A stretch of DNA of 64,000 nucleotides from Stenomitos rutilans HA7619-LM2 (GTDB lineage: Bacteria; Cyanobacteriota; Cyanobacteriia; Leptolyngbyales; Leptolyngbyaceae). The stretch is taken from the NCBI GenBank assembly GCA_019358945.1, contig JAHHIE010000032.1, positions 1 to 64,000 of the forward strand. The letters run 5' to 3'. The position numbers and the translations under genes are program-made. The notes under the pieces are model-generated. The model was given only the letters and a program-made list of their open reading frames with translations. It did not search any database and was not told the origin of the DNA. Shown in pieces: positions 1 to 64,000 of the stretch (position 1 is the first letter of the stretch; the number at the start of each line of letters is the position of its first letter).

Positions 1-331
1 CATCGTGGCACCAAGTCTTCACCCGCGTACTCATCGTTTCGACCGTCAAGCAACCCCGTTGCCCTGTGAATAAGTAGTCCTCCACCTTCAAGTCACCCAC
101 CTGCAACCAGGCTTGTATTGACGCGACGGCTGTAGCATTCAGTGTCACAGGGCGATACTTGTGCGTTTTGCGCTGCTTCAGATCTAAAACATCTCCCGCT
201 TTCAGATTCTTCACCTGCCCCACCTTAAGTGACAGCAATTCATTCGCCCGATACGCCGTGTTAATCCCCAACGTGAACAAACACAAATCACGGGGACGAT
301 CCGCCAGGATTTTCTTAATGCGGGCGATCGC
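1..331 (-). pseudogene. Tyrosine recombinase, C-terminal part, split by a Tn3 element and cut by the window edge
   Basis: The minus strand reads as a tyrosine recombinase (phage integrase) catalytic domain. After the transposon junction comes IARIKKILADRPRDL, then a box with the first catalytic arginine (INTAYRANELLSL) and the following beta region (LKQRKTHKYRPVTL). The HxxR box and tyrosine lie beyond base 1. The reading frame continues exactly into the piece at 3738-3823 once the inserted element and one copy of the 5-bp duplication are removed, so this was one gene. The original protein would break and rejoin DNA at specific sites, for example for plasmid dimer resolution or integration. 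As it stands the gene lacks its start and is very probably dead. A TTG inside the transposon end could in principle restart translation. Confidence 0.85.
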
Positions 332-370
332 GGGGTTGAGCCGACATAAAGGCAAAAAGGTGCCAGATGG
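332..370. repeat. Left terminal inverted repeat of the Tn3 element
   Basis: 39 bp starting GGGGTTGAGCCGACATAAAG, read inward. It matches the right end at 3699-3737 with one mismatch at the fourth base. ATCGC lies directly outside. Confidence 0.92.
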
Positions 371-389
371 GCTAGAACGCTTTCTGTAT

Positions 390-3359
390 CTACGCTCCGT
401 CAATGTGAATCGGCAAGGCAATAGCTGTCTCTAACGGCTGTGGTTTTTGCTGGAAATCGACGACATAATCGCCATAACGCTTAAGATGACGCGTGAGATA
501 AGGACTCAGCGTTTTGAGCATCGCTCGGTCTACTCGCATCCCCTCTGCACTTAATGCTTGGATGGCTAATGAAATGTCCACTGTATTTTGCAGAATCACC
601 GCACTAGCGACCAGATCCAGATATTTCAGTCGTTTCTCCTGCTCTTCGGGATCGTTTTCCGTAATCACGCCTTGCTTGCCAAAGAAGAGCCAGTCCACAA
701 AGCGGTTATAGTCCTCGACGATATTGGTGCAAGCGGTGATCTGACGGCGTAGACCCACATCCGAAATGTAGCGGAGTAGAAAAAGCGTGCGGATCACCAG
801 CCCTAAGGCTTGAAAAGCCTGATAAAGGCGATTCCTGCGACTGTAGCTACCCAATTTACGAAGCAAGGTGGAAGGTAATACCTTGCCTGCCCGGATGGAT
901 AAGGCGACTCGGAGCATGTCTTGCCAGTGCGTTTCAATCAGTGCCCAATCAGCCGTGCCCTTAAACAGCGGTTCAAGATAAGGGTAAAGCTCTTCCTGAC
1001 TAGGTTTGAGGAAGGTTAAATCCTTCCAGTTACGGATGCGCGGCATCAACTTGATGCCCAACAGATAGGAGAGTCCAAAGACTGGCGTGGATTGCCCTTG
1101 CGTATCGGCATGAAGGGTATCGGGCTGAATCTCAGAAGTGTTCTTGAGCAAGCCATCGAGAATGTAGACAGCTTCCCACACGCCACAGGTGATGAAGTGG
1201 GTGAACAGAGCGATATAGGTATCCGAGATGTGATGATAGGCAAGACCCCCATAACCGCCATAGCGGATGTGATACTCCGACATCAGGTTGTTCTCGTAAA
1301 TCGCAACCTGACTGCCGTCGGCTGCTGCCGTTTTCCCTGTGCCCCAAAGTTTGGGGAGTTGGAGTTGATTGTACGCCTGAATGAGATCGCGGCTCGCGGC
1401 TTCAAGTTTAGTCGCATCCACATGCCGTCGATTCGTGTAAGACAGCATATGGGACGTGACCAAGCCGCGTGTGTGTCGTGCGGTTTGATTCGGACCGAGA
1501 TTACAGCCATACCCAAACGTGGTGAGAATGTAGCGCTCCATCGGCTGTTCCAGCTTCGGTTCCGATCCAGAGGCGGGTCCAAAGTGACGGGTCCAATGCA
1601 GCCAATGTTCGGTGTTGCAGAGAATATCCAGGAGGCTCCGCTCCGGTAACTGCTCCCAAAGCGCCGCTGCCAGCGTGTCCGCTCCGGGTGGTTTGGGTAG
1701 TGCTTTGATCCGTTGTAAGACGGGGACACCTTGAGGTGAGAGATTGAACTGCTTCGAGGCTTGGCAAGCCTGGTCTACCTGCCGTGCAGTTTCGGTTAAT
1801 TGCGTGCGCAAGGCGGTCACAAACTGGTGCGCCTGAGCAGGCAAGCTGAGTTCAGCACAGTACTGCGCGAGTTGCGGTTCACATTCGTGCCACGAGAGCA
1901 GTTGTTCACGAAAGTCAGCATAGCTCTCTGAACCCATCACACAGGCATCGCCCGTTTTTAAGTCCAATGCCAGATAGCTGAAGACGCAAACTTCGAGCGG
2001 TTGCCGTGCCAGGCGCTGGGCTTTGCCTGTCCCATCAACGACTAATTGTCGCCAGAGAGTGCTGATGAAGGAAAGATCCAACCCAGCCGGGAACCATTGG
2101 CTCCGGCGCTGTTCCTGCCCCAGGATAAACTGCACCGCCTCAACGAGAGACTGATCTTGGCTGGTGGAACGAATGTCCAACGAGCGCACCAATTGGAACA
2201 ACTGCTTCCGGTAATGGCGATAGAAGCGCCACAACAGCGGTCGGTAGTTGTCACTGTTGTAGCTGGCAATCTCCTCACATTGCAGCAGCAGTTGTGGCGC
2301 ACCGCCATGCAGCTCCAGAACGGCTTGCACCTGCTCACCTAAGGTCGTGGCACTTTCCGGTGCCACAGCAGCAGTCAGCACCTTGGAATACTGTTCCAGT
2401 AGCGTTTTGGTTTGGCTCAGGTGTGATTCGCGCAGTGCCACTAAGCGAGCTTTTGCCTGTTGTTTGATCCGCTGCATGCGCTTGAGAAACATCTCCACCA
2501 GGTGGTCACGGGTTTGGACCTGGGCTTGATACAGCAGGCAGAGGAGGAGTGCTCGTCGCTTTTGGGGTTGATGCTTGCGCAACTCAGCGCTATGAAGGGC
2601 TTTGGCTTGAGCGGCAAAAGACTGTCGCTTGGTGCTGGGCAGTCCTTGCAGTAAGCGTTTGGCCTCCCCAAAGGTCATGAGTTGGTTAAACTTCGTTTGT
2701 AATTGTGTCAGGTGCGCGAACGTCGCGCTTTTAGGAGGCGCTTTGAGCAAATTGAGGGAAGCCTGCGTTGCGGGCGTTTCACTCAGCAGGAGCTGATCCA
2801 GGTAGGTTTGCTCCGCTGTTGATAGACCCTCTGAAATTTGTTGAAACAGGCGGCTATTGGTCGTTGCGCGCATGTGACTGACGAGATGATCTAAGGTGCT
2901 GAAGGCAGGCAACTCATAGCGCTCTTTGATCAGCAATTCGACTGCCACATTAATCAAATCGGCGGGGTGATCCTTGGTGAGCGCGGCGGCGGCAACTTGG
3001 TCTTGTAGGTAGGCTTGAGCGTTTTGGTCATAGGGTTGAATCTCCAGATAGCGTCGAATTGCAGCGTGATAGCGACGTAAGGCGCGCCGTGATGGCACTG
3101 CCGCAATCGAGTCGCGCAGTTGTAAGTGGGCGCGCAGATGCTGAATGATGCTGGCTGGAATCGCTGCTGTGACAGGAAAATAGCCCAGTCGTTGAAACGT
3201 TTTGAGTAACACCAGCACGCTGAGTTGTCCGCTTCTCGTGCGAGCTTCAGCTTGAGCAAAGGCTACTTCAGCAGCACTCGGCGTGTACAGTGCGTCCAAT
3301 TCTGTTGATGTCAGTGAAGACTTGAAAGTGGGATAAGCCGTACGCTCTAATGTCGTCAT
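390..3359 (-). CDS. tnpA: Tn3-family transposase TnpA
   Basis: This 989-residue protein has the usual length of Tn3-family transposases (about 950-1010). The N-terminal DUF4158-type region is recognisable (residues 1-160, ending in LISKERYELP-like sequence). The C-terminal DDE catalytic region carries typical Tn3 signatures: FGYGCNLGPNQTARHT, a DGSQ motif with the first acidic residue, LHADTQGQSTPVFGLSYLLG with the second, and IVEDYNRFVDWLFFGKQG before the C-terminus. TnpA binds the 39-bp ends and carries out replicative transposition. The gene ends 20 bases from the left terminal repeat. It has no frameshift, so the transposase is probably functional. A closely related but fragmentary copy lies at 59.7 kb. 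Confidence 0.95.
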   Translation of the reverse strand: MTTLERTAYPTFKSSLTSTELDALYTPSAAEVAFAQAEARTRSGQLSVLVLLKTFQRLGYFPVTAAIPASIIQHLRAHLQLRDSIAAVPSRRALRRYHAAIRRYLEIQPYDQNAQAYLQDQVAAAALTKDHPADLINVAVELLIKERYELPAFSTLDHLVSHMRATTNSRLFQQISEGLSTAEQTYLDQLLLSETPATQASLNLLKAPPKSATFAHLTQLQTKFNQLMTFGEAKRLLQGLPSTKRQSFAAQAKALHSAELRKHQPQKRRALLLCLLYQAQVQTRDHLVEMFLKRMQRIKQQAKARLVALRESHLSQTKTLLEQYSKVLTAAVAPESATTLGEQVQAVLELHGGAPQLLLQCEEIASYNSDNYRPLLWRFYRHYRKQLFQLVRSLDIRSTSQDQSLVEAVQFILGQEQRRSQWFPAGLDLSFISTLWRQLVVDGTGKAQRLARQPLEVCVFSYLALDLKTGDACVMGSESYADFREQLLSWHECEPQLAQYCAELSLPAQAHQFVTALRTQLTETARQVDQACQASKQFNLSPQGVPVLQRIKALPKPPGADTLAAALWEQLPERSLLDILCNTEHWLHWTRHFGPASGSEPKLEQPMERYILTTFGYGCNLGPNQTARHTRGLVTSHMLSYTNRRHVDATKLEAASRDLIQAYNQLQLPKLWGTGKTAAADGSQVAIYENNLMSEYHIRYGGYGGLAYHHISDTYIALFTHFITCGVWEAVYILDGLLKNTSEIQPDTLHADTQGQSTPVFGLSYLLGIKLMPRIRNWKDLTFLKPSQEELYPYLEPLFKGTADWALIETHWQDMLRVALSIRAGKVLPSTLLRKLGSYSRRNRLYQAFQALGLVIRTLFLLRYISDVGLRRQITACTNIVEDYNRFVDWLFFGKQGVITENDPEEQEKRLKYLDLVASAVILQNTVDISLAIQALSAEGMRVDRAMLKTLSPYLTRHLKRYGDYVVDFQQKPQPLETAIALPIHIDGA

Positions 3360-3698
3360 GCAGGAAAACCACTGAAACGGTTCTCGTGAGCATAAAGCCT
3401 GCCCTTTCGCTCATGGATGGCGCAGGCGTCGTTCCCCTCTCAATCTGAGATTAGCTGTCTCAAAAAGTGGCTGGACTAGGATTGAACTAAAACTAGCTTT
3501 TGTAGTACGTTAAAACCCCGCAAACTCGTGAGACAACCCGAGCCGTCAGAGTGTGCCGCAAAAATGCTATAACCCAGACCCAGTCGTCAAAACGACGTTG
3601 TCTCATCTTCCCGGCTAGTTGCCTCCCCAGCAGAAGGGCGGCTTTGAGTTCAACGGATTACTGCTTTGCTCAAACTCAGTCTCGACAGGGCTTCTAGT

Positions 3699-3737
3699 CC
3701 ATCTGGCACCTTTTTGCCTTTATGTCGGCTCAATCCC
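3699..3737. repeat. Right terminal inverted repeat of the Tn3 element
   Basis: 39 bp, an inverted copy of 332-370 with a single mismatch, followed by the target duplication ATCGC at 3738-3742. Confidence 0.92.
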
Positions 3738-3823
3738 ATCGCCTTTTTGTCCCGAATCGGTTCCACCTTAATGGTTGATCCGGCAATCGGATGGTTGGGA
3801 TTCTGACCCTTGGGAAACGGCAT
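3738..3823 (-). pseudogene. Tyrosine recombinase, N-terminal part, split by a Tn3 element
   Basis: From an ATG at 3823 the minus strand encodes MPFPKGQNPNHPIAG, then STIKVEPIRDKKAI, where the Tn3 element interrupts. The frame joins that of 1-331 (ARIKKILADRPRDL) if one ATCGC copy is dropped. The N-terminus is short, with no full SAM-like core-binding domain, so the intact protein was a compact catalytic-domain recombinase. It may be similar in design to the 177-residue enzyme at 60019-60552. Confidence 0.8.
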
Positions 3824-4313
3824 CGCGATCGTCTTTTTTCTTGATTAACTTTTCAGTATTTTAGCTTAAAGACTTAATAAGCTGAACATCACCTGTCTAG
3901 ACCGACCTCCCAGTTCACCACGTTCAAAGCCTTTCTCAACAGTCCTTCCAGCCCCTCTTTCATCTCACTAACTTTTCGTCAAGAGTTAATGAGGAGGGAA
4001 GCGATGTCATTCCTTTGATACAACCATGGATGTTAAGAGGAATTCACGAAAGCTAATAAACACAACCCCAACTTGAATCTAGCCGTGCTCTCGTACGCTT
4101 CATATTGTGTCTTGGAATATAAACTCTTGAATGGAAAAGCCAATAACGTGATCTAAATCACATGCTTTGGGTACTTTCTGCATAAAGTAGAATAATGTCC
4201 ACACGAGACACTGACTGGCCATTTTAAGAGGCGGAAGGATAGATGTCACAGGATAACCTTTCTTCTAAATAACCAGGAATCCAAAAATCAATATGATGGA
4301 CTAAAGCTTGCCT
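3824..4313. other. Intergenic region without a recognisable gene
   Basis: AT-rich sequence upstream of the WD40-GTPase-TIR gene and upstream of the broken recombinase. No open frame with recognisable content was found on either strand. It probably carries promoters for both flanking genes. Confidence 0.4.
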
Positions 4314-4348
4314 TTACTAAGGGTTAGACTTAGTTTAACCCTTAGTAA
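4314..4348. promoter_or_regulatory. Inverted repeat before the WD40-GTPase-TIR gene
   Basis: TTACTAAGGGTTA (4314-4326) is repeated in perfect inverted form at 4336-4348 around a 9-base loop. It ends 27 bases before the ATG at 4376 and has no T-run after it. Position and symmetry suggest an operator or a 5' UTR hairpin controlling the downstream gene; this is inference. Confidence 0.5.
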
Positions 4349-4375
4349 TAATGCTGGACAATCGATACAGAGTTC

Positions 4376-7300
4376 ATGAGTGAAAATGTAAGCGATCGAG
4401 ATTTTATAGGACTTAAACTTCAAAGTAGTTTTCTAGGGCACGAAGACTTAATTAACGACGTTGTTTGGTCGTTTGACGGCTGTCTTCTTGCTTCTTCATC
4501 ACAGGATAGAACCATTAAAATTTGGGACATATCTACTGGAAAATTACAAACAAGTCTTGAAAATAAAGGACGTTCAGGTTCACTCAAAAGTGTGGCATGG
4601 GCAGTAGATGGACGAACCTTAATTGCTGGAACTACCACAAAAAGTCTTCGAAGCTGGGACCTCAAAACTAATAAAGCAAGCTCACATCAAGGTCACTCTG
4701 CCGCAATCAATTGTGTCGTCTTTTCATCAGATGGAAGGAGGCGCGCGTCCGCTTCGAGTGACAAAACTATTAGAGTTTGTGACGCGAGTAGTGGAAAGCT
4801 ATATCTAACCTTAAAAGAGCATTCAGGAGAAGTTCTAAGTGTAACTTTTTCACAAGATAGCCAATTAATTGCATCTGGTTCTACCGATAAAACGGTTCGG
4901 TTATGGTCAACCAAAAATGAAAAATCGCTTAGAACTTTTCATGGGCATACAGGTGAAGTTCTAAGTGTAGCATTCTCGCCGAACCAGCAGATTCTTGCAT
5001 CAGCCTCTCAAGATTGTACGGTAAGAATTTGGGATCACAAAAAGAAAAGATTACTAAATGTATTAGAGGGACATACTGATGCAGTTACGTGTGTCTCATT
5101 TTCTTCTGATGGACGTATTCTTGCCTCTAAGTCAGCTGATGGGACTATTCGATTCTGGAGATGTGATACTTGGGATCTTGTGAAAAAGATAACCGAATCA
5201 GCTCTTCAAGGCTGGCAATCCAATCTTGCCTTTCATCCTCAAGAACCTATTTTAGCTACGCTTGATCAGAATAGTTACGCTGTCCGGTTATGGAAGCTGG
5301 ATATTGAGGCTATTCTTAATAAACCATCTGAAGTACCATCTGTTCGCTACACTAACGCCAAAGCTGTTTTATTAGGAAATACAGGTGTTGGTAAGTCCGG
5401 ATTAGGGCTTGTTTTAACTGGCCAAGCTTTTGAAAAAACTGATTCAACTCATGGTCGGTATGTCTGGACGCTTGATAATTATGAATTTAAAGCTGATGAC
5501 CATACCGAAATTCGCGAAATACTCTTATGGGATTTGGCAGGACAGCCTAATTATCGCCTTATCCACCAATTACATTTGAACGAAGTTGCGGTTGCTTTAA
5601 TTGTATTGGATGCTCGTAGCGATATAGATCCATTTGCCGGAGTACACTATTGGAACCGAGCTTTAACTGAAGCACAGCGTCTTCAGGGCGATTCAGTTCT
5701 ACCACTCAAAAAGTTTCTGGTTGCTGCACGAGTAGATAGAGGAAGCATTGATGCTAGTTCTCAAAAAATTAATGCGCTCGTACGAGATCTAGGTTTTGAT
5801 GGTTATTTCGCAACAAGCGCTAGGGAAGGCTGGAATATCCCAGAGTTAGCTGAAGCGATTCGCCAATCCATTGATTGGAACGCAATGCCATCAGTAAATT
5901 CAACAGAACTTTTTCAGTCAATCAAAAATTTCTTGATAGGAGAGAAGAAAGAAGGGCGCTTATTATCGAGTGCTGAGGATTTATACCGAGCTTTTTTACA
6001 GGCTAAACCTACCTCTTTAGCAACGGAAGATTTGCGACCGCAGTTTGAGACTTGTATTGGTCGGGTAGAATCACAGGGGCTTATACGTCGACTTAACTTT
6101 GGTAACTTGATCCTTCTGCAGCCAGAATTACTGGATGCTTATGCTGCTGCATTGGTTATGGCGGCAAAAGATGAACCAGATGGATTGGGTTGCATTGCTG
6201 AAACTAGAGCAAGCACAGGAGATTTTAGAATGTCTGGAGATGAACGAATCCCAGACAAAAAGCAGGAAAAACTGTTACTCATAGCAACGATTGAGGACTT
6301 GCTTCACCATGAAATTGCTCTACGTGGAAGTTCTGAGGATGGAGAGTATTTGGTTTTCCCCTCACAATTCACTCGTGAGCTACCTAGCGTGTCAGATCCA
6401 CAAGGCAAGGCTGTAACTTTTGAATTTGATGGGGCTATTCAAAATGTTTACTCAAGGCTAGTAGTCCGCCTTTCACATAGTGGCCTTTTCAAAAAGCGGG
6501 ATATGTGGAAGAATGCGGCTATTTTTACAACTCATAGTGGTAGTAGCTGTGGAATGCTGTTGCATCAAATTGAAGACGGGAGAGCAGAATTAACGCTTTT
6601 CTTTGATGAGAGTACAAGTGAAGAAATGCGTTTTCAGTTTGAGGAGTATGTAAACACTTATCTTCAGCGACAGGTTTCACTAGAAAGCTTCAGAAGGAAG
6701 AGAATTTTTGTTTGTTTAGAATGTTCTACACCTGTTACCGAGCAACAGGTAAAAATGCGTAGAGAGCGTGGCTTTGATTGGATTAGGTGTAATGTTTGTG
6801 ATTTTAAGGTATCTTTACTGGATCGTGAGGCACGTTTGACAAACCCTCATCTCTCTTCTGATGCTGAAGCTAGTAATGGTAATGTAGATGCAGCAACTTT
6901 AGCAGTTGCTGAAATCGATCAAGCTGCTGATACTAAACGGGATCGTGAAACAGCAGCATCTGTTCTTCAAGGGAAGATTGTTACCCAGGACTTTGATGTC
7001 TTTCTTTGCTGCAACGATGAAGACAAAGCAACTGTTAGAAAGATCGGTGAAAAGCTTAAGGAAGCTGGTCTACTGCCGTGGCTAGACGAATGGGAGTTGA
7101 GACCTGGTATACCTTGGCAGAGACTATTAGAGCAGCAGATAACACGAATAAAATCTGTTGCTGTTTTTGTAGGTAGTGAAAATTTAGGACCTTGGGAAAA
7201 CCAGGAGTTAGAGACTTTCCTACGTGAGTTTGCTGGCGGAAGAAAACCTGTGATTCCTGTGATTCTTCCTGATGCCTTAAAGCAGCCGAAGTTACCCATC

Positions 7301-7915
7301 TTTCTGAAGGGAAGGAACTGGATAGACTTGCGTGACCAAGATTCAGATCCTATGGATCAATTACTTTGGGGTATTACTGGAAAAAGAGGATTACATAGAG
7401 ATATAAGAACTGGGGATGGAAATATAGCCAAATTAGAGAACAACTTATATTTAGGAGAATTACGCGCTAAAGACGAACAGATCCAAATACACCGACAGCA
7501 TAATGCTGACATTAAAGAAATTACTAAATTATTCGCAGGTAACAGAATTATGGCTTCAGAAGTCAACCAAACTTTCAACGGACCAGTAGGAAATGTTGCT
7601 GGCACTAATCAAGGGAAGCAGCAAGCTATCCTGAACAACTACGCACCAGAGAATAGGCGGACTTTAGCTGAAGCTGCTGAAGAAATTCAAAAACTCTTAG
7701 AACAGTTATCCGCATCTTATCCTAATCCCACTCCCATAGAACAGATGACTGTTGCAACTAAAGCAGTAGAAGAAATCGAGAAAGATCCAAAGCTGAAAGG
7801 TCAGGTAGTCGCTGCTTTGAAGGCCGGTGGAAAAACAGCTCTGCAAGAACTGGTGAAGCATCCTGCAATTACAATTCTTTTAGCTGCGCTAGATGCATGG
7901 GACAAAAAGTCTTAA
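4376..7915 (+). CDS. WD40 - Ras-like GTPase - TIR domain signalling protein
   Basis: This 1179-residue protein has three recognisable modules. Residues about 15-315 form a seven-blade WD40 propeller (repeats ending TIKIWD, TVRLWS, TVRIWD). Residues about 330-500 form a small-GTPase/ROC-like domain with Walker A GNTGVGKSG and switch-type motif DLAGQ. A long linker follows, holding a zinc-ribbon-like CLEC...CNVC pair near residue 780-810. Residues about 871-1005 form a TIR domain (DFDVFLCCNDEDK, then LDEWELRPG with the candidate catalytic glutamate). The C-terminal 110 residues are a helical tail of a type often found at the ends of cyanobacterial conflict proteins. By family, WD40 senses, the GTPase switches, and TIR hydrolyses NAD or recruits partners. 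A role in anti-phage defence or programmed cell death is inference. The gene stands alone and has unusually AT-rich codon use. Confidence 0.88.
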   Translation: MSENVSDRDFIGLKLQSSFLGHEDLINDVVWSFDGCLLASSSQDRTIKIWDISTGKLQTSLENKGRSGSLKSVAWAVDGRTLIAGTTTKSLRSWDLKTNKASSHQGHSAAINCVVFSSDGRRRASASSDKTIRVCDASSGKLYLTLKEHSGEVLSVTFSQDSQLIASGSTDKTVRLWSTKNEKSLRTFHGHTGEVLSVAFSPNQQILASASQDCTVRIWDHKKKRLLNVLEGHTDAVTCVSFSSDGRILASKSADGTIRFWRCDTWDLVKKITESALQGWQSNLAFHPQEPILATLDQNSYAVRLWKLDIEAILNKPSEVPSVRYTNAKAVLLGNTGVGKSGLGLVLTGQAFEKTDSTHGRYVWTLDNYEFKADDHTEIREILLWDLAGQPNYRLIHQLHLNEVAVALIVLDARSDIDPFAGVHYWNRALTEAQRLQGDSVLPLKKFLVAARVDRGSIDASSQKINALVRDLGFDGYFATSAREGWNIPELAEAIRQSIDWNAMPSVNSTELFQSIKNFLIGEKKEGRLLSSAEDLYRAFLQAKPTSLATEDLRPQFETCIGRVESQGLIRRLNFGNLILLQPELLDAYAAALVMAAKDEPDGLGCIAETRASTGDFRMSGDERIPDKKQEKLLLIATIEDLLHHEIALRGSSEDGEYLVFPSQFTRELPSVSDPQGKAVTFEFDGAIQNVYSRLVVRLSHSGLFKKRDMWKNAAIFTTHSGSSCGMLLHQIEDGRAELTLFFDESTSEEMRFQFEEYVNTYLQRQVSLESFRRKRIFVCLECSTPVTEQQVKMRRERGFDWIRCNVCDFKVSLLDREARLTNPHLSSDAEASNGNVDAATLAVAEIDQAADTKRDRETAASVLQGKIVTQDFDVFLCCNDEDKATVRKIGEKLKEAGLLPWLDEWELRPGIPWQRLLEQQITRIKSVAVFVGSENLGPWENQELETFLREFAGGRKPVIPVILPDALKQPKLPIFLKGRNWIDLRDQDSDPMDQLLWGITGKRGLHRDIRTGDGNIAKLENNLYLGELRAKDEQIQIHRQHNADIKEITKLFAGNRIMASEVNQTFNGPVGNVAGTNQGKQQAILNNYAPENRRTLAEAAEEIQKLLEQLSASYPNPTPIEQMTVATKAVEEIEKDPKLKGQVVAALKAGGKTALQELVKHPAITILLAALDAWDKKS

Positions 7916-8353
7916 TCAAATACTTTCACTCTGAGTCGAACAGATTCTTAAATTAGTAAGTAATGGTTGGGAAAAAATAGGGATTCGGTTAGGCCGTCGG
8001 ATAGTTAACAGCCTTATGTTATCTAATTGAAGCGCGCAATTGCCATCTCTAGTAGGCAGATATTAATTCTACTGTTTAAGAGGTATGTCAGCCAGGAGTG
8101 GTGCTGGAAGGGCCGTTTTTGGTGCCCCTTTCAGCTCAGCAACAACTACCACTGTCAAAGGGTTCTAGCAGCCTGCAATTGATACCCCTTTTTTGGCACC
8201 CTTTGGCGCTCACCACCATAGTCAAGACCGACTCATCCTTGAGTTAGCATCGTGGCATGCGATCAATTAGCCTGGGAGGTCGCCTTTGCAGTGTGAGTAT
8301 GCTTTTGTATAGCAGAGACATACTCGTCAAGGCTTCTTTCGACATGGACTCAG
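7916..8353. other. Intergenic region with imperfect direct repeats
   Basis: No gene seen. Around 8110-8230 a segment of roughly 45 bases is imperfectly repeated: TTTTTGGTGCCCCTTTCAGC and later TTTTTTGGCACCCTTTGGCG, each followed by a CAC/ACCAC...GTCAA stretch. Function unknown. Confidence 0.35.
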
Positions 8354-9658
8354 TCATAACTGATTCACCAGCGAGAAATCCAGCTTACTCACTCCAAAAT
8401 GAATTGACAGCGCAATCTGTAGATTCTCTAGAGACTGCACCAACCAATCGATACCATCGCGTACAAACAGTTCATAGTGCTTAAATAAAGCTGCAAACCG
8501 CCTCTCTAAATTAGATTGTAGTTGTTGGCACAAGAGCAAGATTTTCAGCAGTAAATCGATGATATGGGTCGCGCTCGTATTCTCGGTCAAATCGATAAAG
8601 CGCATATGCTCTGTAGATAACTGTGGATTAACTAGCAATGTATCCATTAGCTGGTTGCAGGTTCTACCTAGCAGAGAGGCTTGCAATGGCTGATCATCGT
8701 TTTGCGGTTGCATATTCCTCAGTAGTTGCCATAATGCAGGGCTGAAAGAACTCTTGTTGTATCTTGGAAAGCTTCTACCAATCTCACGGGTGAGGTATTG
8801 ATGTAGCTCATGCTTGAAGTCCAAGTAGGAATTCCCCCAATTAGCCTTTAAGAATTGCCGAGCTAAATCTTTACAGGTGTAAGGTCCATCAATCTTCCCT
8901 GCAAACTGCTTTGCTGCCATGATGAATTGCTCTTGACTCAGCAGTGTCGGATTGCTCATTGAGCTAGCGCTACTGGAAGGACGTGCTGCTTGCTGCCGCA
9001 CCAATGAAGTTAGATAACGTGATAAATCCGTCTCAATTTTCTGCTCTCTTTCTAAACGCACTTGGTTAATCATTTGCCGTCCCTCAGTATCATCGCTACC
9101 TAAGCAGTAGGGATACAAAAAAGGATACCGATGAACCAGCTTCCTGACGGTGGCATGATCCGATCCCAGTTGATGCTTGTTAGCAGTCACCTTACTCCTT
9201 CCTAGATCGGAAGTGTCAGCGGTTTCTTGCCTCGTTGGGCTGAATGTTTCTCTCAAGCGTCGTAAGGCTTTATATTGCTCTGTCTCACGAAACTGTTGCA
9301 CTAACTGCTGTAAGCGCCGGGACTCCTGGGAGTAACCAGTTCTCAAAGGGGTGCATTCAAAGAGGTCAACCAACTCAACGATCCAAGGTTGGCAGGCAGG
9401 ATAAGTGCCCCAGTAATTGGTCAAAATATGACAGCAACGATTAAGGAAAAACCTAAATTCTGTTTGTGCCCAGCGCATTGCAGCCACAGTATGCAGGGCT
9501 GCAAGAATACTGGGATCAGGGTAATCTACGCCATCAATAAAGAGAGTAACAAAGCGATCAAGCACTTGCTCTGGCGATTCTACCTGGCGGAGATCGCGCA
9601 AATGATCGTAGACAATTGATTCTTCCCAAGTGTCCTGTCGACTATGGTAGCTATGCAT
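8354..9658 (-). CDS. Conserved cyanobacterial protein of unknown function
   Basis: This 434-residue, mostly helical protein has no signal peptide or membrane segment. Its style matches an unnamed family common in filamentous cyanobacteria. The N-terminal third has the family-like stretch RFVTLFIDGVDYPDPSI, then FRFFLNRCCHIL. A middle variable linker (about residues 145-235, serine-rich) precedes a C-terminal half with FAGKIDGPYTCKDLARQF and a final helical block ending near LENLQIALSIHFG. No catalytic motif is visible. It starts at ATG 9658 and stands apart from the upstream NB-ARC gene (10021-11415), separated by a long perfect inverted repeat. Recognition of the family is from memory of similar sequences; its function is not known to me. 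Confidence 0.75.
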   Translation of the reverse strand: MHSYHSRQDTWEESIVYDHLRDLRQVESPEQVLDRFVTLFIDGVDYPDPSILAALHTVAAMRWAQTEFRFFLNRCCHILTNYWGTYPACQPWIVELVDLFECTPLRTGYSQESRRLQQLVQQFRETEQYKALRRLRETFSPTRQETADTSDLGRSKVTANKHQLGSDHATVRKLVHRYPFLYPYCLGSDDTEGRQMINQVRLEREQKIETDLSRYLTSLVRQQAARPSSSASSMSNPTLLSQEQFIMAAKQFAGKIDGPYTCKDLARQFLKANWGNSYLDFKHELHQYLTREIGRSFPRYNKSSFSPALWQLLRNMQPQNDDQPLQASLLGRTCNQLMDTLLVNPQLSTEHMRFIDLTENTSATHIIDLLLKILLLCQQLQSNLERRFAALFKHYELFVRDGIDWLVQSLENLQIALSIHFGVSKLDFSLVNQL

Positions 9659-9698
9659 GACAATCTCAACCCTGATTTACACTGATAATCAACCTGCA

Positions 9699-9741
9699 TC
9701 AGTAGTGTCTTAACTTCCACAGGAAGTTAAGACACTACTGA
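9699..9741. repeat. Perfect 20-bp inverted repeat with 3-base loop
   Basis: TCAGTAGTGTCTTAACTTCC at 9699-9718 is exactly inverted at 9722-9741 around ACA. It lies 40 bases upstream of the gene ending at 8354 and 280 bases after the NB-ARC gene. It has no T-run, so it is not a standard terminator. It could be a cruciform, a protein-binding site or a small mobile-element relic. Confidence 0.75.
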
Positions 9742-10020
9742 GTAAACAGTTCCACCTTCAAGTTCCGTTACTTCTGCAATCGCCGCGTACCGCAAGCGGA
9801 TAGACAGTTACCGCAAAGAACAACCTCAACTACAGAAAAGACTGGTGATAAAGCTCAAGCAAACAGTGCAGCATATTACTGTGTGATGGGAGAATTATAG
9901 AGATCTGGGCTGAGAAAAGTATTCTTACTTTAGACAGTTGTTAAAGTGGTTGCCGATTTGATAGGCGTACCGGCTGTTAAATAGATGAAAGAGAGTGAAA
10001 AAGCTCTTCTCTCAAACAGC

Positions 10021-11415
10021 CTAATCATTGACAGCACTTCCTTGGTTCGCTAGATAAGCTCTCACAACCAAGCCTAGTGACTCTCGGTAGCAGAAAGACA
10101 AGTTGCCTTCAATCAGAGACCGACGCCTTAAGGATTGCATAACATCTCCTAGTCGAAATTGATTTAGCTGCGGCACTAGCCGTACTACAGATTGTAGTAT
10201 TTCCATCAAGGTAGCGGGTTCTTGAATTGTTGTCAAACAATGAATAATCGTTATTTCCAAGTCTGAGAGGTAGCTAAAGTGCTGGTTGAGTTGCAATTGC
10301 ACGGCATCCAACAGCGCTGTTTCGTTTGGTCCCAGTTGTTCTAAAAAGCTGCTAACACTGCCGTCAAAAGTGCTCAAAATGGTATCGGTCGCCTCACTGA
10401 GCCAGCGCGGGTTGCCGTCATAGCACCGAACCAAGCTTCTCCATTGTTGATCAGTACCGTACGGCATTGCACGACCGACGACCTTAGCACGGGCATGGCA
10501 AACGGCTTCCCAGTCCCGCTCTCTTAACCTTGGCAGTTGCCAGGAGCGTACAAGGGGACTATCGCTACCCAGTCGCTCCACCTGTCTAAATTGGTGACTA
10601 CTGACCAGCACAACGCAGCTTTGATGATCAGATTCCCCGATGAGGCGCAGCAGCTCGCTGTAGTCCTCATAACCACGCCGATAGGAGCCATCATAAACGC
10701 CTGGTTGCAACAGCGTTTCTAATTGATCGAACACAATCAAGCAGCGATGCTGGGTCAAATAATGTCTGAGCTGAGTTAAAGAAAGCTCTAACTCAGTTTG
10801 CTGAGACAGGAACCCAATTAGATCGTGGAGCAACTCGGACAATGAAGGGGCTGATTGCAGCGATCGCCAATACAAAAACTCAAAGGTCTCATCGTTAACT
10901 TGTAATTGCTGTGACAGCTTCACTGATAACCAAGTCTTACCAATACCTGTCATACCGTAGAGCATCACTAGGCGGCAGTAGTCTTTGGCAATCCAGTCAG
11001 TCAGATTGTCTAAATCACGACTGCGACAACAGAACAGCCTCACATCAGGTGGATCAACCCATTTGATTGAGGGGGGCGATGACCTCTCCAGCAGTGATTC
11101 TATGGGTGGTGCAGTTACTGGTTCAGGAGCATGCGGGGACTGCAGGAGTGATCGCGCTTGGTAACGCTCGATCGGACCCCTTAAATTTGCTTTACCTACA
11201 TCCTCCTCTAGCGCCTCGCTTAGCTGCAGCCACAGTTTTGGACCAATGTCACGGCTGAGATACTTCTCAGACCGATTGGTATTCCTGGCAATCCTACCGT
11301 AGGTAAGCCCTTCCCAGGAACCTAAAAAAACTTCTCGTTGGACGTCATTCAGGTGTTCTTTCGTTTTCTCAAAAACCGCTCTATCTGCAAGCGTCAATGC
11401 TTCGTCTGCATCCAT
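10021..11415 (-). CDS. HTH-NB-ARC (STAND) ATPase without sensor repeats
   Basis: This 464-residue protein has two parts. Residues about 1-90 are a helix-turn-helix-like domain (RLNDVQREVF-type start, TYGRIARNTNRSEKYLSRD) shared with the WD40 protein at 21197-24820. Residues about 120-450 are an NB-ARC/STAND ATPase with P-loop GMTGIGKT (near residue 155), Walker B CLIVFDQLETLL, and later helical ARC/winged-helix parts. The related larger protein continues into WD40 repeats, but this one stops after the NTPase, so it lacks a built-in ligand sensor or effector. Family members act as ATP-dependent molecular switches in signalling or defence. An array of CCTGA repeats just upstream may be its operator. 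It is complete, not truncated by a frameshift as far as can be seen. Confidence 0.85.
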   Translation of the reverse strand: MDADEALTLADRAVFEKTKEHLNDVQREVFLGSWEGLTYGRIARNTNRSEKYLSRDIGPKLWLQLSEALEEDVGKANLRGPIERYQARSLLQSPHAPEPVTAPPIESLLERSSPPSIKWVDPPDVRLFCCRSRDLDNLTDWIAKDYCRLVMLYGMTGIGKTWLSVKLSQQLQVNDETFEFLYWRSLQSAPSLSELLHDLIGFLSQQTELELSLTQLRHYLTQHRCLIVFDQLETLLQPGVYDGSYRRGYEDYSELLRLIGESDHQSCVVLVSSHQFRQVERLGSDSPLVRSWQLPRLRERDWEAVCHARAKVVGRAMPYGTDQQWRSLVRCYDGNPRWLSEATDTILSTFDGSVSSFLEQLGPNETALLDAVQLQLNQHFSYLSDLEITIIHCLTTIQEPATLMEILQSVVRLVPQLNQFRLGDVMQSLRRRSLIEGNLSFCYRESLGLVVRAYLANQGSAVND

Positions 11416-11462
11416 CTGCTAACACTACTAATGCACCCATGCTGGATTTGAGTCTTAGTTTA

Positions 11463-11552
11463 CCTGAATTTTCCTGAATTTTCCTGAACATAAGAAATTT
11501 TCCTGATTTCTCCTGAATTAGTTCAGTTTAAGCCAGTCGTTTATTTCCTGAA
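11463..11552. promoter_or_regulatory. Helically phased TTCCTGAA-type repeats upstream of the NB-ARC gene
   Basis: CCTGA occurs at 11463, 11473, 11483, 11502, 11512 and about 11547. The spacing is 10 bases, or about twice that where one unit is missing, so the copies face the same side of the helix. They lie 48-135 bases upstream of the start of the minus-strand HTH-NB-ARC gene. Probably an operator; which protein binds is unknown. Confidence 0.6.
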
Positions 11553-11740
11553 TTTTTAGTGGATTTCTATTTTTTGGATTATGAACCATTATCTTATTAA
11601 GCAAATACGATAAACAAGTTATTCTCTTTAAGATTGCATTAATCACCTAATTTATTACTGCAATTCTGCAATAAACAGAGAAGATTTACCTTGTTGATTG
11701 TACAAAGAATTGAAGCTTTCCCAAACAGCAGTCAACTACG

Positions 11741-12100
11741 ATGTCAAGAGAAAGATCCATGTTCAAACTTACTCGCTTGCTCAAAAATCTGTTGAATGCT
11801 TTTGCTCAGGAATTAGAGAGTGATTCCTTAAATGAGGTAATGTCCGTTACCAATTATCGCGATGTAGCTTACGAAGCTACAGTCACTCAAGCCATAATGC
11901 CAGGGGGGATTGGGCAGGTTAAGTTTAAGGGCACTTGGTGGAATGCGCGGTGTAGCCGTGATGTCGCTCTGATGCCGAATCAGACAGTCTATGTGATGGA
12001 TCGACAAGGTAACACGCTGTATGTGGAACCCGGCTTTATGTTGCGTGTTATGTTGCCAATGCTGACAACACTTCCTCGTCCCAATGAGCTTAGTTTATGA
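11741..12100 (+). CDS. NfeD-like soluble OB-fold protein
   Basis: The 119-residue protein matches the C-terminal OB-fold domain of NfeD proteins: GGIGQVKFKGTWWNARC, then LMPNQTVYVMDRQGNTLYVEP. NfeD domains normally sit at the end of membrane proteins that partner stomatin/flotillin-type SPFH proteins. Here no membrane segment is present, which is common for stand-alone cyanobacterial versions. An alternative start is the ATG at 11759. The gene is divergent from the NB-ARC gene. A flotillin-like SPFH protein is encoded at 46824-48434, but nothing links the two directly. Confidence 0.8.
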   Translation: MSRERSMFKLTRLLKNLLNAFAQELESDSLNEVMSVTNYRDVAYEATVTQAIMPGGIGQVKFKGTWWNARCSRDVALMPNQTVYVMDRQGNTLYVEPGFMLRVMLPMLTTLPRPNELSL

Positions 12101-12441
12101 AGGAATCAGGGTAGGGAGAAGCCTCGCGATTCACCCCTCCTATGTCACTCAGCATCGGTCCCAGAGTTGGGTAGAGAGAAGTAATCCGATATTTAAGCTT
12201 GCTTTGTACTTCCTGTTGTTCTTACTTTCTGAAAAGTGAGAGCAACAGGATTCGTCATGCGTCGATGGGGCACAGGGCACTGGAAAACTTTGCCGAAAAC
12301 GATGGTTGGGCGGTTTTTGTAGTACGCCTCAAACACGCACTGCTGCGTCCCAGCTTATCCTTAACATTGCCGACTTACAAGCATTTTCGGCATTGTTTAC
12401 GGTAGAGGTTCTGGTCAGCGGTTGTCGATCGCTTTGCAACT
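12101..12441. other. Intergenic region without a recognisable gene
   Basis: Lies between the convergent NfeD-like and GNAT genes. Only short, low-quality open frames were found. No clear terminator hairpin was identified. Confidence 0.35.
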
Positions 12442-13446
12442 CTACAGGCAGTTTAGGTCATCCGCTGCACCAGAATGGTTAGACGTAGTTCGAGGCTTTT
12501 GGAGAATACGCCAAACTGTGGCTTTCTCAATGGGAAACCAATGGAACAATGAGAAAATAACTAAATCTGTTGTGTCAACTTCTATGTCTCCCCTAGTTAA
12601 ACCACGAGCGCGTGCTGCCTTAAACTGATGAGCATATAGGGTCTGAAGCAGCAAGCCAGCAGTCTCAATCGAGTACTGTCGGCTGATATATCCCCACATC
12701 ATGTCCAAGGTGTCATTACCCTGAATGCACGCAGTCGCGGCACCAACTATCCGATCATCCGTCAGTAGCCCAAAACTCAATGCTGGCAAAACCCCCTTGA
12801 GCGGAAAATCCTTCCATACAGGATGCTCTAGAGGTTGAGGCGGCGACCAGAAATGTTCCTCACCATATCGGTAAGCTAAGAAATGAGAAACGTGTTGCGG
12901 CATTTCGGCATGAGTGAACAAGTCTGTGAAAGACACAAGCTTGAGATGATTGCATTCTGGTAATGACGGCAATGTTAGGTGATGACTAAAATCAAAACCC
13001 TGAAGATCTAGTTCAAGACAGTGGCAATCAAGAGTGTGCTGATAACCGAGTGCAAACAAGAAGGCTTCAGCATGATCATTTCCTCTGTAATAACTGCCAT
13101 TCGTTCCAAGATGATGAGGTTGAAGTGAGCTAGCCTGTAAGAGGGCTTGATGTAACCATCGACCTAAGCCTTGCCTACGAAAGTTTGGGTGGACTCCCAC
13201 CATGACCTCAACCCAGTGAGGATGGAAGGCATTGTAATGGCTAACAGCAACCCCAACTAGGTTTACCTGCCTCTCTGCCACCAAAACGGTAGGAACACGC
13301 TCACTACCCCACTGCTCAACCCAGTTTTCATACCAATCCTCATAGCCATCCCTATCGACTTGAAAGACCTGCTTAACAAATTGTTTTACGCGGGGAATCT
13401 CATCTTGAGTGATGCTACGAAGCGTAAACTGATCCACTGAGGACAT
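12442..13446 (-). CDS. GNAT-family N-acetyltransferase (two tandem domains)
   Basis: The 334-residue protein has a GNAT acetyl-CoA-binding motif at about residues 82-105 (VGVHPNFRRQGLGRWLHQAL) in its first half. The second half ends with the style of a second, degenerate GNAT fold (TRGDIEVDTTD...MFHWFPI-like end), a double-GNAT layout known from MshD-like enzymes. It would transfer an acetyl group from acetyl-CoA to an unknown small molecule or protein. It starts at ATG 13446 and is followed on the same strand only after 340 bases, so it is probably monocistronic. Confidence 0.82.
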   Translation of the reverse strand: MSSVDQFTLRSITQDEIPRVKQFVKQVFQVDRDGYEDWYENWVEQWGSERVPTVLVAERQVNLVGVAVSHYNAFHPHWVEVMVGVHPNFRRQGLGRWLHQALLQASSLQPHHLGTNGSYYRGNDHAEAFLFALGYQHTLDCHCLELDLQGFDFSHHLTLPSLPECNHLKLVSFTDLFTHAEMPQHVSHFLAYRYGEEHFWSPPQPLEHPVWKDFPLKGVLPALSFGLLTDDRIVGAATACIQGNDTLDMMWGYISRQYSIETAGLLLQTLYAHQFKAARARGLTRGDIEVDTTDLVIFSLFHWFPIEKATVWRILQKPRTTSNHSGAADDLNCL

Positions 13447-13741
13447 AGCGCGTTTCTACTAGCAAAGTTTCTTTATACGATACCGTTGGCAAATCGGTTA
13501 GAGAAAAACAAGAACCTTTGAGTTCCCTATGTTTGGTTCAATTAGTATCCCGACGACCAATTAAACTGTCCTTGCTGTGATTAAGGTTCAGCACTTAGTG
13601 ATTTTTCTCTGACGAATTCACCAACGGTATCCGTGTCCTGTCCCCATCCCGCGATCGCCTGCATCAAGTGCTAAACGTAGAGCCTCGACTTCAGCCTACG
13701 ATGAAGCATTCGGGAAGCGATCGCACTTTGCTCCTGCTCGT

Positions 13742-16700
13742 TTAGGTAGAGAGAGCGGGATTGAGCTGTTGGTTGGTCAACCTCAGGAAAGAACTGGTTG
13801 TCAGAGCGCTGGCTTGAACATGATTCAGAGTCATCAAAGTTTCGCCTGTGCTGTTGAGTTTGATCCAGGTGCTGCTGGCATTAACCTCAGTGCCCTGGGT
13901 AATCATGAGTTGATCGAACGTGAGACCCTTGCCGAGTCCAAGACGGTCTTGCCCCAGGGTGAAGTCCAGCACAATGTCTCGACTCTCCCCAGTGAGAGCA
14001 AAAATGTCACTGCCTAAGCCACCAGAAAGAGTGTTAATGCCAGTGCCACCCACCAGTAAGTCATCGCCTGCACCACCAACGAGGAAATCATCCCAGTCTT
14101 GACCATAGAGAAAGTCATTGCCAGCGTCACCAGTTAGAGTATCGCTTCCAAAGCCACCGACCAGGGTGTCGTTACCAGCGCCGCCGCGCAGGATGTCGTT
14201 ACCACTCAAGCCCCAAAGCGTATCGTTGCCACCCTGACCATTGATGACATCATCTGATTGCTCAAACCCCTTGGTGGTGTTGTCGAGGTCATTCAGGAAC
14301 GTGACCCGATTTTTGCCAAGGTTAGGCAGGATTTGGTCGAATTGCCAGTTCGCATCAAAAACATCAAAACTATCCTGAATGGCTGTCTCACTATCAAAGA
14401 GAATATTGCCCAGTGCGGCTGTTCCTGGCACTTCAGGACTAAAGTTATCCAGATCTTCTAACTTGAAGTTTTGCAAGGTGACCTGAGTGTTTGTCACTCC
14501 TTCAAACGAGATGACGAGATTGCTCCCTTCCTGGGTCAGAAGCATGTTTTTAGCCGTTAAGCCTGTTCCCTCAAATTTGAGAGTATCGATTTCTGCAACA
14601 ACGGCTGGAGTTTGTCGGTTCTTTGCACCCATGCCGCCAAAGTCAGTGATCGTATCAAAACCCTCTTCACGTCGCAAGATGAAGCGATCGCGTCCGCCAC
14701 CACCCGACAGCGCATCATTGCCAATGCCACCATCAATGCGGTCATTGCCAGCGCCACCATTGATTCGGTCGTTGCCCAAGCCGCCTATCAGCGTGTCAGT
14801 ACCGCTATTGCCGAACAACGTATCATTGCCAGCGCCACCGTCCAACAAATCGTCTCCAGCTTCGCCTGAAAGCACGTCATCACCAGTGCCACCCCCTACA
14901 GTGTCGTTGCCGGCACGACCAAAAACAGTATCGTTACCTGCACCTGCCAGGATCAGGTTGTCTCCAGCATTGCCCGTGAAGAAGTCGTTGAAGGCAGAGC
15001 CAACCGCATTTTCGATGTTGATGAGTTGGTCTCTGTTGCCCCAGCCATCGATTGCCGCTGTCGCTTCCAGATTCACCGCGACCGCGTTCGGGTCAAACTG
15101 GTAGCTAATGGTGTCGCTGCCTGTTCCACCGTCTAAGCTATCGTTACCTGCGTTACCGATTAGCAGATCATTTCCTGCCAATCCCTGGATTACGTTGGCG
15201 ATGTCGCTACCGATCAGGATATCGGCAAGTTGCGAACCGATCACGTTCTCGATAGTTTGCAAGCTGTCTGTGGTGCCAAAGCCATCCAGGGCTGTATTGG
15301 CGGCGATCGTAAAGGGTAGCAGTCCTGGAGGGGCTTCGCTGCTGTAGCTAATGGAGTTCAGGTTAACCACGACTCCGGCGGGTGACGTTTGGTAGAGCAC
15401 CGTGTCGTCGCCGCTGCCGCCATCAATCGCGTCGTTGCCCGCATCGCCACTTAGTAAGTCATTGCCTGCGTCGCCATTGAGTATATCGTTACCGTTGCCG
15501 CCTGCTAAGGAGTCATTCCCGGTCTCGCCAAACAGGCGATCGTCGCCGTCTGCTCCCGCTAAGGAGTCGTTGCCTTCGCCGCCCACCAACAGGTCACTGC
15601 CAGCCTCGCCAAACAGTTGGTCGTTGCCCGTGCCACCGTTAAGGGTGTCATTGTCATCACCACCGAACAGTTGATCGTTGCCAGCTTCGCCAAACAGGCG
15701 ATCGTTGCCTGTGCCGCCCTCCAAAGTATCGTCGCCGACTCCAGCTAACAGCAAATCGTTGTCCTCTCCTCCATTCAAGAAGTCGTTGCCGTTGCCGCCT
15801 TGCAATTGGTCAGCCCCAGCTTCGCCAAACAAGCGATCGTTGCCATCATCACCATTGAGCAGGTCTGCGCCTGCGCCGCCAAACAGTTGGTCGTTGCCTG
15901 ACTCCCCTGCCAATGTGTCGTTACCCACACCGCCAAACAGTTGGTCATCGCCTACACCACCCAATAGTTGGTCGTTGCCCGCATCACCGTTCAACGTGTC
16001 GTTACCCTCCTGCCCATAGAGGAAGTCATCCTCGTCATTACCAAAGAGTTGGTCGTTGCCTGTGCCACCTTCCAAAACATCACTGCCCGTATCACCGAGG
16101 AGTTGGTCATTGCCCTCGCCGCCGTAGAGCAGGTCTTCGCCTGTACCGCCGTTAAGAGTGTCATTGCCGTCACCACCCTCTAAGTTGTCGTTGCCGGCTT
16201 CACCGAAGAGGGCATCGTTGCCAGCACCACCCAGGAAGGTATCGTCACCGTCGCCACCCTCCAGTCGATCGTCTCCAAGGCGACCTTCGAGGAAATCATC
16301 ACCGCTGCCGCCGATCAAGGTATCATTCCCGTCGCCACCGTCCAGAGCATCGTCTCCGGTTTGCCCTAAAAGCAGGTCGTTACCATCCCCACCTGATAAG
16401 CGATCGTTGCCTGTACCACCGTTTAGTGTGTCGTTACCCTCACGTCCATCTAGAAAATCATCACCACTCAAACCCCAGAGATAGTTGGCTTGAGCATCCC
16501 CGGTGAGCCGATCGTTAAATTCGGAGCCTTCCAGGTTCTCGATTTGAGTGAAAACGTCACCGTTAGCGTCGCCGCTGGTACCTCTGGCGATTGTCAAGTT
16601 AGCAGTGACACCAGACAATGCTGTGAAATAAGAGGCGGTGTCAATGCCATTGCCGCCGTTGAGCGAGTCAGCCCCGGCTCCACCGACTAGTTTGTCATCG

Positions 16701-19700
16701 CCGTCTTCACCCAAGAGCGTATCAGCGCCGTCGTTGCCAAACATGAGGTCGTTGCCACTGCGGGCTTCGATGCGGTCGTTACCGCTGCCGCCGAAGAGAA
16801 TGTTGTCTTGAGCGTCCCCGACGATCGTGTCATTGCCCTGCGACCCAACCACATCTCGGAAGTTACGGAGAATATCCACATTGCCGAAGCCGTCGATCGC
16901 TCTTCCTTCCTCCAGATTGATGAATGCTGATCCTGGATCACGGCGATAGCTAACGACGTTAATACCTGTACCACCGTCCAGCGTGTCATTACCAGCATTG
17001 CCAATTACTAGGTCGTTTCCGGCTCCAGCCAGGATATCATTTTCAGTTGCGTTACCAATCAAAACGTCGTTGAAGTCTGAGCCAATGATGTTTTCCAGGT
17101 TTTGCAGGGTGTCTGTTGTGCCGAAGCCATCGGTGGCAGATCCAGCAGCGATCGCAAAAGTAGGTTCGGGATCAACCGTGCCGCCTGGATTGCTATAGCT
17201 GTTGGTTTCGTCAATGTTGACCACAACGCCAGTCGGAGCGTTGGCATAGCTGACGGTATCAATATCATTACCGCCATCAATCAAATCGTTGCCTGCATCG
17301 CCCACCAGAAAATCGTTGCCCGCATCACCTACTAGCTGGTCATCGCCTGCGCCGCCGCTAAGCGTGTCATCACCGGCTTCGCCAAAGAGTTGGTCATTGC
17401 CACCTTTACCGTCAATGATGTCGTTACCACTGCCAGCAAGGATAAGGTTAGCTTGGTTGTCACCCACCAAGCGATCAGCGAACTCAGAGCCAATAACATT
17501 TTCAATGTTTCTGAGCGTGTCCACTCCACCGAAGCCATCTGAAGCCGTGCCAAGTTCTAAGGAGACAGAAACCGCACCAGGAGCATAGCGGTAATTGAGT
17601 GTATCAATATCGTCGCCCCCGTCTAAAGCGTCATTGCCAGCATCTCCCAAGAATTCGTCATTGCCAGCTTCGCCAAAGAGTTGGTCATTACCATCTTTAC
17701 CGTCAATGATGTCATTACCTTTTCCGGCGAGAATGATGTTAACTTGGCTGTTACCCGTGAGGCGATCGGCGAACTCAGAACCAACAATGTTTTCAATGTT
17801 CTTTAGAGTATCCAGTCCACCTGAGCCATCCGATGCAGTTTCAAATTCCAAGGAAACTAAAACCGCACTCGGATCATAGCGGTAACTGGCTGTATCAATG
17901 CCATCACCACCATCTAGCGTGTCATTTCCCGCATTGCCAATCAAAACATCACTGCCTCCTAGTCCTGCAATCGCGTTGTTTTGACTATTACCGATTAGGA
18001 TATCAGCGAGGTTGGAACCTAGGATTCCTTCCAGATTTAATAATGTATCGGTTGTGCTATAACCATCCTGAGCTTTTCCAGCCGCAATCTCAAATGATGG
18101 TTCTAGATCCGAAGAATAAGCTTGATGGCTATATCCAGTTGTTGTGTCAAGATTGACGACTACTCCTTTAGGGGAGTAGAGGTAGGAAGCTACGTCAGTA
18201 CCGGCACCACCGTCAATGGTGTCGTTTCCAGCTCCACCAATCAGCAGATCGTTATTCGCACCGCCATCAAGGAAATCATCACCATCTTTGCTGTCTTTGC
18301 CTATATCACCCCCATATAGAATATCCTGACCTTCTCCACCGTAGAGGAAGTCACCTTGGTTGCCGCCATTCAGTAGGTCATTTCCGCTGTCACCCCAAAG
18401 CTTATCAACACCATCGCCTCCATAGAGTTCGTCAGAATTATTACCTCCATGCAATTCATCATTGCCTTTATTTCCAAAGAGCTTATCATTATCATTATCT
18501 CCGTAAAGAAAATCGCCTTGATTTCCACCGCTGAGATAGTCGTTGCCAGCTCCCCCATGTAACTCCGCTGATACATTAGCAGAAACAATAATTTTGTCTT
18601 TTCCGGTGTCAGCAAAAGCAACAATATTAGCAACGTTGCTGTAAGAATCTTGTTGACCAAAAGCAGTCACACTGAAGTCTGAATTGAGCGTGAATTCCTC
18701 ATCAATTACATTCTTGCTTACATTGCGTTTTGCACGATCGCTCTCTGCTCCCATATTAAAACGCAACTCACGAGTAGCTGCATCATAGGTAGCAAGATTA
18801 GGCTTGAACTGTGCAGTATTTCCTGCGCCACCGCTGTTGCCAAAAGTAAAAATGTTGATCCTTGGTCCAAATTCAAATTTATACGTTTCAACTAACTTTT
18901 CAAAATCACCTGTAACAGCGCTCAGAAAAGCCTTGACTGGATTCAAAGTAATATGCTCTGCATATCCAGTTAGTCCTGCGGTAACAGCACCTGTTGCGTT
19001 AAACTTACCGTTACCGCTACTGAATTCGTTGGACAATTCAGCATAGCGTAGCTGTGAACCTTGACCGGGGAGGAAAAACTTAACATCACCACTAACATCA
19101 AATTTTACTGACGCTTTAGCAACATTCTCTATCCCGACGTTAGCAGATGCGTAAAGCTCTGAGTGAAGATTGAAGACTTCCTTGCTACGATCAAGATAAA
19201 ATCCGTTTAACAAGTTATCACTAGTAATACCAAAAGAGTCGTAACCGATCGTTAGTCCAGGACTTCCAAAATTGATTTCCGCTCCAAGCTCAGCATAGAT
19301 AGGAACTGGAATTGGAACCGGAATTGGAATTATCTGAGTGTAGTTAAAGTTAGCCTTCAAACCAGGAGTTGAATACTCGATCAGCTTTACATCAGATTTG
19401 CCAAGAAAAAGATTAAATGCTGTAGTTGGTGTTTCAAGAAACGGTAAACTGAAACGATTTCCAGTCAAGGATTTTATCTTAGGGATAAATTCATTTAGAC
19501 CTTGCTGGTTGAGCGGGCTGGTTGAAGAAGCTGAAGGGCTTATGATGTCGCCATTTGCTGAGAGGCTAAATTCACCTAGATCAATGAAACCACTGGAAGC
19601 TGACTGAGCTGATTTTACGGCATTAGTAACGCTTGAGAAAGCATTGATAGTCTCTATCAACCCTGCATCGATAGTTTTATCATATTGCTTAGCGAGACTA

Positions 19701-20224
19701 AGTAAATTGATCTCAACACCAAAATCGTCTAGCCCAGGAATGTTTGTAGTTAGAACCTTGACAATGGGATCAAAAGGGCGCAATACATCAGAAACGGGTT
19801 TGAAGAAAGGTTCAATTAAATTATCGAAGAAAGAGCTAGTGTCGAGTTGGACTTTTTTGAAACCAGCAGATGTTTGAGAAGGATTAGTGAGTGACCAGTC
19901 CAAATACAGATCACCCCGAAGATCTGGTAATCCCTTTCCAAAAGCTGTACTCAACGTTTCATTAAAGTTGACCTTGAATTCGCCATTTGATTCAACAATG
20001 TACTGTCGATCAATACCAAAAATAGAGTCTAGCTGATTATCTAGGCTATCAAGAGTTTGTTTGACGAATGCATCATCAGATGTTGAAGTGAGCTTTTGCT
20101 CTGCGTCATTAATTGCTTTCTCAAAGCCAGAGAATTTAGGATTCTTTCCTAACGAAGTATCTAATTTCTTAAGCAAACCCTCAAGATTCTGTAGCCCCTG
20201 GTCAATTTGTTCTGATGCTGGCAT
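13742..20224 (-). CDS. Giant RTX (hemolysin-type calcium-binding) repeat protein
   Basis: This 2160-residue protein has three regions. Residues 1 to about 540 form a unique domain without a signal peptide. From about 545 to 1890 there are dozens of nonapeptide repeats of the GGxGND(x)L type, which bind calcium in parallel beta-rolls. They are broken by several copies of a module of about 90 residues (ASYxxxPxGVxVNL...DTLxNIENVIGSxFAD). A second short RTX block and a C-terminal region follow (about 2000-2160: DIVLDFTLGQDRLGLGKG). The build is that of type I-secreted proteins, which use a C-terminal signal. It could be an adhesin, S-layer-like protein or exoprotein. No ABC exporter gene is in the window. 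GGAG lies 8 bases before the ATG. Confidence 0.93.
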   Translation of the reverse strand: MPASEQIDQGLQNLEGLLKKLDTSLGKNPKFSGFEKAINDAEQKLTSTSDDAFVKQTLDSLDNQLDSIFGIDRQYIVESNGEFKVNFNETLSTAFGKGLPDLRGDLYLDWSLTNPSQTSAGFKKVQLDTSSFFDNLIEPFFKPVSDVLRPFDPIVKVLTTNIPGLDDFGVEINLLSLAKQYDKTIDAGLIETINAFSSVTNAVKSAQSASSGFIDLGEFSLSANGDIISPSASSTSPLNQQGLNEFIPKIKSLTGNRFSLPFLETPTTAFNLFLGKSDVKLIEYSTPGLKANFNYTQIIPIPVPIPVPIYAELGAEINFGSPGLTIGYDSFGITSDNLLNGFYLDRSKEVFNLHSELYASANVGIENVAKASVKFDVSGDVKFFLPGQGSQLRYAELSNEFSSGNGKFNATGAVTAGLTGYAEHITLNPVKAFLSAVTGDFEKLVETYKFEFGPRINIFTFGNSGGAGNTAQFKPNLATYDAATRELRFNMGAESDRAKRNVSKNVIDEEFTLNSDFSVTAFGQQDSYSNVANIVAFADTGKDKIIVSANVSAELHGGAGNDYLSGGNQGDFLYGDNDNDKLFGNKGNDELHGGNNSDELYGGDGVDKLWGDSGNDLLNGGNQGDFLYGGEGQDILYGGDIGKDSKDGDDFLDGGANNDLLIGGAGNDTIDGGAGTDVASYLYSPKGVVVNLDTTTGYSHQAYSSDLEPSFEIAAGKAQDGYSTTDTLLNLEGILGSNLADILIGNSQNNAIAGLGGSDVLIGNAGNDTLDGGDGIDTASYRYDPSAVLVSLEFETASDGSGGLDTLKNIENIVGSEFADRLTGNSQVNIILAGKGNDIIDGKDGNDQLFGEAGNDEFLGDAGNDALDGGDDIDTLNYRYAPGAVSVSLELGTASDGFGGVDTLRNIENVIGSEFADRLVGDNQANLILAGSGNDIIDGKGGNDQLFGEAGDDTLSGGAGDDQLVGDAGNDFLVGDAGNDLIDGGNDIDTVSYANAPTGVVVNIDETNSYSNPGGTVDPEPTFAIAAGSATDGFGTTDTLQNLENIIGSDFNDVLIGNATENDILAGAGNDLVIGNAGNDTLDGGTGINVVSYRRDPGSAFINLEEGRAIDGFGNVDILRNFRDVVGSQGNDTIVGDAQDNILFGGSGNDRIEARSGNDLMFGNDGADTLLGEDGDDKLVGGAGADSLNGGNGIDTASYFTALSGVTANLTIARGTSGDANGDVFTQIENLEGSEFNDRLTGDAQANYLWGLSGDDFLDGREGNDTLNGGTGNDRLSGGDGNDLLLGQTGDDALDGGDGNDTLIGGSGDDFLEGRLGDDRLEGGDGDDTFLGGAGNDALFGEAGNDNLEGGDGNDTLNGGTGEDLLYGGEGNDQLLGDTGSDVLEGGTGNDQLFGNDEDDFLYGQEGNDTLNGDAGNDQLLGGVGDDQLFGGVGNDTLAGESGNDQLFGGAGADLLNGDDGNDRLFGEAGADQLQGGNGNDFLNGGEDNDLLLAGVGDDTLEGGTGNDRLFGEAGNDQLFGGDDNDTLNGGTGNDQLFGEAGSDLLVGGEGNDSLAGADGDDRLFGETGNDSLAGGNGNDILNGDAGNDLLSGDAGNDAIDGGSGDDTVLYQTSPAGVVVNLNSISYSSEAPPGLLPFTIAANTALDGFGTTDSLQTIENVIGSQLADILIGSDIANVIQGLAGNDLLIGNAGNDSLDGGTGSDTISYQFDPNAVAVNLEATAAIDGWGNRDQLINIENAVGSAFNDFFTGNAGDNLILAGAGNDTVFGRAGNDTVGGGTGDDVLSGEAGDDLLDGGAGNDTLFGNSGTDTLIGGLGNDRINGGAGNDRIDGGIGNDALSGGGGRDRFILRREEGFDTITDFGGMGAKNRQTPAVVAEIDTLKFEGTGLTAKNMLLTQEGSNLVISFEGVTNTQVTLQNFKLEDLDNFSPEVPGTAALGNILFDSETAIQDSFDVFDANWQFDQILPNLGKNRVTFLNDLDNTTKGFEQSDDVINGQGGNDTLWGLSGNDILRGGAGNDTLVGGFGSDTLTGDAGNDFLYGQDWDDFLVGGAGDDLLVGGTGINTLSGGLGSDIFALTGESRDIVLDFTLGQDRLGLGKGLTFDQLMITQGTEVNASSTWIKLNSTGETLMTLNHVQASALTTSSFLRLTNQQLNPALST

Positions 20225-20304
20225 CTTCTTTCTCCTTGACTAAATTAGTTTTTACCTTGAGTAAAGCCCTAATTAAATTGCTCAAGATTCAATCCGCACT
20301 TGAA

Positions 20305-20778
20305 TTACCGAGCGTTCTGACAAGCTTGCACAGCAGCAGCTTCGCTGATTGCAGTTCTCACCGTTTGAAGTTGCCAACCGCCAAAACCATCTTCCCGACT
20401 CAACTGGCTACAATAGCTGCGAGTGCAAACCAGTCGTTGTTCGTACATCAGCTTTTTCATACAATCCGCGATCGCCTGTGGAGAACCGCCAATCCGCGGT
20501 TGCGGTTGGTAAATGACTGAAGGCTGTGCGGGTGGAGCGGAAGCTGGAGCTGGCGAAGCTGGGCAACCAAAGGGCGTGCAGGGAGAGGCACCAGGATTCG
20601 GACAACCAAACGGATTACAGGCTCCGGCACCGGGTTGAGAGCAGCCAAAGGCATTGCAGTTTTGGGCAACTGAAGGCTGTATTTGTGTGAATAAAGTTAG
20701 AGTGGCACCGAGGACACCGACTGTTAGCACTTTACTAATCGTTCCTGACAAAAATTCACGCTTGGGTGATCGATTCAT
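20305..20778 (-). CDS. Small secreted protein with CNxFGC repeats
   Basis: The 157-residue protein begins with a signal peptide (basic start, hydrophobic VLTVGVLGATLTLF, cleavage expected after SVAQ). Three near-repeats of a cysteine motif follow: CNAFGCSQPGAGAC, CNPFGCPNPGASPC and CTPFGCPASP. Then comes a proline/alanine-rich linker and a C-terminal domain with four more cysteines (IADCMKK, LVCTRSYCSQL, VQACQN). The spacing suggests disulphide-bonded turns in the periplasm or outside the cell. It lies 80 bases upstream of the giant RTX gene on the same strand, so the two may be co-transcribed. The family is not recognised; no function is assigned. Confidence 0.75.
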   Translation of the reverse strand: MNRSPKREFLSGTISKVLTVGVLGATLTLFTQIQPSVAQNCNAFGCSQPGAGACNPFGCPNPGASPCTPFGCPASPAPASAPPAQPSVIYQPQPRIGGSPQAIADCMKKLMYEQRLVCTRSYCSQLSREDGFGGWQLQTVRTAISEAAAVQACQNAR

Positions 20779-21114
20779 CTTTAATCCTCATTCCGGTTTA
20801 CTGAAAGCGTTCAGTAGATGCTCAACCCGTTGAAGATTTTTAGCAGCTTGCCTGCAACTGTCATCTTCGATGCTTCAATTTGCCCTACAAGGCTTGCAGA
20901 AATTATCACGATGCCTAGAGCAGCTTGTACTACAAAGGTGAGATCACTTTATCTACTAGGTCGTAAGCTTGTCAGTCGGAAAAGGTCTGGTAAAAGTCGG
21001 AGCAAAGCCAGGTTAAAAGTTTAAGAATCATCTGTCAGTGCCGCAAATTAAGGGAGAGCTGTAGTAAAAGTTGAAAAAAGCTGATAAAACGTTCGTTCCA
21101 ACCAACAGGTTGGC
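20779..21114. other. Divergent promoter region, no gene seen
   Basis: Lies between the minus-strand secreted-protein gene and the plus-strand NB-ARC-WD40 gene. No convincing coding sequence. It presumably holds both promoters. Confidence 0.4.
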
Positions 21115-21144
21115 TGTGGTCAAACACAAGCGTGTTTGACCACA
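21115..21144. promoter_or_regulatory. Inverted repeat upstream of the NB-ARC-WD40 gene
   Basis: TGTGGTCAAACAC and its exact inverse are separated by AAGC, giving 13-bp arms. The repeat ends 52 bases before the ATG at 21197. It looks like an operator or 5' UTR hairpin; function inferred from position only. Confidence 0.55.
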
Positions 21145-21196
21145 AAATACAGAACGGTGCACCATATTCACTTGTAATTCACCAAGGGCAGCATCT

Positions 21197-24100
21197 ATGA
21201 CCGTTGAAGAGGCGATCGCACTGGTTGAGCAACTACTGGAGCGGGGAAAACTAACCAAAGCGCAGGAAGCTGTCTTTAGCGGTACATGGGAAGAGAAGAC
21301 CTACGCTCAAATTGCTGCCAAAGCTGGTTATGACAACGGTCATATTAAAGATGTCGGAGCAGATCTCTGGCGATCGCTCACAACCGCTTTGGGAGAAAAG
21401 GTCACAAAGCAAAATCTGCACGGTGTGATCAAGCGAACCGCCAAGCTGAGACTGGCGATCGATCCATCTGTATTGCTTCAGACTTCTACCTCAGAGCAAG
21501 CTCACGTTGACTGGGGTGAAGCGATCGATGTATCCCGCTTCTACGGTCGCACCAACGAGCTGCACACCTTAAGCCAATGGTTGCTGCAGGAAGGGTATCG
21601 TCTCGTTGCTCTACTGGGCATGGGTGGGATGGGCAAGACAGCCTTGTCAGTCAGACTGACCGACAAGATTCAGGGTGAGTTTCAACTGGTCATTTGGCGA
21701 TCGCTGCGGAATGCTCCCCCGCTCGATGAACTCCTCACTAATTTGCTTCAGTTCCTAGCGCGCCAACAGGTCATTGCTTTACCGTCGACCGCTGAGGGCA
21801 AAGTGGCGCTGCTGGTATCCTACCTTCAGCAAACACGCTGTTTAGTTGTATTGGACAACTTTGAAGCCGTTTTGGAGGGCGGCATTCAGTCGGGAACTTA
21901 CAAAGCTGGCTATGAAGGCTATGGTCGTTTGCTCCATCAGGTGGGCGAGATCACTCACCGAAGTTGTTTCGTGCTGACCAGTCGCGAAAAGCCTAGGGAA
22001 GTCGCAACGCTAGAAGGCGTGCATTCAACGGTGCGATCGCTCATTGTCACCGGACTCACTCTAGCCGAAGGACAAGCAATTTTTCAGGATAGAGATTGCA
22101 CAGGTAGGAATGAAGCGGCATGGCAGTCCATCATTAATCACTACGCAGGCAACCCGCTGGCATTGAAAATTGTCGCTTCCGCAATTCAGGAGTTGTTTGG
22201 TGGCGATGTCGATCAATTCATCCCCTACTTAAGGCAGGGACGGTTGCAGTTTGGCGATCTCGCCGATCTTCTGGATCGCCAGTATGCACGATTGACGACA
22301 CCGGAACAGCACATCCTTTACTGGCTCTGTATTGGTCGAGAACCCGTTTCGTTGTCGGAGCTAGAGCACGATGTCGTTTCAGAGTCAATCAAGCGCCAGC
22401 TTCTGGATATCCTGACCTCATTAGTGAGGCGCTGTCTGGTGGAGCGGACTGAGCAGGGGTGGTCTCTCCAACCTGTCGTCATGGAATATATCAGCGAGAA
22501 GTTCATTGCCCAAATTTGTCTAGAGATCACTCAGCAGGAACTAGCCTTATTCAAAAGCCATGCCTTAATCAAAGCAACCGCAAAAGACTACGTGAGGCAG
22601 ACCCAAGTTCGCCTGCTTTTGCAAGTGATCGTCAGTCAGCTGATTGATCAACTTGGCAACCAGAAAAGTTTAGAGTTTTACTTGACGCAAATTCTGGCTC
22701 AACTGCGGCAAAAACCAACGCTACCGCCTAATTATGCGGCTGGAAACTTGCTCAATTTGCTGTGCTGTTTACAAACCGATCTCACTGGCTATAACTTTGC
22801 TCAGCTAACTGTTTGGCAAGCCTATCTTCAAGATGTGAATCTACCGGAAGTGAATTTTGCCGGAGCCGATTTGAGCCGCTCTGTCTTTGCAGAATTGTTT
22901 TCTGGCGTCATTACCCTGGGGTTTAGCCCGGATGGGACACTCCTCGCGACCGCAGACTCCCGCTATGAAATTCAAGTCTGGGAAGTTGCCAGCGGTAAAC
23001 ATCTCATAACCCTGAGAGGGCATCAGAGCTGGATTTGGTCGCTCGTTTTTAGCCCCCGTGCACAACTTCTGGTCAGCGGCAGCGATGACTACTCCATTAA
23101 AATATGGAATCTTCGGACTGAGCAGTGTCTTCAAACTCGTAAGGGACCGCCGAATCTACTCAATGCGATTTGTTTTGCCGATTCACTACTTGGCGAAGCA
23201 GATGCTGAAAGTGTGTCAATCTTAGGTCAAGCTTCAGAAAGCTGGCATCCAGCACTCTTGGCTCAGCAGATTGAAGCGCTACAGGGACGCAATTTTCTGG
23301 TGCGCTCGCTGACTTACAGTCCTGATTCTCATTTGTTGGCTTTGAGCACTCAAGCTTCAACCATCAATCTCTGGAATATTCAGACGGGCGAGTGTTACCA
23401 GACGTTTAGCGGACACAACGCTTTTGCGCGGTTACTGAAATTCAGTCCTGATGGCACCGTCTTAGCAAGTAGCAACTACGACGAAGACCAAGCCAGCTAT
23501 ACGCCTGAGATTAAGCTTTGGGATGTTAAAACAGGGATCTGCCAACTGACGCTGCATGGGCATACTCGTATGGTGAATGATTTTGCCTTTAGTGCGTCTG
23601 GTCAATGGCTGGTGTCTGCTAGCAGCGATCAAACACTCAAGCTTTGGAATCTACAGACAGGCGACTGCGTTAGAACCTTCCTCGGTCACTCCAATCGAGT
23701 ACTGAGTGTGGCGTTTACACCCGATGATCAGTCGTTAGCCAGCGGGGGGGACGATCGCACGATTAAGCTTTGGCACATCCGAACGGGGCAATGCGTTAAA
23801 ACCTTGCAGGGATACACCAACGCGATTTACTCAATGTCGATGTCGCTTGATCGTCAGGTGCTTGCTACGTCCCATGAAGACGAGTCGGTCAAATTATGGG
23901 ATGTCACGACCGGAAGCGTCTTCAGAACTTTACACGGGCATGTGAACCGCGTTTGGTGTACGGCTTTTCCCGCTCAGCGAGATCATAATGCTGGTGATGA
24001 AAATCAAGCAGTTAACAATCTGTTGGCAAGTAGTGGCGCTGACTACAGTGTGAAGCTCTGGAATTGGCAGACTGGGCACTGTCTAAGAACCTTACAAGAA

Positions 24101-24820
24101 CACACCAACTGGGTCTGGACAGTTGTTTTTAGCCCCAATGGGCAGCTACTTGCTAGTGGAAGTTTGGACCGTACCATCAAGCTCTGGAATGTCCAAACAG
24201 GTGAGTGTGTCAGAACCTTTCAGGAACAAAACAGTGCCATTATGCCAGTCCTCTTTAGCTCTAATGGACAACACTTAATGAGCGGAGATTACGGTGGCAT
24301 GGTGAGGCAATGGGATGTACGGACAGGCAGGTGCCTGAAACACTGGCAGGCGCACGAGGGGCGAATTTTTGCAATTGCTCTTCACCCTACCCAACTTCAG
24401 CTTGCCAGTGGTGGCAATGACCAGCACATTCGGTTGTGGGATCTGCAGACGGGACACTGCTTGAAAACGTTTCAAGGGCATACGGCTGCGGTTTCAGCCA
24501 TCCGATTTTCCTCAGATGGACAACAACTTATAAGCGCCAGCTTTGATCAAACCATCAGAATTTGGGATCTTGCTACCGAACAATGTGTGCAAACGCTGCT
24601 GGGACATCAAAGTGTCGTTTCATCTATTGTTGACGACACAGTATTGTTCAGTAGTAGTGTTGATGAAACCATTCGCCTGTGGGACTTGAACACTGGAAAC
24701 TGCCTGAAGACATTTATCACTCCACGCCCCTATGAAGGCATGAACATCACTGGGGCGATTGGACTAACCGAAGCTGAAGTCGCAACATTGAAAGCGCTGG
24801 GTGCGATCGAGGTTGCTTGA
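21197..24820 (+). CDS. HTH - NB-ARC - WD40 repeat STAND protein
   Basis: This 1207-residue protein starts with the same HTH-like domain as the protein at 10021-11415 (residues 1-95). An NB-ARC ATPase follows, with P-loop GMGGMGKT near residue 142 and Walker B CLVVLDNFEAVL near 215. Next are helical parts and a short pentapeptide-like stretch (VNFAGADLSRSVFAEL, about 555-570). From about 575 to 1175 there are about fourteen WD40 repeats (IKLWN/IRLWD ends). The tail GLTEAEVATLKALGA is typical of this cyanobacterial group. The WD40 propellers sense a ligand and the NB-ARC domain switches on ATP binding and oligomerises. The downstream effector is unknown. The gene appears monocistronic, with convergent genes on the right. 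Confidence 0.92.
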   Translation: MTVEEAIALVEQLLERGKLTKAQEAVFSGTWEEKTYAQIAAKAGYDNGHIKDVGADLWRSLTTALGEKVTKQNLHGVIKRTAKLRLAIDPSVLLQTSTSEQAHVDWGEAIDVSRFYGRTNELHTLSQWLLQEGYRLVALLGMGGMGKTALSVRLTDKIQGEFQLVIWRSLRNAPPLDELLTNLLQFLARQQVIALPSTAEGKVALLVSYLQQTRCLVVLDNFEAVLEGGIQSGTYKAGYEGYGRLLHQVGEITHRSCFVLTSREKPREVATLEGVHSTVRSLIVTGLTLAEGQAIFQDRDCTGRNEAAWQSIINHYAGNPLALKIVASAIQELFGGDVDQFIPYLRQGRLQFGDLADLLDRQYARLTTPEQHILYWLCIGREPVSLSELEHDVVSESIKRQLLDILTSLVRRCLVERTEQGWSLQPVVMEYISEKFIAQICLEITQQELALFKSHALIKATAKDYVRQTQVRLLLQVIVSQLIDQLGNQKSLEFYLTQILAQLRQKPTLPPNYAAGNLLNLLCCLQTDLTGYNFAQLTVWQAYLQDVNLPEVNFAGADLSRSVFAELFSGVITLGFSPDGTLLATADSRYEIQVWEVASGKHLITLRGHQSWIWSLVFSPRAQLLVSGSDDYSIKIWNLRTEQCLQTRKGPPNLLNAICFADSLLGEADAESVSILGQASESWHPALLAQQIEALQGRNFLVRSLTYSPDSHLLALSTQASTINLWNIQTGECYQTFSGHNAFARLLKFSPDGTVLASSNYDEDQASYTPEIKLWDVKTGICQLTLHGHTRMVNDFAFSASGQWLVSASSDQTLKLWNLQTGDCVRTFLGHSNRVLSVAFTPDDQSLASGGDDRTIKLWHIRTGQCVKTLQGYTNAIYSMSMSLDRQVLATSHEDESVKLWDVTTGSVFRTLHGHVNRVWCTAFPAQRDHNAGDENQAVNNLLASSGADYSVKLWNWQTGHCLRTLQEHTNWVWTVVFSPNGQLLASGSLDRTIKLWNVQTGECVRTFQEQNSAIMPVLFSSNGQHLMSGDYGGMVRQWDVRTGRCLKHWQAHEGRIFAIALHPTQLQLASGGNDQHIRLWDLQTGHCLKTFQGHTAAVSAIRFSSDGQQLISASFDQTIRIWDLATEQCVQTLLGHQSVVSSIVDDTVLFSSSVDETIRLWDLNTGNCLKTFITPRPYEGMNITGAIGLTEAEVATLKALGAIEVA

Positions 24821-24900
24821 GGAGGCGCTCGATGTGAATCTACTTGTAGAGTGCTGTAGGAGCAGGAGGGGAACATTCTCCAGCAACCCACTTACACTGC

Positions 24901-25392
24901 TTACTGACGAGACTGTAAAATCCTCGCTCCGATGTTGATCTGCACCAAACGGTAGAGTTCGTCCGAGGGCTTGGCATCACTCGGTCCACTGCACAGCCCT
25001 ACCAAATTCCTCACAATTTGAATCGGTGTCACAAGCAACCCCCACGGAAAGCCCCACCAGCCCAGCAACAGTGCAAGCAAGCTGTCTTTCACTTGCTCAA
25101 GGCGTCCACACTGACGGCAACAAATATGTGGTCTACTACTCCAAGTCGTCAGCACCAGTGCCGACCAGATGCGGTGCGAGGTATGCACATCAACCGGACC
25201 GGGACCCTGACAACGAGGGCAAGCAGCTTGATGCAGTGTTCTTACCTGCTCTCTTAAATAGTCCTCCGGAATCTGATCGATCGCCGCTAGTGAGTAACCC
25301 TTGCGTTGGCAGGTGCGATTACAGAATCTATAGCGATCAGCGCGAACGCCACCGAACAAAATCGTGGTGCCACAATAGTCACACTTTGCCAT
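24901..25392 (-). CDS. Zinc-ribbon protein with a hydrophobic segment
   Basis: The 163-residue protein has an N-terminal zinc ribbon (CDYCGTTILFGG...FCNRTC, residues 4-30), a second one (CPRCQGPGPVDVHTSH...CCRQCG, about 59-97), and then a hydrophobic stretch (LLALLLGWWGFPWGLLVTPIQ, about 106-126). The order suggests a membrane-associated protein with metal-binding heads. Similar unnamed proteins are widespread in bacteria. No catalytic residues can be named. It is convergent with the NB-ARC-WD40 gene, 80 bases apart. Confidence 0.75.
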   Translation of the reverse strand: MAKCDYCGTTILFGGVRADRYRFCNRTCQRKGYSLAAIDQIPEDYLREQVRTLHQAACPRCQGPGPVDVHTSHRIWSALVLTTWSSRPHICCRQCGRLEQVKDSLLALLLGWWGFPWGLLVTPIQIVRNLVGLCSGPSDAKPSDELYRLVQINIGARILQSRQ

Positions 25393-26194
25393 ACTGCTAC
25401 CTCAAAATTCAATGCTTGGAACTGATGGTTTCACCAGCTACTGCAAAACCAGGGGATGAGTTAAACTCCAGCGCCTACCTGAACGGTTACGCATGCTGAG
25501 AAATTTTCAAATTTAGAAGTTGCTGCATTCAACCTAATCTTCATATCCCTGCTTCGTCAGTCGGAAGAAGGTCGGGAAAGAGTCAGATCCACACCACATA
25601 TAATTCAGCCTCTAATTACTGCGAGTGAGTTTAGACAGAGAGTGGATGATACTTCTACTCATCTCCTTATTGGCTGTAAGTCATTGTCAGTTCAGCAGAG
25701 GCACAAGTAGAATCTCAACTTATGTCCATCTGAGCAAGCACTGTCGGTTGAGCGATCGCGTTGGTCTCTTGCCCCCTGAGCAGAAGTGCAACGTGGAATG
25801 GGGCTTTCAGCCGCTCAAACCGGGTAAATTGGCCTCTGTACTACCGCTTTCTGAGTCCAAAAAGTCCAAAACCAGTCCAGAGCCACTAGTACACCCCAAA
25901 AAACGGGTTCTCTGCGACCATTTACAGCACTGTTTCAAGCGGCGATCGCGTGCCGCTCTCAATCAACCATGTTTACTCGTGATCACGCCTGATGAGAGTG
26001 CACCTTCTCGATTGTGCAACAGCAGCATGGTGAAAAAGCAGCAGAGGGCACTCATGCGAGGAGCAGCGCTAAGGTAGAAGGCGAAGACGTGAGTGTCCCT
26101 GAGCCACCTGAAGTGGCTCGGCATGGACAAACAGCACAAGACCTTGGGATGAGACATGGCAACGACAAAAATGAGAAAGACGCCTGGTTGTTAG
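25393..26194. other. Long region without a convincing gene
   Basis: About 800 bases with overlapping, low-quality open frames on both strands. The longest (25625-26077) lacks domain-like sequence and is rich in serine, proline and arginine, as shadow frames are. The region may hold decayed sequence. Confidence 0.4.
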
Positions 26195-26401
26195 ATGACA
26201 ATGAGCATGACGAGTAAAGGTCGGACGCAAATTCCGGTGTGGCAAATAGTCGCCTTGCGCGCTCAGGGCTGCTCTGATGCCAATTTGCTCAACGACTACC
26301 CACAGTTGACCCGAGACGACTTGAAAGCGGTCCACACCTACTATGCTCAGCACCCCGAAGAAATCGACGCGGCGATCGCAGCTGAGGCTGCAGAGAGCTA
26401 A
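26195..26401 (+). CDS. Short DUF433-family antitoxin-like protein
   Basis: The 68-residue protein matches the core of DUF433 (VapB-type antitoxin, winged-helix-like DNA-binding fold): KGRTQIPVWQIVALRAQG, then LLNDYPQLTRDDLKAVHTYY and HPEEIDAAI. The usual N-terminal strand is missing or shortened, and a TAG lies directly before the first ATG. DUF433 genes are usually followed by a PIN-like DUF5615 toxin. None follows here, only a short frame of about 25 codons, so this may be an orphan or remnant. An alternative start is ATG 26204. Confidence 0.7.
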   Translation: MTMSMTSKGRTQIPVWQIVALRAQGCSDANLLNDYPQLTRDDLKAVHTYYAQHPEEIDAAIAAEAAES

Positions 26402-26529
26402 CACCTGTGTGCGGTGCTAGCCTCAATCCGGCACGACCTCAGCTTTGGTGACGACTGCGAAGCAGCGCTTACCTCTGACCTGATAGAACAATAGAGGCTT
26501 TGGTGAGGACGAGACAGAGAAGGCAGGCT

Positions 26530-27072
26530 CTAATCTCTGCTGTAAGCTGTGAGTATGCGCTCACAGCAGCCGGCTTCCTGAATACGGTCAAAAATTTCCA
26601 CTTCATAACCATCGAAGCACTGGCCTTTGAACGTGCAAGGTAAGTCTAATAACAGCCTTTTGATGTCTCTTTTTGTGTAGCGAGCGCTAAGTTGCCACTC
26701 GACGCCACATGCCCACTCCCACATGGTATAAAGCATATTCAATGCGTCTAGAAACTCTAGCGTGAGCGCAAAATCATTGACCTGAACAATCGTCAGGTTA
26801 TAAGCATTGTGCTTAAAGCCTTTTTCATAATTTTCTAGCCACTGCTCAGCTGAGCCAAAAAGATCGCAGTCTTGAATAATCCGACCATGATCACGTTCTA
26901 CAAGGAAGCATAGAGACGTGTCACCGTCGCCAACCTCTGTCTGTGAGAGGTTTTTGTTGGGAGCCACAAAGTACCAACCATAAGGTTTCTCAATGACGGC
27001 TTGCTCCACAAAAAAGCGATTGGAGCCGATGTACTCCTCAGCAAGCTGCTTCGCGTCTTCAAAATCAAGCAT
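26530..27072 (-). CDS. Imm35/YrhB-like immunity-type protein
   Basis: From ATG 27072 the protein is about 180 residues. The N-terminal half resembles the Imm35/YrhB fold: FEDAKQLAEEYIG, a YGWYFVAPNK beta strand, and SLCFLVERDHGRIIQDC in the place where family members have a G-rich turn. The C-terminal half is helical and unfamiliar. The frame is open to a GTG at 27132, but the domain begins at the chosen start. Imm35 proteins protect against toxins of interbacterial competition. No toxin gene is adjacent, so the role is uncertain. Confidence 0.65.
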   Translation of the reverse strand: MLDFEDAKQLAEEYIGSNRFFVEQAVIEKPYGWYFVAPNKNLSQTEVGDGDTSLCFLVERDHGRIIQDCDLFGSAEQWLENYEKGFKHNAYNLTIVQVNDFALTLEFLDALNMLYTMWEWACGVEWQLSARYTKRDIKRLLLDLPCTFKGQCFDGYEVEIFDRIQEAGCCERILTAYSRD

Positions 27073-27132
27073 GGGTGAAGCGTTGTAGAGCATACCCCCA
27101 CTATTCCCTGAGCAAAGTGGAAATCCGTACAC

Positions 27133-27480
27133 TCATGATTCATTTGGAAAAGTCGGCCTCGCTACGGCTCTGCATTTAATCCTGCAGGGTTCAGAAGAGC
27201 TCATCGTGGCCCTATTGCCGGGCCCGCAGCCCTACTGCGGTCAGTGCAGCTTCCCCTTCGACTACTTTAGGATTGTCGTTGCCGTACGCTACTGCCATCA
27301 GTCCTGAGCTAGTTCAGCGGCGGTGTCGCCCACAGGTTTCGTTTGCTGACTTGCTTAATGCAGAGTCTTGTGGATGTTCTAATGGAAGCCCAAGCCAATT
27401 GCAGACGGTGAGGCTGTAAGCAACATTTCAAGTGAAGTCAGCCAATTGCCACGAAACCTTTGATTCAGGGTCCTAACGTC
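27133..27480. other. Intergenic region without a recognisable gene
   Basis: No coding sequence or strong hairpin was recognised between the Imm35-like and DUF4240 genes, both on the minus strand. Confidence 0.35.
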
Positions 27481-28020
27481 TTACAGAAACCGCTTTGCAA
27501 CCCTTGGAAACAGCTTGGATAAGTCCTCTTCGTCCCAAGGCTCCCCAAGCGGTTGACGCGGGAAAAAAGCTGCCAGTGCCTCTAAATCCATCTCAGGCAT
27601 GGCCTCGCCAGCCAACGACTCATAGGCTTTACAGCTCGCATAGGCCAACCTTTCGCCTTGAACGGATACCGCTGAGTCAGCTTTGATTGGTTTCATCTGG
27701 CCCGTACGCTCCAGCAGGTCAACCACTGACTCTGGATCCCGCAGCGCACGCTCGAAAGCCTGCCGCCCTTGCCCAACCAACCAGCGCCGAAAGTCTTCAA
27801 AGCCATCATTACTGCACCCACCACAAAGCAAGTGCGCCACACCCCATAAGTCCCAGCGATACGCTTCAAGACGCTTGAGCAAGAAGAGATGATCGAACGC
27901 GATGATTTGCTCGGGGGTACATTCGCAGAGGCTTGCTTCTAACCGCTGGGCTTGCGATCGACAGTCTGAAGCACCTTGCTTGCTCCGCTCAATGATTTCC
28001 CAAAATTGCGCTTCTGTCAT
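27481..28020 (-). CDS. DUF4240 protein
   Basis: From ATG 28020 the protein is about 179 residues and begins with the DUF4240 signature MTEAQFWEIIERSKQGASDC, then CTPEQIIAFDHLF and AYRWDLWGVAHLLCGGCSND. A conserved WLVGQGRQAFERAL follows. The longer open frame to 28230 adds 70 residues of low-quality sequence and is not used. The biochemical role of DUF4240 is unknown. Relatives are often found near immunity-type genes, which fits the neighbouring Imm35-like gene. Confidence 0.78.
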   Translation of the reverse strand: MTEAQFWEIIERSKQGASDCRSQAQRLEASLCECTPEQIIAFDHLFLLKRLEAYRWDLWGVAHLLCGGCSNDGFEDFRRWLVGQGRQAFERALRDPESVVDLLERTGQMKPIKADSAVSVQGERLAYASCKAYESLAGEAMPEMDLEALAAFFPRQPLGEPWDEEDLSKLFPRVAKRFL

Positions 28021-28111
28021 CAATGTCCTCGTCTTCGTGCTTCTCCCCACAGAGCACCGCCCAAACCAACTGCTGCGATGAAACAAGGCTTGAGGTCCAG
28101 CAACTCCATCG

Positions 28112-28624
28112 CTACACGGCTGAGTCAGGCGCAGACCTTTTGTCTTGGGCGACAATGAGGCGCTGCAACTCCAACACCCGCGCCCCATAAAGCTGATCAG
28201 CCATTTTAGAAGCTCTGGATTCTGCTTCACTCACTCGCCGCATCACATCCTCCCCGCCCAGTGGCGGTAGTGCTGCTACCTGCTGACGCACTTCTACCAC
28301 AATGGCTTGAAGTTGTTCTATAACCGACGCAAAGGCATCCGCTGTATCGTTTGCCACGCCTTCTAACTCGTCCCATTGTTGCACTCGTTCTGATAGATCT
28401 TTGTAACGACAGAACCCCATTGCAAAGCCCAAAAGGGGATTATCAAGGTCTATCAACATCATTAATCGCTCTTGCAATTCCCGCTTCATCTGATACCGTC
28501 TCGTCTCGAAATAATAGAATTTAACCAACTCCGAGTCATGACCGAGAAGCGCTTCTGCTTGAGCGTCCCTGAAGCGATTTCGCTCAAAAATCAGGTCTCT
28601 GTATTCCCTTCTAAGCTGATCCAT
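28112..28624 (-). CDS. Hypothetical helical protein
   Basis: The 170-residue, charged, mostly helical protein has likely coiled-coil segments (residues 1-55 and 90-160: ASVIEQLQAIVVEVRQQVAA). There is no signal peptide or membrane segment. It lies 91 bases upstream of the DUF4240 gene on the same strand, so the two could be co-transcribed. The family is not recognised. Confidence 0.6.
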   Translation of the reverse strand: MDQLRREYRDLIFERNRFRDAQAEALLGHDSELVKFYYFETRRYQMKRELQERLMMLIDLDNPLLGFAMGFCRYKDLSERVQQWDELEGVANDTADAFASVIEQLQAIVVEVRQQVAALPPLGGEDVMRRVSEAESRASKMADQLYGARVLELQRLIVAQDKRSAPDSAV

Positions 28625-28815
28625 CCTGCCCTCTCAGTGCAGCTCTAAAATCTCATGAGTCAGGAAGCATTAGCAGCCAGCAGTAAACCGCATCCTCGAT
28701 GCACTGTCGGCAACCTGCTACTGCAGTCATTAGCCATCTAACGTTGAGCCAGAAGTCCTAGACTTGGCTTCACAGGCAAACTCCCAAAGCCTTACACACA
28801 GCTTAGTCCCCGTCC

Positions 28816-29037
28816 CTAGGAGCTCTCCTGCTGCCATGCATCGAGTTGCTCACGCGTCACCAACCCTTTGGCGATCAGAGCATCCTCGATCAGATTGCTG
28901 GCCATCTGAGACTCCGTTCGCCGCTCTTGCCTGGTTAGAGTGGCGAAGATTTCTGCCACCTTGGGCTCAAGATAGGTCGTAACTTTGTACCGTTTAGTGG
29001 GCACGGAGTTCTGTGTCGTTAGTAATTCACCCATCAT
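28816..29037 (-). CDS. Ribbon-helix-helix DNA-binding protein
   Basis: The 73-residue protein has the ribbon-helix-helix layout: a beta strand (KRYKVTTYLEPKVAEIF) followed by two helices (RTESQMASNLIEDALI). Such proteins repress their own promoters, act as antitoxins, or bind plasmid centromeres. No toxin partner is directly downstream. It starts at ATG 29037 or the next codon. Confidence 0.75.
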   Translation of the reverse strand: MMGELLTTQNSVPTKRYKVTTYLEPKVAEIFATLTRQERRTESQMASNLIEDALIAKGLVTREQLDAWQQESS

Positions 29038-29357
29038 CTTACTCCTAACGTGCGTGCTAAACGCTTATGACGTGCTAAACGCTAGTCACTTGGTACGTAC
29101 TATATTACACCGTCCGTACCCAATCCGCCTAAAAACTGCTGCCCGCGACATAGAGACTGGGGCAGCATTTTCTGAGCAGCATTTCTGCTGAACTTTTGCA
29201 AAAAAGGGTGCTATTAGCCAGTTGAACCGCTTCCTGCTGATTCGGGTAGCACTCCCAAACCCGGATCACCAAAAGTAGAAAAGAACCTGAACTTTGGGAG
29301 AAAGGGGCAATCACCTCCAATGCTGAAACACCAGCGACGATTGCCCCTACAAGGGCG

Positions 29358-31484
29358 TTAAGCGGCAGGATCGTCTCCTAGAAACTTTCGGAGTTCCTGT
29401 AACTCTTCCGCACTCAGTTGAGACAGATTGTCCTTGACCCGCGACAAGCGATCACCTTGCGCTGGCGATGGCGTCTGCTCGCTGAACCAAGGGAACAACT
29501 TCCGCATCGCTTTGTTGATGGGCCGGTTTTTCTCGGTCAGTGAGACTCGTTCATACATCTGCTGCATCGTCTTGACCGTGAAGCCCATACCATGGGCTAA
29601 AGACCCTAACTCGGCATAAGAGAGTTCCATCTGGAAGGCCCAGGTCGCCCACATGTAGCGGAAGGTATGCGGCGTAATGCGCTTACCCAGAATGCGATAG
29701 GAGTTACGAGCAAACAATTCAGACATTTGCACATCGGTCAACGGTGCTCCAGATCTAGGATTGAGGAACAAATAGCTCGATACCCACACCTCAGACTTTC
29801 CCTCTTGGATGACCACGGGGGTGTGCTCAGAAGCAAATGCCGCTCGCCCCTGACTCAACCATCTGCCGTAGCTGCCTCGGAGCTTAGCATCCCACCAAGC
29901 ATAGCGCTGCCCCTCGCGGAAGTGACCCACATACCATTGCCCACATAAATACCGTTCGATGTAGTCATACAGGCAATGGCCGTCTTCAAACACAATATTG
30001 TCAATCACACCCGCCCGCTTGCCGTGATACCGGTGGGTCTTGTATTTGCACTTTTCCCTTACCCAAACGCCCTGGTCGTAAAACTGCCCATCATAGTGAT
30101 AGACCTTGTAGAGATAGTTGTCTGCCAGTGACCCGTCGCGCCGTCGTTTTTCACGGCTCCAGTCCGGGGGTAAGGGCCAATATAAGCCATCAAGGGGGAC
30201 GGTTTCGGGACGTTCTAGCGGACAACTGAGGGCAATACGGTAGGTGCGCGGCTCCTGTTGGCGACCTGGCGGTAGTAACCCGACATCAACAAACAGCAAG
30301 TAAAGCAGATGACTCTTGGCGATCGTGTGCCCCTTACAGAAATCCCCGGTGCTGTGGCGGGGACGGCACTCCAAGCGCAGGATCTCAATCAGCTGAGACT
30401 GAACGTATTCCAGTACTGTTTGTCCAGCCAAGGGTTCAGGCCACTTGCGGGCTTGATTCGCGACATAGCGGCGGTCCTTCTCCCAAACCTTCACCGCTTT
30501 TTGCTCTTTGTCCATGAGCTTGAGGAGCGTGCGAATGATGGGAATGACTTTGTAGTCCTCCTTCTGTTCGACTTCTGAAGCATACAAAAACTTTGCCAGC
30601 ATCAGCAGAGCAGCCAGTTTGAGCAGGCGAGTGCGGGGGCTATCTGCCTTTTGCTTCGTCCGCAAGAACTCAAAGTAGCGATTGACACGGGCTTCTAACT
30701 CTCGCTGAGCCTTCTTCCAAACCGTTTTACAGTCCTTGACTGACAGCCCTTCCAAGTCATCCTGGGTGATTTTAGGAATGAGATGCTCCAAGGTTAAGTC
30801 GTGCGGGTTTAAGGCTGGGTTGTCGTGATAAAGATCCCACCCAAGCCACAAGTGTATGCCACTGTCATAGCCTGAAGCGGTTGATGCTTCCAGTTCATCA
30901 AAGCTGCGATCCAAATTATCAGGGTCAGACATGAAGAAACCAAGCGCCTCTAATTGCTGTTGCAAGGTGGGAGACATATCCTTCGCTTGAATCCGATACT
31001 TGAGTTGTTTGCCCTTTTCATCCATGAGGGAAAACTCTCTCCAATCCCCTCGCCCCTGCCGCATTTTCGGGCGACATTCATCCGGCGAGCGACGATTGAG
31101 CACCGCATTACCGGGGAACCAGGTCTCTGTCTCGATCAAGGTCAGCACGGATCGCAACCGCGCGCCGTAGGTAGAGCGAGAAGACTGGGGCGCATCGGCT
31201 AGATTAAAGCCTTTTTCCAAGGCCTCTGGAAATTGCAGCAAGACCTTGACTGGCAGAGTGGCTGCAAAAGCGTCGGCTGCAAGCTTTTCAGCCGCTGTCA
31301 ACCTGGCTGCGTAATCAGCACGCTTCCAGCCCAAGCCAGGCAAAATATAGCGGTAGTACGCCGTCATCAGTTCATTGAGCAAGCGCTCGCGCTGGTCACG
31401 CTCATGCTTGTTTTTTGGAGCAGAGAGATTAACTTTCTCGACGAGAGCGGTAACAACTTCCGCCAAGTTTCTTGGACAATTCAT
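29358..31484 (-). CDS. Large tyrosine recombinase-like integrase
   Basis: This 708-residue protein has a long, helical N-terminal part (about 1-500) of no recognised family. The C-terminal region has tyrosine recombinase features: ITPHTFRYMWATWAF with the HxxR box (about residue 610), GSLAHGMGF where the second His/Trp box is expected, and MQQMYERVS with a candidate nucleophile tyrosine (about 645). The first catalytic arginine is harder to place; VWVSSYLFLNPRSGAPL precedes the box. The length is about twice that of a standard integrase. It may catalyse plasmid integration, dimer resolution or telomere-like processing. The catalytic assignment is moderately sure; the N-terminal role is unknown. 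Confidence 0.75.
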   Translation of the reverse strand: MNCPRNLAEVVTALVEKVNLSAPKNKHERDQRERLLNELMTAYYRYILPGLGWKRADYAARLTAAEKLAADAFAATLPVKVLLQFPEALEKGFNLADAPQSSRSTYGARLRSVLTLIETETWFPGNAVLNRRSPDECRPKMRQGRGDWREFSLMDEKGKQLKYRIQAKDMSPTLQQQLEALGFFMSDPDNLDRSFDELEASTASGYDSGIHLWLGWDLYHDNPALNPHDLTLEHLIPKITQDDLEGLSVKDCKTVWKKAQRELEARVNRYFEFLRTKQKADSPRTRLLKLAALLMLAKFLYASEVEQKEDYKVIPIIRTLLKLMDKEQKAVKVWEKDRRYVANQARKWPEPLAGQTVLEYVQSQLIEILRLECRPRHSTGDFCKGHTIAKSHLLYLLFVDVGLLPPGRQQEPRTYRIALSCPLERPETVPLDGLYWPLPPDWSREKRRRDGSLADNYLYKVYHYDGQFYDQGVWVREKCKYKTHRYHGKRAGVIDNIVFEDGHCLYDYIERYLCGQWYVGHFREGQRYAWWDAKLRGSYGRWLSQGRAAFASEHTPVVIQEGKSEVWVSSYLFLNPRSGAPLTDVQMSELFARNSYRILGKRITPHTFRYMWATWAFQMELSYAELGSLAHGMGFTVKTMQQMYERVSLTEKNRPINKAMRKLFPWFSEQTPSPAQGDRLSRVKDNLSQLSAEELQELRKFLGDDPAA

Positions 31485-31864
31485 GATTCAGATTCCTCTT
31501 AGAAAAAATAAAGATGTGGAAAGCATGTACAGGGTTAACCCAGCGATTCATTCAGCAATCAAATAAGGGCTAGAATAGGCAACAGCTAGCATTACGGGAA
31601 TTAGGAAGTGAGCCTTCCTTTTATTGAAAAAACTTAGAAAAAGCATGGTTACATGACCTATCCATGTTGTTAAAGCGGTTGGTCTTATGAAGAGCTGAAA
31701 AGCTGTTAGAAAGCGGCTTTTAATGCTTTTTGGATTGCTCAAGTTAATAAAAAAACCACTCAGTTTCAATAAAGCGGCGCTATGCAATAAAAGCTGCGCT
31801 GGTGCAGATTCAGCTTTATTGAAACCGGGTAAAACTTGCTTTCGTAGCCGTTTGCTGAGGTGAC
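31485..31864. other. Intergenic region, no convincing gene
   Basis: A minus-strand open frame of 106 codons (31548-31868) overlaps the RHH-like gene end by 4 bases but has no domain-like sequence, only hydrophobic patches. It is left unannotated. Confidence 0.35.
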
Positions 31865-32143
31865 TCATAGCTCTACCTCTTGTGTAAGAGGCAAAGCCTC
31901 TAAGTCAGCCACTGTTAGAAGTTTTCGTCCAATGCGCTCAACTAATTCGCTGCGCGAAAGTTGCATGGCTGCACTCAATTCGTCGAGACCTCGGACCGCC
32001 GTTGGAGTGAGCGCTACTGTCGTCGGTTGCTTGAGTTCGTCGTAGAGTTCGGGGCAGCCACGGCGTGATTTAACACCCTTAACAGCGCGTTTTCGCTGAT
32101 GTGATTGGCGCGGTTTGTGAGCTTTGGAACGATTGCTTACCAT
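31865..32143 (-). CDS. Small RHH-like DNA-binding protein
   Basis: The 92-residue protein has a very basic N-terminus (many K/R/H/S). A ribbon-helix-helix-like core follows: TTVALTPTAVRGLDELSAAM, then SRSELVERIGRKLL. It probably binds DNA as a dimer; the basic tail could add non-specific affinity. It lies between the terminator at 32171-32201 and the large recombinase gene on the same strand. Confidence 0.7.
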   Translation of the reverse strand: MVSNRSKAHKPRQSHQRKRAVKGVKSRRGCPELYDELKQPTTVALTPTAVRGLDELSAAMQLSRSELVERIGRKLLTVADLEALPLTQEVEL

Positions 32144-32159
32144 GAGACCTCCCGGATAA

Positions 32160-32206
32160 AAAACAAAAAAAGGGAGGCCAAGCTTTATAAGCTTGGCCTC
32201 CCTACG
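32160..32206 (-). terminator. Strong intrinsic terminator (minus strand)
   Basis: GGGAGGCCAAGCTT and its perfect inverse form 14-bp arms around a 3-base loop. On the minus strand the hairpin is followed by TTTTTTTGTTTTTT. It would end transcription coming from the gene at 32724-33347, just before the RHH-like gene at 31865-32143 begins. Confidence 0.88.
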
Positions 32207-32723
32207 AGGGTTAACCCAATAAATTTTAGGTGGCTGACAGACGTAGCTAATTCAGCATTAACTAGTCACATACCTGTCAGTCTAGAATAGCAATCATTTC
32301 GTCAAGTAATGACAGTCTAATTACATAGAGTGTCATGAGTTTTGATGACATTCAAACCAGATGTCTCCTTTTTTCCACTTTAGTAGAACTTATCAATGGC
32401 TGTTTACGAATATCTAATCTGCTTAATGCACGCCCAGATTGCCATCCTTCTTGATGGTTTATGGTGTCTTGATCACCGCTCAACTCTTGTCAGGTAAATC
32501 ATTCTGGTGGAAAATCGATTGCTGAAGCTGCTTCTTAGAGGAGGTTCTAGGAGATGTGATACTTAATTTCTAGGAGCGGTTCCATACTCCGACTAGGGAA
32601 GGCTGAAGAGATTAGGCCGGATAAGGACGTGTCCTTGAATGCAAGCGTAATTGCCTGATGCGTCGCTGACAAAGTTGGATGTGGCTTAGTATATTTCAAC
32701 TCCATTACCCACCCATGCTATCG
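32207..32723. other. Intergenic region with repeated TGACA/TGTCA motifs
   Basis: No gene seen. Between about 32231 and 32352, TGACA or its complement TGTCA occurs five times, in both orientations, upstream of the terminator and RHH-like gene. These may be binding sites. Confidence 0.4.
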
Positions 32724-33347
32724 TCATTCCATGGGTGAACCATCGTCAGGAAGCGCGCTTCTGGACACGAGACAACTTACGGCCCACTTACTGCGAAGCT
32801 CTAGAAAGACTACTCCACCATCATCATCAACATACAGAGAGATCGCTTCTTGTGGTGGAACCGGTAAGTCAACGACAAGCTTACCATTCTGTTTTAAGAG
32901 TACCAATTCGTGTCCAAGGTTGGATGTTGCTACTAGCGCTGGGACGGGATCCGCTACGGCACGAATCTCCAGCCTTACCTCAAACTCTTCACCCGCAGTT
33001 AAAACCTGTTCGGCATCTTCTTCGGAATCTGCAAGATTAAACGGTTGAGACTTAACCTGTGTCCTTAAGACCTCAATTTCCCCCTGAGCACCCTCCAATG
33101 TAGACCGAGAAGACTCTGGGAGTGTTTCAATCCACTCGCTCCTATTTTCTAGAGGGATATGCACTAATTCCTGTAATAGAGTTATTAACTGTCTTTGCTG
33201 CGATTCGGTCATTCGCCGCCTATCCAGTTGCTGAGCATACGCCGTCACCTCTGTGGCTAAATACTCAGGAATACGGATATTGACAGTCTTACTATTACTC
33301 CATTTGGATTTTCGACCCGCTCCAGTTCTGGCTCCACCCTTAGACAT
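32724..33347 (-). CDS. Cyanobacterial DNA-binding-type protein with GARTGAGRK start
   Basis: From ATG 33347 the protein is about 207 residues and begins MSKGGARTGAGRKSKW. It then has a ribbon-helix-helix-like strand and helix (KTVNIRIPEYLATEVTAYAQ), a glutamine-rich helix and an acidic C-terminal beta-rich domain (EEFEVRLEIRAVADPVPAL, then DDDGGVVFLELRS). Many cyanobacterial proteins share this N-terminus, and it is taken as DNA-binding. The eight residues upstream (to 33371) are probably not translated. The role is likely regulatory; the target is unknown. Confidence 0.68.
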   Translation of the reverse strand: MSKGGARTGAGRKSKWSNSKTVNIRIPEYLATEVTAYAQQLDRRRMTESQQRQLITLLQELVHIPLENRSEWIETLPESSRSTLEGAQGEIEVLRTQVKSQPFNLADSEEDAEQVLTAGEEFEVRLEIRAVADPVPALVATSNLGHELVLLKQNGKLVVDLPVPPQEAISLYVDDDGGVVFLELRSKWAVSCLVSRSALPDDGSPME

Positions 33348-33371
33348 TCTCTGAATTTGATACAAAATCAA

Positions 33372-34071
33372 TACAGCTATATTAGCCTGATTTCGGGGTT
33401 TCTAGTAGATTTTTTCAGAATTCTGCACCAAATTCAAAAAAAGCTGATACCCTTTTACTAGTATCGCTTTGGGGCTTGAAGACTATATACCCGCTCAATA
33501 ACGTCACTTGCCACTAACTTGCGCAAGCTGCTTTGACACTTTCAATAGTACGCGAGGTTGAAGATTCTATAGGAATTTTTGAGAGCTATGCGTACATCAA
33601 AGTTCTCTCTTAAGTCATAACCTTATCGATAGAGTGGGCTAGATAAGGCAAATCTCCTTAAAACTGCGTCAAACTCCAGGATCTACGCTTAGATCTCAAA
33701 TAGCCACTACAGCAAAGTTGCTGACCACAGCATCAGTCGCAGATGAACCACAAGTTTCCACGTTTGCACGTTACAGGAGGTAACTGGATGATGTAGAAAC
33801 CCTCTAAAAGTCAGAACCCCTACTGCTGGACACAGAAGGGGCAAAAGACTTTATTCATTTTAGATAGGATTTGGGGACGCTAACAGGCTCAGGAAAAGCA
33901 AAAGTTAGGTCGCCTAGATTTGCTATGCCAATTTTAGTGGCAATTTGTCAAATGGTGCAACCTCTTGGACAAATTGCTCTAGTTTTTGCATGGCTTCCTA
34001 TCCGCTGTTATTTCAGCCATAGGGAGTTAACTTGTGCATCGAAATTTTTATGAAGGTCGGGAGGTTTGCCC
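33372..34071. other. AT-rich intergenic region upstream of the replication gene
   Basis: About 700 bases without a gene, between a divergent regulator and the primase-like gene. A plasmid origin could lie here, but no clear iterons were found. Confidence 0.35.
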
Positions 34072-35916
34072 ATGCAGCTAGCTCCTGACAAACGGGCTAA
34101 GCGCTCACAGCGAAGCCCTCAATTCCAATCCGTGCAGGAGGCGAACACCTTCTTCGTCATCTTCTCCCACCGCTATGACTTCTTGTGGGCTGAGCACCCC
34201 GACCCAGGCAATCACCCTGACTGGAAGACCGAAAGCAAATATCTACTGAGCGATCGTCACCTGCAGCAGGGTAATTCTCTGTATGGTGTTCGCTTCGGCA
34301 AACTCACGCGATACTTGGTGCTAGACATCGATCGCCACAGTGCCTACCATCCCTGTAACGATCCATTTGCTATTCAACGAATGCTGGCGGCACTAGAAGT
34401 GATCGGACTGGTTGCTTACGTCGCAGTCACGAGTAGTTACAGTGGCGGACTGCACCTCTACTTTCCCTTTGCACAAGAGCAGAAGTCATGGGCAATCGCG
34501 CAAGTGGTCAGCACGTTACTAGCGCAGGCTGGGTTTAAGCTCATGCCAGGGCAGCTTGAAAGCTTTCCCAACCCCAGACCCTATACTGTCGGCACACCGA
34601 GCCTCTACAACGGGCACAGAGTGCCCTTACAAGCTGGTTCCTACTTGCTTAATGAGCACTGGGAACCGATCTACAGCGACCAAGCAGCGTTCGTTGAACA
34701 GTGGCGCTGGGCCGAACGCCGGAATGACTTGGACCACAAGACCATTGAGCGTGTGTTGAAACAGACGCAACGCCAGCAATACAAAGCCGTCAAAGGCGGC
34801 GGTCAGAAATTTCTCAACGATTTGCACATGGAAATCGAACTCGGCTGGACGGGGGCTGGTCAAACTAATCGGCTGCTCGGTCGGATTGCCATGCGTGAAT
34901 ATATCTTTGGTCACATCCAACGTGGTAGCGCACCTTTAACGGGACCAGCGCTCGTAGACGCGATCGTTGAAGTGGCGGTGGCACTACCTGGCTATGAAGA
35001 GTGGTGTCGGCACCGGCACGAGATCCATAAGCTTGCTGGATATTGGGCACGCGACATTGAGGCGACATCCAAATACTACCCCTACGACCCCAGTAAGCGG
35101 GTGGCTCCCTTGGCACCACAGTCTGAATTGGAGCCAGTCAACAACATTGTGTCCTTCAACCAGCAGCAAGCACTAGACGCGAAACGACGCATCAAAGCCG
35201 CGATCGCCACACTCCAAGCAGCAAACAACCTTCCCACTGGTGTGACCGCTAGAGCGGATGCGATTGTTGGGATCGCCCGGTGCAGTAAACAAACCCTCAA
35301 CAAGCACAAAGCGCTGTGGCACCCGGCGGAGCCTAATGAAACGACTGTACTAACCCTTGTAGAGCCAGCGACAGCGCCTTCAGAATCTACCTTACTGAAA
35401 ACGCCAGAACCTTTACCAGAAGCGGATGTACACCCATTACACCCTAATAAGCTTGTGCCGCATCCTGCTGCCCCTTCCGGGCAAGCAGAAAGGCATCAAG
35501 AAGCTGGGGGGGCTGGGGGGTTTTCCACAGGTCAAACCTCAAAACTTGCTTTCTCAGCTATAGAGCCACATGATTCAGTCTTCAAGCCAAAGGTTTTAAC
35601 TACAAGTCGAGCTGGTTTCTTGCCCACAGAGCAGACCATCGTAGTGGCACCTAGTGACTGTAACCAGCCACTCTCACCGTCTCAGAGCAGTAGTGCAGGG
35701 TGTTCAAGCCCTGTGATAGATGTTGCAACGAATATGATACCAGCGACCACTCAGGTTCAGACGGAGCAGCAACGCGAGCGACAGCGGCGACAGGAAGAGA
35801 CGCTTGCCAAAAATCAGAAGTGGTTAAAGTCAGGTGATCCAGTTCTAGAGAAGGAAGCCCAGTTATGGTTTCAGGCTCAGGTGGAAAGACAGAACACCGA
35901 CCGATCTGAGTCCTAG
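34072..35916 (+). CDS. Plasmid replication protein with primase-polymerase-like domain
   Basis: About 614 residues from ATG 34072. The ribosome site GGGAGG lies 7 bases before; a TTG 6 bases earlier also keeps the frame. The N-terminal 200 residues look like an archaeo-eukaryotic primase domain. RYLVLDIDRHS carries the acidic DxD metal site, SYSGGLHLYFPF the histidine motif, and GQLESFPNPR follows as in replication primases of this type. The middle is helical (TGAGQTNRLLGRIAMREYI). From about 430 onward a disordered, proline/serine-rich linker leads to a short coiled-coil tail. It would prime or initiate plasmid replication. The family assignment is from motifs; it is not obviously the DUF3854 CyRepA type. 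Confidence 0.75.
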   Translation: MQLAPDKRAKRSQRSPQFQSVQEANTFFVIFSHRYDFLWAEHPDPGNHPDWKTESKYLLSDRHLQQGNSLYGVRFGKLTRYLVLDIDRHSAYHPCNDPFAIQRMLAALEVIGLVAYVAVTSSYSGGLHLYFPFAQEQKSWAIAQVVSTLLAQAGFKLMPGQLESFPNPRPYTVGTPSLYNGHRVPLQAGSYLLNEHWEPIYSDQAAFVEQWRWAERRNDLDHKTIERVLKQTQRQQYKAVKGGGQKFLNDLHMEIELGWTGAGQTNRLLGRIAMREYIFGHIQRGSAPLTGPALVDAIVEVAVALPGYEEWCRHRHEIHKLAGYWARDIEATSKYYPYDPSKRVAPLAPQSELEPVNNIVSFNQQQALDAKRRIKAAIATLQAANNLPTGVTARADAIVGIARCSKQTLNKHKALWHPAEPNETTVLTLVEPATAPSESTLLKTPEPLPEADVHPLHPNKLVPHPAAPSGQAERHQEAGGAGGFSTGQTSKLAFSAIEPHDSVFKPKVLTTSRAGFLPTEQTIVVAPSDCNQPLSPSQSSSAGCSSPVIDVATNMIPATTQVQTEQQRERQRRQEETLAKNQKWLKSGDPVLEKEAQLWFQAQVERQNTDRSES

Positions 35917-36689
35917 ATTGTGTCTGGGTCTACGCCCATTGCCCGTAGCCGTTCTGCTAAGCGATCGGCTCGTTGTTGAGCCACTGTCTGACCTTCTGCA
36001 CCAGTCGGAATCACCTGCCCTGACTGGTCACACCAGCGGAGCCAGAGCCGGGTAACGCTGTCCTCAAACTGACCTTCCCACAGAGTCAAGCCAAGCCCAA
36101 TGGCTGCTAACCAAACCGACTGACCCACTGCGTTAAGGCCCTGAAATGGTGTCAGCTCGGTGTAGCCCTCTGCTGAGAAGCCCCAGACCCGAAGTAGTGC
36201 CCCATTCATTTCCTGTTGGCCTTGAATTTGTTGCAGTGGGTCAAACACCACGTAGTAGGGTATGTGGATTTGGGCATACAGGTCTTTCTTTGCGATCGTC
36301 TTGCCCTTCTGTTGTGATTTGCGGCTCAACGTCAACTCGTCGCCTTCCTGGTTCGAGACGATTTCAAGGCAAACGTCTGGCAGCTTCCCAATTTCCCAGG
36401 TCAGGTACGAACGGTTCTGTTTTTGCAAGAAGTCGTCGGGACGCTGGACTCCCAAACTCAACATGACATCGGGGACCACTGGATCACCCTTGAGTTTGTA
36501 GAACAGTCCCACGTTGGCGTCAGCAAAGAAAGGAGCAGGCAGCGCTTTCGCACTGTAAAGCGGCTCGACCAGTAGCCGTTGTTGTTGCGCCGATTGCAAA
36601 TTGTCCACAGGGGTGTCGTCCTCAAGCACCAGGTGATCAATGTTGGGGGCGACGATTGCTTCGCTGTCTAGGAGCTGCTGCGGAGTCAT
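35913..36689 (-). CDS. Uma2-family (DUF820) putative endonuclease
   Basis: The 258-residue protein has the Uma2 core: VPDVMLSLGVQRPDD with the catalytic Asp of a PD-(D/E)xK fold, PDVCLEIVSNQEGDE with the Glu, and a lysine-rich strand plus YYVVFDP. The tail from residue about 225 is coiled-coil. The family is greatly expanded in cyanobacteria and is presumed to be nuclease-like, with an unknown substrate. Its stop codon overlaps the end of the convergent primase-like gene by 4 bases. Confidence 0.88.
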   Translation of the reverse strand: MTPQQLLDSEAIVAPNIDHLVLEDDTPVDNLQSAQQQRLLVEPLYSAKALPAPFFADANVGLFYKLKGDPVVPDVMLSLGVQRPDDFLQKQNRSYLTWEIGKLPDVCLEIVSNQEGDELTLSRKSQQKGKTIAKKDLYAQIHIPYYVVFDPLQQIQGQQEMNGALLRVWGFSAEGYTELTPFQGLNAVGQSVWLAAIGLGLTLWEGQFEDSVTRLWLRWCDQSGQVIPTGAEGQTVAQQRADRLAERLRAMGVDPDTI

Positions 36690-36752
36690 AGGCAGAACTG
36701 GAAAGACTTGTCACGATCGTACTCTGAACGGCAGGCGAACGTCTTGGCAAAG

Positions 36753-36962
36753 TTATTTATTTGCTTTGCCATTTAACTCTCCTGCTTCTTTCGCCTTCTC
36801 GATCTCTTGTTGGATCAGTGTCTCAACTAAGTTGCTCACAGAACGATTACGGCGTTCTGCTAACTGCTCGAGGTCTTCTTTTAACTCTGGGTCAATATAG
36901 GCAAAGACTTTTGCCTTGTTTGTGGCCACAGACCCCAGTCCTTCAGTCGTTTCAACATTCAT
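36753..36962 (-). CDS. Ribbon-helix-helix regulator
   Basis: The 69-residue protein has a clear RHH pattern: strand KAKVFAYIDPELKEDLEQL, turn RRNRSVSNLVETLI, then a charged helix. It is divergent from the membrane/ATPase operon starting at 37109. The symmetric site TAGCAC-N12-GTGCTA between them may be its operator. By family it would be a transcriptional repressor. Confidence 0.82.
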   Translation of the reverse strand: MNVETTEGLGSVATNKAKVFAYIDPELKEDLEQLAERRNRSVSNLVETLIQQEIEKAKEAGELNGKANK

Positions 36963-36999
36963 AAGGTTACACCCTTCGACATTTATAGTCTTTAAGTGG

Positions 37000-37023
37000 T
37001 AGCACTCTACTACTACTGTGCTA
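37000..37023. promoter_or_regulatory. Candidate operator between divergent RHH gene and operon
   Basis: TAGCAC and GTGCTA are inverted across 12 bases that hold CTACTACTACT. It lies 38 bases upstream of the RHH gene start and 85 bases before the operon start. RHH dimers bind such short symmetric sites; assignment is inferred. Confidence 0.5.
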
Positions 37024-37108
37024 GTATACTCCCCAGAGCAGAAACCGGACTGATTGGCAGCAGTACCCGCACTGTCTACGGACTCAAATATTCGTCAGAG
37101 GACAACCT

Positions 37109-37912
37109 ATGGAAACCAAAGCTGGTGCAGGTTTAGAGCCTGTGCAGGAATCGTGTGTGCAAAAAACAGAGGACTGCTTGGACACGTCACAGGACACTCA
37201 TTGGCGCGAACTCGTACAACTAACGGACGTGCCCCGGACGTACACCTTTACTGAGTTGTCCGTTTTGCTCGAAGTCAACGAATCGACTCTTCGCAAGCGC
37301 TGGTGGGAGAAGCTGGAAGCGGCCTACCAACACTGCCCTGAAGTCCTCAGAGTCGAAGTGCGCACCACAAAAGCAGGTAGTCCAGTGTTTGCGTTTACTG
37401 AGTTCGGGCTACAAGCTTTTCGAGAGTTCAAAGCAGCAAACGAAGAAGGGTGTGGTGATCGCTATCTTCAAGCCGTGTCGTTGCAATATCCGCCTTCGAT
37501 AGACCCAGTGCCCGCACCTGGCAGCAATCCACCTGTGACTGTTGAGGTCGGCAATCACCAGATTGTCCTGTCCCAGCCAGAGCTACCCCAGACCTATAGC
37601 CTGGAGTCGCTCCGGCAAAGCGAAGTCATTGCCTTTGATGACCCGTTAGCGATCGCCGCCCAATTCTTGCAAACGGCCGATGCACTGACCGCAGAGATGC
37701 AGCGCGATATCCGAGTGCGAGAACAGAAGTTACAGCAGACGCAGCAGGCGAAGACCGCGATCGCCGAGAAAGCCACCGAATTCAAGCTAGAAGCGCGTCT
37801 CTACCGCGAACGAACCGAGATGCTAGCCACAGCACAAAGCCAGGAGACGCAAAGTCTACAGCAGTCTCTCACCACACTGCAAAACCTGGGAAAGCCTCCA
37901 GCGGACGCCTGA
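37109..37912 (+). CDS. Operon protein 1: HTH-like protein with coiled coil
   Basis: The 267-residue protein has an N-terminal DNA-binding-like segment, FTELSVLLEVNESTLRKRWW (about 46-65), in the style of MerR/helix-turn-helix recognition helices. A linker and a long coiled coil follow (about 190-265: QQTQQAKTAIAEKATEFKLEA). Such HTH-plus-coiled-coil proteins occur on cyanobacterial plasmids. It is the first gene of a seven-gene same-strand cluster ending in an ATPase, and may anchor the complex to DNA. Function inferred from layout only. Confidence 0.65.
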   Translation: METKAGAGLEPVQESCVQKTEDCLDTSQDTHWRELVQLTDVPRTYTFTELSVLLEVNESTLRKRWWEKLEAAYQHCPEVLRVEVRTTKAGSPVFAFTEFGLQAFREFKAANEEGCGDRYLQAVSLQYPPSIDPVPAPGSNPPVTVEVGNHQIVLSQPELPQTYSLESLRQSEVIAFDDPLAIAAQFLQTADALTAEMQRDIRVREQKLQQTQQAKTAIAEKATEFKLEARLYRERTEMLATAQSQETQSLQQSLTTLQNLGKPPADA

Positions 37913-37932
37913 TACGCCTGCTGCTATCAATC

Positions 37933-38031
37933 ATGCTCCTGGTGCTCGCCTGGGCGCTCTTAAGAGCTGACACACCGACGACTGACCCCAGCCCCTCAAC
38001 AACAGAAGCCAGCGTTCACCGTCCAAAGTAA
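37933..38031 (+). CDS. Operon protein 2: tiny single-pass membrane peptide
   Basis: A 32-residue frame, MLLVLAWALLRADTPTTDPS, with a hydrophobic helix, then a Thr/Pro/Ser-rich tail. It is open upstream in the same frame over another hydrophobic stretch (RLIRLLLSI), so the true start may be earlier, overlapping the previous gene. It fits the gap between two genes of the operon exactly; expression is unproven. Confidence 0.4.
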   Translation: MLLVLAWALLRADTPTTDPSPSTTEASVHRPK

Positions 38032-38079
38032 ACCGCTGGCTCTGGACTCCCAACCTTCCAATCAGGAGTGACTTCGATT

Positions 38080-38643
38080 ATGCCAAAACCCGTACCCGGT
38101 GAAGGACAGTACTTCACCCTCAATCCGGTGCCACCGCCCCAGCCGCCAAGCTCTAAAAGTTGGGGCTTGCCGATCGCGTTGGGCTTGCTGGCTATTCCAC
38201 TACTCATGTTTGGCTTCGGCTTCTCGCAACAGCAGCAGCCAGCCACAACTGCCGCTACACCTTCTGTCTCGCCGCTGCCGACCCCGTCACTAGCATCCCA
38301 GCAGGATGCTATCACACAACAGCCAGAAACCTTTGCAAAACCGCCTTTAGAGCCTTTACCGCTGGTAACAGCGACACCCGTTGCAGCGTCGCCTAGCGAT
38401 CCGGCTACCTTCCCGATCGCCCACATCCAGAGCCCTGGCGTGGCCGCCAACTTCCGCGCCGCGCCCAGTCTGCAGAGTCCAGTCTTAGGTGTGCTGATGC
38501 ACGGTGACTTGGTGGAACTGTCGCCCGATCGCCGCGTCCAGCAAGACGGCGTGGTGTGGGTGCCTGTGCGGTGGCGCGGTCAGTCAGGCTGGCTTGCCAA
38601 CATCTTTATCGACACCAGGAGGAGCGATGCCACACGACTCTAA
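38080..38643 (+). CDS. Operon protein 3: membrane protein with SH3b domain
   Basis: From ATG 38080 the protein is about 187 residues. It has a short proline-rich N-terminus, one transmembrane helix (GLPIALGLLAIPLLMFGFGF, about 30-50), a Pro/Ala/Thr-rich linker, and a C-terminal bacterial SH3 domain (GVAANFRAAPSLQSPVLGVL, then WVPVRWRGQSGWL). SH3b domains bind cell-wall or protein ligands, so the C-terminus is expected in the periplasm. The next gene starts inside this one (38627), which shows close translational coupling. Confidence 0.72.
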   Translation: MPKPVPGEGQYFTLNPVPPPQPPSSKSWGLPIALGLLAIPLLMFGFGFSQQQQPATTAATPSVSPLPTPSLASQQDAITQQPETFAKPPLEPLPLVTATPVAASPSDPATFPIAHIQSPGVAANFRAAPSLQSPVLGVLMHGDLVELSPDRRVQQDGVVWVPVRWRGQSGWLANIFIDTRRSDATRL

Positions 38644-39007
38644 AGCCTTGCCACTGGCGACTCAAACCGCACCCGCGAAGCTGGCAGTCTGGGCGGACCA
38701 GTCAGGAACTCCCTATCTGGTGCAACAGCAACCAGACGGTAGTACCACCTTTACCCCTCTGGAAACGGCGCTGGCTCAGGCGAAAACACCCATACCGACT
38801 GAGCGTGTGACCACCGATCGTGATCCGCTCAACACTGTGTTGCTTGCCCTTGTAGCCGTGCTGGGACTTGTCTTGGGTGGTTACTTGCTGGGCTTTTTTG
38901 CAGGTGCCGCTGGTCAGCGCATGGTGATCGTGCCTCGTTCACCCCTCTGCGACACCCACCGCAGCAGCTTCCTGTTCTGGTCTTCTGAAACTAAGGAGTG
39001 CAACTAA
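38627..39007 (+). CDS. Operon protein 4: single-pass membrane protein
   Basis: From ATG 38627 the protein is 126 residues. The start is preceded by AGGAGG at 38618-38623, which decides it over the longer frame. A soluble N-terminal part of about 60 residues precedes a long hydrophobic helix (TVLLALVAVLGLVLGGYLLG). No family recognised. It overlaps the genes on both sides (17 bases before, 1 base after). Confidence 0.68.
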   Translation: MPHDSKALPLATQTAPAKLAVWADQSGTPYLVQQQPDGSTTFTPLETALAQAKTPIPTERVTTDRDPLNTVLLALVAVLGLVLGGYLLGFFAGAAGQRMVIVPRSPLCDTHRSSFLFWSSETKECN

Positions 39008-39660
39008 TGTCAGTACCAAGAGCCAAAGGCTACAGCGGTAGCCCCAAGGGTATCCAGTCCCACATCCTGCCCCATGCAGGTGCACTGACCGAACGTGCCA
39101 CCCGCTACTTCGGCATCGACCTGGCGCGTCTACCACAAATGAGCGACCACGAACTCGCCCTCTTTGCCGATCGCGCCAACGCCATGACCCGACTGAAGGA
39201 GATTCTGCCGATCCTGGAAAAGCATTTCACCACGCTGATTGAAGGGCAAGTGGAGTATGAGCAGTTTGTCCAGCGCGTGTTGAAGCAAGTCGAGAAAGGC
39301 TCCAAGCAGATCGATAAGAGTCTTCTGGATGCCTGGCTGTTGAGCAAAGGCTACGACAGGCATTTGCAACTGATGCATCAGAAAGCCGGACACGGGATCC
39401 AGAAGCTTGAAGCGGAATACCGCTCCGAGTATGACCTGAATCGTCTGGACTTCCAGAGCGCCATCAAGCTGATCCATCTACGACATCAGAACCGTGCCAA
39501 AGCGATCGGTGAGAAAGTCCCTCAGGCACAGCGACAGCTGCAAGTGCAGGAAGCGTTGCGGTGGCAGGCTGCCACCCGTAAAGAACTGCTGACTTATGGC
39601 ACCGCTGGCAAGCCTGGGAAAGGCTTCTGGCACGGTGTCAAAGACTTCTTTCGAGTGTGA
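39007..39660 (+). CDS. Operon protein 5: soluble helical protein
   Basis: From the ATG in TAATG (39007) the protein is 217 residues, charged and almost wholly helical, with heptad-like stretches (KHFTTLIEGQVEYEQFVQRV and onward). AAGGAG lies 8 bases before the start. No membrane segment. Its place between membrane proteins suggests a structural or adaptor role; family not recognised. Confidence 0.66.
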   Translation: MSVPRAKGYSGSPKGIQSHILPHAGALTERATRYFGIDLARLPQMSDHELALFADRANAMTRLKEILPILEKHFTTLIEGQVEYEQFVQRVLKQVEKGSKQIDKSLLDAWLLSKGYDRHLQLMHQKAGHGIQKLEAEYRSEYDLNRLDFQSAIKLIHLRHQNRAKAIGEKVPQAQRQLQVQEALRWQAATRKELLTYGTAGKPGKGFWHGVKDFFRV

Positions 39661-39668
39661 GGTAAGCC

Positions 39669-40046
39669 ATGTTTGACCACTATGATTCACCCCTGATGCT
39701 CCCACCGTCCGACGGCTACTATGAGCCAGAGGACGCACCCGAACCGGATCACATTGATTACGCCCTGGAAGGCATCAGCCGCTTCATGGGACTGTTCGCC
39801 CTGGGCATTACCGTCACCTTGATCGCCCGCTGGCTGACAGCGCTCTTGCCGTTCTACTGGATCGGGGCGATCGCCTGCCTACTGGCTCTGATTCTCCCGG
39901 CTTACCTGTCGCGCAGTGCCCGACTGTTAGCGATTGCGATCGCTCTTGCCGTGGCCATCTTCACGGGCTGGTTTGACCAGCTTGCCCACACCAGCCAACA
40001 GGTGCAACAGCAAGTGCAGCAACAGGTAAAGGAGGTTTTGCGGTGA
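39669..40046 (+). CDS. Operon protein 6: small multi-pass membrane protein
   Basis: The 125-residue protein has an acidic N-terminus, then about three hydrophobic helices (FMGLFALGITVTLIARW, FYWIGAIACLLALILP, LLAIAIALAVAIF) and a glutamine-rich coiled tail. Its end overlaps the GTG start of the ATPase gene by 4 bases. No family recognised. Confidence 0.68.
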   Translation: MFDHYDSPLMLPPSDGYYEPEDAPEPDHIDYALEGISRFMGLFALGITVTLIARWLTALLPFYWIGAIACLLALILPAYLSRSARLLAIAIALAVAIFTGWFDQLAHTSQQVQQQVQQQVKEVLR

Positions 40047-41572
40047 AAGACCCCTATCTGCCTCAGATCCTGGGGCTGCTGGCGGCGGGCATGACCAGCA
40101 CGGCGCTTGCGGTCAGTGGCTACTTGCATCAGCCGGAAACGTTTCGGTTTCTGGGCACGCAGCTCACCTACCAGGCGGCTTATCGTAAAATTCCGCTATC
40201 GCTGATGGGGACTGGGCTGTGTGCGTCCGCCTGGCTGCTCACCCAAACGCGACGCGATTATCGTCGCCAGTACGAAGAGTGGGAACGCCAAACGCTACTG
40301 AAACAAGGGCAACTGCAGGCGATCGCCCATCACGCTGAGTTAGAAGGCTATCAGCAGGTGGCTCAGTTACAAGCCGCCGAACGGCTTTACCCCCAGATGG
40401 CACCGTATCTGTCAGATGTCCAAGAGGCCGACTATCAGGACGTGTCAGCACCACAACCGCAGGCTACCTCGCAGCCACAGTCAGAAACGGCTGCACCTGG
40501 GCAACCAGCCATGCCTGTAACACCCGCGTCTGCTCCAACGGCTGACACCACCGCCTACCTGCAAAACTTCCTGGAATATCCTGGGCTGTTATTCGGCGGC
40601 ATGGGTGCCGGGAAGAGTTGGACCGCTCGTTACCTGGTCATGGAAAAGGTGCGCGCGGGGCATCAGGTGATTTTGCTCGATCCGCACGCGGCCAACCACG
40701 AGTGGAAGGGCATTCGGCATATCGGTGCCGGGATGGACTACCGCGCGATCGCTGAGTTCCTGCAGTGGTATCTCGACGAAATCGAGCGTCGCTACCAGGA
40801 ATTTAACCGCTCTGGGTTGACCGAGGAAGACTGGCAGCAGTCGTTACGGCAGCAGCAGCGCATTACCAGTGTGGTGTCGGAAGAGATGACCAACTGGGCT
40901 GATCGCCTGCCCGGTGACATCGGCAGCAAGTTCTTCAAGTCCGCGATGAGTGATAGTCGCAAAGTGCTGATGCCACCGTTGTTTGTCGCGCACGATCGGA
41001 CGTTGTCAGCGCTAGGGGATGCGAAAGGCATTGCCCGGTTGCGTGACGCGGCCCTGCTGGAATTGGAGTTGATTCCCACCATCCACCCCACGACACGCAA
41101 GCCGATCTCCAGTGGCAAGGGCAAGTTAAAGCTGCCGGGACACGCTGAATGGTTGGCAGTGGAGTTGCCCCAGATTGAGCGCAAAATTACCGACTTTACC
41201 CTCTGGTCATCACCGCAAAGTCAGACCTTTCAGCCACTCACACCGCCACAAGCGCCACCACTCGATTTCCGCACTCAGGTAAACAGCTGGTTGCAGGACT
41301 GCTGGCAGGCAGACGCATCACAGCTGGAACCCAAGGAAACGCCCAGTCAAGTAGAGGCAATGCCCGCTGGCAATCTCAAAAGTCTCGCCTTGTATCTCCG
41401 CAAGAAAGGGTCGATCGCAGTGCGGGACGTGCGGCAAAACTGGGGTCGCAATCAGGGCTTAAACGGTGAGCAGGTGCAGGCGTTACTGCTGGAATTGATA
41501 GCGTTGCACCTGATCGAAACCTTCTCACCTCTCAACTCTAAGGCGGAATGGGTGCGCTGGTCTGAAACCTAG
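40043..41572 (+). CDS. Operon protein 7: membrane-anchored FtsK/TraD-like ATPase
   Basis: The 509-residue protein has a GTG start with AGGAGG 7 bases before. Two N-terminal membrane helices (about 5-25 and 52-70) precede a coiled linker. The ATPase domain has Walker A GGMGAGKSW (near residue 188), Walker B HQVILLDPHA and the later SVVSEEMTNWADRL, as in FtsK/HerA/VirD4-type DNA pumps. The C-terminus (about 440-505) looks like a winged helix (SLALYLRKKGSIAVRDV...LLLELIALHLI). It may move plasmid DNA at the membrane, powered by ATP. The partner genes upstream and the lack of a relaxase in the window set it apart from standard conjugation loci. Confidence 0.78.
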   Translation: MKDPYLPQILGLLAAGMTSTALAVSGYLHQPETFRFLGTQLTYQAAYRKIPLSLMGTGLCASAWLLTQTRRDYRRQYEEWERQTLLKQGQLQAIAHHAELEGYQQVAQLQAAERLYPQMAPYLSDVQEADYQDVSAPQPQATSQPQSETAAPGQPAMPVTPASAPTADTTAYLQNFLEYPGLLFGGMGAGKSWTARYLVMEKVRAGHQVILLDPHAANHEWKGIRHIGAGMDYRAIAEFLQWYLDEIERRYQEFNRSGLTEEDWQQSLRQQQRITSVVSEEMTNWADRLPGDIGSKFFKSAMSDSRKVLMPPLFVAHDRTLSALGDAKGIARLRDAALLELELIPTIHPTTRKPISSGKGKLKLPGHAEWLAVELPQIERKITDFTLWSSPQSQTFQPLTPPQAPPLDFRTQVNSWLQDCWQADASQLEPKETPSQVEAMPAGNLKSLALYLRKKGSIAVRDVRQNWGRNQGLNGEQVQALLLELIALHLIETFSPLNSKAEWVRWSET

Positions 41573-41593
41573 ACACAGCAGAGTTTACATCCA

Positions 41594-41684
41594 GTGATGT
41601 GTGATGTCACAGCCGTCACACATCACCCCAGACAGCAGCGCTCACATCGCTGACACATCACCGCTTTGCGCGGCTACACATCAC
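41594..41684. repeat. Iteron-like ACACATCAC repeats
   Basis: ACACATCAC occurs at 41618, 41653 and 41676, with an inverted copy at 41594-41602 and a degenerate one near 41642. The spacing is about 11 bases or multiples (24, 11, 23). The array ends just before the gene at 41700. It could be a regulator-binding array or plasmid iterons. Confidence 0.65.
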
Positions 41685-41699
41685 TGTTTAAGGAAGCCT

Positions 41700-41978
41700 A
41701 TGTTCACTAACACTAACCCTGCCATCATCCAGATCCGACGCGATTTAAGAGGCAAATTACCCGATGAGTGGCTCGAAGAAGTCATCGCCATTTTGGAGTA
41801 TCAATTGACGTATCAAACGCTGGACGAGCTGGCTACGAATGACCTCCTGAAGCTCAAACTGGGAGTAAGCTTGAGTCCAGCGCTAAAGCAGGTGTTGTCG
41901 CAGGCGATCGCGCCTGACATCCAGGCAGTGGATGTGTCGATCTCACCGCCTCTAACCTTGCGGTTGCCTTGGCAATGA
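41700..41978 (+). CDS. Small hypothetical protein
   Basis: The 92-residue protein starts at ATG 41700 after AAGGAAG. It has a helical first half (DEWLEEVIAILEYQL) and repeated short helices (LDELATNDLLKLKLGV). No family recognised. It lies downstream of the iteron-like array and could be the protein that binds it; that is speculation. Confidence 0.55.
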   Translation: MFTNTNPAIIQIRRDLRGKLPDEWLEEVIAILEYQLTYQTLDELATNDLLKLKLGVSLSPALKQVLSQAIAPDIQAVDVSISPPLTLRLPWQ

Positions 41979-42120
41979 GTCTCGAGTGGTGAGAATCAAT
42001 CATCTCGCATGCATACTGCTTTCAAGTTGCCTTGGCTGAACGCTTGCCATGTTTGTTAGACATGGCAGAATAGCAGTGGTTATTCTGCTGCCATAACTTA
42101 GTGTGTGAGGCAAGGAAACG

Positions 42121-43779
42121 GTGAGAACGGCTCAGGTTTTGTCAGTTATGCTCCTGTTGACGTTGGGCACCCTCCCCAATCTTGCGGCAGCTCAAAGTCT
42201 TGAACAGCTAGTGCAGCAGGGGCGCACGGCAGAAGCGGAGAAACAGTATAGCCAGGCGGAAGCGGTGTGGCGGCGTGTGCTTCAACAAGACCCGAAGAAT
42301 ATCACTGCTTACAATGGCCTGGGGAAGGCGCTGCGTGCGCAGCAAAAGTTGGATGAGGCCGTTGTGGCTTACCGGAAAGTCATTGACCTTAATCCCAATG
42401 ATGCGACTGCCTATCGTACGTTATGTGACGTACTGGACGATCAGCTCAAACCTGATGCAGCTGTTGTAGCTTGCCGCAAGGCGGTGCAACTCAACCCCAA
42501 GGACGCTGAAAATCAGCTTCTTCTAGGTTATGTACTGAAGAAGCAAAAACAACTAGATGAGGCGATTGTCGCGTTTCGCAGAGCGATTGCCCTCAACCCC
42601 CAATATGCGCTTGCCTACTACAATCTGGGGAATGCGCTACGTGAACAGAAGAAGCTGGACGAAGCGGTTGCCGCCTACCGTCAGGCCATCACGCTCAACC
42701 CCAAGGATGCCGATGCCTACAACAGTTTGGGGAATGCGCTGCATGACCAGAAGAAGCTAGGGGAGGCGATTGCCGCCTACCGTCAGGCTATCAAGCTCAA
42801 CCCACAGTACGCTGGTGCCTACAACAATCTGGGGAATGCGCTGAGTGACCAGAAGAAGCTAGGGGAGGCGATTGCCGCTTACCGCCAAGCATTGAGCTTC
42901 CCTGATCAACAAGGTACCTTAAGTACCGCCCATACACTCGCACACAATGGACTGGGGTGGGTCTTCCAGCAGCAAGGGCAGTTGACCGCCGCCATCCGGG
43001 AATACCAGCTGGCACGCCAAGCAGACCCCAGTTACACCTATGCGCAGTCCAATCTGCTGGAAGCGCAACGACTTCTGGCACTCAAGCCAGTGCCGCAGCG
43101 GATTGCGTTGGCTGAAACGCGCTACTTAACCAGTGACACCGTGACACCGCTGAAACGGTCCGTCGTCAAAATCATTGCGCGCTTCCCTAACAGTGCCAAA
43201 GGCTTCAGTTATGGGACCGGCTTCGTCGTCAAACGCGAGGGGAATAAAGCCTGGATTGTGACCAATCGGCATGTGGTGTTTGAACCCGATACCCAGCAAC
43301 GAGGCGAGAATCTGCAAGTGGAACTGTACTATGGCAACCCACCGGACGGGATTCCAGTGGCCCGCTTGGAAAAGGCGCAGGTCCGATTGCTGCAGATGAC
43401 ACCGCCAAATGATCCACTGGATCTGGCTGTGCTGGAAGTGACGGACTTGCCTGCAGACATTCAACCCCTATCCGTGCGACAACAGGTGCTGGGAGACCGC
43501 TTGAATGTGCGGATTATTGGTCATTCGGGGCTCCAAACCTGGCAGGTAGATGAAACAGAAAGTCTGGGCTTTGTGAATTCACAGGCTAAAGACCGCTTGT
43601 TGCTCCGTATTGACCTGAGACAAGGGGCCTCGGGCAGCCCGATTTTGGATGCTCAGAACCAGGTTATCGGTGTGTTATTTAGTGGCGGCATTACCCTGGA
43701 AACAACTGGTCTTGGTGCGGCTTACCCGATTGATGTTGTGATGACTAAACTGGCAGCCTGGGGAGTCAAATTACCATGA
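42121..43779 (+). CDS. Secreted TPR-repeat trypsin-like serine protease
   Basis: The 552-residue protein starts at GTG 42121. A signal peptide ([20 protein letters not shown]) ends near residue 24. Seven or more tetratricopeptide repeats follow (about 30-325; repeated [20 protein letters not shown]). The C-terminal S1/HtrA-like protease (about 345-550) carries the triad: His in TNRHVV (about 383), Asp in [10 protein letters not shown] (about 431) and Ser in GASGSPI (about 504). It would act in the periplasm or outside the cell. This TPR-protease layout is common in cyanobacteria. Confidence 0.9.
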
Positions 43780-44066
43780 ACTTGAGCGGGCTTGTGTCAT
43801 GAGCTTAGAGTCCATAAGGCAAAAAGAACGAAGGATTGAGTCGTGCTCTTAAAGCCATTAGCACCGATGACGCGCTCATTCATAAGCACGACTGACCACT
43901 TAATCGCCCTTTCCTTCTCTAAACTTGCTCAAACTGTCACAATTCCCAAAACCTTTACACAGCAGCCTTTTTCACCTTTCTCATTCCTATGCCCTTCTGC
44001 TGCTCTTTGCAACAGTGCAGCGGGCTAAACAACGCTAAAACAGCTTCTGCTCAGACGTTTGTAATT

Positions 44067-44630
44067 TTATACCAAGACCTCTGGACTGAGTTTGGACTGG
44101 GCGAATTCCGAGAATCTGCTGAAGTCTCTTTCGGGCTGTGCTTTTGAAGACTCTTGCTTGCTAACCCGGTTTTCCGTTCCACTGAGCCTCAACCCCCGGA
44201 TTGAACAAGACATGGGTGCTACAAGCAGAGGCGATCGCTGCGCCCATTTTGTCTCCATAAATGTCATAGAGTTGATCTAAACTTTGAATGCCCAAGATAA
44301 AGCAGGCTTTGGAACGGTATTCATTAATCCATTGGGGAAGGCGGTCGAGTTTAATCGAGGGCAACTCATCCAAAGAGATAATCAGCGAATCTTTGCGGGG
44401 TGTGCTGAGATTGCCCACAATCATCAGGTGAGTCGCAGCAGCCAGTAGCGAACCGACCACACTGCGGCGCTCATCATCCAACTTGAACACTACAATCTCT
44501 CTTCCTTCCATCCGAGTTGGAATCGTGGATCTGCCAACAAAGGCTCGTAGCAGGTCTGCCTGAATGAACTATGAGAAGGTGCCTGCGGCAGTCGTTAGGA
44601 TACCAGAATTGCCTTTTCAGCGTCCTTTGC
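44067..44630 (-). pseudogene. Decayed type IV coupling protein (VirD4/TraD-like), C-terminal half
   Basis: The minus strand shows coupling-protein landmarks in order: GILTTAAGTFS, an in-frame TAG, FIQADLLRAFVGRSTIP, VVFKLDDERRSVVGSLLAAA, Walker B SLDELPSIKL, GIQSLDQLYDIYGDK, and HVLFNPGVEAQ. The frame is then lost, and LSGTENRVSKQESSKAQ continues in another frame. The Walker A half is missing. The intact protein would have delivered DNA to a conjugation channel. It marks a former conjugative region. Confidence 0.78.
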
Positions 44631-44683
44631 ACTGAGGAACTGCACAAAAATTGAACAACAGATTTGAAACACTACCGTATGTT

Positions 44684-46711
44684 TTACATTCCGGATTTTA
44701 AGCCTGTAGGAATGCCGTCGACTCCGGTCACAACCCTGGCCCAACCAGCATCAGGTCCCATATCGACAAAGCACGTTTTCATCCAGTTAATGGTAAGGTA
44801 TTCGTTAGCTCCAGATCCGTCACCAATAGTAATCCACTCGTCAGAAGTACCGGCACGACTACCAAAAGGGTTATGGCAAACATACCCTTTTGGGTCACGA
44901 CCTATAATGATGATGAAGTGTCCGTCAATTTTATATTTGGTTCCCACTTGCATTGGGATGCCGTTGTACAAAGAATTGTCTAACTCGTCTAGGCTAATGG
45001 TTGTAGAGAAATAGCTCTCAATCCCGATTGATCTTAACGCTCTAGTGATTGCACCAGAATCAGTCGTGTCGCCTCCAGTTTTTCTTAATACATCCTGCAT
45101 TCCATTTGCAAAATCGCTATATTCTCCCCAGAGACTTGGCTTGAGATACTTTGCCAACATCGCCGCTGAGGTTAAATTACACTGCCGCGAACCCGCTCCT
45201 TGACCCTTTGAGCCGCTGTTGTCGTTCTGGTCGTTAAACGGCACATCGAGTTTGAATTCTTTGCTAGTAGGCTTCGGCTTTTGTGGGTATTTTAGGATTT
45301 CCTTAACCGCTTCGACATGTAAAGCTGGTGATGGGACTCCTAATTTACGCAGACCTTGCTGCCAAAAATCACATTCTCTACGGCGTCTCCTCCTCAAGCC
45401 TTCTGTTACATTAGAGCCAGGATTGACATACAGCATGAGTGCGTTGGGTACATCATGCCATCGCCTCTCTTTTAGGCAAGTTGTAATTGTATGAAAGTCA
45501 GTTTCATCACCGTAAAAATGTGCACCTAGGTTATAGGCAAAACTGCATAGGGCGGAGCGCATATCATCATGCATCTCATCCCAGTAAGGGATTGCTTTTT
45601 TGATGATATTCCAATAGTTCTTCTTAAGATCAGTATTCAAGTATTCATCAGCTTGCGCTTGCGTAATGCGCTCACCTCTTCTAACTTTTCTTCCATCAGG
45701 ATATATTGTAGTGCCCCAACCAATTGTCCAGGGCTCGTTGCCGCTTTTTGGATCTGGATAAGCGGATAGCTCACAACCTTCAAATTCTTGAATGAGCTTA
45801 ACTGCTTGCGGTGGTATTATAGTTTGAGCTTGAGGAGAAAGATTAGGATCTCTTGGTTTAAGGGTTCCTGTGATTGTTGAGGGAATGCTAGAAACCCCTG
45901 GCAACTGGTTAATGGAAGCCCGCCCTGAGCCATTTTTCACGGCAGGAGACAAGCCTACTGATGGGGCAACGTTAGATGGATCGGCAATGGGATCAGTTGG
46001 AGTGCGTGAAGCTGGTTGAACAACTCCTAGGTCCGAGCCATTCAAAGACACTGTCCCATTTGGTTGATCTGGTTGTGGAAGGATGGGAATCAGCAGAGGC
46101 GGTATAGCTGGCGGTGGTGAAGCGCTTGGAGGTTCAGGCAGATCGGAAGAAAGACTAGCAATAGTGTCGTCTTTATTGCGACTACCGGCTGACGAACCAA
46201 AATAGTAACCGAGTACAGTACTAAACCCTGCTGTCAGAGCACCAATCAGTATGTTGATAAGGCTCTGCTGAGTCTGGTAGCTCGCGTAGTTCGCGTCGTC
46301 TTTGCCAATCAGCTTGGGAGGGTGAAATATCAGCGCGCTAAGTAACACTGTGAAAGCTAAAATGACGAACGTACCAAGGACAGAAGGGTACCAATCCTTC
46401 TTGCCCGTCGCTTTGGTAATTTCTACCTCGCGGGATCGAGCACTGGCTCTGTCGGCATATTCGGCTTGATCCATCTGCAGCCTGACGCTGGCAAGGTATT
46501 GGTGATAATTAACCTCCAACTCCCTGAGTTTTAAGGCTGCATCCGGATTTGCCTGGATTTCCTTGGTGATGTCTTGCGGCGATGAATTATTCGGAAGGTT
46601 CAAGGCATGGAGGATCAAGCTTATTGGCGCAGCGGCAAGTGTAGCAGGTCCACCTATAACTGATCCTAGTAGTGGAGCACCAATTCTTACCAGATCGTCT
46701 AATAATGCCAT
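44684..46711 (-). CDS. Fusion of holin-like, GH24 lysozyme and C39-like peptidase domains
   Basis: The 675-residue protein starts at ATG 46711 after GAGGTGG, so the upstream GTG is not used. The N-terminal helical part has two membrane helices (YPSVLGTFVILAFTVLLSAL, then LINILIGALTAGFSTVLGYY), like three-helix holins. A Pro/Ser-rich linker leads to a phage-type GH24 lysozyme (about 280-420), with catalytic Glu in IQEFEGCELSAYPD and the WTIGWGTT motif. The C-terminal papain-like C39 peptidase domain (about 465-660) has Cys in RQCNLTSAAM, His in DGHFIIIIG and Asn in CHNPFGS. The protein may both cut peptidoglycan and process peptides at the membrane. It is downstream of the SPFH gene and likely in its operon. 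Confidence 0.82.
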   Translation of the reverse strand: MALLDDLVRIGAPLLGSVIGGPATLAAAPISLILHALNLPNNSSPQDITKEIQANPDAALKLRELEVNYHQYLASVRLQMDQAEYADRASARSREVEITKATGKKDWYPSVLGTFVILAFTVLLSALIFHPPKLIGKDDANYASYQTQQSLINILIGALTAGFSTVLGYYFGSSAGSRNKDDTIASLSSDLPEPPSASPPPAIPPLLIPILPQPDQPNGTVSLNGSDLGVVQPASRTPTDPIADPSNVAPSVGLSPAVKNGSGRASINQLPGVSSIPSTITGTLKPRDPNLSPQAQTIIPPQAVKLIQEFEGCELSAYPDPKSGNEPWTIGWGTTIYPDGRKVRRGERITQAQADEYLNTDLKKNYWNIIKKAIPYWDEMHDDMRSALCSFAYNLGAHFYGDETDFHTITTCLKERRWHDVPNALMLYVNPGSNVTEGLRRRRRRECDFWQQGLRKLGVPSPALHVEAVKEILKYPQKPKPTSKEFKLDVPFNDQNDNSGSKGQGAGSRQCNLTSAAMLAKYLKPSLWGEYSDFANGMQDVLRKTGGDTTDSGAITRALRSIGIESYFSTTISLDELDNSLYNGIPMQVGTKYKIDGHFIIIIGRDPKGYVCHNPFGSRAGTSDEWITIGDGSGANEYLTINWMKTCFVDMGPDAGWARVVTGVDGIPTGLKSGM

Positions 46712-46823
46712 TTCCACCTCAAAATACACGCTACGCTTGCTAGATAGTTCACTTCAACCTTGGCCACGAACTGTTGGTAAAATTCTCGTATCAAGAAATC
46801 TACACTTTAGAACGATCATTTTC

Positions 46824-48434
46824 TTAGCTCTTGCTATCATTTTTCAATGAGTGAAGCAGCTCAAGCAGTAAATGTCCTAGCTTCCCATCAAGTAAGGATT
46901 GAATAAGTAACAGACTACTCGTAGAAAGCATCAGCTTGCTGATATCCTCTCCATTGCCGTTTTGAAAAGTATAGATATTGGAGTCTCCCAAAACTCCGGC
47001 TTTGGGGGCTAATGCTTGGGCAATTTCAACGAATTTGGGTAATTCAGGGAGCATTTCTTGGATCAAATGTACTATTCGATCAGCATCTGTAGCTGGGATC
47101 AGATTGTGGCGAGTACCATCTGCTTTGGCTAAGCGTTCGATAATTTTGGCTTCATTCTCGACGGCATCAGCAGCTATTTCCGTTTTTAACTTTTCACGGT
47201 TGGATTTGGCTTGTTCAATCTCTGTCGTAAGCTCTTCTGCTTTTTTGGCACGATCAATTTCATGATCTAGTCTTTTTTGTTCTGCCTGAATAATCGAGAT
47301 TGCAACTTCAATTTCTTCGATTTCTAGTGCTTTATGGACTTTACTTCTCAAGGACTCTACCGTTTCTTTAATCCGCAGCTCGGTAGTTTCAATAAATTCT
47401 CTAGTACTGAATTTAGAAGTTTCGATCTCATCTTGCAATTTCTTTTGTTGTTTATCTTTATGTAGTTCAATATTTAGCTCATGATCAATCTTCCCTTTTT
47501 CAAATTCTTCAAGTTTTTTTAGCCTGCCAAGATGTTTCAGTTGGCGGTTGACCTCTATTTCTTCTATAGAACTACTTATCTCCCACTCTTTTTCTCGTAT
47601 ATCACGACCGATACCTAACTTATATTCCTGCATTTGTTTTTCTGCATCTAATTCACGCTTGTGTATTTTCTCTTCTGTATCTAGTTCTTTTTTGCGAGTC
47701 TCAAGAATTGCATTTTGTATGACATCTGTTCGATGCTGAATTGCTTGAGCATCAAAGTAGTTAGTGGCTGTATAGTCAGAGGTTTCATCAATCTCACCGA
47801 TAACAAGACCTGTAATCTTCAAGCCTAGATTCGACAAATCTTCTTTTAGTAGCTCTTTAGCTTGAGCACCAATATTTATTGCTGAAGTTTCCCCTGATGG
47901 ATTTCCTTCATTATCTTGTTGAGAACGGTTAGCTTGAAGAATAATAGTTCCTCGGCTTTTTTGGAGTTCATCTAGTGTATTTATTTTACTAGTCAATCCC
48001 CGAATCACAGACTCCGCACGTTTTCTTACTGCTTTATCAACTGCTACTGCTGAAATGCGATTTCCTTCATACAAAAAATTCATAGCTTTTTGTACATCTT
48101 CAATACAGACATAAACAGTTGCTTGCACAGTAGCTCGCAGATTATCCAGAGTACGAATATTAGAGACTTCTATGTTAATAGCAAATTCTTGGGCTGGTTC
48201 TACTGAATACAATTCATTAAAAGCTTTCATGACCCGGTTTTTTGCTTTTGTGAACTGGATGTTTTTAGGCAAGAGTTTAACCACACACAAAGTGACCGCT
48301 ACAGTGACCACCGCAGTCAATGCAACTGGCCATAATGGGAAATTTGTGGGAATTTTCTGTGGGGACGATACAGAAGGAGTGGCACTAGACTGAGCTACGA
48401 TAAAAGGCACTGATTGATTAGTTTTCGTTATCAT
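46824..48434 (-). CDS. SPFH/flotillin-like membrane protein with long coiled coil
   Basis: The 536-residue protein has one membrane helix near residues 30-55 (VALTAVVTVAVTLCVVKLL). An SPFH-like domain follows (about 70-230: FAINIEVSNIRTLDNLRATV, then LLKEDLSNLGLKITGLVIG). A highly charged coiled coil of about 200 residues and a C-terminal oligomerisation-type region complete it. SPFH proteins form membrane microdomain rings. Upstream lies a 229-bp Tn3-derived element. The lysozyme-peptidase gene follows 113 bases after, so the pair may act together at the envelope. Confidence 0.8.
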   Translation of the reverse strand: MITKTNQSVPFIVAQSSATPSVSSPQKIPTNFPLWPVALTAVVTVAVTLCVVKLLPKNIQFTKAKNRVMKAFNELYSVEPAQEFAINIEVSNIRTLDNLRATVQATVYVCIEDVQKAMNFLYEGNRISAVAVDKAVRKRAESVIRGLTSKINTLDELQKSRGTIILQANRSQQDNEGNPSGETSAINIGAQAKELLKEDLSNLGLKITGLVIGEIDETSDYTATNYFDAQAIQHRTDVIQNAILETRKKELDTEEKIHKRELDAEKQMQEYKLGIGRDIREKEWEISSSIEEIEVNRQLKHLGRLKKLEEFEKGKIDHELNIELHKDKQQKKLQDEIETSKFSTREFIETTELRIKETVESLRSKVHKALEIEEIEVAISIIQAEQKRLDHEIDRAKKAEELTTEIEQAKSNREKLKTEIAADAVENEAKIIERLAKADGTRHNLIPATDADRIVHLIQEMLPELPKFVEIAQALAPKAGVLGDSNIYTFQNGNGEDISKLMLSTSSLLLIQSLLDGKLGHLLLELLHSLKNDSKS

Positions 48435-48524
48435 TGCTCTTTAGGCTGTATAACTTTATCGGATAATAAAGGAGAAAACGGCTGAAATCCTGCGCTTTAT
48501 AGGCTTCGTTAAAGGCGCGGTCCC

Positions 48525-48753
48525 GGGGGGTGAGTAGCACCAGAATAGAAAACAACGTTAAGGCTGAAACAGCTATTGAGAAGGCATTTCAAAAAGCAAT
48601 TTTCAGTCTCACTGAGACGTACCAATTAGCCCTTAGGCTAATTGGTACAGAAATCTGGAACGAGATAGCAGGGGTTTCAAGCTCTTGTTTTTCAGCAGGT
48701 TCAACTGGTACATCTCTTAACGTGACTTTCTGGTCGGATGATACTCAAACCCC
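48525..48753. mobile_element. 229-bp Tn3-derived miniature element (TIME), copy 1
   Basis: 38-bp ends lie at 48525-48562 (GGGGGGTGAGTAGCACCAGA) and, inverted, at 48716-48753 (outer end GGGGTTTGAGTATCATCCGA). Both end inward in ACGTTAAG, the classic Tn3 end. The direct repeat GTCCC flanks it on both sides (48520-48524, 48754-48758), proving transposition. The inside has no gene but holds a palindrome (GTACCAATTAGCC...GGCTAATTGGTAC). It is a non-autonomous element moved by a Tn3-type transposase in trans. A same-length inverted copy lies at 62887-63115. Confidence 0.92.
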
Positions 48754-48939
48754 GTCCCTATAGAAAGTACTTTTCAAGGATTATATTTCTTAGGGATTAT
48801 ATTTTAAGCATCAATATAACTCCTTGCACAGGAATTATATTGATTCTCTCTAACAATTGTTTACAAAATGGCAACTTGCTAATAGTCAGTATCGAATCTC
48901 TGAAATGATGCTCTGGACACTGAGAACGTTGAGTTTTTT
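48754..48939. other. Intergenic region without a recognisable gene
   Basis: Short AT-rich stretch with ATTATATT repeats between the miniature element and the structured region at 48940-49290. Confidence 0.35.
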
Positions 48940-49290
48940 GATCTGGGTCAGATCAGCTCCTACCATTTGGTGGAGAGCAGATCGGGGTAAAATGAGGAGC
49001 GAATACCGTTGGCGAAGTGTGACACGAAGTCACGGTGAGTAAGTGAGGAGCCCACTCCTCTAGAGTTGTGCCTAACTCTATCCCCACCCAAAGTAGCGTT
49101 GCTGATAACAGCAGGGTTTCAGAGCTAACGGGGAATGCCTGAGGATACATCTAGCCGAACGAAGCATCCGGGATAGGGGGAGACCGGACGAGGTAACGCA
49201 AGTGAACTCTTATCGAAGCCCCGTTACGGTAGCTCAGTGAAATGGCTGAGACACTGAATTCAAAAGGCATTGAGATGCAGTCGAGTAGGA
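48940..49290 (+). ncRNA. Structured RNA-like sequence, possibly a truncated group II intron 5' part
   Basis: The stretch has several short hairpins (GTGTGACACGAAGTCAC; GAGGAGCCCACTCCTC; TTGCTGATAACAGCA) and a TAACGCAAGTGAAC block. A similar block (TAACGAAAGTGAAC) occurs in the intron at 53541. No reading frame is convincing. Intron class, ends and truncation point cannot be fixed by eye. Confidence 0.35.
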
Positions 49291-49316
49291 CATCACTGCC
49301 CTACCCTCATACTGGC

Positions 49317-49985
49317 TCAAACAGAAGCAGCCAGAGCATTCTTTACAGTTGTATGATGCCAAATCTTTCCTCTTTTAGTGGGAATATTTTGGACGTTCAA
49401 CCAAGCCGCGATCGCGCTGAAAGACTTGCCGGAGCGACGATGTTTTTTCATCAGGGCAATGACTGCTGTCTCAGCAGCGTCAACCACTAGGGCTTTGGCG
49501 ACGGCCCTTTGACCGAGCTTAGGCGCACCATAGGCATAGCCGCCCTGTTCTGCCTTCGCCTTCCGCCCCCCTTGGGTACGCTCGTTGATGACATCACGTT
49601 CCAGTGTGGCGACGGCTGCCATGACAGTGAGGATCATGCGGCCGGTGGGGGTGGAAGTATCAACCTGCAGGTCAAGCAGTACCAGCGCTTTGTTATGGGG
49701 TTGTAAGGTGTCCTCGACGAGTGCCAGCACATCACGGGTATTCCGGGCAATACGATCGAGCTTCAAAGCAATAATCCCGTCTGCCTGAGTCCTGACCAGT
49801 TCCAGAGCCACTTGGAACTGAGGACGATGTTCCGCGTTTTTGCCGCTGCCGACTTCCTGAAAGACTTGGACGAGTTCGTGACCAAAGGCTTCACAATAGG
49901 CGGCAATCCGTCGCCGTTGTTCCGACAGCGAGGTGTTATCGGCTTGCGATTCACTGCTGACACGAATATAACCAACTAATTTCAT
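49317..49985 (-). CDS. Serine recombinase (resolvase/invertase family)
   Basis: The 222-residue protein starts at ATG 49985; the TTG two codons earlier is not needed. The N-terminal catalytic domain has YIRVSSESQADN with the nucleophile Ser, ALKLDRIARN and TPTGRMILTVMAAVATLERD. The C-terminal HTH contains GKSFSAIAAWLNVQNIPTKRG. By family it performs DNA inversion or resolution. A perfect 25-bp inverted repeat lies 28 bases upstream of the start and may be its site or operator. There is no resolvase in the nearby Tn3 elements, so it may serve the plasmid. Confidence 0.92.
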   Translation of the reverse strand: MKLVGYIRVSSESQADNTSLSEQRRRIAAYCEAFGHELVQVFQEVGSGKNAEHRPQFQVALELVRTQADGIIALKLDRIARNTRDVLALVEDTLQPHNKALVLLDLQVDTSTPTGRMILTVMAAVATLERDVINERTQGGRKAKAEQGGYAYGAPKLGQRAVAKALVVDAAETAVIALMKKHRRSGKSFSAIAAWLNVQNIPTKRGKIWHHTTVKNALAASV

Positions 49986-50013
49986 GTTCAAAGCCTATCT
50001 GTGATGGCTTCTT

Positions 50014-50065
50014 AAGCTTAACGCGCCGATAGATTATTACAATAATCTATCGGCGCGTTAAGCTT
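50014..50065. promoter_or_regulatory. Perfect 25-bp inverted repeat upstream of serine recombinase
   Basis: AAGCTTAACGCGCCGATAGA and five more bases form an arm at 50014-50038. It is exactly inverted at 50041-50065 with only AC between. Without a T-run it is not a typical terminator. It is a candidate recombination or operator site. Confidence 0.75.
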
Positions 50066-50407
50066 GAATCATTATCCAGAAGGATTTAGAGGCAGTTTTA
50101 GGAGGTGTTATACCGTACAATCGCTGTATGAGGGGGTTCTTTGCATGTGCGCCGAGCAAAGAACCCCAAGATGTTGTCCGCCAAGAAGACCAAGCTCCTT
50201 TGTGCGATGGTCATGCTCTCACTAATTTCGCTATTGTGCGTACGATGGTGCTCAATCTCTTGCGGCAGCATGGCTTTGACTCTATCACTCAGGGATTGCG
50301 CTGCATGGTTCAAGACATCCCCGACCTATTTTTCTATTTAGGGGTTGCGTTTAACTCAACCCCTAAGTGAGCACTTGTGCTGCTCAGGTTTACTTATGAG
50401 TCAGCAA
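50066..50407. other. Region between recombinase and partition locus
   Basis: Only short weak frames. A hairpin TTAGGGGTTG...CAACCCCTAA at 50338-50366 could act in termination. No gene is called. Confidence 0.35.
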
Positions 50408-50715
50408 TTGAACATCTAAATGTCTGGACATTCAAGCATCTAGTTTCTTGATTGAGGGCACGTGGGACCTCTTACTCCTTACCTTGAACGACCTGGACGA
50501 CTTAACCCACTACTTTAAGAGTCTAGACATCTGAACATCTGGACATTTAAGTTAGGACTAAGTGAGCCCGCTTATTTCTAACTACGCTTCTGATATCCGA
50601 TAAGAGAGGCAGGAAAAGGCGTTCTGTAGGCATGGAAAACGTTCAGACATCTGAACATTCAAACATTCAAGTTTCTAAACATTCAGACATCCAGATGCTT
50701 AAGCTTCTAAATGCT
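50408..50715. repeat. Partition-site-like repeats ACATCTGGACAT / ACATTCA
   Basis: Repeats of the form (A)ACATCT(G/A)(G/A)ACAT and ACATTCA(A/G) occur in two dense clusters (about 50414-50440, 50521-50552) and one just before parA (about 50643-50715). Such arrays are typical centromeres bound by RHH partition proteins. Confidence 0.75.
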
Positions 50716-50755
50716 TTAGGCGGTAAACTACCGTCAAGCCTCATGAAACTGACCA

Positions 50756-51349
50756 ATGATTATCACGATCGCATCCTTTAAGGGTGGTGTGGGCAAAAGT
50801 ACAACTGCTTTGCACCTAGCAGCGTTTTGCCAAATGAGAGCACCCACACTGCTGGTTGACGGCGACTTAAACCGTTCTGCCTTGCAATGGGCAAGCGCTG
50901 GGAACCTGCCTTTTAAGGTGGTTGACGAGAAGGCTGCCGTTAAGTTTGCCCGCAATTACGAGCATATTGTGGTTGATACCCCTGCTAGACCTGCACCGGA
51001 CGATCTGAAAACACTGGCATCGGGGACGGATTTGCTAATTCTCCCTACATCCCCTGACGCGCTGGCAATGGGGGCAATGCTGCAAATGGTCGACGCACTG
51101 CAAGGTTTGGACGCTGACTATCGCATCTTGCTGACTCTAATTCCGCCAGCGCCCAGCAAGGTGGGGGAGGAAGCGCGATCATCGCTGGAGAGTGCAGGAT
51201 TGCCCCTCTTCAAAACAGGTATTCGACGGTTGGCAGTCTTTCAGAAGGCGGCACTTGAAGGGGTGCCTGTGAATGAGGTGAAAGGCGATTCCTATGCTGG
51301 TATTGCATGGCGATGCTACCTCGAAGTGGGTAGGGAGATTATGCCATGA
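50756..51349 (+). CDS. parA: ParA-type partition ATPase
   Basis: The 197-residue protein is a short ParA/MinD-like ATPase: deviant Walker A FKGGVGKST (residues 8-16), Walker A' LLVDGDLNRSA, and Walker B HIVVDTPARP. There is no N-terminal HTH, so it belongs to the type Ib group, whose partner is a small RHH protein. It moves plasmid copies apart along the nucleoid using ATP. Its stop overlaps the start of the RHH gene by 4 bases (ATGA). Confidence 0.95.
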   Translation: MIITIASFKGGVGKSTTALHLAAFCQMRAPTLLVDGDLNRSALQWASAGNLPFKVVDEKAAVKFARNYEHIVVDTPARPAPDDLKTLASGTDLLILPTSPDALAMGAMLQMVDALQGLDADYRILLTLIPPAPSKVGEEARSSLESAGLPLFKTGIRRLAVFQKAALEGVPVNEVKGDSYAGIAWRCYLEVGREIMP

Positions 51350-51636
51350 GCACCAAGAAAGAAGGGAGCCGCTTTGACAACCTTTTTGGCGCTGTCCGGT
51401 CCGGGCAGGCAGCAGAAACATCTGAACGTTCAGACACTCAAACATCTAATACAACTGAACATCTGGACATCCAGACATCTAAGAGCAAAGACCCTAACTA
51501 TCAGCGGACGACGATTTACCTGCCGAAAGCTATGCATCGACGCCTAAAAGCAGCGGCAGCAACTGAAGGGAAGGAAATGAGCGCGATCATGGAAGAACTG
51601 CTAGAGCTGTGGTTAGACTCAAGGCTAGATACTTAA
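51346..51636 (+). CDS. RHH partition protein (ParB-like) with centromere repeats in its coding sequence
   Basis: The 96-residue protein has a basic N-terminus, then a Ser/Thr/Asp-rich linker (ETSERSDTQTSNTTEHLDIQ, residues 25-45). A clear ribbon-helix-helix domain follows (RTTIYLPKAMHRRLKAAAAT, then MSAIMEELLELWLD). The linker is encoded by the same ACATCTGGACAT-type repeats seen in the intergenic array (51418-51482). By family it binds the centromere and repression sites and activates ParA. Confidence 0.88.
   Translation: MSTKKEGSRFDNLFGAVRSGQAAETSERSDTQTSNTTEHLDIQTSKSKDPNYQRTTIYLPKAMHRRLKAAAATEGKEMSAIMEELLELWLDSRLDT
51418..51482. repeat. Partition repeats inside the RHH gene
   Basis: AACATCTGAACGTTCAGACA, ACTGAACATCTGGACATCCA and neighbours match the intergenic array units but lie in frame within the gene. 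They encode the low-complexity linker. Confidence 0.8.
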
Positions 51637-51676
51637 ACATCTAGACATCTGGAAGCTTAGATGTTTAGATGTTTGC
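51634..51676. repeat. Partition repeats downstream of the RHH gene
   Basis: AACATCTAGACATCTGGAAG and the inverted TTAGATGTTTAGATGTTTG follow the stop codon. They continue the array to the right of the gene. Confidence 0.75.
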
Positions 51677-51850
51677 GTCATGCTTCCACTGCTTCTGAAG
51701 TAGAGGCTGTGTCTTACGTGCCAATGCCTACTCAAAGCTCTCGAAGATTAGCCCAAACAATACCAGTCATGAACTCCTTCCAGAGAAAGTCCTCAGAGGA
51801 AGCCTGAGAATACACCTGCTATTGATGGCGTAGGAAACTTCATTCAGAAC

Positions 51851-52678
51851 TTAGTTCTGCTGCGATTGCTGTTGCCGGGTAATGCGCGCGATCGTTTCGA
51901 CCTCCACGCCCAACTCCTCAGCAATTTGTTCGGCACTCAAACCAAGCCTCAAAAAGCTAGGAACCGCACGGGCAAGAACTTCTTCAACGCCCTCTTCCTT
52001 GACCTCTTGATAGAACCGGGTCTGCTTCAGTTCGTCTAATCCCAGCATTTGCCTGATTGCCTCCCGCTCAAGGGTTGGAAACTTATACACCAGTGTCGCT
52101 AACACCAATTCTACGACGCGCTCACGCTCTGCGCCATCCGTAACCTCATCCCTGGCTCGCTCAACCAGTTGTCTTGCACGCTCTGGAGCCACAGCATCAT
52201 CCAAACCAATGAGTTGCAGTACACGCAGCTCCAACGATTGCTCAGTCAGGTTAGCTGGTAACTGATCTAAGTAGACGCGCTGGAAGCGAGCACTACTGGC
52301 ATAGTCTTGAAAGTGAAGGGGTAACTGTGGGTCAAGGTTACGCTGGGTAAAGATCAGAATACCTAGCCAGTCTTGCACCGGTTGGTAATCACGCAAGTAC
52401 AGAAAGATTTCAGCAAAGAAGCTGTGATAGAGAATCTTTTTCTGATCACGATAGCCCTGCACCTCCACAAAGACGAGGGGCAAGTCCACGGCATCCGGTG
52501 AGGGGGTGAGCACGCCATCAATCCGGAAGGCCAGCTGCTTCACCTCCTGAGAGCCAAACGCATAAGTGCCTGCAGGGGGAGTGGTCTCGCCAAGGAGTTG
52601 AAATACTAAGTCAGGGCGATCCTTAAATAAACGGTAGAACAACGTATCCGTCTTCACAAGTGGTTCCGGTCTTGGCAC
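51851..52678 (-). CDS. DUF2887 / Rpn-family putative nuclease
   Basis: The 275-residue protein matches the DUF2887 Rpn-like family of cyanobacteria: KTDTLFYRLFKDRPDLVFQL at the start, FRIDGVLTP with the catalytic Asp, and PLVFVEVQGYRDQKK with the E-x-Q of the PD-(D/E)xK nuclease fold. A helical C-terminal half ends in an HTH-like segment (GLSAEQIAEELGVEVETIAR). The start may instead be the GTG of VKTDTLF. Rpn nucleases cleave DNA and promote recombination; the cyanobacterial members are untested as far as I know. Confidence 0.88.
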   Translation of the reverse strand: MPRPEPLVKTDTLFYRLFKDRPDLVFQLLGETTPPAGTYAFGSQEVKQLAFRIDGVLTPSPDAVDLPLVFVEVQGYRDQKKILYHSFFAEIFLYLRDYQPVQDWLGILIFTQRNLDPQLPLHFQDYASSARFQRVYLDQLPANLTEQSLELRVLQLIGLDDAVAPERARQLVERARDEVTDGAERERVVELVLATLVYKFPTLEREAIRQMLGLDELKQTRFYQEVKEEGVEEVLARAVPSFLRLGLSAEQIAEELGVEVETIARITRQQQSQQN

Positions 52679-52947
52679 AGCAGTCTGATTGTAAGCGGTG
52701 CGTGACCAAGCGCGCTGGAGCCGTCGCCATCGGAGCGTGATCGCTCAACACAGGTTACAGCAGAAGACACAACTAGAGAAAAAGACATTTTCAGCCACTC
52801 TGTTTCACGTCACCGCTGAAGCACTCTCTACTACGGGTCTGATGTGAAACAGCGATCGCACACAGCCAAGCGACTCTAGCAACGTTCAGACATTGGCAAG
52901 CGAGCGACGCGATAGTACAGTTGTGAGAACCAGTAGAGAGTCGGCAG

Positions 52948-53232
52948 ATGAGTGAGTTTGAGCGTGACTGGACACACACAGAGCGGGAGCAACATGCCCG
53001 ACTGCTCTATCAGTTAAAACGGGAGATTGTCGCCAAACGGCAGGCAGAGCAAGCGCAGACAAGACTACAGCGCACGGCTCAGCCACCCCAAAGAACACTC
53101 ATAGCCTCCTTGCCGTCAGTGGCCACACCAACGGAAACGGCCCGCCCCTCCAGCTTGGTCCCAAAGTTGGAGACGGCTACCAACTTGAGCCGTGGGCAGG
53201 CAGCACCAGGGCGTACTTCAACGCTGGACTAA
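52948..53232 (+). CDS. Small hypothetical charged protein
   Basis: The 94-residue frame has a helical, charged first half (FERDWTHTEREQHARLLYQL and onward) and a low-complexity Pro/Ser/Thr tail. The codon pattern looks plausible, but no family is recognised. It may be a plasmid-specific small protein. Confidence 0.45.
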   Translation: MSEFERDWTHTEREQHARLLYQLKREIVAKRQAEQAQTRLQRTAQPPQRTLIASLPSVATPTETARPSSLVPKLETATNLSRGQAAPGRTSTLD

Positions 53233-54054
53233 AATCGGCCTAACTACGTTGTAGTACAACGGCTGAAACGCCCATTCCTTCGTAGCGGTCGATCGCCACA
53301 ACGCCGATTCTATGGTGGCACTTCTGCGGTGTTATGCAACTAATCAAGCCTTTAAGGCGATTAGCAAAGCCTACGAATCAAGCCTTTCACTAGCAAGGCT
53401 GATAGTGATTTATACCCCTCCGGGGCAATGGCTCATTTTTACACGAATGGGTCTGTGCGACTTGTTTCCGCTCAAATCGAGTCCTAAAGGGCTAGAAATA
53501 AAGCGGAGTCAGGGTTCTGAACCTTGATAACTCATCTTTCGTGTGGTGCGTCCAGGTTGGACAATTCCAACTCCCCTAGTGCTGGGGTAACAGCGTAGCC
53601 CTCAAGTGTGCGACTGACCCTCAATCGCTTGAAGCAGGGCTAAAAGGCGGTCACTCAGAACCCGACTGAGAACTCCGTCGAGCAGAGCTGACCAAGGCTA
53701 ACGAAAGTGAACCCACGTTTGAACCATCGTCATCGTGAACAAGCCTACGCGGGTTTAGGGGCTTGCCCAAAAGGGAAAGGCTAACTGGCAGGCAGTTACG
53801 ACGCTTGACCTGCAAGCACTCAGCAAGAAACCCGGTGGAGAGTGGGAGCCTACAGTCAGCGCAAAACGGAAGATGGGAACAAAGTAACCTCCCCGACGGC
53901 TCTCTGAACGGTCGCTGTCAGAGTAGGTAGTCAGCCGCATGGGTCGGGGAGGCGGGATTGTCTCAGAAGCCAATGCCTCTGGGAAAGCCAGGGGATATGC
54001 TGACGGAGACACAGCCATTGGGAAGGTAGAGTTGTCAGTCGCAATGGACACGTC

Positions 54055-55374
54055 ATGAGCGAGTTAACGACTACGTATGAATGGAAGTCCATCCCCTGGC
54101 GCAAGCTGGAGCGGAAGGTCTTTAAGTTGCAAAAGCAAATCTACCGAGCCGCTGGTCGTGGTCAACGAGCAAAAGTGCGCAGGCTTCAGCGACTCCTGAT
54201 CCGCTCTTGGGCAGCCAGAGTTCTGGCAGTGCGACGAGTGACGCAAGATAATGCTGGCAAGAAGACAGCAGGCATCGACGGCTTAAAGTCGCTTCCACCG
54301 CCTCAACGGTTGTCCCTTGCCCAACGTCTTCAGTCTGGTTGGGGCAAGGCTTCTCCCACGCGTCGGGTCTGGATTCCCAAACCGGGTAACACCGAAGAAC
54401 TCAGACCGTTGCAGATTCCAACCTTAGAGGACAGGGCAAGACAAACCCTGTTCAAACTAGCGTTGGAAGCACAATGGGAAGCCAAGTTCGAGCCAAACTC
54501 GTTCGGCTTTCGCCCAGGACGCTCCTGTCACGATGCAATCATGGCGATCTACCTCCAGGTTTGTCATCAACCGAAATGGATCTTAGATGCCGATCTGGCC
54601 AAGTGTTTCGACACGATTGCGCAAAAACCCTTGTTGAAGAAGCTGAACGCCAGTCCGTTTGTCACTCGGCAAATCCGAGCGTGGCTGCGGGCAGGGGTCA
54701 TGGACAACTTCCAGTACAGTGAAACGCCACAGGGCGTGCCACAAGGCGGAAGTTTGTCACCCTTATTGGCGAATGTGGCGTTGCATGGCATGGAAACCTA
54801 CCTTGAGCGCTATGGCAAAGGGGCAAGGGTGATCCGCTATGCCGATGATCTGTTGGTGATCCATCCGCAACGGCAGGTCATTGAACACGCGCAACAGCTA
54901 CTAGGCAAGTGGCTGGCAAAGATGGGATTAGCCTTCAAGCCAAGTAAAACTCGCCTCTGTCACACCCTCGAAGCCGTGGATGGGCAGGTCGGGTTTGATT
55001 TCCTGGGTTTCTCGATTCGGCAATACCGAGTGAGTAAATATACATCCGGGCAGTCAATGAAAGGCTACAAAACGCTGATCCAGCCTAGCAAAGCAGCAAT
55101 GCAGAGACACCTTCAGCAATTGCAGACGGTGATTAGAAGCCACAAAGCAGCCCCACAAGTTGCTTTGATTCAACACCTCAACCCGATCATTCGGGGATGG
55201 TCGGCTTACTTCTCGGCACAGTGTAGTAAGAAGGCTTACGCCAAGCTGGATTACTTGCTCTATCAAAAACTGCGAGCCTGGGCACATCGTCGTCATCCTA
55301 ACAAGGGCGGACAATGGCGAGCCAGTCGCTACTGGCTAGTCAATCAAGGAGGAGGATGGGTCTTTGCTGCCTAG
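54055..55374 (+). CDS. ltrA: Group II intron reverse transcriptase-maturase
   Basis: The 439-residue protein has RT motifs in order: GIDGLKS, RPLQIPTLEDRARQ, FGFRPGRSCHDA, LDADLAKCFDTI with the first catalytic Asp, GVPQGGSLSPLLANV, VIRYADDLLVI with the YADD box, and GFDFLGFSIR. The maturase (X) domain contains LIQHLNPIIRGWSAYF. It ends WVFAA at an amber TAG. The same frame then continues into an HNH domain, so the protein was longer in the ancestor. It aids splicing and reverse-transcribes the intron. Confidence 0.92.
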   Translation: MSELTTTYEWKSIPWRKLERKVFKLQKQIYRAAGRGQRAKVRRLQRLLIRSWAARVLAVRRVTQDNAGKKTAGIDGLKSLPPPQRLSLAQRLQSGWGKASPTRRVWIPKPGNTEELRPLQIPTLEDRARQTLFKLALEAQWEAKFEPNSFGFRPGRSCHDAIMAIYLQVCHQPKWILDADLAKCFDTIAQKPLLKKLNASPFVTRQIRAWLRAGVMDNFQYSETPQGVPQGGSLSPLLANVALHGMETYLERYGKGARVIRYADDLLVIHPQRQVIEHAQQLLGKWLAKMGLAFKPSKTRLCHTLEAVDGQVGFDFLGFSIRQYRVSKYTSGQSMKGYKTLIQPSKAAMQRHLQQLQTVIRSHKAAPQVALIQHLNPIIRGWSAYFSAQCSKKAYAKLDYLLYQKLRAWAHRRHPNKGGQWRASRYWLVNQGGGWVFAA

Positions 55375-55785
55375 CAGGGAGAGAACCAGGTGCGGCTGCG
55401 TACTCACGTTCAAACTCCCATTGTCCGGCATGTCAAAGTCCAGGGCAGTCGCAGTCCTTTCGATGGGGACTGGAGTTACTGGGGCACCCGCAGGGGCAAA
55501 CACCCAGAACTCTCCACACAGATTGCCAAACTGCTGAAGCGGCAACAGGGAAAATGCTCACATTGCAGACTGTACTTTAAGTCAGATGACCTGCTGGAAG
55601 TCCACCATGTGGACGGCAAGCACCAAAATCATCAATGGGGCAATCTGACACTGCTACATCAGCATTGCCACGACCAAGTTCATTCCGGTATGCATGACAA
55701 GCACCCAGTGGTTGAGGAGCCGGATGAAGCGAAAGTTTCACGTCCGGTTTTGCAGACGAGTCGGGCGGGTGACCGTCCGGCTTAG
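55375..55785 (+). pseudogene. HNH endonuclease part of the intron protein, separated by an amber codon
   Basis: In the same frame as the RT, directly after TAG 55372-55374, come VRLRTHVQTPIVRHVKV, SPFDGDWSYWGTRRGK and the HNH domain CSHCRLYFKSDD, EVHHVDGKHQNH, LLHQHCHD. The zinc cysteine and histidine residues are present. A GTG at 55390 could start it independently. Otherwise the domain is lost unless the stop is read through. Confidence 0.8.
55717..55751 (+). ncRNA. Group II intron domain V
   Basis: GAGCCGGATGAAGCGAAAGT followed by TTCACGTCCGGTTT forms the domain V hairpin, with the catalytic AGC-type triad replaced as in many bacterial introns and a GAAA tetraloop. It overlaps the HNH coding end. 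Confidence 0.85.
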
Positions 55786-55821
55786 TCTAACCCGACCCCA
55801 GGTTCGCGCAAAAGGGCGAAG

Positions 55822-56994
55822 TTACAGGGTCTCAGGGAGCAAATCGAGCCGATGCTTCTGCGGAGGCCGCGGGGCCAACTTGGCGAGTTCTGCCAGAATG
55901 GCTGGAAGTGGATTAGCCACTACGTTCCGCAGCCGACCTGGGGTGGGAAACTGCTGATCACATTCCAAGCAGGTGTGCCTTGGCAAGGGCATGTAGGCTG
56001 CCTCCCCGAGGTCAAATTGGGAATGACTGCAGTTCGTACAGTTCATCGACCGAACACGGCTCTCTAGCGAAGGCATAACGTTCTGGGCCATCAGCACTCG
56101 GACCATGATCGGATCAAGCCGAATGCCATCGATAGTGACCTCTCGAAACGTGTCATCAAGAGTTGGCTCGACCTGGCTATCCGTCCGAAAAGCATGGACG
56201 TGGATTCCCTCTCTCTCGGGCTTGGGTTGCGTCCACAGAAACGCCGGGTTCGACCCCCAAATCTGGATGCCGCCGGGGTATTCAGACTGATTGATATCCA
56301 GGGTCTTCTCCGCCGGCACAATTTTATGCTTGCCGACGTCGAGGGCGTCAAGGACTCCGCTTATCGGGTTGCCGATTCCAGTCATGCGGTCGTAGAAGTA
56401 CTTCCCGCAGCCGGCGCACAAGTGCCGGCGGTGCGGGTGTACGGAGAACCAATCCTTGTCCAGGTGCGGCCAGCCGCAGTAAGTGCAGGTGACGAAGGTC
56501 ATCGGGAAGCCGAAGATTGAGCTGGTCATGTAGTAGATTGAGTCGATCTCGCTGACCACGATGCCCTCTTCCGGCAGACCCCGCCCGACGAGCTGCACAG
56601 CCCGGTACGTCCAATCTGTGTCCTTTGAAGACTCCATTGTCAGCCGGGTGTGGACGTGAATGCCGCGGTCCATCTTCTGCCGCGTCGTGTCGTACACGGC
56701 CGGGACAGCGCCCCAGAGCGCGACGCCGCCGAGGTACTTGTCTAGATCAAGTGTCAGGGTCTCATCAGCATGGATGGGGACCGTGTCTGCCCTGCGACAC
56801 CGGGCTGCCATCGTGCCGCCCTTCGCCGTGGCGTCGGCACGATGGGCGCGGCACCAGTAACGTGTGCCACCATCGCGACGTTTTTCGAGCGCGATCACAT
56901 CGCACGACACGTTGGGGCCGGCGACATCGAGTGTGGAAGGTATGCTTGGACCAAAAAGCGTCAGCTGCTTGGGAGGCTGGAGTTGAGATGTCAT
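55822..56994 (-). CDS. Protein with two tandem zinc-ribbon modules; last gene of a five-gene operon
   Basis: From ATG 56994 (AAGGA before it) the protein is about 390 residues. It holds two similar modules of about 150 residues. Module 1 has TLDLDKYLGGVALWG, RGIHVHTR, then FVTCTYCGWPHLDKDWFSVH and PHRRHLCAGCGKYF. Module 2 has TLDINQSEYPGGIQIWG, EGIHVHAFR, then NCTNCSHSQFDLG and PRHTCLECDQQF. Each ends in a four-cysteine zinc ribbon after an IHVH strand. No family recognised. The gene sits 33 bases after the Nmad2-like gene. The zinc ribbons may bind nucleic acid or a protein partner. Confidence 0.7.
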   Translation of the reverse strand: MTSQLQPPKQLTLFGPSIPSTLDVAGPNVSCDVIALEKRRDGGTRYWCRAHRADATAKGGTMAARCRRADTVPIHADETLTLDLDKYLGGVALWGAVPAVYDTTRQKMDRGIHVHTRLTMESSKDTDWTYRAVQLVGRGLPEEGIVVSEIDSIYYMTSSIFGFPMTFVTCTYCGWPHLDKDWFSVHPHRRHLCAGCGKYFYDRMTGIGNPISGVLDALDVGKHKIVPAEKTLDINQSEYPGGIQIWGSNPAFLWTQPKPEREGIHVHAFRTDSQVEPTLDDTFREVTIDGIRLDPIMVRVLMAQNVMPSLESRVRSMNCTNCSHSQFDLGEAAYMPLPRHTCLECDQQFPTPGRLRNVVANPLPAILAELAKLAPRPPQKHRLDLLPETL

Positions 56995-57027
56995 GTTATC
57001 AGTTCCTTGAACCGTCAATTCCGTTCC

Positions 57028-57660
57028 TTAGTTCGCCAAGGGAAATGCTCTGTCCAACCCATAAAGCAGCTCCTCCGGTCGGGTTTGAGCGGCCGAGTCC
57101 TTCACTTCATCCAGCAGCGTTCGCAGCTTGTAAACCTGCCTTTCCGTCATGTTGTGATGACGCCCGATGATTTCGCGGACCGAGTTACCCTGCTTCCCAA
57201 ATACCTCCTGGAGGATCTCTAAGGTCCACAAGCGTCCCTCGTCGATCTCTTCCGGCGTCAGGAGCGCGATTGGGTTCATACCGACGAGGTAGTTCTCAAT
57301 CCGCTGGTTGAACGTGTCCTTCTCGTGGTGATCCAGTCTGTGCTGATTGCCCTTGGCGTTCACAATCACGTTCCCGATCACTTGTCCATCGGGGAGCAGC
57401 CGCAGACGCTGCTCCGGAAACCGTTCATATGCCTCGATCGCGCTGATCTTTTCCGCGACCTCGAAGCCACCCAGCACGACTTGAGAGAAGCCCCGCACCT
57501 TCCCAGACACCACGAAGACGTGGTCGCCCTTCTGGACCTGTCTGCGAATATCGGGGCGGCACGCCCCGAGCGACGGCTTCGGCCCCAGGTATGGGTCCTT
57601 TATGTGCTTGCCCTTTACCGGGTCGCAGCCGCTCCCGGTGACGAAGATCTTCCCAATCAT
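57028..57660 (-). CDS. Nmad2-like (nucleotide modification associated domain) protein
   Basis: The 210-residue protein starts IFVTGSGCDPVKGKHIKDPY. It has the core SLGACRPDIRRQVQKGDHVF, then VVLGGFEVAEKISAIEAYER, in the pattern of Nmad2 proteins. That domain was first noted near DNA-modification genes of phages and bacteria. The C-terminal third is helical, with an HTH-like run (VREIIGRHHNMTERQVYKLR). The start lies 4 bases after the protease gene ends. The family call is from motif memory and needs a profile search. Confidence 0.6.
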   Translation of the reverse strand: MIGKIFVTGSGCDPVKGKHIKDPYLGPKPSLGACRPDIRRQVQKGDHVFVVSGKVRGFSQVVLGGFEVAEKISAIEAYERFPEQRLRLLPDGQVIGNVIVNAKGNQHRLDHHEKDTFNQRIENYLVGMNPIALLTPEEIDEGRLWTLEILQEVFGKQGNSVREIIGRHHNMTERQVYKLRTLLDEVKDSAAQTRPEELLYGLDRAFPLAN

Positions 57661-57664
57661 AGTG

Positions 57665-58636
57665 CTACTCCTCGGGGATGAAACCCCACTCCAGTTTCTG
57701 CTTCAGCGTGTTGCCCTGCCAGTGTCCGAGAACCTTATCGTGTTGAAGGCGGTGGATCACGATACCCGGGTGGATTTCAATCGACTCGGCGAAATCCTGA
57801 ATAAGCTCGCTCGTCAACTCATCCGGCTTGTGAAGAGGGAGCTTAGCCAGTTCCGCTGGCGGGATGAGTATGTCGGCTGCGAACCGATCCGCTTCTTCCT
57901 CATACTTTGCCATGACAGGATCGACCACCTCATCACCCATCTCATCGGCCGCGTTATCCACCACGAACAACTGCTGGTTACCGTGCAACAGGATGTGGCC
58001 CAGTTCGTGGAAGAAGGTAAACCACAACTGTTCACCCGACTTATATCGCGGGGTTAGCCCCACCATCGCCTGGCTGTCAGTGAGCCACCGGGAGCACCCA
58101 CTGATCCGCGTACCAGGCAGTTCGGCAACGAGAACAAGCGCCACCCCACAATGCGAGCAGATCACCTGAGCTTGATCCAGGGCAGGCATGGCATCCTCAC
58201 GCGTCAACCGCCGCAATACGTTCAGCGACGACCGCAGCTTCGCTTCATCGAATTCCGCAAGCGGAATTTGGCTGGCGGTGATTTCCGCCTCTCGGACCCA
58301 CGCTGTGAGTGCTTCCCTATGAAAGTCGAACTTCTGCGTCTGCCGGAACGCAACTTCATAGTTACCCCACTTCGCTCGCCATGCATCGGGTGATTGCACG
58401 CCGAAGAACTTCAGAAGAACTTCAGCGTCGGACCCGCCCTCCGGCAGCGAGAACTGAAACTTCCGCATAGCTTTCAGCGGGAAAATCCGGCTCCACTCAG
58501 ACGGTCTCATGTCCGGCTGAATCTCCACGCCCATGTTCATTTCCACTCGCGTGACGAGCCCGCCAACAGAGACGATCCTGTTGTCCTCCTTCTCCGCCAT
58601 CCGGAGAAGCCAATTTGGATCAATATTCAGTTTCAT
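57665..58636 (-). CDS. ImmA/IrrE-type zinc peptidase
   Basis: The 323-residue protein has a helical N-terminal half and a C-terminal ImmA/IrrE metallopeptidase domain. It contains WLTDSQAMVGLTPRYK, the zinc motif HELGHILLH (about residue 205-213), EEEADRFAADILIP with the third ligand Glu, and a helical end. Similar proteins cleave repressors on phage or DNA-damage signals, or are the C-terminal part of antitoxins. Here it overlaps the GNAT gene by 4 bases. It could act as the sensor or activator of this operon. Confidence 0.88.
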   Translation of the reverse strand: MKLNIDPNWLLRMAEKEDNRIVSVGGLVTRVEMNMGVEIQPDMRPSEWSRIFPLKAMRKFQFSLPEGGSDAEVLLKFFGVQSPDAWRAKWGNYEVAFRQTQKFDFHREALTAWVREAEITASQIPLAEFDEAKLRSSLNVLRRLTREDAMPALDQAQVICSHCGVALVLVAELPGTRISGCSRWLTDSQAMVGLTPRYKSGEQLWFTFFHELGHILLHGNQQLFVVDNAADEMGDEVVDPVMAKYEEEADRFAADILIPPAELAKLPLHKPDELTSELIQDFAESIEIHPGIVIHRLQHDKVLGHWQGNTLKQKLEWGFIPEE

Positions 58637-59262
58637 ACCGGCCCCCCGTTGAAGTTTGACGTAAAGCTCGCCGCAATCTCGCGGGTCATCTCGTAGTACG
58701 GCAGGTTTTGATAGGACGCATCAGGTCCGCAACCGTGCATCCCACAATCGTCTCGATAGAAATCCTCTGCTTGGTGAAGCGCGTGCAGTCCGATCCGTCC
58801 ATAAAATCCCTCGTCATGACTCAGTTGTACTGCCGTCCGCATGAGCACCGGGCCTACACCGCCGTAAAGCGGCGTGTCCACCATCGCACGAAGATTCCAG
58901 GGAGCCGACTCCAGGTAGTCGATGTACACGAGCGGTTTGCCTTTATCAGGCTCGAGCCTAGCCTCCATGCCCGTGAGCTTGACCATCAGCAGTCCTTGCC
59001 ACTTGCCGTCGCACTTGATGCCGAGGCACCGGTAGGCAAGGAACCGCAGATCAAGGCTCTTCGTCCCCCAATTCCAGTGAAAGTGCTGCGGAATTTCCCC
59101 GCCCTTGCCTGCGTCGTGGAGCTTCTGGGCAGCGTCCAAGCGAATCGGACCCCATTCCTTCTCGGCTTCGACCAATACCGTTGGTACTAGCTCGGTATGA
59201 AGGACGGCATCCACCAACGCCTTATCTTGGCGGCGGACGATCTGAACAGGGATGGTGCTCAC
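58633..59262 (-). CDS. GNAT-like acetyltransferase
   Basis: The 209-residue protein starts at GTG 59262, overlapping the RHH stop codon (GTGA). It has a GNAT-like fold: LVYIDYLESAPWNLRAMVDT (beta4), then GGVGPVLMRTAVQLSHDEGF in place of the acetyl-CoA loop (usually RGxGxG/A), and GLHALHQAEDFYRDDCGM. RHH-GNAT pairs form type II toxin-antitoxin systems that acetylate charged tRNA. The substrate here is unknown. Confidence 0.78.
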   Translation of the reverse strand: MSTIPVQIVRRQDKALVDAVLHTELVPTVLVEAEKEWGPIRLDAAQKLHDAGKGGEIPQHFHWNWGTKSLDLRFLAYRCLGIKCDGKWQGLLMVKLTGMEARLEPDKGKPLVYIDYLESAPWNLRAMVDTPLYGGVGPVLMRTAVQLSHDEGFYGRIGLHALHQAEDFYRDDCGMHGCGPDASYQNLPYYEMTREIAASFTSNFNGGPV

Positions 59263-59477
59263 AGAACCATCAACTCCGCTTTCTTCTGGGCCTTCTCATC
59301 CTCGAAAACAAGCTTTTCACCGGCTGACAATCGTGCCTCAACCATCTGGTAAAGGCGTAGCGCCTGCCGGAGCACCGCTGTCTTCGAGAGGTCCTTCTTA
59401 TTGGCCAACTCCTCAAGAACCAGCATCTCGGCCTCAGAGAGGTTCAGGGTCATCGTCTTCTTGATATCAGGGGTCAT
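59259..59477 (-). CDS. RHH-type regulator, first gene of the operon
   Basis: From ATG 59477 (AGGAAG before it) the protein is about 72 residues: TLNLSEAEMLVLEELANKKD, then LSKTAVLRQALRLYQMVEAR and a charged tail. This matches small RHH-like antitoxins/regulators. A second AAGAAG-ACG-ATG start unit lies 24 bases downstream. It probably represses the operon and pairs with the GNAT gene, which it overlaps by 4 bases. Confidence 0.75.
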   Translation of the reverse strand: MTPDIKKTMTLNLSEAEMLVLEELANKKDLSKTAVLRQALRLYQMVEARLSAGEKLVFEDEKAQKKAELMVL

Positions 59478-59613
59478 CGTCTTCCTGGAATCATTATTTA
59501 TCTGTAGCCTCCCATCAAGTATAGGAAGAGATAGCCAATATTTCAAGTAAATTTAGCTACTTTTTAATTATTTTTTATGTATGACAAGCATGGAGCGAGG
59601 GTTTGACCCTGAT

Positions 59614-60016
59614 GGGGATTGAGCTGACATACGGAAAAAAAGTGCAACATGAGCTGAAATCCTTAGCCAGATTGAGTTTCAGAGAATCTGTCGAAGTGAG
59701 GCTGAGTATCGGGACTGCTGCTCGTGTGGCAAAAATGTGAACCACAACTCGCGCAGTACTGTGCTGAACTCAGCTTGCCTGCTCAGGCGCACCAGTTTGT
59801 GGCCGCCTTGCGCACGCAATTGACCACAACCGCGCGGCAGATAGACCAGGCTTGCCAAGCTTTAGAACAGTTCAACCTTTCACCCCAAGGTGTCCCCGTC
59901 TTACAACGAATCAATGCACAACCCAGACCACCTGGAGCGAACACGCTGGAAGCGGCCATCTGGGAGCTGGTTTAGCAGCTTAACGGTACTCTCTGTTCGG
60001 ATGATACTCAAACCCC
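59614..60016. mobile_element. Deleted Tn3-family remnant with mismatched ends
   Basis: The left end (59614, GGGGATTGAGCTGACATACG) is related to the end of the element at 332-3737, and its inner sequence is also similar. The right end (59979-60016, reading inward GGGGTTTGAGTATCATCCGA, ending GTTAAG) is of the 229-bp-element type. Only a middle piece of tnpA is left between. No 5-bp duplication matches (CTGAT and TCTCA). It is probably a chimaera from deletion or recombination. Confidence 0.75.
59724..59972 (+). pseudogene. Fragment of a Tn3 transposase gene
   Basis: About 83 codons closely match TnpA of the element at 390-3359 around its residues 487-575 (CEPQLAQYCAELSLPAQAHQ, then FNLSPQGVPVLQRI). 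Both the N-terminal and catalytic C-terminal parts are gone. It ends 7 bases before a 38-bp Tn3-type terminal repeat. Confidence 0.9.
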
Positions 60017-60018
60017 TC

Positions 60019-60552
60019 TCATAGCAATTCCGCCACTGCATCCACTTCGTCCTTACCGATCGCCAGATACTTCGCCAAATTCCCCAGGTCAACATGACCT
60101 GTTCGCTCCTGGAGCGTCTTCAAGGGCACTCCCTGCTTATAAAGCTTCGTCAGCCCAGTACGGCGGAAGCTGTGAGTGGATATGCCTCGAATGCCCAGGT
60201 AATCACAGGCTTTCCGCAGTGCCAGGTCTGCTGCTTGCCGGGTCAGATGTCCTTCCTGCTTTCCAGGGAAGAGATAGCCAGTGGTGAGTAGGTCAGCCTG
60301 GTCCAGGATGGCTTGTAGCTTAGTGGGGACTTTTACATCACGAGTCATCTTCGTTTTAGTCGTTCGAGCACGGAACACGATGCGATCGCGAATGATGTCC
60401 GATCGTTGCAACTTCAATGCTTCACTCACCCGACAGGACGTGTAGTAGCAAATGGCAAAGAGCAAGCGATGGTTATCCGGCAAGACCTGCATCAGCTCCT
60501 CTAACTGCTGCTCTGTTAAAACTTCCGCCTGTCCATTACGGTTATTTTTCAT
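60019..60552 (-). CDS. Minimal tyrosine recombinase (catalytic domain only)
   Basis: The 177-residue protein has all the catalytic residues: Arg in SCRVSEALKL, a Lys in the TKTKMTRDV hairpin, HSFRRT (HxxR), GHVDL and the Tyr in AKYLAI. It lacks the N-terminal SAM-like core-binding domain of standard integrases. It starts 3 bases after the end of the gene at 60556 and is probably co-transcribed with it. The broken gene at 1-3823 appears to have had a similar compact design. Confidence 0.9.
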   Translation of the reverse strand: MKNNRNGQAEVLTEQQLEELMQVLPDNHRLLFAICYYTSCRVSEALKLQRSDIIRDRIVFRARTTKTKMTRDVKVPTKLQAILDQADLLTTGYLFPGKQEGHLTRQAADLALRKACDYLGIRGISTHSFRRTGLTKLYKQGVPLKTLQERTGHVDLGNLAKYLAIGKDEVDAVAELL

Positions 60553-60555
60553 ACC

Positions 60556-60810
60556 CTACAATGCCTCGGGACATGAACCAAATTGAGCAAGTAAGGCTTC
60601 CACAACGGCGTCATTTCCATACTTGTAAGAAGGAGTTTTCACTCCCTTTCCCATCTGGTTAAAATCCACCGTTTCTACATACCGCTGGGTAAGCACTCTG
60701 TCCAATGGGGGTTCGATATCTTCCCCGTGACCAAAATCATCTCTACAACTACCTTTGACCCAGCCTCTAAGGGTTAGATGATATTCTTGCCACTCCTTAC
60801 GCTGGGCCAT
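60556..60810 (-). CDS. Small protein paired with the minimal recombinase
   Basis: The 84-residue protein has no recognised family: EYHLTLRGWVKGSCRDDFGH, then VETVDFNQMGKGVKTPSYKY. It is directly upstream of the minimal recombinase in the same operon. It could be an accessory DNA-binding factor that replaces the missing core-binding domain; this is speculation. Confidence 0.55.
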   Translation of the reverse strand: MAQRKEWQEYHLTLRGWVKGSCRDDFGHGEDIEPPLDRVLTQRYVETVDFNQMGKGVKTPSYKYGNDAVVEALLAQFGSCPEAL

Positions 60811-61593
60811 CCAAGTAATTCCTGTTCAGACTTGCTCTTTCGGTATTTTAGCAAGTGCAAAACCCAATACTTTCGCAGGTTTTGGGAAAGGTCACCGCCA
60901 GCGGTCTCAAAAATTGCGGTCTGTTGCAGAAAAAGCCGTCTTATTGAGAATCACTCGACAGCGAGAGCGGAACTGAAGACTGGGGCGTAACGGAACTGTG
61001 ACTGACACAAGGAAATGTAGCGATCGGCAACCAACGAGAGCCGTGAGCATTACATGCGCTCCTACTCTCTAGTGGGTTTGTGCTGGTTGTTGGGTCCTGT
61101 TCCAGCAGTCTTTAGGGGAACGAGATTGTCTGTAGGCCTGACAACACGATCGCTCCTCACCTTAAAGATGCGACGCTGCACCGAACACAGCACTGGGTAG
61201 AGGTGTTGAAGTACGGTCAAAGGTCTCTAGGCTGTACCCCACTTTGCGGGTCGCAAGCAGGGCTGTCAGACCGAGCAGAGCGTGAATCACCTGACCTAAC
61301 CTCTTGTGGGAGGGCTGGACTGATGGGATGACTGACTGGTGGGATTAGGTTTGTGGGACAGGGCTGTCGAGTCCAGCCTTTAGGGTCATAAGAGGGGCTG
61401 GACTGCCCATCAAACCGCGTCTCACTTTACCCCTAAACATCACAACTCCCTGCTAGTGGGATACTTTGTCTCTCTTGCTTTCTGGTAGGGATCTTGGTTG
61501 TGGGTGGTGACTGGACAGTCGGTTTTTAGGGTAACCGTGCAGCCCTCTCGACAGACGTTTCAGCCCTTCTCCGTACCCTAAACTGAGGCGTCG
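60811..61593. other. Region without a recognisable gene
   Basis: About 780 bases of intergenic sequence with several GGGCTGGACT-like repeats near 61310-61410 (for example GAGGGCTGGACTGATGGGAT and AGAGGGGCTGGACTGCCCAT). No open frame is convincing. Confidence 0.4.
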
Positions 61594-62868
61594 CTAGGCA
61601 TCAGGGGCAGGGGGTGGAGGGGATTCAGGTGGGGAAGGTGGGAGAGTGGGTGCGTCAGGGGGAGTGATGCCCATCGCTGCACAGTCGCGATCGCTGATGG
61701 TGCTGTCAGAAAGGGTTGTATGGCAGAGGTTAGCATGGCTGAGTTGCTCGTCTGTCATGCCTTTGGCACCAAAGAGGTTGACACCTTTGAACTTGGCACC
61801 CTTAAGGACGGCGCCATCGAGTTTTGTAGCTCTGAGGTCGGCTTCACTGAGGTTGGCACGGTAGAAGTTGGCACCTTCAAGGTTGGCACCTTCAAGGTTG
61901 GCACCAGTGAGGTTGGCACCGCTGAGGTTAGCAAAGGTGAGGTTGGCATTGGTGAGGTTGGCACCGCTGAGGTTGGCATTGATGAGGTTGGCAAGGGTGA
62001 GGTTGGCTTTCCTGAGGTCGGCTTTAATGAGGTTGGCAAGGGTGAGGTAGGCATCACTGAGGAAGACACCACTGAGGAAGGCACCTTCGAGGAAGGCTTC
62101 TCGAAGGTTGGCACGGTAGAGGTTGGCACCTCTGAGGTTGGCACGGTAGAGGTTGACACCTTTGAACTTGGCACCCCGGAGATTGGCACCCCGGAGATTG
62201 GCACCTCTGAGGTCGGCTTCACTGAGGTTGGCACCTCGGAGGTAGGAGCCGCTCAGATTACTCCTGCTTAAGTCCAACCGCTTGCCTTCGGAGTCATACT
62301 TGTACCGTCGTCTGCCAATCACCGTCAACGCTGCCTGCACATCCTTCGTCACGGGTGTGAACTTCACTCCTGACGCAGGCACCTCTAGCGCTGCTGCCAC
62401 AAAGGTCTTCGGCACTGAAGGCTTAGGAGCCTCTAACGGTGACTTATCCCGCACAAACGCCGTTAGCACCTCCATAATCGTCCAGTGGTCACGCCGGGAG
62501 TCCTGAGCAATGCGTTCCAGGGCATAGATCCCACCCAGACGCACTTCAATCTTGTCACTCCCCAACTGTTCCACAGCCTTAGAGAAGCGCTCTGTGATTA
62601 GACGCGAAGCTGTGAGGCGCACATTCCAGAACACAAAGACACCACCGACGATCGTGGCCAGTGTCCCCGCACCACTAATCGCCACCTTGACCCACTCCAA
62701 TGTGTTGTCAGGGGGAGGAGTAGAGGGTTTCGTGGTCTCTTGTGCCTGAAGGGGTCGTGTGCTGCCCCACTGCACTGCACCGACCAGGAGTGCTATGCCG
62801 ATCAGCCGTCGCACCATACTGATTCCCACCGTCTGCTGTTGTGTCTGAGCATCCCACGGCTTCATCAT
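61594..62868 (-). CDS. Membrane-anchored pentapeptide-repeat protein
   Basis: The 424-residue protein has a hydrophobic N-terminal segment (residues 19-38) with a possible signal site near LQAQ. A second membrane helix (VAISGAGTLATIVGGVFVFW, about 62-82) follows. A helical region (SKAVEQLGSDKIEVRLGGIY) common in cyanobacterial pentapeptide proteins comes next. About 35 pentapeptide repeats of the A(N/D)LxG type form a beta-helix (about 200-385), and the tail is proline-rich. The role is unknown. A 229-bp miniature transposon ends 18 bases upstream of its start. Confidence 0.88.
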   Translation of the reverse strand: MMKPWDAQTQQQTVGISMVRRLIGIALLVGAVQWGSTRPLQAQETTKPSTPPPDNTLEWVKVAISGAGTLATIVGGVFVFWNVRLTASRLITERFSKAVEQLGSDKIEVRLGGIYALERIAQDSRRDHWTIMEVLTAFVRDKSPLEAPKPSVPKTFVAAALEVPASGVKFTPVTKDVQAALTVIGRRRYKYDSEGKRLDLSRSNLSGSYLRGANLSEADLRGANLRGANLRGAKFKGVNLYRANLRGANLYRANLREAFLEGAFLSGVFLSDAYLTLANLIKADLRKANLTLANLINANLSGANLTNANLTFANLSGANLTGANLEGANLEGANFYRANLSEADLRATKLDGAVLKGAKFKGVNLFGAKGMTDEQLSHANLCHTTLSDSTISDRDCAAMGITPPDAPTLPPSPPESPPPPAPDA

Positions 62869-62886
62869 GCCTGCGATCGCATAAAC

Positions 62887-63115
62887 GGGGTTTGAGTATT
62901 ATCCGACCAGAAAGTTACGCTAAGGGGTGTACCAGTTGAAACTGCTGAAAAACAGGAGCCTGAAACCCCTGATATTCTGTTCTAGATTTCTGTACCAGAT
63001 GACTTAGAGTTTAACTGGTACGTCTCAATGAGACTGGAGATTACTTTTTGAAGTGACTAATGGGAAAGCATTTCAGCCTTAGCGTAATTTTCTGTTCCGT
63101 TGCTACTCGATCCCC
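62887..63115. mobile_element. 229-bp Tn3-derived miniature element (TIME), copy 2
   Basis: 38-bp ends lie at 62887-62924 (GGGGTTTGAGTATTATCCGA inward) and inverted at 63078-63115 (outer end GGGGATCGAGTAGCAACGGA). It has exactly the length of copy 1 and is its inverted, diverged relative, with the same inner palindrome region. The flanks (TAAAC, TATTA) do not match, so this copy is older or rearranged. Confidence 0.88.
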
Positions 63116-63182
63116 TATTAGAAAAGGGGTAGAGAAGAAAAACTTTGCCTAAGTAAACGCATTTTCGGCAAAGATACGAGCA

Positions 63183-63277
63183 TTAACGGCCCTAAGCTCA
63201 GCGACAGAGGTTGGCGAGGTCAAGCGTGGAGTGCAGAAAGGGGCTGAACGCCAGCTTCTGTGCGCTGAAGCGCGTGG
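63183..63277 (-). other. attC-like integron recombination site candidate
   Basis: On the minus strand, directly after the NTF2-like gene, GCCTAAC begins a stretch of about 95 bases that folds on itself (CTTCAGCGCACAGAAG pairs with CTCTGTCGCTGAG) and ends near CCGTTAATGC. This resembles an integron attC site, but the right-hand core (expected GTTRRRY) is imperfect. Confidence 0.4.
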
Positions 63278-63661
63278 TTAGGCACCGAGACCGGACGATA
63301 CAAGTGGGCAGACTTCCATCGCTTGAATCAAACCATGCTCAAGGGTGAAACGGTGACCAACGTGTTCATCAGCAAGCACGGCTCCGGCCAGATCGCGCAC
63401 GACCTGATGCACCTCGACCAAGACCTGCCCATCATCTTCTGGGTGAAAGGCAATCGGCTCGACGTGTGGATCGATCTCGCTCCACTGTTCCGTCCAGTAA
63501 GCGCGGACGGCTTCAGTCCCACGGACAAAACCGCCTTTGAACGCCCTCGCCCAAGCCACGTTGGGAGCCATGAGGGCGAGGGCGGCATCAATGTCACGCG
63601 CGTTGAAGGCCGCGTAGGCGGCGCGTAGCAGCTCGATTTTTGGTGCAGGTTGATCTAGCAT
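63278..63661 (-). CDS. NTF2-like (SnoaL-type) protein
   Basis: The 127-residue protein has the NTF2/SnoaL fold pattern: IELLRAAYAAFNARDIDAAL, LMAPNVAWARAF, a FVRGTEAVRAYWTEQW helix, then beta strands VLVEVHQVVRDLAG and HVGHRFTLEHGLIQAMEV. Members are ketosteroid isomerase-like enzymes or ligand-binding proteins. Such genes are common in integron cassettes, and an attC-like site follows it here. Confidence 0.82.
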   Translation of the reverse strand: MLDQPAPKIELLRAAYAAFNARDIDAALALMAPNVAWARAFKGGFVRGTEAVRAYWTEQWSEIDPHVEPIAFHPEDDGQVLVEVHQVVRDLAGAVLADEHVGHRFTLEHGLIQAMEVCPLVSSGLGA

Positions 63662-64000
63662 AAGAGGTCAGTGAAGGAGATGGAACAGTGCCGAGCGCCC
63701 GGCACCCCACCCGACCCCAAGAATGCGTTTGATGACAGGCAGAGTGTCACGTGTCGGATGCATGCTGTTGTTGGGCGGCGGCGATAAGGAGACCTACGAC
63801 CCTGATTTCTAGCTATATCCTTACAACCCATACATCATGGTAAGGAAAAGCCTTGCCTATTTTACGCAACCCGTTAAGAAATGATAAACGGCGATGTCCT
63901 TCGAGCAAATGAAACGGCCGCTTGAGAGGTTCGCCGCCAGGAAATGTATGCTGCCCCCGCTCATTCTGAAGAAGAATTATAGGTGTATTCCATGTACCTT
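63662..64000. other. Right end of window, no gene recognised
   Basis: No convincing coding sequence. A GTTGTTGGGCGGCGG stretch near 63766 contains GTTGGGC, which fits an integron core consensus, but no full site could be traced. Confidence 0.35.

Follow-up and report, generated by a model that had tools for sequence, protein, structure and literature searches.

Plasmids of Streptomyces carry a clt locus composed of 7-bp repeats that lie in and beside the end of their FtsK-like tra gene, and in pWTY27 this locus extends into traA (PMC3583192). TdtA, the transjugation ATPase of Thermus, has neither a recognised DNA-binding domain nor a repeat address (PMC5365140). The locus described here is contained in a 64,000-nucleotide stretch of DNA from Stenomitos rutilans, hereafter called the window, which represents bases 1-64000 of a 78.9-kb contig with plasmid-type genes. 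It encodes an FtsK/TcpA-type ATPase with an array of 7-base repeats directly behind its gene. The best reading, drawn by analogy, is that the module would work like TraB/Spd/clt, the one-protein conjugation system of Streptomyces, and we place the probability that it serves the transfer of double-stranded plasmid DNA between cells at about 0.5. The initial annotation had stated that no known conjugation set has this content, which goes too far given the match in logic to TraB/Spd/clt.

The locus comprises a set of plus-strand genes that overlap or nearly touch each other. An ORF check recovered the seven genes of the operon initially proposed, packed as described, although an eighth gene and the repeat array had been missed. 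The first gene (37109..37912) encodes a 267-residue protein in which a helix-turn-helix (HTH) motif and a coiled coil can be read by eye; a profile search returned no significant match, its family is present in 7 loci, and on many Nostoc plasmids its place is occupied by ParM. It is followed by a tiny membrane peptide of about 32 residues (about 37933..38031, start uncertain), which had been predicted before and is conserved in four relatives (L006, L049, L058 and L051). The next gene (38080..38643) is the only one in the operon with a clear known domain, its 187-residue product combining a single transmembrane-like segment (residues 30-48) with the anticipated SH3b domain (PF08239 SH3_3, E 2.9e-6). 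It is found in 15 loci, as is the adjacent gene (38627..39007) for a 126-residue protein, again with one transmembrane-like segment (residues 71-89). The three core genes encode a helical soluble protein of 217 residues (39007..39660), a 125-residue protein with three transmembrane-like segments (39669..40046; residues 35-53, 58-76 and 84-102) and the 509-residue ATPase (40043..41572), the last two genes overlapping by four bases (GTGA at 40043). Pfam and PDB profile searches with the helical protein gave no useful match, and its AF2 model is poor (pLDDT 46). The eighth gene (41700..41978), located downstream, encodes a 92-residue protein for which a profile search detected no family; it is present in 15 loci and conserved in the close relatives of the window.

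The core order of helical protein, small membrane protein and ATPase, including the 4-base overlap, recurs on cyanobacterial plasmids. The helical protein is encoded at the same position in 62 loci that fall into one similarity cluster and in 15 that fall into a second, and its distance from the ATPase gene is constant; many of the loci that lack it represent contig ends. A gene of the three-segment type likewise occupies the same place in relatives. Since the order is kept in about 77 related loci and in further copies within the same genome, where three other contigs carry a full or nearly full operon and a fourth a partial one, it is not a product of chance. Conservation of the neighbourhood on other cyanobacterial plasmids, initially named as a check, is thus borne out, and so is the idea of a DNA-translocation module without a type IV set, with a conserved gene order, an FtsK/TcpA-like motor fold and no match of the other core genes to standard type IV families. 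In tblastn searches, the window protein used as query detected the ATPase on 29 named plasmids, and a Nostoc relative used as query detected it on 45. Their hosts belong to Nostoc, Tolypothrix, Microchaete, Calothrix, Aulosira, Oscillatoria and Kovacikia, all of which we take to be filamentous. A scan of genome contigs yielded 80 ATPase loci, every one of them cyanobacterial, and of the 388 genomes surveyed across the class, 26 contained a relative at E < 1e-20. A phage origin of the module was considered and dropped, with no record in a phage collection matching the ATPase in tblastn and only four IMG/VR contigs, whose nature is unclear, carrying it. Searches of the open-access literature did not find a description of the module.

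The surroundings of the operon are of plasmid type: the same contig encodes a ribbon-helix-helix (RHH) protein, a ParA-like protein and recombinases of both the serine and the tyrosine kind. On Nostoc plasmids, the usual layout consists of rep, an RHH gene ('ParG'), a divergent parM, small genes and the genes for the helical protein, the membrane protein and the ATPase. In the window, the position of the CyRepA1 rep gene is taken by a primase-like plasmid replication gene (34066..35916, plus strand, 616 residues) with only weak primase-polymerase profile matches (ligD_pol, E 0.0015; primase PHROG, E 0.039), and related DNA lies near two other copies of the module in the same genome. The position of 'ParG' is matched by a divergent gene for a 69-residue RHH protein (36753..36962, minus strand; PF07878 RHH_5, E 1.2e-8; PF01402, E 8.8e-7), which is probably a partition or incompatibility adaptor. 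Both genes are part of the neighbourhood of the operon.

The ATPase is composed of a hydrophobic N-terminus, a long helix, a motor (about residues 166-393) with a Walker A motif (GGMGAGKS at residue 185) and a winged helix (about residues 441-505). Generic FtsK/HerA profiles (DUF87/FtsK) match it only weakly. However, a Foldseek search with its AF2 model (pLDDT about 90 in the motor) retrieved FtsK (E 5e-7) and TcpA as the best PDB matches, and the RecA-like motor, with its Walker A motif and FtsK/HerA fold, places the protein in the FtsK/HerA superfamily. In VIA-align comparisons, which span the motor alone (model residues 164-393), TcpA scored highest (Z 17.2, rmsd 3.1, 204 aligned residues), followed by FtsK (Z 16.3, rmsd 3.9, 219 aligned), with lower scores for HerA (13) and VirB4 (12). 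For the winged helix, the AF2 model predicts helices at residues 442-455, 460-470 and 475-487 plus two strands with a pLDDT of about 80. Pfam searches with the window ATPase (E up to 10) and with 59 relatives (E up to 0.01) did not return PF02534 (T4SS-DNA_transf), the profile expected of a VirD4/TraD coupling protein. Taken together, the modelled structure makes it almost certain that the protein is an FtsK-like translocase of double-stranded DNA. The earlier description as a membrane-anchored FtsK/TraD-like ATPase with a winged-helix end therefore holds for the FtsK-like motor fold and, as a prediction, for the winged helix, whereas the anchor is less clear-cut: the N-terminal hydrophobic hairpin is borderline in the window protein, with no segment at the hydropathy cut-off of 1.6, and clearer, by eye, in Nostoc homologues. 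From its sequence, we infer that the ATPase sits at the membrane.

The most informative part of the locus is the putative address array (41587..41684) that starts directly behind the ATPase stop codon. It contains five exact copies of the word ACATCAC, two on the minus strand (41594 and 41601) and three on the plus strand (41620, 41655 and 41678), as well as degenerate copies at 41587 and 41644. Five copies were reached in 1 of 3000 dinucleotide shuffles, and comparison with random windows of the same contig gave a p value of 0.027; when arrays were tested singly against random windows of their own contigs, about half passed p < 0.01. With single-array p values this modest, the case for the arrays is comparative across loci. 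Four relatives share both the layout of the array and the ACATCAC word, and most loci carry an array behind the ATPase gene whose word differs by lineage. About 17 words were counted, among them ACGGCAC and CACGGCA, which share a core, CCGTCAC, ACCTCAC, AGACACC, GACAGA, CACACAA, GTCCCGA, CCAAC, TCTAGAT, GCGACAA, CTGACAA, ACTCAGC, TGTCTCG, TGTCTTG, GTCCACA and CGTCAAC. In the GACAG class, the repeats reach into the coding sequence itself at its 3' end (L159), a layout also seen in the clt of pWTY27, which extends into traA. Outside the array, most plasmids checked contain the words at a frequency close to chance; L046, one of the richest, has 6 where 3 are expected. Across a dozen plasmids or contigs tested, the array is thus a local site without plasmid-wide polarity, and a test for a KOPS-like plasmid-wide signal was negative.

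The word and the winged helix vary together. Among 16 close relatives with four words, the identity of the winged helix is 0.89 within and 0.68 between words, with complete separation of the two groups (lowest value within a word 0.78, highest between words 0.77), whereas the motor (0.95 vs 0.94) and the N-terminus (0.87 vs 0.85) carry no such signal. The nucleotide difference rises only between about 41330 and 41690. Mapping the words onto trees required 29 changes for the motor and 9 for the winged helix, the latter being the smallest number possible with ten words. Two Nostoc operon sublineages, whose helical proteins fall into different clusters, each include winged helices of class A, paired with AGACACC, and of class B, paired with GACAG. 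ATPases in which another tail stands in place of the winged helix, such as a recurrent 'LW.vKKGG..Y..A' type, lack an array, and a search around the operons of the KKGG-tail relatives did not reveal a convincing alternative one. In one single case, a word (ACGGCA) is paired with two winged-helix classes that are only 19% identical and both contain R-D-L/V-K-K. Because winged helix and array are physically adjacent, part of the co-variation is accounted for by their inheritance as one block; the joint loss of both elements and the pairing of ACGGCA with R-D-L/V-K-K go beyond this effect. Two exceptions were noted: L136 combines a class-B-like winged helix with TCTAGAT-type repeats, and in the distant relative pPg_01 of Pseudanabaena a clear array was not seen behind the ATPase gene. 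Overall, the co-variation makes it highly probable that the winged helix recognises the word of the adjacent array.

The array is shared by plasmids that coexist. Five plasmids of Nostoc UHCC 0870 have AGACACC in common, with winged helices that are 91-99% identical. By contrast, the identity of the RHH proteins is only 12-31% in all same-strain plasmid pairs that allowed their comparison, although word and winged helix are shared. Coexisting plasmids should not have a centromere or iteron in common, which argues against such a role for the array. A centromere at this site was also rejected in view of the RHH-parM intergenic region, which differs from it in sequence. RHH protein and ParM thus look like the partition system, whereas ATPase and array seem to serve a function that may be common to compatible plasmids; transfer would fit this description.

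For the proposed transfer function, the C-terminal winged helix would bind the 7-base repeats directly 3' of its own gene and thereby load the FtsK-type motor onto the array, while the N-terminus and the small membrane proteins would hold the motor at the membrane. The motor could then pump the plasmid as double-stranded DNA into an adjacent cell, passing either the envelope or the septum. More tentatively, filamentous cyanobacteria may possess their own relaxase-independent system for double-stranded DNA conjugation or spreading along filaments, in which tail and word are swapped between plasmids as a cassette and form an evolvable code. Two observations run counter to the transfer reading: on many Nostoc plasmids, the operon begins with the segregation protein ParM, and MOB-suite typing identified a relaxase, superfluous for a TraB-type system, on 33 of the 45 named plasmids with an ATPase relative.

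The main rival to transfer is a role in segregation, which we consider possible yet clearly less probable. Here, an FtsK/SpoIIIE-like pump, co-regulated with ParM or the HTH-coiled-coil protein and loaded at the array, would remove plasmid copies from the closing septum or resolve dimers together with a tyrosine recombinase. Such a role is consistent with the FtsK type of the motor, with ParM as the first operon gene in up to 45 loci, beside the divergent RHH gene, and with the tyrosine recombinase that is annotated on many module plasmids and also present in the window (60019-60552); a septum-clearing pump would also fit a function shared by compatible plasmids. However, this small recombinase is widespread on plasmids that lack the ATPase, with matches in 931 plasmid records, and an Xer partnership was rejected on these grounds. 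Moreover, the words are not scattered over the plasmid, unlike KOPS on chromosomes, many module plasmids have a separate ParA system, and relaxase-bearing plasmids are over-represented (33/45 compared with 96/262 CyRepA1-type plasmids; Fisher p 6e-6, with overlapping sets), an enrichment that links the module to mobile plasmids. In plasmid R1, conjugation is promoted by ParM, which binds to the coupling protein (PMC4949242), so the presence of ParM in the operon need not mean segregation only.

It is rather unlikely that the ATPase acts as a coupling protein, delivering relaxase-processed plasmid DNA like TcpA of pCW3 through a channel formed by the small membrane proteins or provided by the host. 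TcpA is its best fold match, many relatives reside on MOBP, MOBV or MOBF plasmids, and some are named 'type IV secretory system conjugative DNA transfer family protein' by NCBI. Against this idea, the genome of the window has several module copies, and a profile search detected in it neither a MOBP, MOBF or MOBV relaxase (PF03432, PF08751, PF01076) nor VirB4 (PF03135); the combination of VirB4-type ATPase and relaxase indicative of type IV secretion was not found there. The profiles for MOBP (PF03432) and MOBV (PF01076) matched on Nostoc plasmids as positive controls, those for MOBF and VirB4 on standard genomes only. The initial designation 'without relaxase' consequently applies to the window and its genome for these three families, but not to most named plasmids carrying relatives. 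In addition, the docking partners of type IV coupling proteins are, to our knowledge, relaxosome proteins, and none of these ATPases is known to recognise a repeat array through a winged helix.

Finally, the array is very improbable as an iteron or centromere read by a Rep, RHH or HTH protein and only accidentally adjacent to the ATPase gene: direct repeats are typical of both, and Rep and RHH proteins are encoded at a distance of a few kb, but the word tracks the winged helix of the ATPase through recombination, and AGACACC is common to plasmids with different Rep families (CyRepA1, DUF3987, DUF5906 and PriCT-2).

If the module indeed mediates transfer, plasmid movement between or along cyanobacterial filaments would become testable through one motor and a defined DNA address, and hosts in which genetic engineering is difficult would gain a transfer tool of natural origin. 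It would also show that TraB-like logic extends beyond actinomycetes. Moreover, the roughly 17 words matched to winged-helix classes lend themselves to the study of a code for protein-DNA recognition, as a data set provided by nature.

Among known systems, TdtA of Thermus resembles the module in being a DNA pump of the FtsK-HerA type whose gene belongs to a small operon and is not part of a type IV system. FtsK/SpoIIIE with KOPS share its motor fold and a C-terminal winged helix for a short word, whereas the words of the module are concentrated in one local array. The nearest solved fold of the motor is that of TcpA from the Clostridium plasmid pCW3, which has a type IV-like apparatus; the examined plasmids of relatives lack an annotated one, except for a 300-kb plasmid typed MPF_T. 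The likeness to the Streptomyces systems (TraB/TraA-clt-Spd, as on pSVH1 and pWTY27) is one of anatomy, the PDB matches being to FtsK and TcpA. The module differs from them in its cyanobacterial hosts, in companion core proteins of no known family and in the parM and RHH genes nearby, as well as in the relaxases on many relatives' plasmids. However, both combine an FtsK-type motor with a C-terminal winged-helix DNA reader, predicted in the case of the module, short direct repeats (7-8 bp in pWTY27) where the motor gene ends or right beside it, an operon that includes small membrane proteins, and multicellular hosts with septa.

A tail resembling LNQTEIIEKLWQCKKGGSAAWKEAYAQF recurs as an alternative to the C-terminal winged helix, the proposed reader of the repeat array, in distant relatives of the module ATPase (loci L105, L123, L124, L147, L154, L166, L172 and L181), where it was never found together with an array 3' of the ATPase gene. 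Possibly, this tail represents a second kind of address reader. The genome of S. rutilans itself encodes a distant ATPase relative on contig G000:C70, present in two equally scoring copies (at 52288 and 154489), both of which have a tail unlike that of the window ATPase and lack an array. Proteins matching PF02534 (T4SS-DNA_transf) are encoded on its contigs G000:C31, C71 and C52; VirB4 was not found in this genome.

Within the window, the module is directly followed by a gene for a TPR-repeat protein with a trypsin-like region (42121-43779, plus strand; domains read by eye). Further downstream, a phage-lysozyme and C39-peptidase-like protein adjoins a Band_7/SPFH-domain protein (44684-48434, minus strand). 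The window also contains genes for a Tn3-family transposase (390-3359, minus strand) and a group II intron reverse transcriptase (54055-55374, plus strand).

The IMG/VR contigs L128-L131, filed as viral, combine an ATPase relative carrying the winged helix with a CTGACAA array and may be phage-plasmids or, alternatively, plasmids wrongly filed as viruses. On the Nostoc plasmids L046, L090 and L132, a conserved leader with a AAGCCAGAAAGTGATG-like sequence lies upstream of parM, between the ribbon-helix-helix protein gene and parM, and could represent parC or a regulatory RNA.

Follow-up and report, generated by a model that had tools for sequence, protein, structure and literature searches.

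The described systems closest to the miniature Tn3 element (TIME) reported here are, judged by description, IS101 and TIME244. IS101 is a 209-bp element of plasmid pSC101 that has a functional resolution site and is mobilised by the Tn1000 transposase (PMC4133298, PMC13367494). As portrayed in the available text of those papers, it resembles our element in its Tn3-type ends, the lack of a transposase, a near-equal size and a resolution site (putative in our TIME), whereas it differs in host phylum and progenitor transposon, and its in-trans mobilisation, transposition and resolution were shown by experiment while the TIME described here is known from sequence alone. TIME244 is a 244-bp element of Enterobacteriaceae that resides mostly on plasmids (PMC13367494); by its description it shares a putative res site and inverted pairs with the family described below, its relationship to Tn21 and the resistance genes that it bounds being its own. 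The elements TIME1 to TIME4 of Pseudomonas (PMC4133298) are also Tn3-derived miniatures with 5-bp duplications, but their ends are different, and in the available text a res site is only speculated for them, whereas in our family a stretch matching the interior is seen in autonomous relatives. Cyanobacteria go unmentioned in the available portions of both papers, and the portion of a review of prokaryotic MITEs at hand lists cyanobacterial MITEs (Nezha, Anabaena, Microcystis), none of which is linked there to Tn3. No description of Tn3-type miniatures in cyanobacteria was found in the open-licence literature as far as its text was accessible, which is consistent with an earlier remark that such elements are little described in this phylum. 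As such, our results would extend res-bearing miniature Tn3 elements, which in the literature portions examined came from Proteobacteria, to the cyanobacteria.

The element lies in the window, by which we mean the whole 64,000-nucleotide stretch of Stenomitos rutilans DNA that was analysed (Table 1). It belongs to a cyanobacterial family of putatively res-bearing TIMEs, is well explained as such and is of the IS101-like kind that is already known. At 229 bp and with no transposase gene it falls within the 50–500 bp of TIMEs, its 38-bp ends fall within the ~38–40 bp of Tn3-type terminal inverted repeats, and the flanking GTCCC is a 5-bp target duplication of the usual length (sometimes 6 bp). 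The two ends are identical at 28/38 positions, for which the binomial chance is ~4e-10 for one fixed position pair, and the chance of meeting a 5-bp duplication at one given offset is ~1 in 1024. When the right end was used as a pattern with up to three mismatches, three matches were obtained in the window, versus a mean of 0.00 over 100 shuffles; the ends were not listed as an inverted repeat by a search with exact 9-base seeds, being too diverged for that method. The earlier note had called the element a non-autonomous 229-bp miniature Tn3 element with a perfect GTCCC duplication, and its ends, size, family and flanks bear this out. That note had also expected further copies, or a transposon with such ends, to exist elsewhere; both were found. 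The element lies upstream of a Band_7 domain gene (46824–48434, minus strand), ~90 bp from its start codon. A 77-aa open frame crosses the element, has no Pfam match and was rejected as a gene of the element, the frame not being conserved among copies (an open forward frame is present in the 48525 copy only, 1/27).

Table 1. Positions of the miniature elements in the window and of the complete autonomous relatives
Feature	Position	Strand	Remarks
TIME, 229 bp	48525–48753	+	Oriented as autonomous relatives: tnpA-side end left, tnpR-side end right
Left 38-bp terminal inverted repeat, GGGGGGTGAGTAGCACCAGAATAGAAAACAACGTTAAG	48525–48562	+	Direct sequence reading
Right 38-bp terminal inverted repeat, reverse complement GGGGTTTGAGTATCATCCGACCAGAAAGTCACGTTAAG	48716–48753	-	32/38 identical to G414 transposon end
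Target site duplication GTCCC, left copy	48520–48524	.	Direct reading
Target site duplication GTCCC, right copy	48754–48758	.	Direct reading
Probable res (resolution) site, 96 bp	48617–48712	+	Autonomous relatives have the matching stretch in the tnpA–tnpR gap
13-bp inverted repeat, 4-bp spacer, predicted subsite I	48619–48648	.	Inside res-like stretch; putative
Orphan 38-bp end, same type	59979–60016	-	34/38 identical to right end of 48525 element
Second TIME, same family, 229 bp	62887–63115	-	81% identity over 222 bp; profile gives full length
G091 (L071) transposon	1356–5226		3871 bp; ends match 38/38; TTTAG on both sides
G091 (L071) tnpA	1420–4425	-	1001 aa
G091 (L071) res-like stretch	4437–4535
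G091 (L071) tnpR	4528–5178	+	216 aa
Planktothrix agardhii p1 (L114) transposon			3923 bp; plan as G091; no duplication
Nostoc NIES-3756 (L116) transposon			3869 bp; plan as G091; no duplication
Nostoc ATCC 53789 (L117) transposon			3869 bp; plan as G091; GTAAA on both sides

Four complete autonomous relatives of 3869–3923 bp were recovered, each with ends matching one another at 38/38 positions and with divergent tnpA and tnpR genes that enclose a res-like stretch; 5-bp duplications flank two of the four. The TnpA and TnpR proteins tested have Tn3 transposase and resolvase domains by Pfam. A fifth, partial relative in G414, a genome of the window's own taxonomic family, comprises a transposon end, the res-like stretch and tnpR, together with the N-terminal 373 residues of TnpA (64–66% identity to TnpA of Nostoc and G091), where the contig breaks off; when its transposon end is compared with the left and right ends of the 48525 element, 29/38 and 32/38 positions agree. 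All five transposons (Nostoc ATCC 53789, Nostoc NIES-3756, Planktothrix agardhii p1, G091 and G414) have 38-bp ends similar to those of the TIME (24–32/38 identical to the 48525 ends) and the res-like stretch in the same order, and, unlike the TIME, they encode TnpA (~1000 aa) and TnpR. The end and res-like stretches of the TIME align in order with loci L070/L071, L114, L116 and L117, as expected of a derivative of a Tn3-family progenitor. L070 splits the TIME profile at position 76, positions 2–76 corresponding to the tnpA-side end and 76–188 to the stretch beside tnpR, and the TIME therefore reads as a transposon minus tnpA and tnpR. We consider it about 92% probable that the TIME derives from a cyanobacterial Tn3 transposon by loss of tnpA and tnpR, with both transposase-binding ends and the res site left. 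In Nostoc ATCC 53789 an autonomous transposon and a miniature are 310 bp apart; with such likely partners named, trans-mobilisation and the need for res become directly testable. In a tree of the res stretch (~100 columns), the 229-bp TIMEs did not fall within the autonomous transposons sampled.

The interior of the TIME had not been remarked upon in the earlier note, nor had the second copy in the window. Profile positions 90–188 match positions 4437–4535 of L071 (E 5.9e-16), within the tnpA–tnpR gap, and also match that gap in L114, L116, L117 and L151, so that the candidate resolution site is placed between tnpA and tnpR as in the parent. Across the 276 pairs that can be formed from 24 TIMEs (fewer for copies with lost ends), identity averaged 72% and 72% at the two ends, 72%, 67% and 73% in the res-like parts, and 57% and 47% in the spacer. 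Of 12 separate pairs, 10 had a res-like stretch more conserved than the spacer; in the other two, Stanieria/Chondrocystis and G376b/Nostoc ATCC 53789, spacer conservation was equal or higher. This pattern fits selection on the ends and res and is not a formal test of it; the conservation of the interior would be accounted for if res has been retained. The conserved interior is likely a res site, albeit a putative one. The strongest alternative, which we nonetheless regard as improbable, is that the interior is conserved for another role, as a promoter or the site of another recombinase, and that cointegrates are resolved by homologous recombination alone. Of three res subsites, only one can be recognised as a clear palindrome, and the flank exchange in Cyanobacterium HL-69 (see below) could have arisen by homologous recombination between its 99% identical copies. 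Against this, the stretch in autonomous relatives occupies the usual position of res, running from beside the start of tnpA to the tnpR start codon, and in Scytonema and Nostoc UHCC 0870 it accompanies tnpR even though the neighbouring tnpA is only 24–26% identical to the cognate gene. A tyrosine recombinase site was suspected from the palindrome and a neighbouring integrase-type gene (60019–60552), and was dropped because the stretch recurs between tnpA and tnpR, a serine resolvase gene.

The putative res-bearing TIMEs form a family whose members were found in several collections. A plasmid search with the 229-bp element returned eight records, all from cyanobacterial genera, three of them covering at least 80% of the query; no feature is annotated over the match in seven of these records, and the eighth has no annotation of any kind. 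Cyanobacterial plasmid annotators thus leave these TIMEs unnamed. A pattern for the junction of the res-like stretch and the right end identified 14 stretches in a genome collection, 11 of which scored >100 bits with the profile and were all titled cyanobacteria; of the other three, L081 is partial and L080 and L088 look like chance. Five viral contigs matched the junction pattern and none of the five matched the TIME profile, and carriage by phages or viruses was accordingly rejected. In a phylum sample, 17/386 genomes gave a match to the element, seven of them (G127, G188, G194, G225, G244, G303 and G367) being short matches that lack support from the profile and are attributed to chance. 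At least 27 distinct copies belong to the family, mostly of 229 bp, with a 272-bp group (G199, G376) and some of ~240–251 bp. Among the 21 copies judged to have both ends, eight are flanked by perfect 5-bp duplications (GTCCC, AGTAC, TCGAT, GTAAT, CTTAT, ATGAT, CTATA and GAAAT); a further 10 TIMEs with both ends have none, bringing the total to 8/31, where chance would give ~0.03 for a fixed offset, and leaving 23/31 copies with both ends and no perfect duplication.

These copies bear on the question of whether the 48525 element is instead the decayed remnant of a full transposon that was deleted in place and never moved as a 229-bp unit. Agreement of its ends at only 28/38 positions would suit such decay, as would a genome in which no close helper was found, but identical length and architecture recur in other genera and differently flanked copies have perfect 5-bp duplications (8/21). 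The small form itself was therefore inserted repeatedly, and decay in place appears very improbable. No empty site was found among relatives or plasmids, the plasmids giving TIME matches only; the closest candidate was an 86% match to the left flank in G060, ending ~80 bp short of the insertion.

The genome of the host itself (7.28 Mb in 119 contigs, 99.9% complete by tool estimate) yielded six matches: the 48525 element, the second window copy, one decayed copy, on contig C114, with 70% identity to the 48525 element, the orphan end and two short matches. The second copy is flanked by TAATA and GTTTA, with no duplication. It is scarcely credible that this copy and the 48525 element moved together as a 14.6-kb composite (TIME-COMP): they are inverted around cargo, like the TIME-COMPs in the available text of PMC13367494, but there is no duplication at the outermost ends, where the flanks read in element orientation differ (GTCCC versus TAATA), and the 48525 copy is bracketed by a duplication of its own. 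The orphan end directly abuts a resident-type tnpA fragment (83% identity over 83 aa), the two together spanning 59718–60016.

A close cognate tnpA or tnpR was not found in this genome with a Tn3 transposase model and protein searches. The model gave one match, a resident gene at 390–3359; a cognate-type TnpA was 24% identical to the resident TnpA and 21% to a fragment, and the best match to the cognate TnpR was 39%. The resident gene belongs to a tnpA-only Tn3-family transposon at 332–3737 (989-aa TnpA, 46-bp ends beginning GGGRTTGAGCCGACATAAAGG), the only one in the genome found to have an intact Tn3 transposase. This transposon was rejected as the parent of the TIME, its ends (332–377 and 3692–3737) agreeing with those of the TIME at only 13–18/38 positions. 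One end of the resident transposon is crossed by a tyrosine recombinase-type open frame that is truncated at the start of the window. A serine recombinase at 49317–49991 was likewise rejected as the cognate resolvase, being ~31% identical to the TnpR of autonomous relatives. Just downstream of its gene is a 47-bp stretch (49262–49308) that recurs, whole or in part and at 85–98% identity, in several related genomes. In view of these results, the statement in the earlier note that the element had recently moved is weakly supported: the intact duplication speaks for it, while the divergence of the ends (28/38), the 81% and 70% identity of the copies in the same genome and the failure to find a close tnpA or tnpR there weigh against it. 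Movement in trans, also claimed there, we do infer, because a transposase gene would not fit into the element and one is present in relatives whose ends are similar.

Starting from what is visible in the sequences, namely the ends, the duplication, the family and the internal stretch shared with the tnpA–tnpR gap of autonomous relatives, the following course may be proposed. A Tn3-family TnpA supplied in trans would nick the TIME ends and join them to the target with a 5-bp stagger, and replication would then produce a cointegrate. TnpR in trans, or homologous recombination, would resolve the cointegrate at its two res copies, the expected outcome being one TIME per replicon with 5-bp duplications.

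A trace of recombination between copies is provided by plasmid pCHL69-1 of Cyanobacterium HL-69, which carries an inverted pair of 99% identical TIMEs (about 17319–17549, minus strand, and 72557–72785, plus strand) with flanks GATAA/GTAAC and GTAAC/GATAA. Such an exact exchange of flanks was seen for this pair only, among all pairs of 25 copies. It would be explained if two TIMEs had inserted and an inversion had later taken place between them, for which either TnpR acting at res or homologous recombination would do; for TIME244, inverted pairs with inverted interiors are described in the available text of PMC13367494, whose authors proposed TnpR. Among relatives, the host genome included, at least 11/115 have an element match that covers 170 or more of its 229 bases, versus at least 2/115 with a cognate TnpR at E 1e-40; in the phylum sample, at least 5/386 genomes have a cognate TnpR at E 1e-60. 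These counts are lower bounds, since 2–8 candidates were scored per genome, and at most three for the element match. Because of the exchanged duplications in HL-69 and the excess of carriers of a TIME match over carriers of a cognate tnpR, we tentatively speculate, while thinking it rather unlikely, that a long-lived cyanobacterial lineage of res-bearing TIMEs outlasts its helpers in most carriers and acts as scattered resolvase sites, at which TnpR supplied in trans by passing transposons inverts, fuses and separates plasmids.

Several additional features of the transposons and of the window were observed. Loci L113, L115 and L118 (Scytonema NIES-4073, Nostoc UHCC 0870) share the res–tnpR module beside a TnpA ~24–26% identical to the cognate one, and res–tnpR modules thus appear to be exchanged between Tn3 lineages. 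TnpR is fused to a plasmid pRiA4b ORF-3-like domain (PF07929) in L066 (72–1289, minus strand), and long tnpR frames are also present in L151 and other Nostoc UHCC 0870 loci; in HL-69 a separate pRiA4b ORF-3-like gene lies beside a Tn3 transposase, making it a recurring passenger of these transposons. In four genomes (loci L132, L147, L163 and L117) the outer part of one end has given way to TTCGCCAAC.GTATCAG or something very similar, and the sequence further out is not conserved, which would suit a possible alternative end. Finally, the window contains a group II intron at 54055–55791, with a reverse transcriptase frame and a match to domain V.

Follow-up and report, generated by a model that had tools for sequence, protein, structure and literature searches.

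The parA-RHH cassette and its iterons

The window analysed here (the whole stretch of 64,000 nucleotides from Stenomitos rutilans HA7619-LM2) has a parA gene followed by a gene coding for an RHH protein, together with iterons clustered in three places, namely before parA, inside the RHH gene, and over and after the RHH stop codon. Direct reading of the sequence gives an iteron unit of 8 nt, arranged in tandem, which consists of a 4-bp ACAT box (ATGT on the other strand) and a 4-bp YYRR spacer. The features of the locus are as follows.

50412..50443, + strand: upstream iteron block U1, 4 units of 8 nt, ACATCTAA ATGTCTGG ACATTCAA GCATCTAG (direct reading; repeat family D1)
50519..50550, + strand: upstream iteron block U2, 4 units, GAGTCTAG ACATCTGA ACATCTGG ACATTTAA (direct reading)
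50639..50718, + strand: upstream iteron block U3, about 10 contiguous units, some of them degenerate, ending 37 bp before parA
50756..51349, + strand: parA, coding for a 197-aa Walker ATPase of the small ParA/ParF type, without iterons (Pfam CbiA; structure relatives; zone counts)
51346..51636, + strand: gene of the RHH centromere-binding protein (binding inferred), 96 aa, its start overlapping the parA stop (Pfam RHH_1; matches to ParG 1p94)
51367..51387, + strand: SRFDNLF motif, aa 8-14, a conserved N-terminal element with an iteron count of 0 (alignments; AF2 helix 11-22)
51418..51482, + strand: in-gene iteron array, 8 units arranged as 4 + 1 nt + 4, coding for aa 25-46 of the disordered linker
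51505..51618, + strand: RHH fold, aa 54-91, with the DNA-contact strand RTTIYL and no iterons (Pfam RHH_1; alignment; AF2; zone count 0)
51629..51676, + strand: downstream iteron block, about 6 units, of which the first, a degenerate one, shares bases with the final RHH codons and the stop

The in-gene array reads ACATCTGA ACGTTCAG ACACTCAA ACATCTAA T ACAACTGA ACATCTGG ACATCCAG ACATCTAA, and codons 25-46 spell the peptide TSERSDTQTSNTTEHLDIQTSK. The tandem pattern ACATYYRRACATYYRR has nine exact occurrences in the 7.28-Mb genome, all of which lie at C23:50527-51672 (1.15 kb) and two of which sit inside the RHH gene, while the reversed control pattern matches the same genome once. In the 13 genomes searched, 38 such tandem pairs were found, nearly all at par loci, with three at clearly distant places. 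An earlier note, made from the sequence alone, had claimed repeat clusters before parA, in the linker part of the RHH gene and after its stop, and this claim held. The 12-nt unit hinted at by its 'ACATCTGGACAT' did not, and is corrected to 8 nt. A 12-mer scan of the window alone, allowing 2 mismatches, gave 13 matches against 9.1 expected and was without significance, so the tandem 8-nt register, in which the signal resides, was used instead. This register is shown.

The window also contains a perfect 25-bp inverted repeat with a 2-bp loop (50014-50065), lying between a serine-recombinase gene (49317-49991) and the iterons. It could serve as a terminator or as a recombination site, or mark the end of an element.

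The ParA protein of the window is small, is without an N-terminal HTH domain and has its P-loop at the N-terminus. Its closest solved relative is the ParA-family protein 3cwq, followed by ParF of TP228 (4dzz). The AlphaFold model of the RHH protein possesses a helix at aa 11-22, a stretch of pLDDT <50 at aa 25-40 and a confident C-terminal RHH fold. Alignment of RHH proteins shows a conserved SRFDxLF, then an unconserved linker (rich in Ser/Thr/Asp in the window) and then K-S-x-D-P-x-Y-x-RTTxYLPK with the helices. The helix carrying SRFDNLF is likely to be the contact site for ParA, an activity which is inferred. Arg9 of SRFD, considered as an arginine finger, is invariant in one alignment (A2) and conserved at >90% in another (A1); stimulation of ParA by it is likewise inferred.

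A profile built from 34 RHH relatives matches ParG (1p94) at E=2e-5, the best match to a partition protein in sequence, with only a weak match to omega. ParG also ranks first in a structural search with the RHH model, though the E-value is weak (0.07). The type Ib trait of short boxes at regular spacing upstream is present, with an 8-nt register over 43 loci (lag-8 z 4.1). The identities of the two genes are shown, and by sequence the cassette is a type Ib (ParF/ParG-like) partition operon; its function in partition is inferred.

Two other classes were considered and rejected. The omega/parS class of pSM19035 needs 7-bp heptad iterons, and the period here is 8 nt. Type Ia ParABS has an HTH ParB and palindromic parS, and the partner here is an RHH protein of 96 aa.

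The contig bearing the window has 78,917 bp, and its recognised genes are accessory only. A search of this contig for the terminal overlap that would indicate a circular molecule found none, and a plasmid search at near-identity gave a match limited to a transposon-sized piece. The label 'plasmid', which the earlier note had attached to the locus, is thus not established for this 78.9-kb contig and its status remains unproven. Relatives of the cassette do sit on complete cyanobacterial plasmids, with a few on multi-megabase contigs, and a scan of viral contigs for the RHH protein found no relatives. Similar cassettes were also found in contigs labelled Woesearchaeota and Tatlockia (L009, L011), which are likely misbinned cyanobacterial DNA.

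Iterons and boxes among related cassettes

Relatives were sampled through ParA, which was found in 153 of 390 cyanobacterial genomes (E < 1e-40), with a further 31 named contigs added. In relatives with the RTTxYL strand, the ACAT iteron is almost always present upstream of parA and usually also at or just after the RHH stop. Over 34 loci of this ACAT clade, iterons number 9.0 per kb upstream, 0.35 in parA and 10.9 downstream, compared with 0.49 at random. Within the RHH gene of the same loci the figure is 0 in the N-box, 12.7 in the linker, 0 in the core and 18.5 in the C-terminal tail (counted as the last eight codons plus the stop). Iterons are thus admitted to the gene solely in stretches where the protein lacks conservation, and their confinement to linker, tail and flanks is shown.

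In-linker arrays of the ACAT type occur in the window, in Tildeniella nuda, in the same-family locus L163, in Oculatella (L024), in Pleurocapsa (L030), in L055 and in five loci of one genus (L061-L068), beside which L162 stands as a sixth with a degenerate array. Some 26-28 of the 34 ACAT-clade loci are without in-gene iterons, and in-gene copies must therefore be dispensable to the basic system. When the in-gene label is placed on the ParA tree, which took in those loci that have ParA, at least five changes are needed, two of them forced by well-supported branches. The linkers of relatives share no sequence, and those of relatives without in-gene repeats are unrelated. The case that would have refuted a dual role, namely relatives that keep the same linker and lack the in-gene repeats, was looked for and not found.

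Two further observations concern this clade. In a subclade that includes multi-megabase contigs (L029, L057, L058, L065, L071), the upstream iterons are kept and exact downstream ones are absent. In L061 and L066, the region downstream of the RHH gene holds more iteron clusters with a decayed second copy of the RHH core between them, a sign that iteron arrays may have recombined.

A mainly regulatory explanation may be considered at this point. It assigns the role of true centromere to the flanking arrays and supposes that RHH protein bound at the in-gene array acts on its own gene, whose transcription it would block or tune. In its favour, ParG and omega both repress their operons (PMC7308502, PMC5016525). 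However, no promoter-like site lies near the in-gene array, one operon with overlapping genes needs an upstream operator only, and the in-gene array is absent from many relatives. This explanation is very unlikely.

In the ParA family at large, an 8-nt register is found upstream regardless of the type of RHH protein, and a sister clade has this register with a different box. The genome of the window itself possesses a second cassette (L152, G000:C52:23460-27030) whose RHH strand is LSIKV and in which CCAG/CTGG boxes build both the upstream array and the RHH linker. Among box pairs at lag 8, the ACAT clade has 91 ACAT and 0 CCAG upstream and 21 ACAT and 1 CCAG in the linker; the CCAG clade has 0 ACAT and 62 CCAG upstream and 0 ACAT and 82 CCAG in the linker. 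These counts are not independent, the rows within a clade being related. Of the 24 CCAG-clade loci, 18 have two or more CCAG pairs at lag 8 within the linker, and such arrays are carried by complete plasmids (PCC 7002 pAQ4 and pAQ7, Crinalium pCRI9333.02, Nostoc HK-01 plasmid7). A third type of box, TACGCAAA, is found in the linker of L155 and also upstream, with linker lags of 8, 24, 32, 40, 48 and 56. On a plasmid of Paludibaculum (Acidobacteriota), the 8-nt register of the linker resembles its own upstream ACAT/ACAG array.

The box tracks the DNA-contact strand of the RHH protein, ACAT being found with RTTxYL and CCAG with LSIKV or LCVKV, although this is covariation only and no binding data support it. 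Since one and the same cell has two repeats of different sequence, and each agrees with the flanks of its own cassette, the in-gene repeat can be attributed neither to a mutational habit of the genome nor to a property of the linker peptide. The joint change of box from ACAT to CCAG in linker and flanks is shown, and would be expected if both were sites for the same RHH protein, whose binding is inferred. It is the best evidence for the dual-use reading and supports the claim of the earlier note that one sequence appears to serve as both centromere-like DNA and protein linker; centromere activity is inferred as well.

It could also be proposed that the repeats are the iterons of a Rep protein and belong to a replication origin rather than a centromere. 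Origins that depend on Rep typically carry short tandem iterons. Against this, no Rep gene was identified near the repeats, the box follows the DNA-contact strand of the RHH protein, and the arrays always hug the parA-RHH pair. An origin is accordingly regarded as highly improbable.

Some other members of the family should also be mentioned. The CCAG-type RHH gene of PCC 7002 pAQ4 (L195, 594-779) is annotated with 61 aa and appears to be frameshifted in its core; its linker CCAG boxes remain. The complete plasmid pP880102 of Rippkaea orientalis has an ACAT-type parA-RHH pair (L042) and, elsewhere, a CCAG-type RHH gene (L200) with no adjacent parA annotated. A non-cyanobacterial locus annotated as ParG, on pThCT3_2 of Thiothrix winogradskyi (L192), has an upstream 8-nt register of ACTC-like boxes and no in-gene array.

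Tests of the in-gene array at the DNA level

The N-terminal coding part of the window's RHH gene contains 5 exact iterons against 0.80 expected (p=5e-5), a number not reached in any of 20,000 synonymous recodings of this part, where the maximum was 4. Synonymous-codon tests over six lineages give a combined p=1.4e-14, and the excess over synonymous recoding is shown. When scored with a weight matrix whose training set was intergenic units alone, the in-gene arrays beat their synonymous recodings at all in-gene loci (p 0.0025-0.03). Nothing comparable was seen at loci without in-gene iterons, where L015 reached a nominal p of 0.0075 from a single weak unit.

These results bear on the possibility that a linker peptide of the form TSxHxDxQ is what has been selected, the DNA repeat being its by-product. 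The richness of the linker in Ser/Thr/Asp speaks for this. However, the 8-nt period is not a multiple of 3 and runs through the codon phases, and so a peptide repeat cannot produce the array. The same element is moreover found in non-coding flanks, its iterons exceed what synonymous recoding gives, and no sequence is common to the linkers of relatives. This possibility can be set aside almost entirely.

Intergenic arrays of similar length have 21 of 144 forward frames open, against 46 expected from shuffles. As such arrays are mostly closed to translation, the open in-gene arrays are not random copies of the flanking arrays and probably answer to two requirements together. Close pairs were examined for purifying selection on the synonymous sites of the array and showed none. 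The synonymous divergence of the array is not consistently below that found elsewhere in the RHH gene, and in these pairs the boxes change about as often as the spacers. In one genus (g92), the array diverges by 0.13-0.23 per site versus 0.36-0.61 for the adjoining linker, and this contrast is the sole support for constraint on the array.

The main rival reading is that the in-gene iterons are passengers, copied from the flanking arrays into linker and tail by recombination or slippage, tolerated there because the protein is disordered, and perhaps bound incidentally but doing no work. It is favoured by the patchy distribution in the ACAT clade, with its minimum of five changes on the ParA tree, by the lack of clear synonymous constraint, and by the decayed RHH copies between the iteron clusters of L061 and L066, which show that these loci recombine. 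Against it stand the presence of an in-gene array in three-quarters of CCAG-clade loci (18/24), the lower divergence of the array than of the adjoining linker in g92, and the fact that in-gene arrays remain open when intergenic arrays of like length rarely do. The passenger reading is considered unlikely. That the in-gene copies are functional is the probable alternative and is not proved, both their binding and any contribution of the in-gene block being inferred.

Proposed mechanism and comparison with known systems

The locus is probably a type Ib cassette whose 8-bp iteron centromere flanks the operon and also runs through the linker and tail of the RHH gene, with the reservation that there are no binding data. 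In this proposal, RHH dimers would bind the 8-bp iterons cooperatively through the RTTIYL strand and, by analogy with TP228 and pSM19035, coat contiguous iterons. Once loaded, the arrays, which occupy three regions of a 1.3-kb stretch, would use the N-terminal SRFDxLF of the RHH protein to stimulate ParA and so move the replicon. The operon would probably be repressed by the same loaded arrays, an autoregulation inferred from TP228 and pSM19035. It may be that iterons spread into the linker and tail for want of any resistance there, and that they now add to the partition complex. As a linker needs only flexibility, length, polarity and disorder, its composition would be set by the iteron. Both box types spell long polar disordered peptides, T-S-D-H-Q-rich for ACAT and K-P-D-N-Q-rich for CCAG.

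A bolder reading, to which the evidence gives a slight preference, is that in a large ParA-RHH family the centromere array is a physical part of the binder's gene and dictates the amino-acid make-up of its linker. The linker would be rewritten when box and RHH strand change, giving parallel cases under both centromere and coding constraints. The putative dual-use array is seen with three or more iteron sequences, all fitting a single 8-nt grid. It occurs in no fewer than six of the sampled lineages that share one box type, in the majority of the sister clade and on one acidobacterial plasmid. These form a natural series in which to ask how a disordered linker tolerates a sequence written by the needs of DNA, what number and placement of iterons a centromere requires, and how specificity changes jointly in a centromere and its binding protein. 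The pAQ7 and pAQ4 cassettes, residing in the transformable PCC 7002, make dual use testable.

The ParF-ParG-parH system of TP228 resembles the cassette in its small ParA, in an RHH protein with a flexible N-terminal tail encoded just downstream, and in upstream degenerate tetramer boxes with spacers (PMC7308502, PMC5016525). The N-terminal tail of ParG stimulates its ParA partner (PMC7308502). The present cassette differs in having ACAT or CCAG as its box, and in that its arrays flank the operon at either end and also run along the RHH linker.

In the delta-omega-parS system of pSM19035, too, the RHH protein sits on short iterons that adjoin one another, whether in direct or inverted orientation. 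Its full ParA activation needs at least 4 contiguous repeats (PMC9499535), a number met in the window by several blocks of at least 4 units in the three regions, including both half-blocks of the in-gene array. It differs in its 7-bp heptads, which lie in promoter regions, and in its separate transcription units; as noted, the sequence match to omega is weak.

A gene that contains the cis site for its own product (binding being inferred here) is known from pSK41, where the origin lies inside rep and codes for an interdomain linker of dispensable protein sequence (PMC5703833), and from phage lambda, where ori-lambda is within gene O (PMC6022878). The window array agrees with this architecture in location, register and disorder, the dispensability of its linker sequence being inferred. 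However, those are replication origins at one fixed internal location, whereas here a presumed centromere also occupies both flanks and recurs with different iterons. In some Rhizobiales repABC replicons, repB carries parS at its 5′ end (PMC9040568), so that a centromere site lies within the binder's gene, but this is a palindromic parS for an HTH ParB and there is no linker-coding iteron array. No report of RHH centromere iterons inside the gene of their binder was found in the literature searched, from which subscription papers were mostly absent. The principle of a cis site within the binder's gene is already known, and its occurrence with RHH centromere iterons appears to be new.
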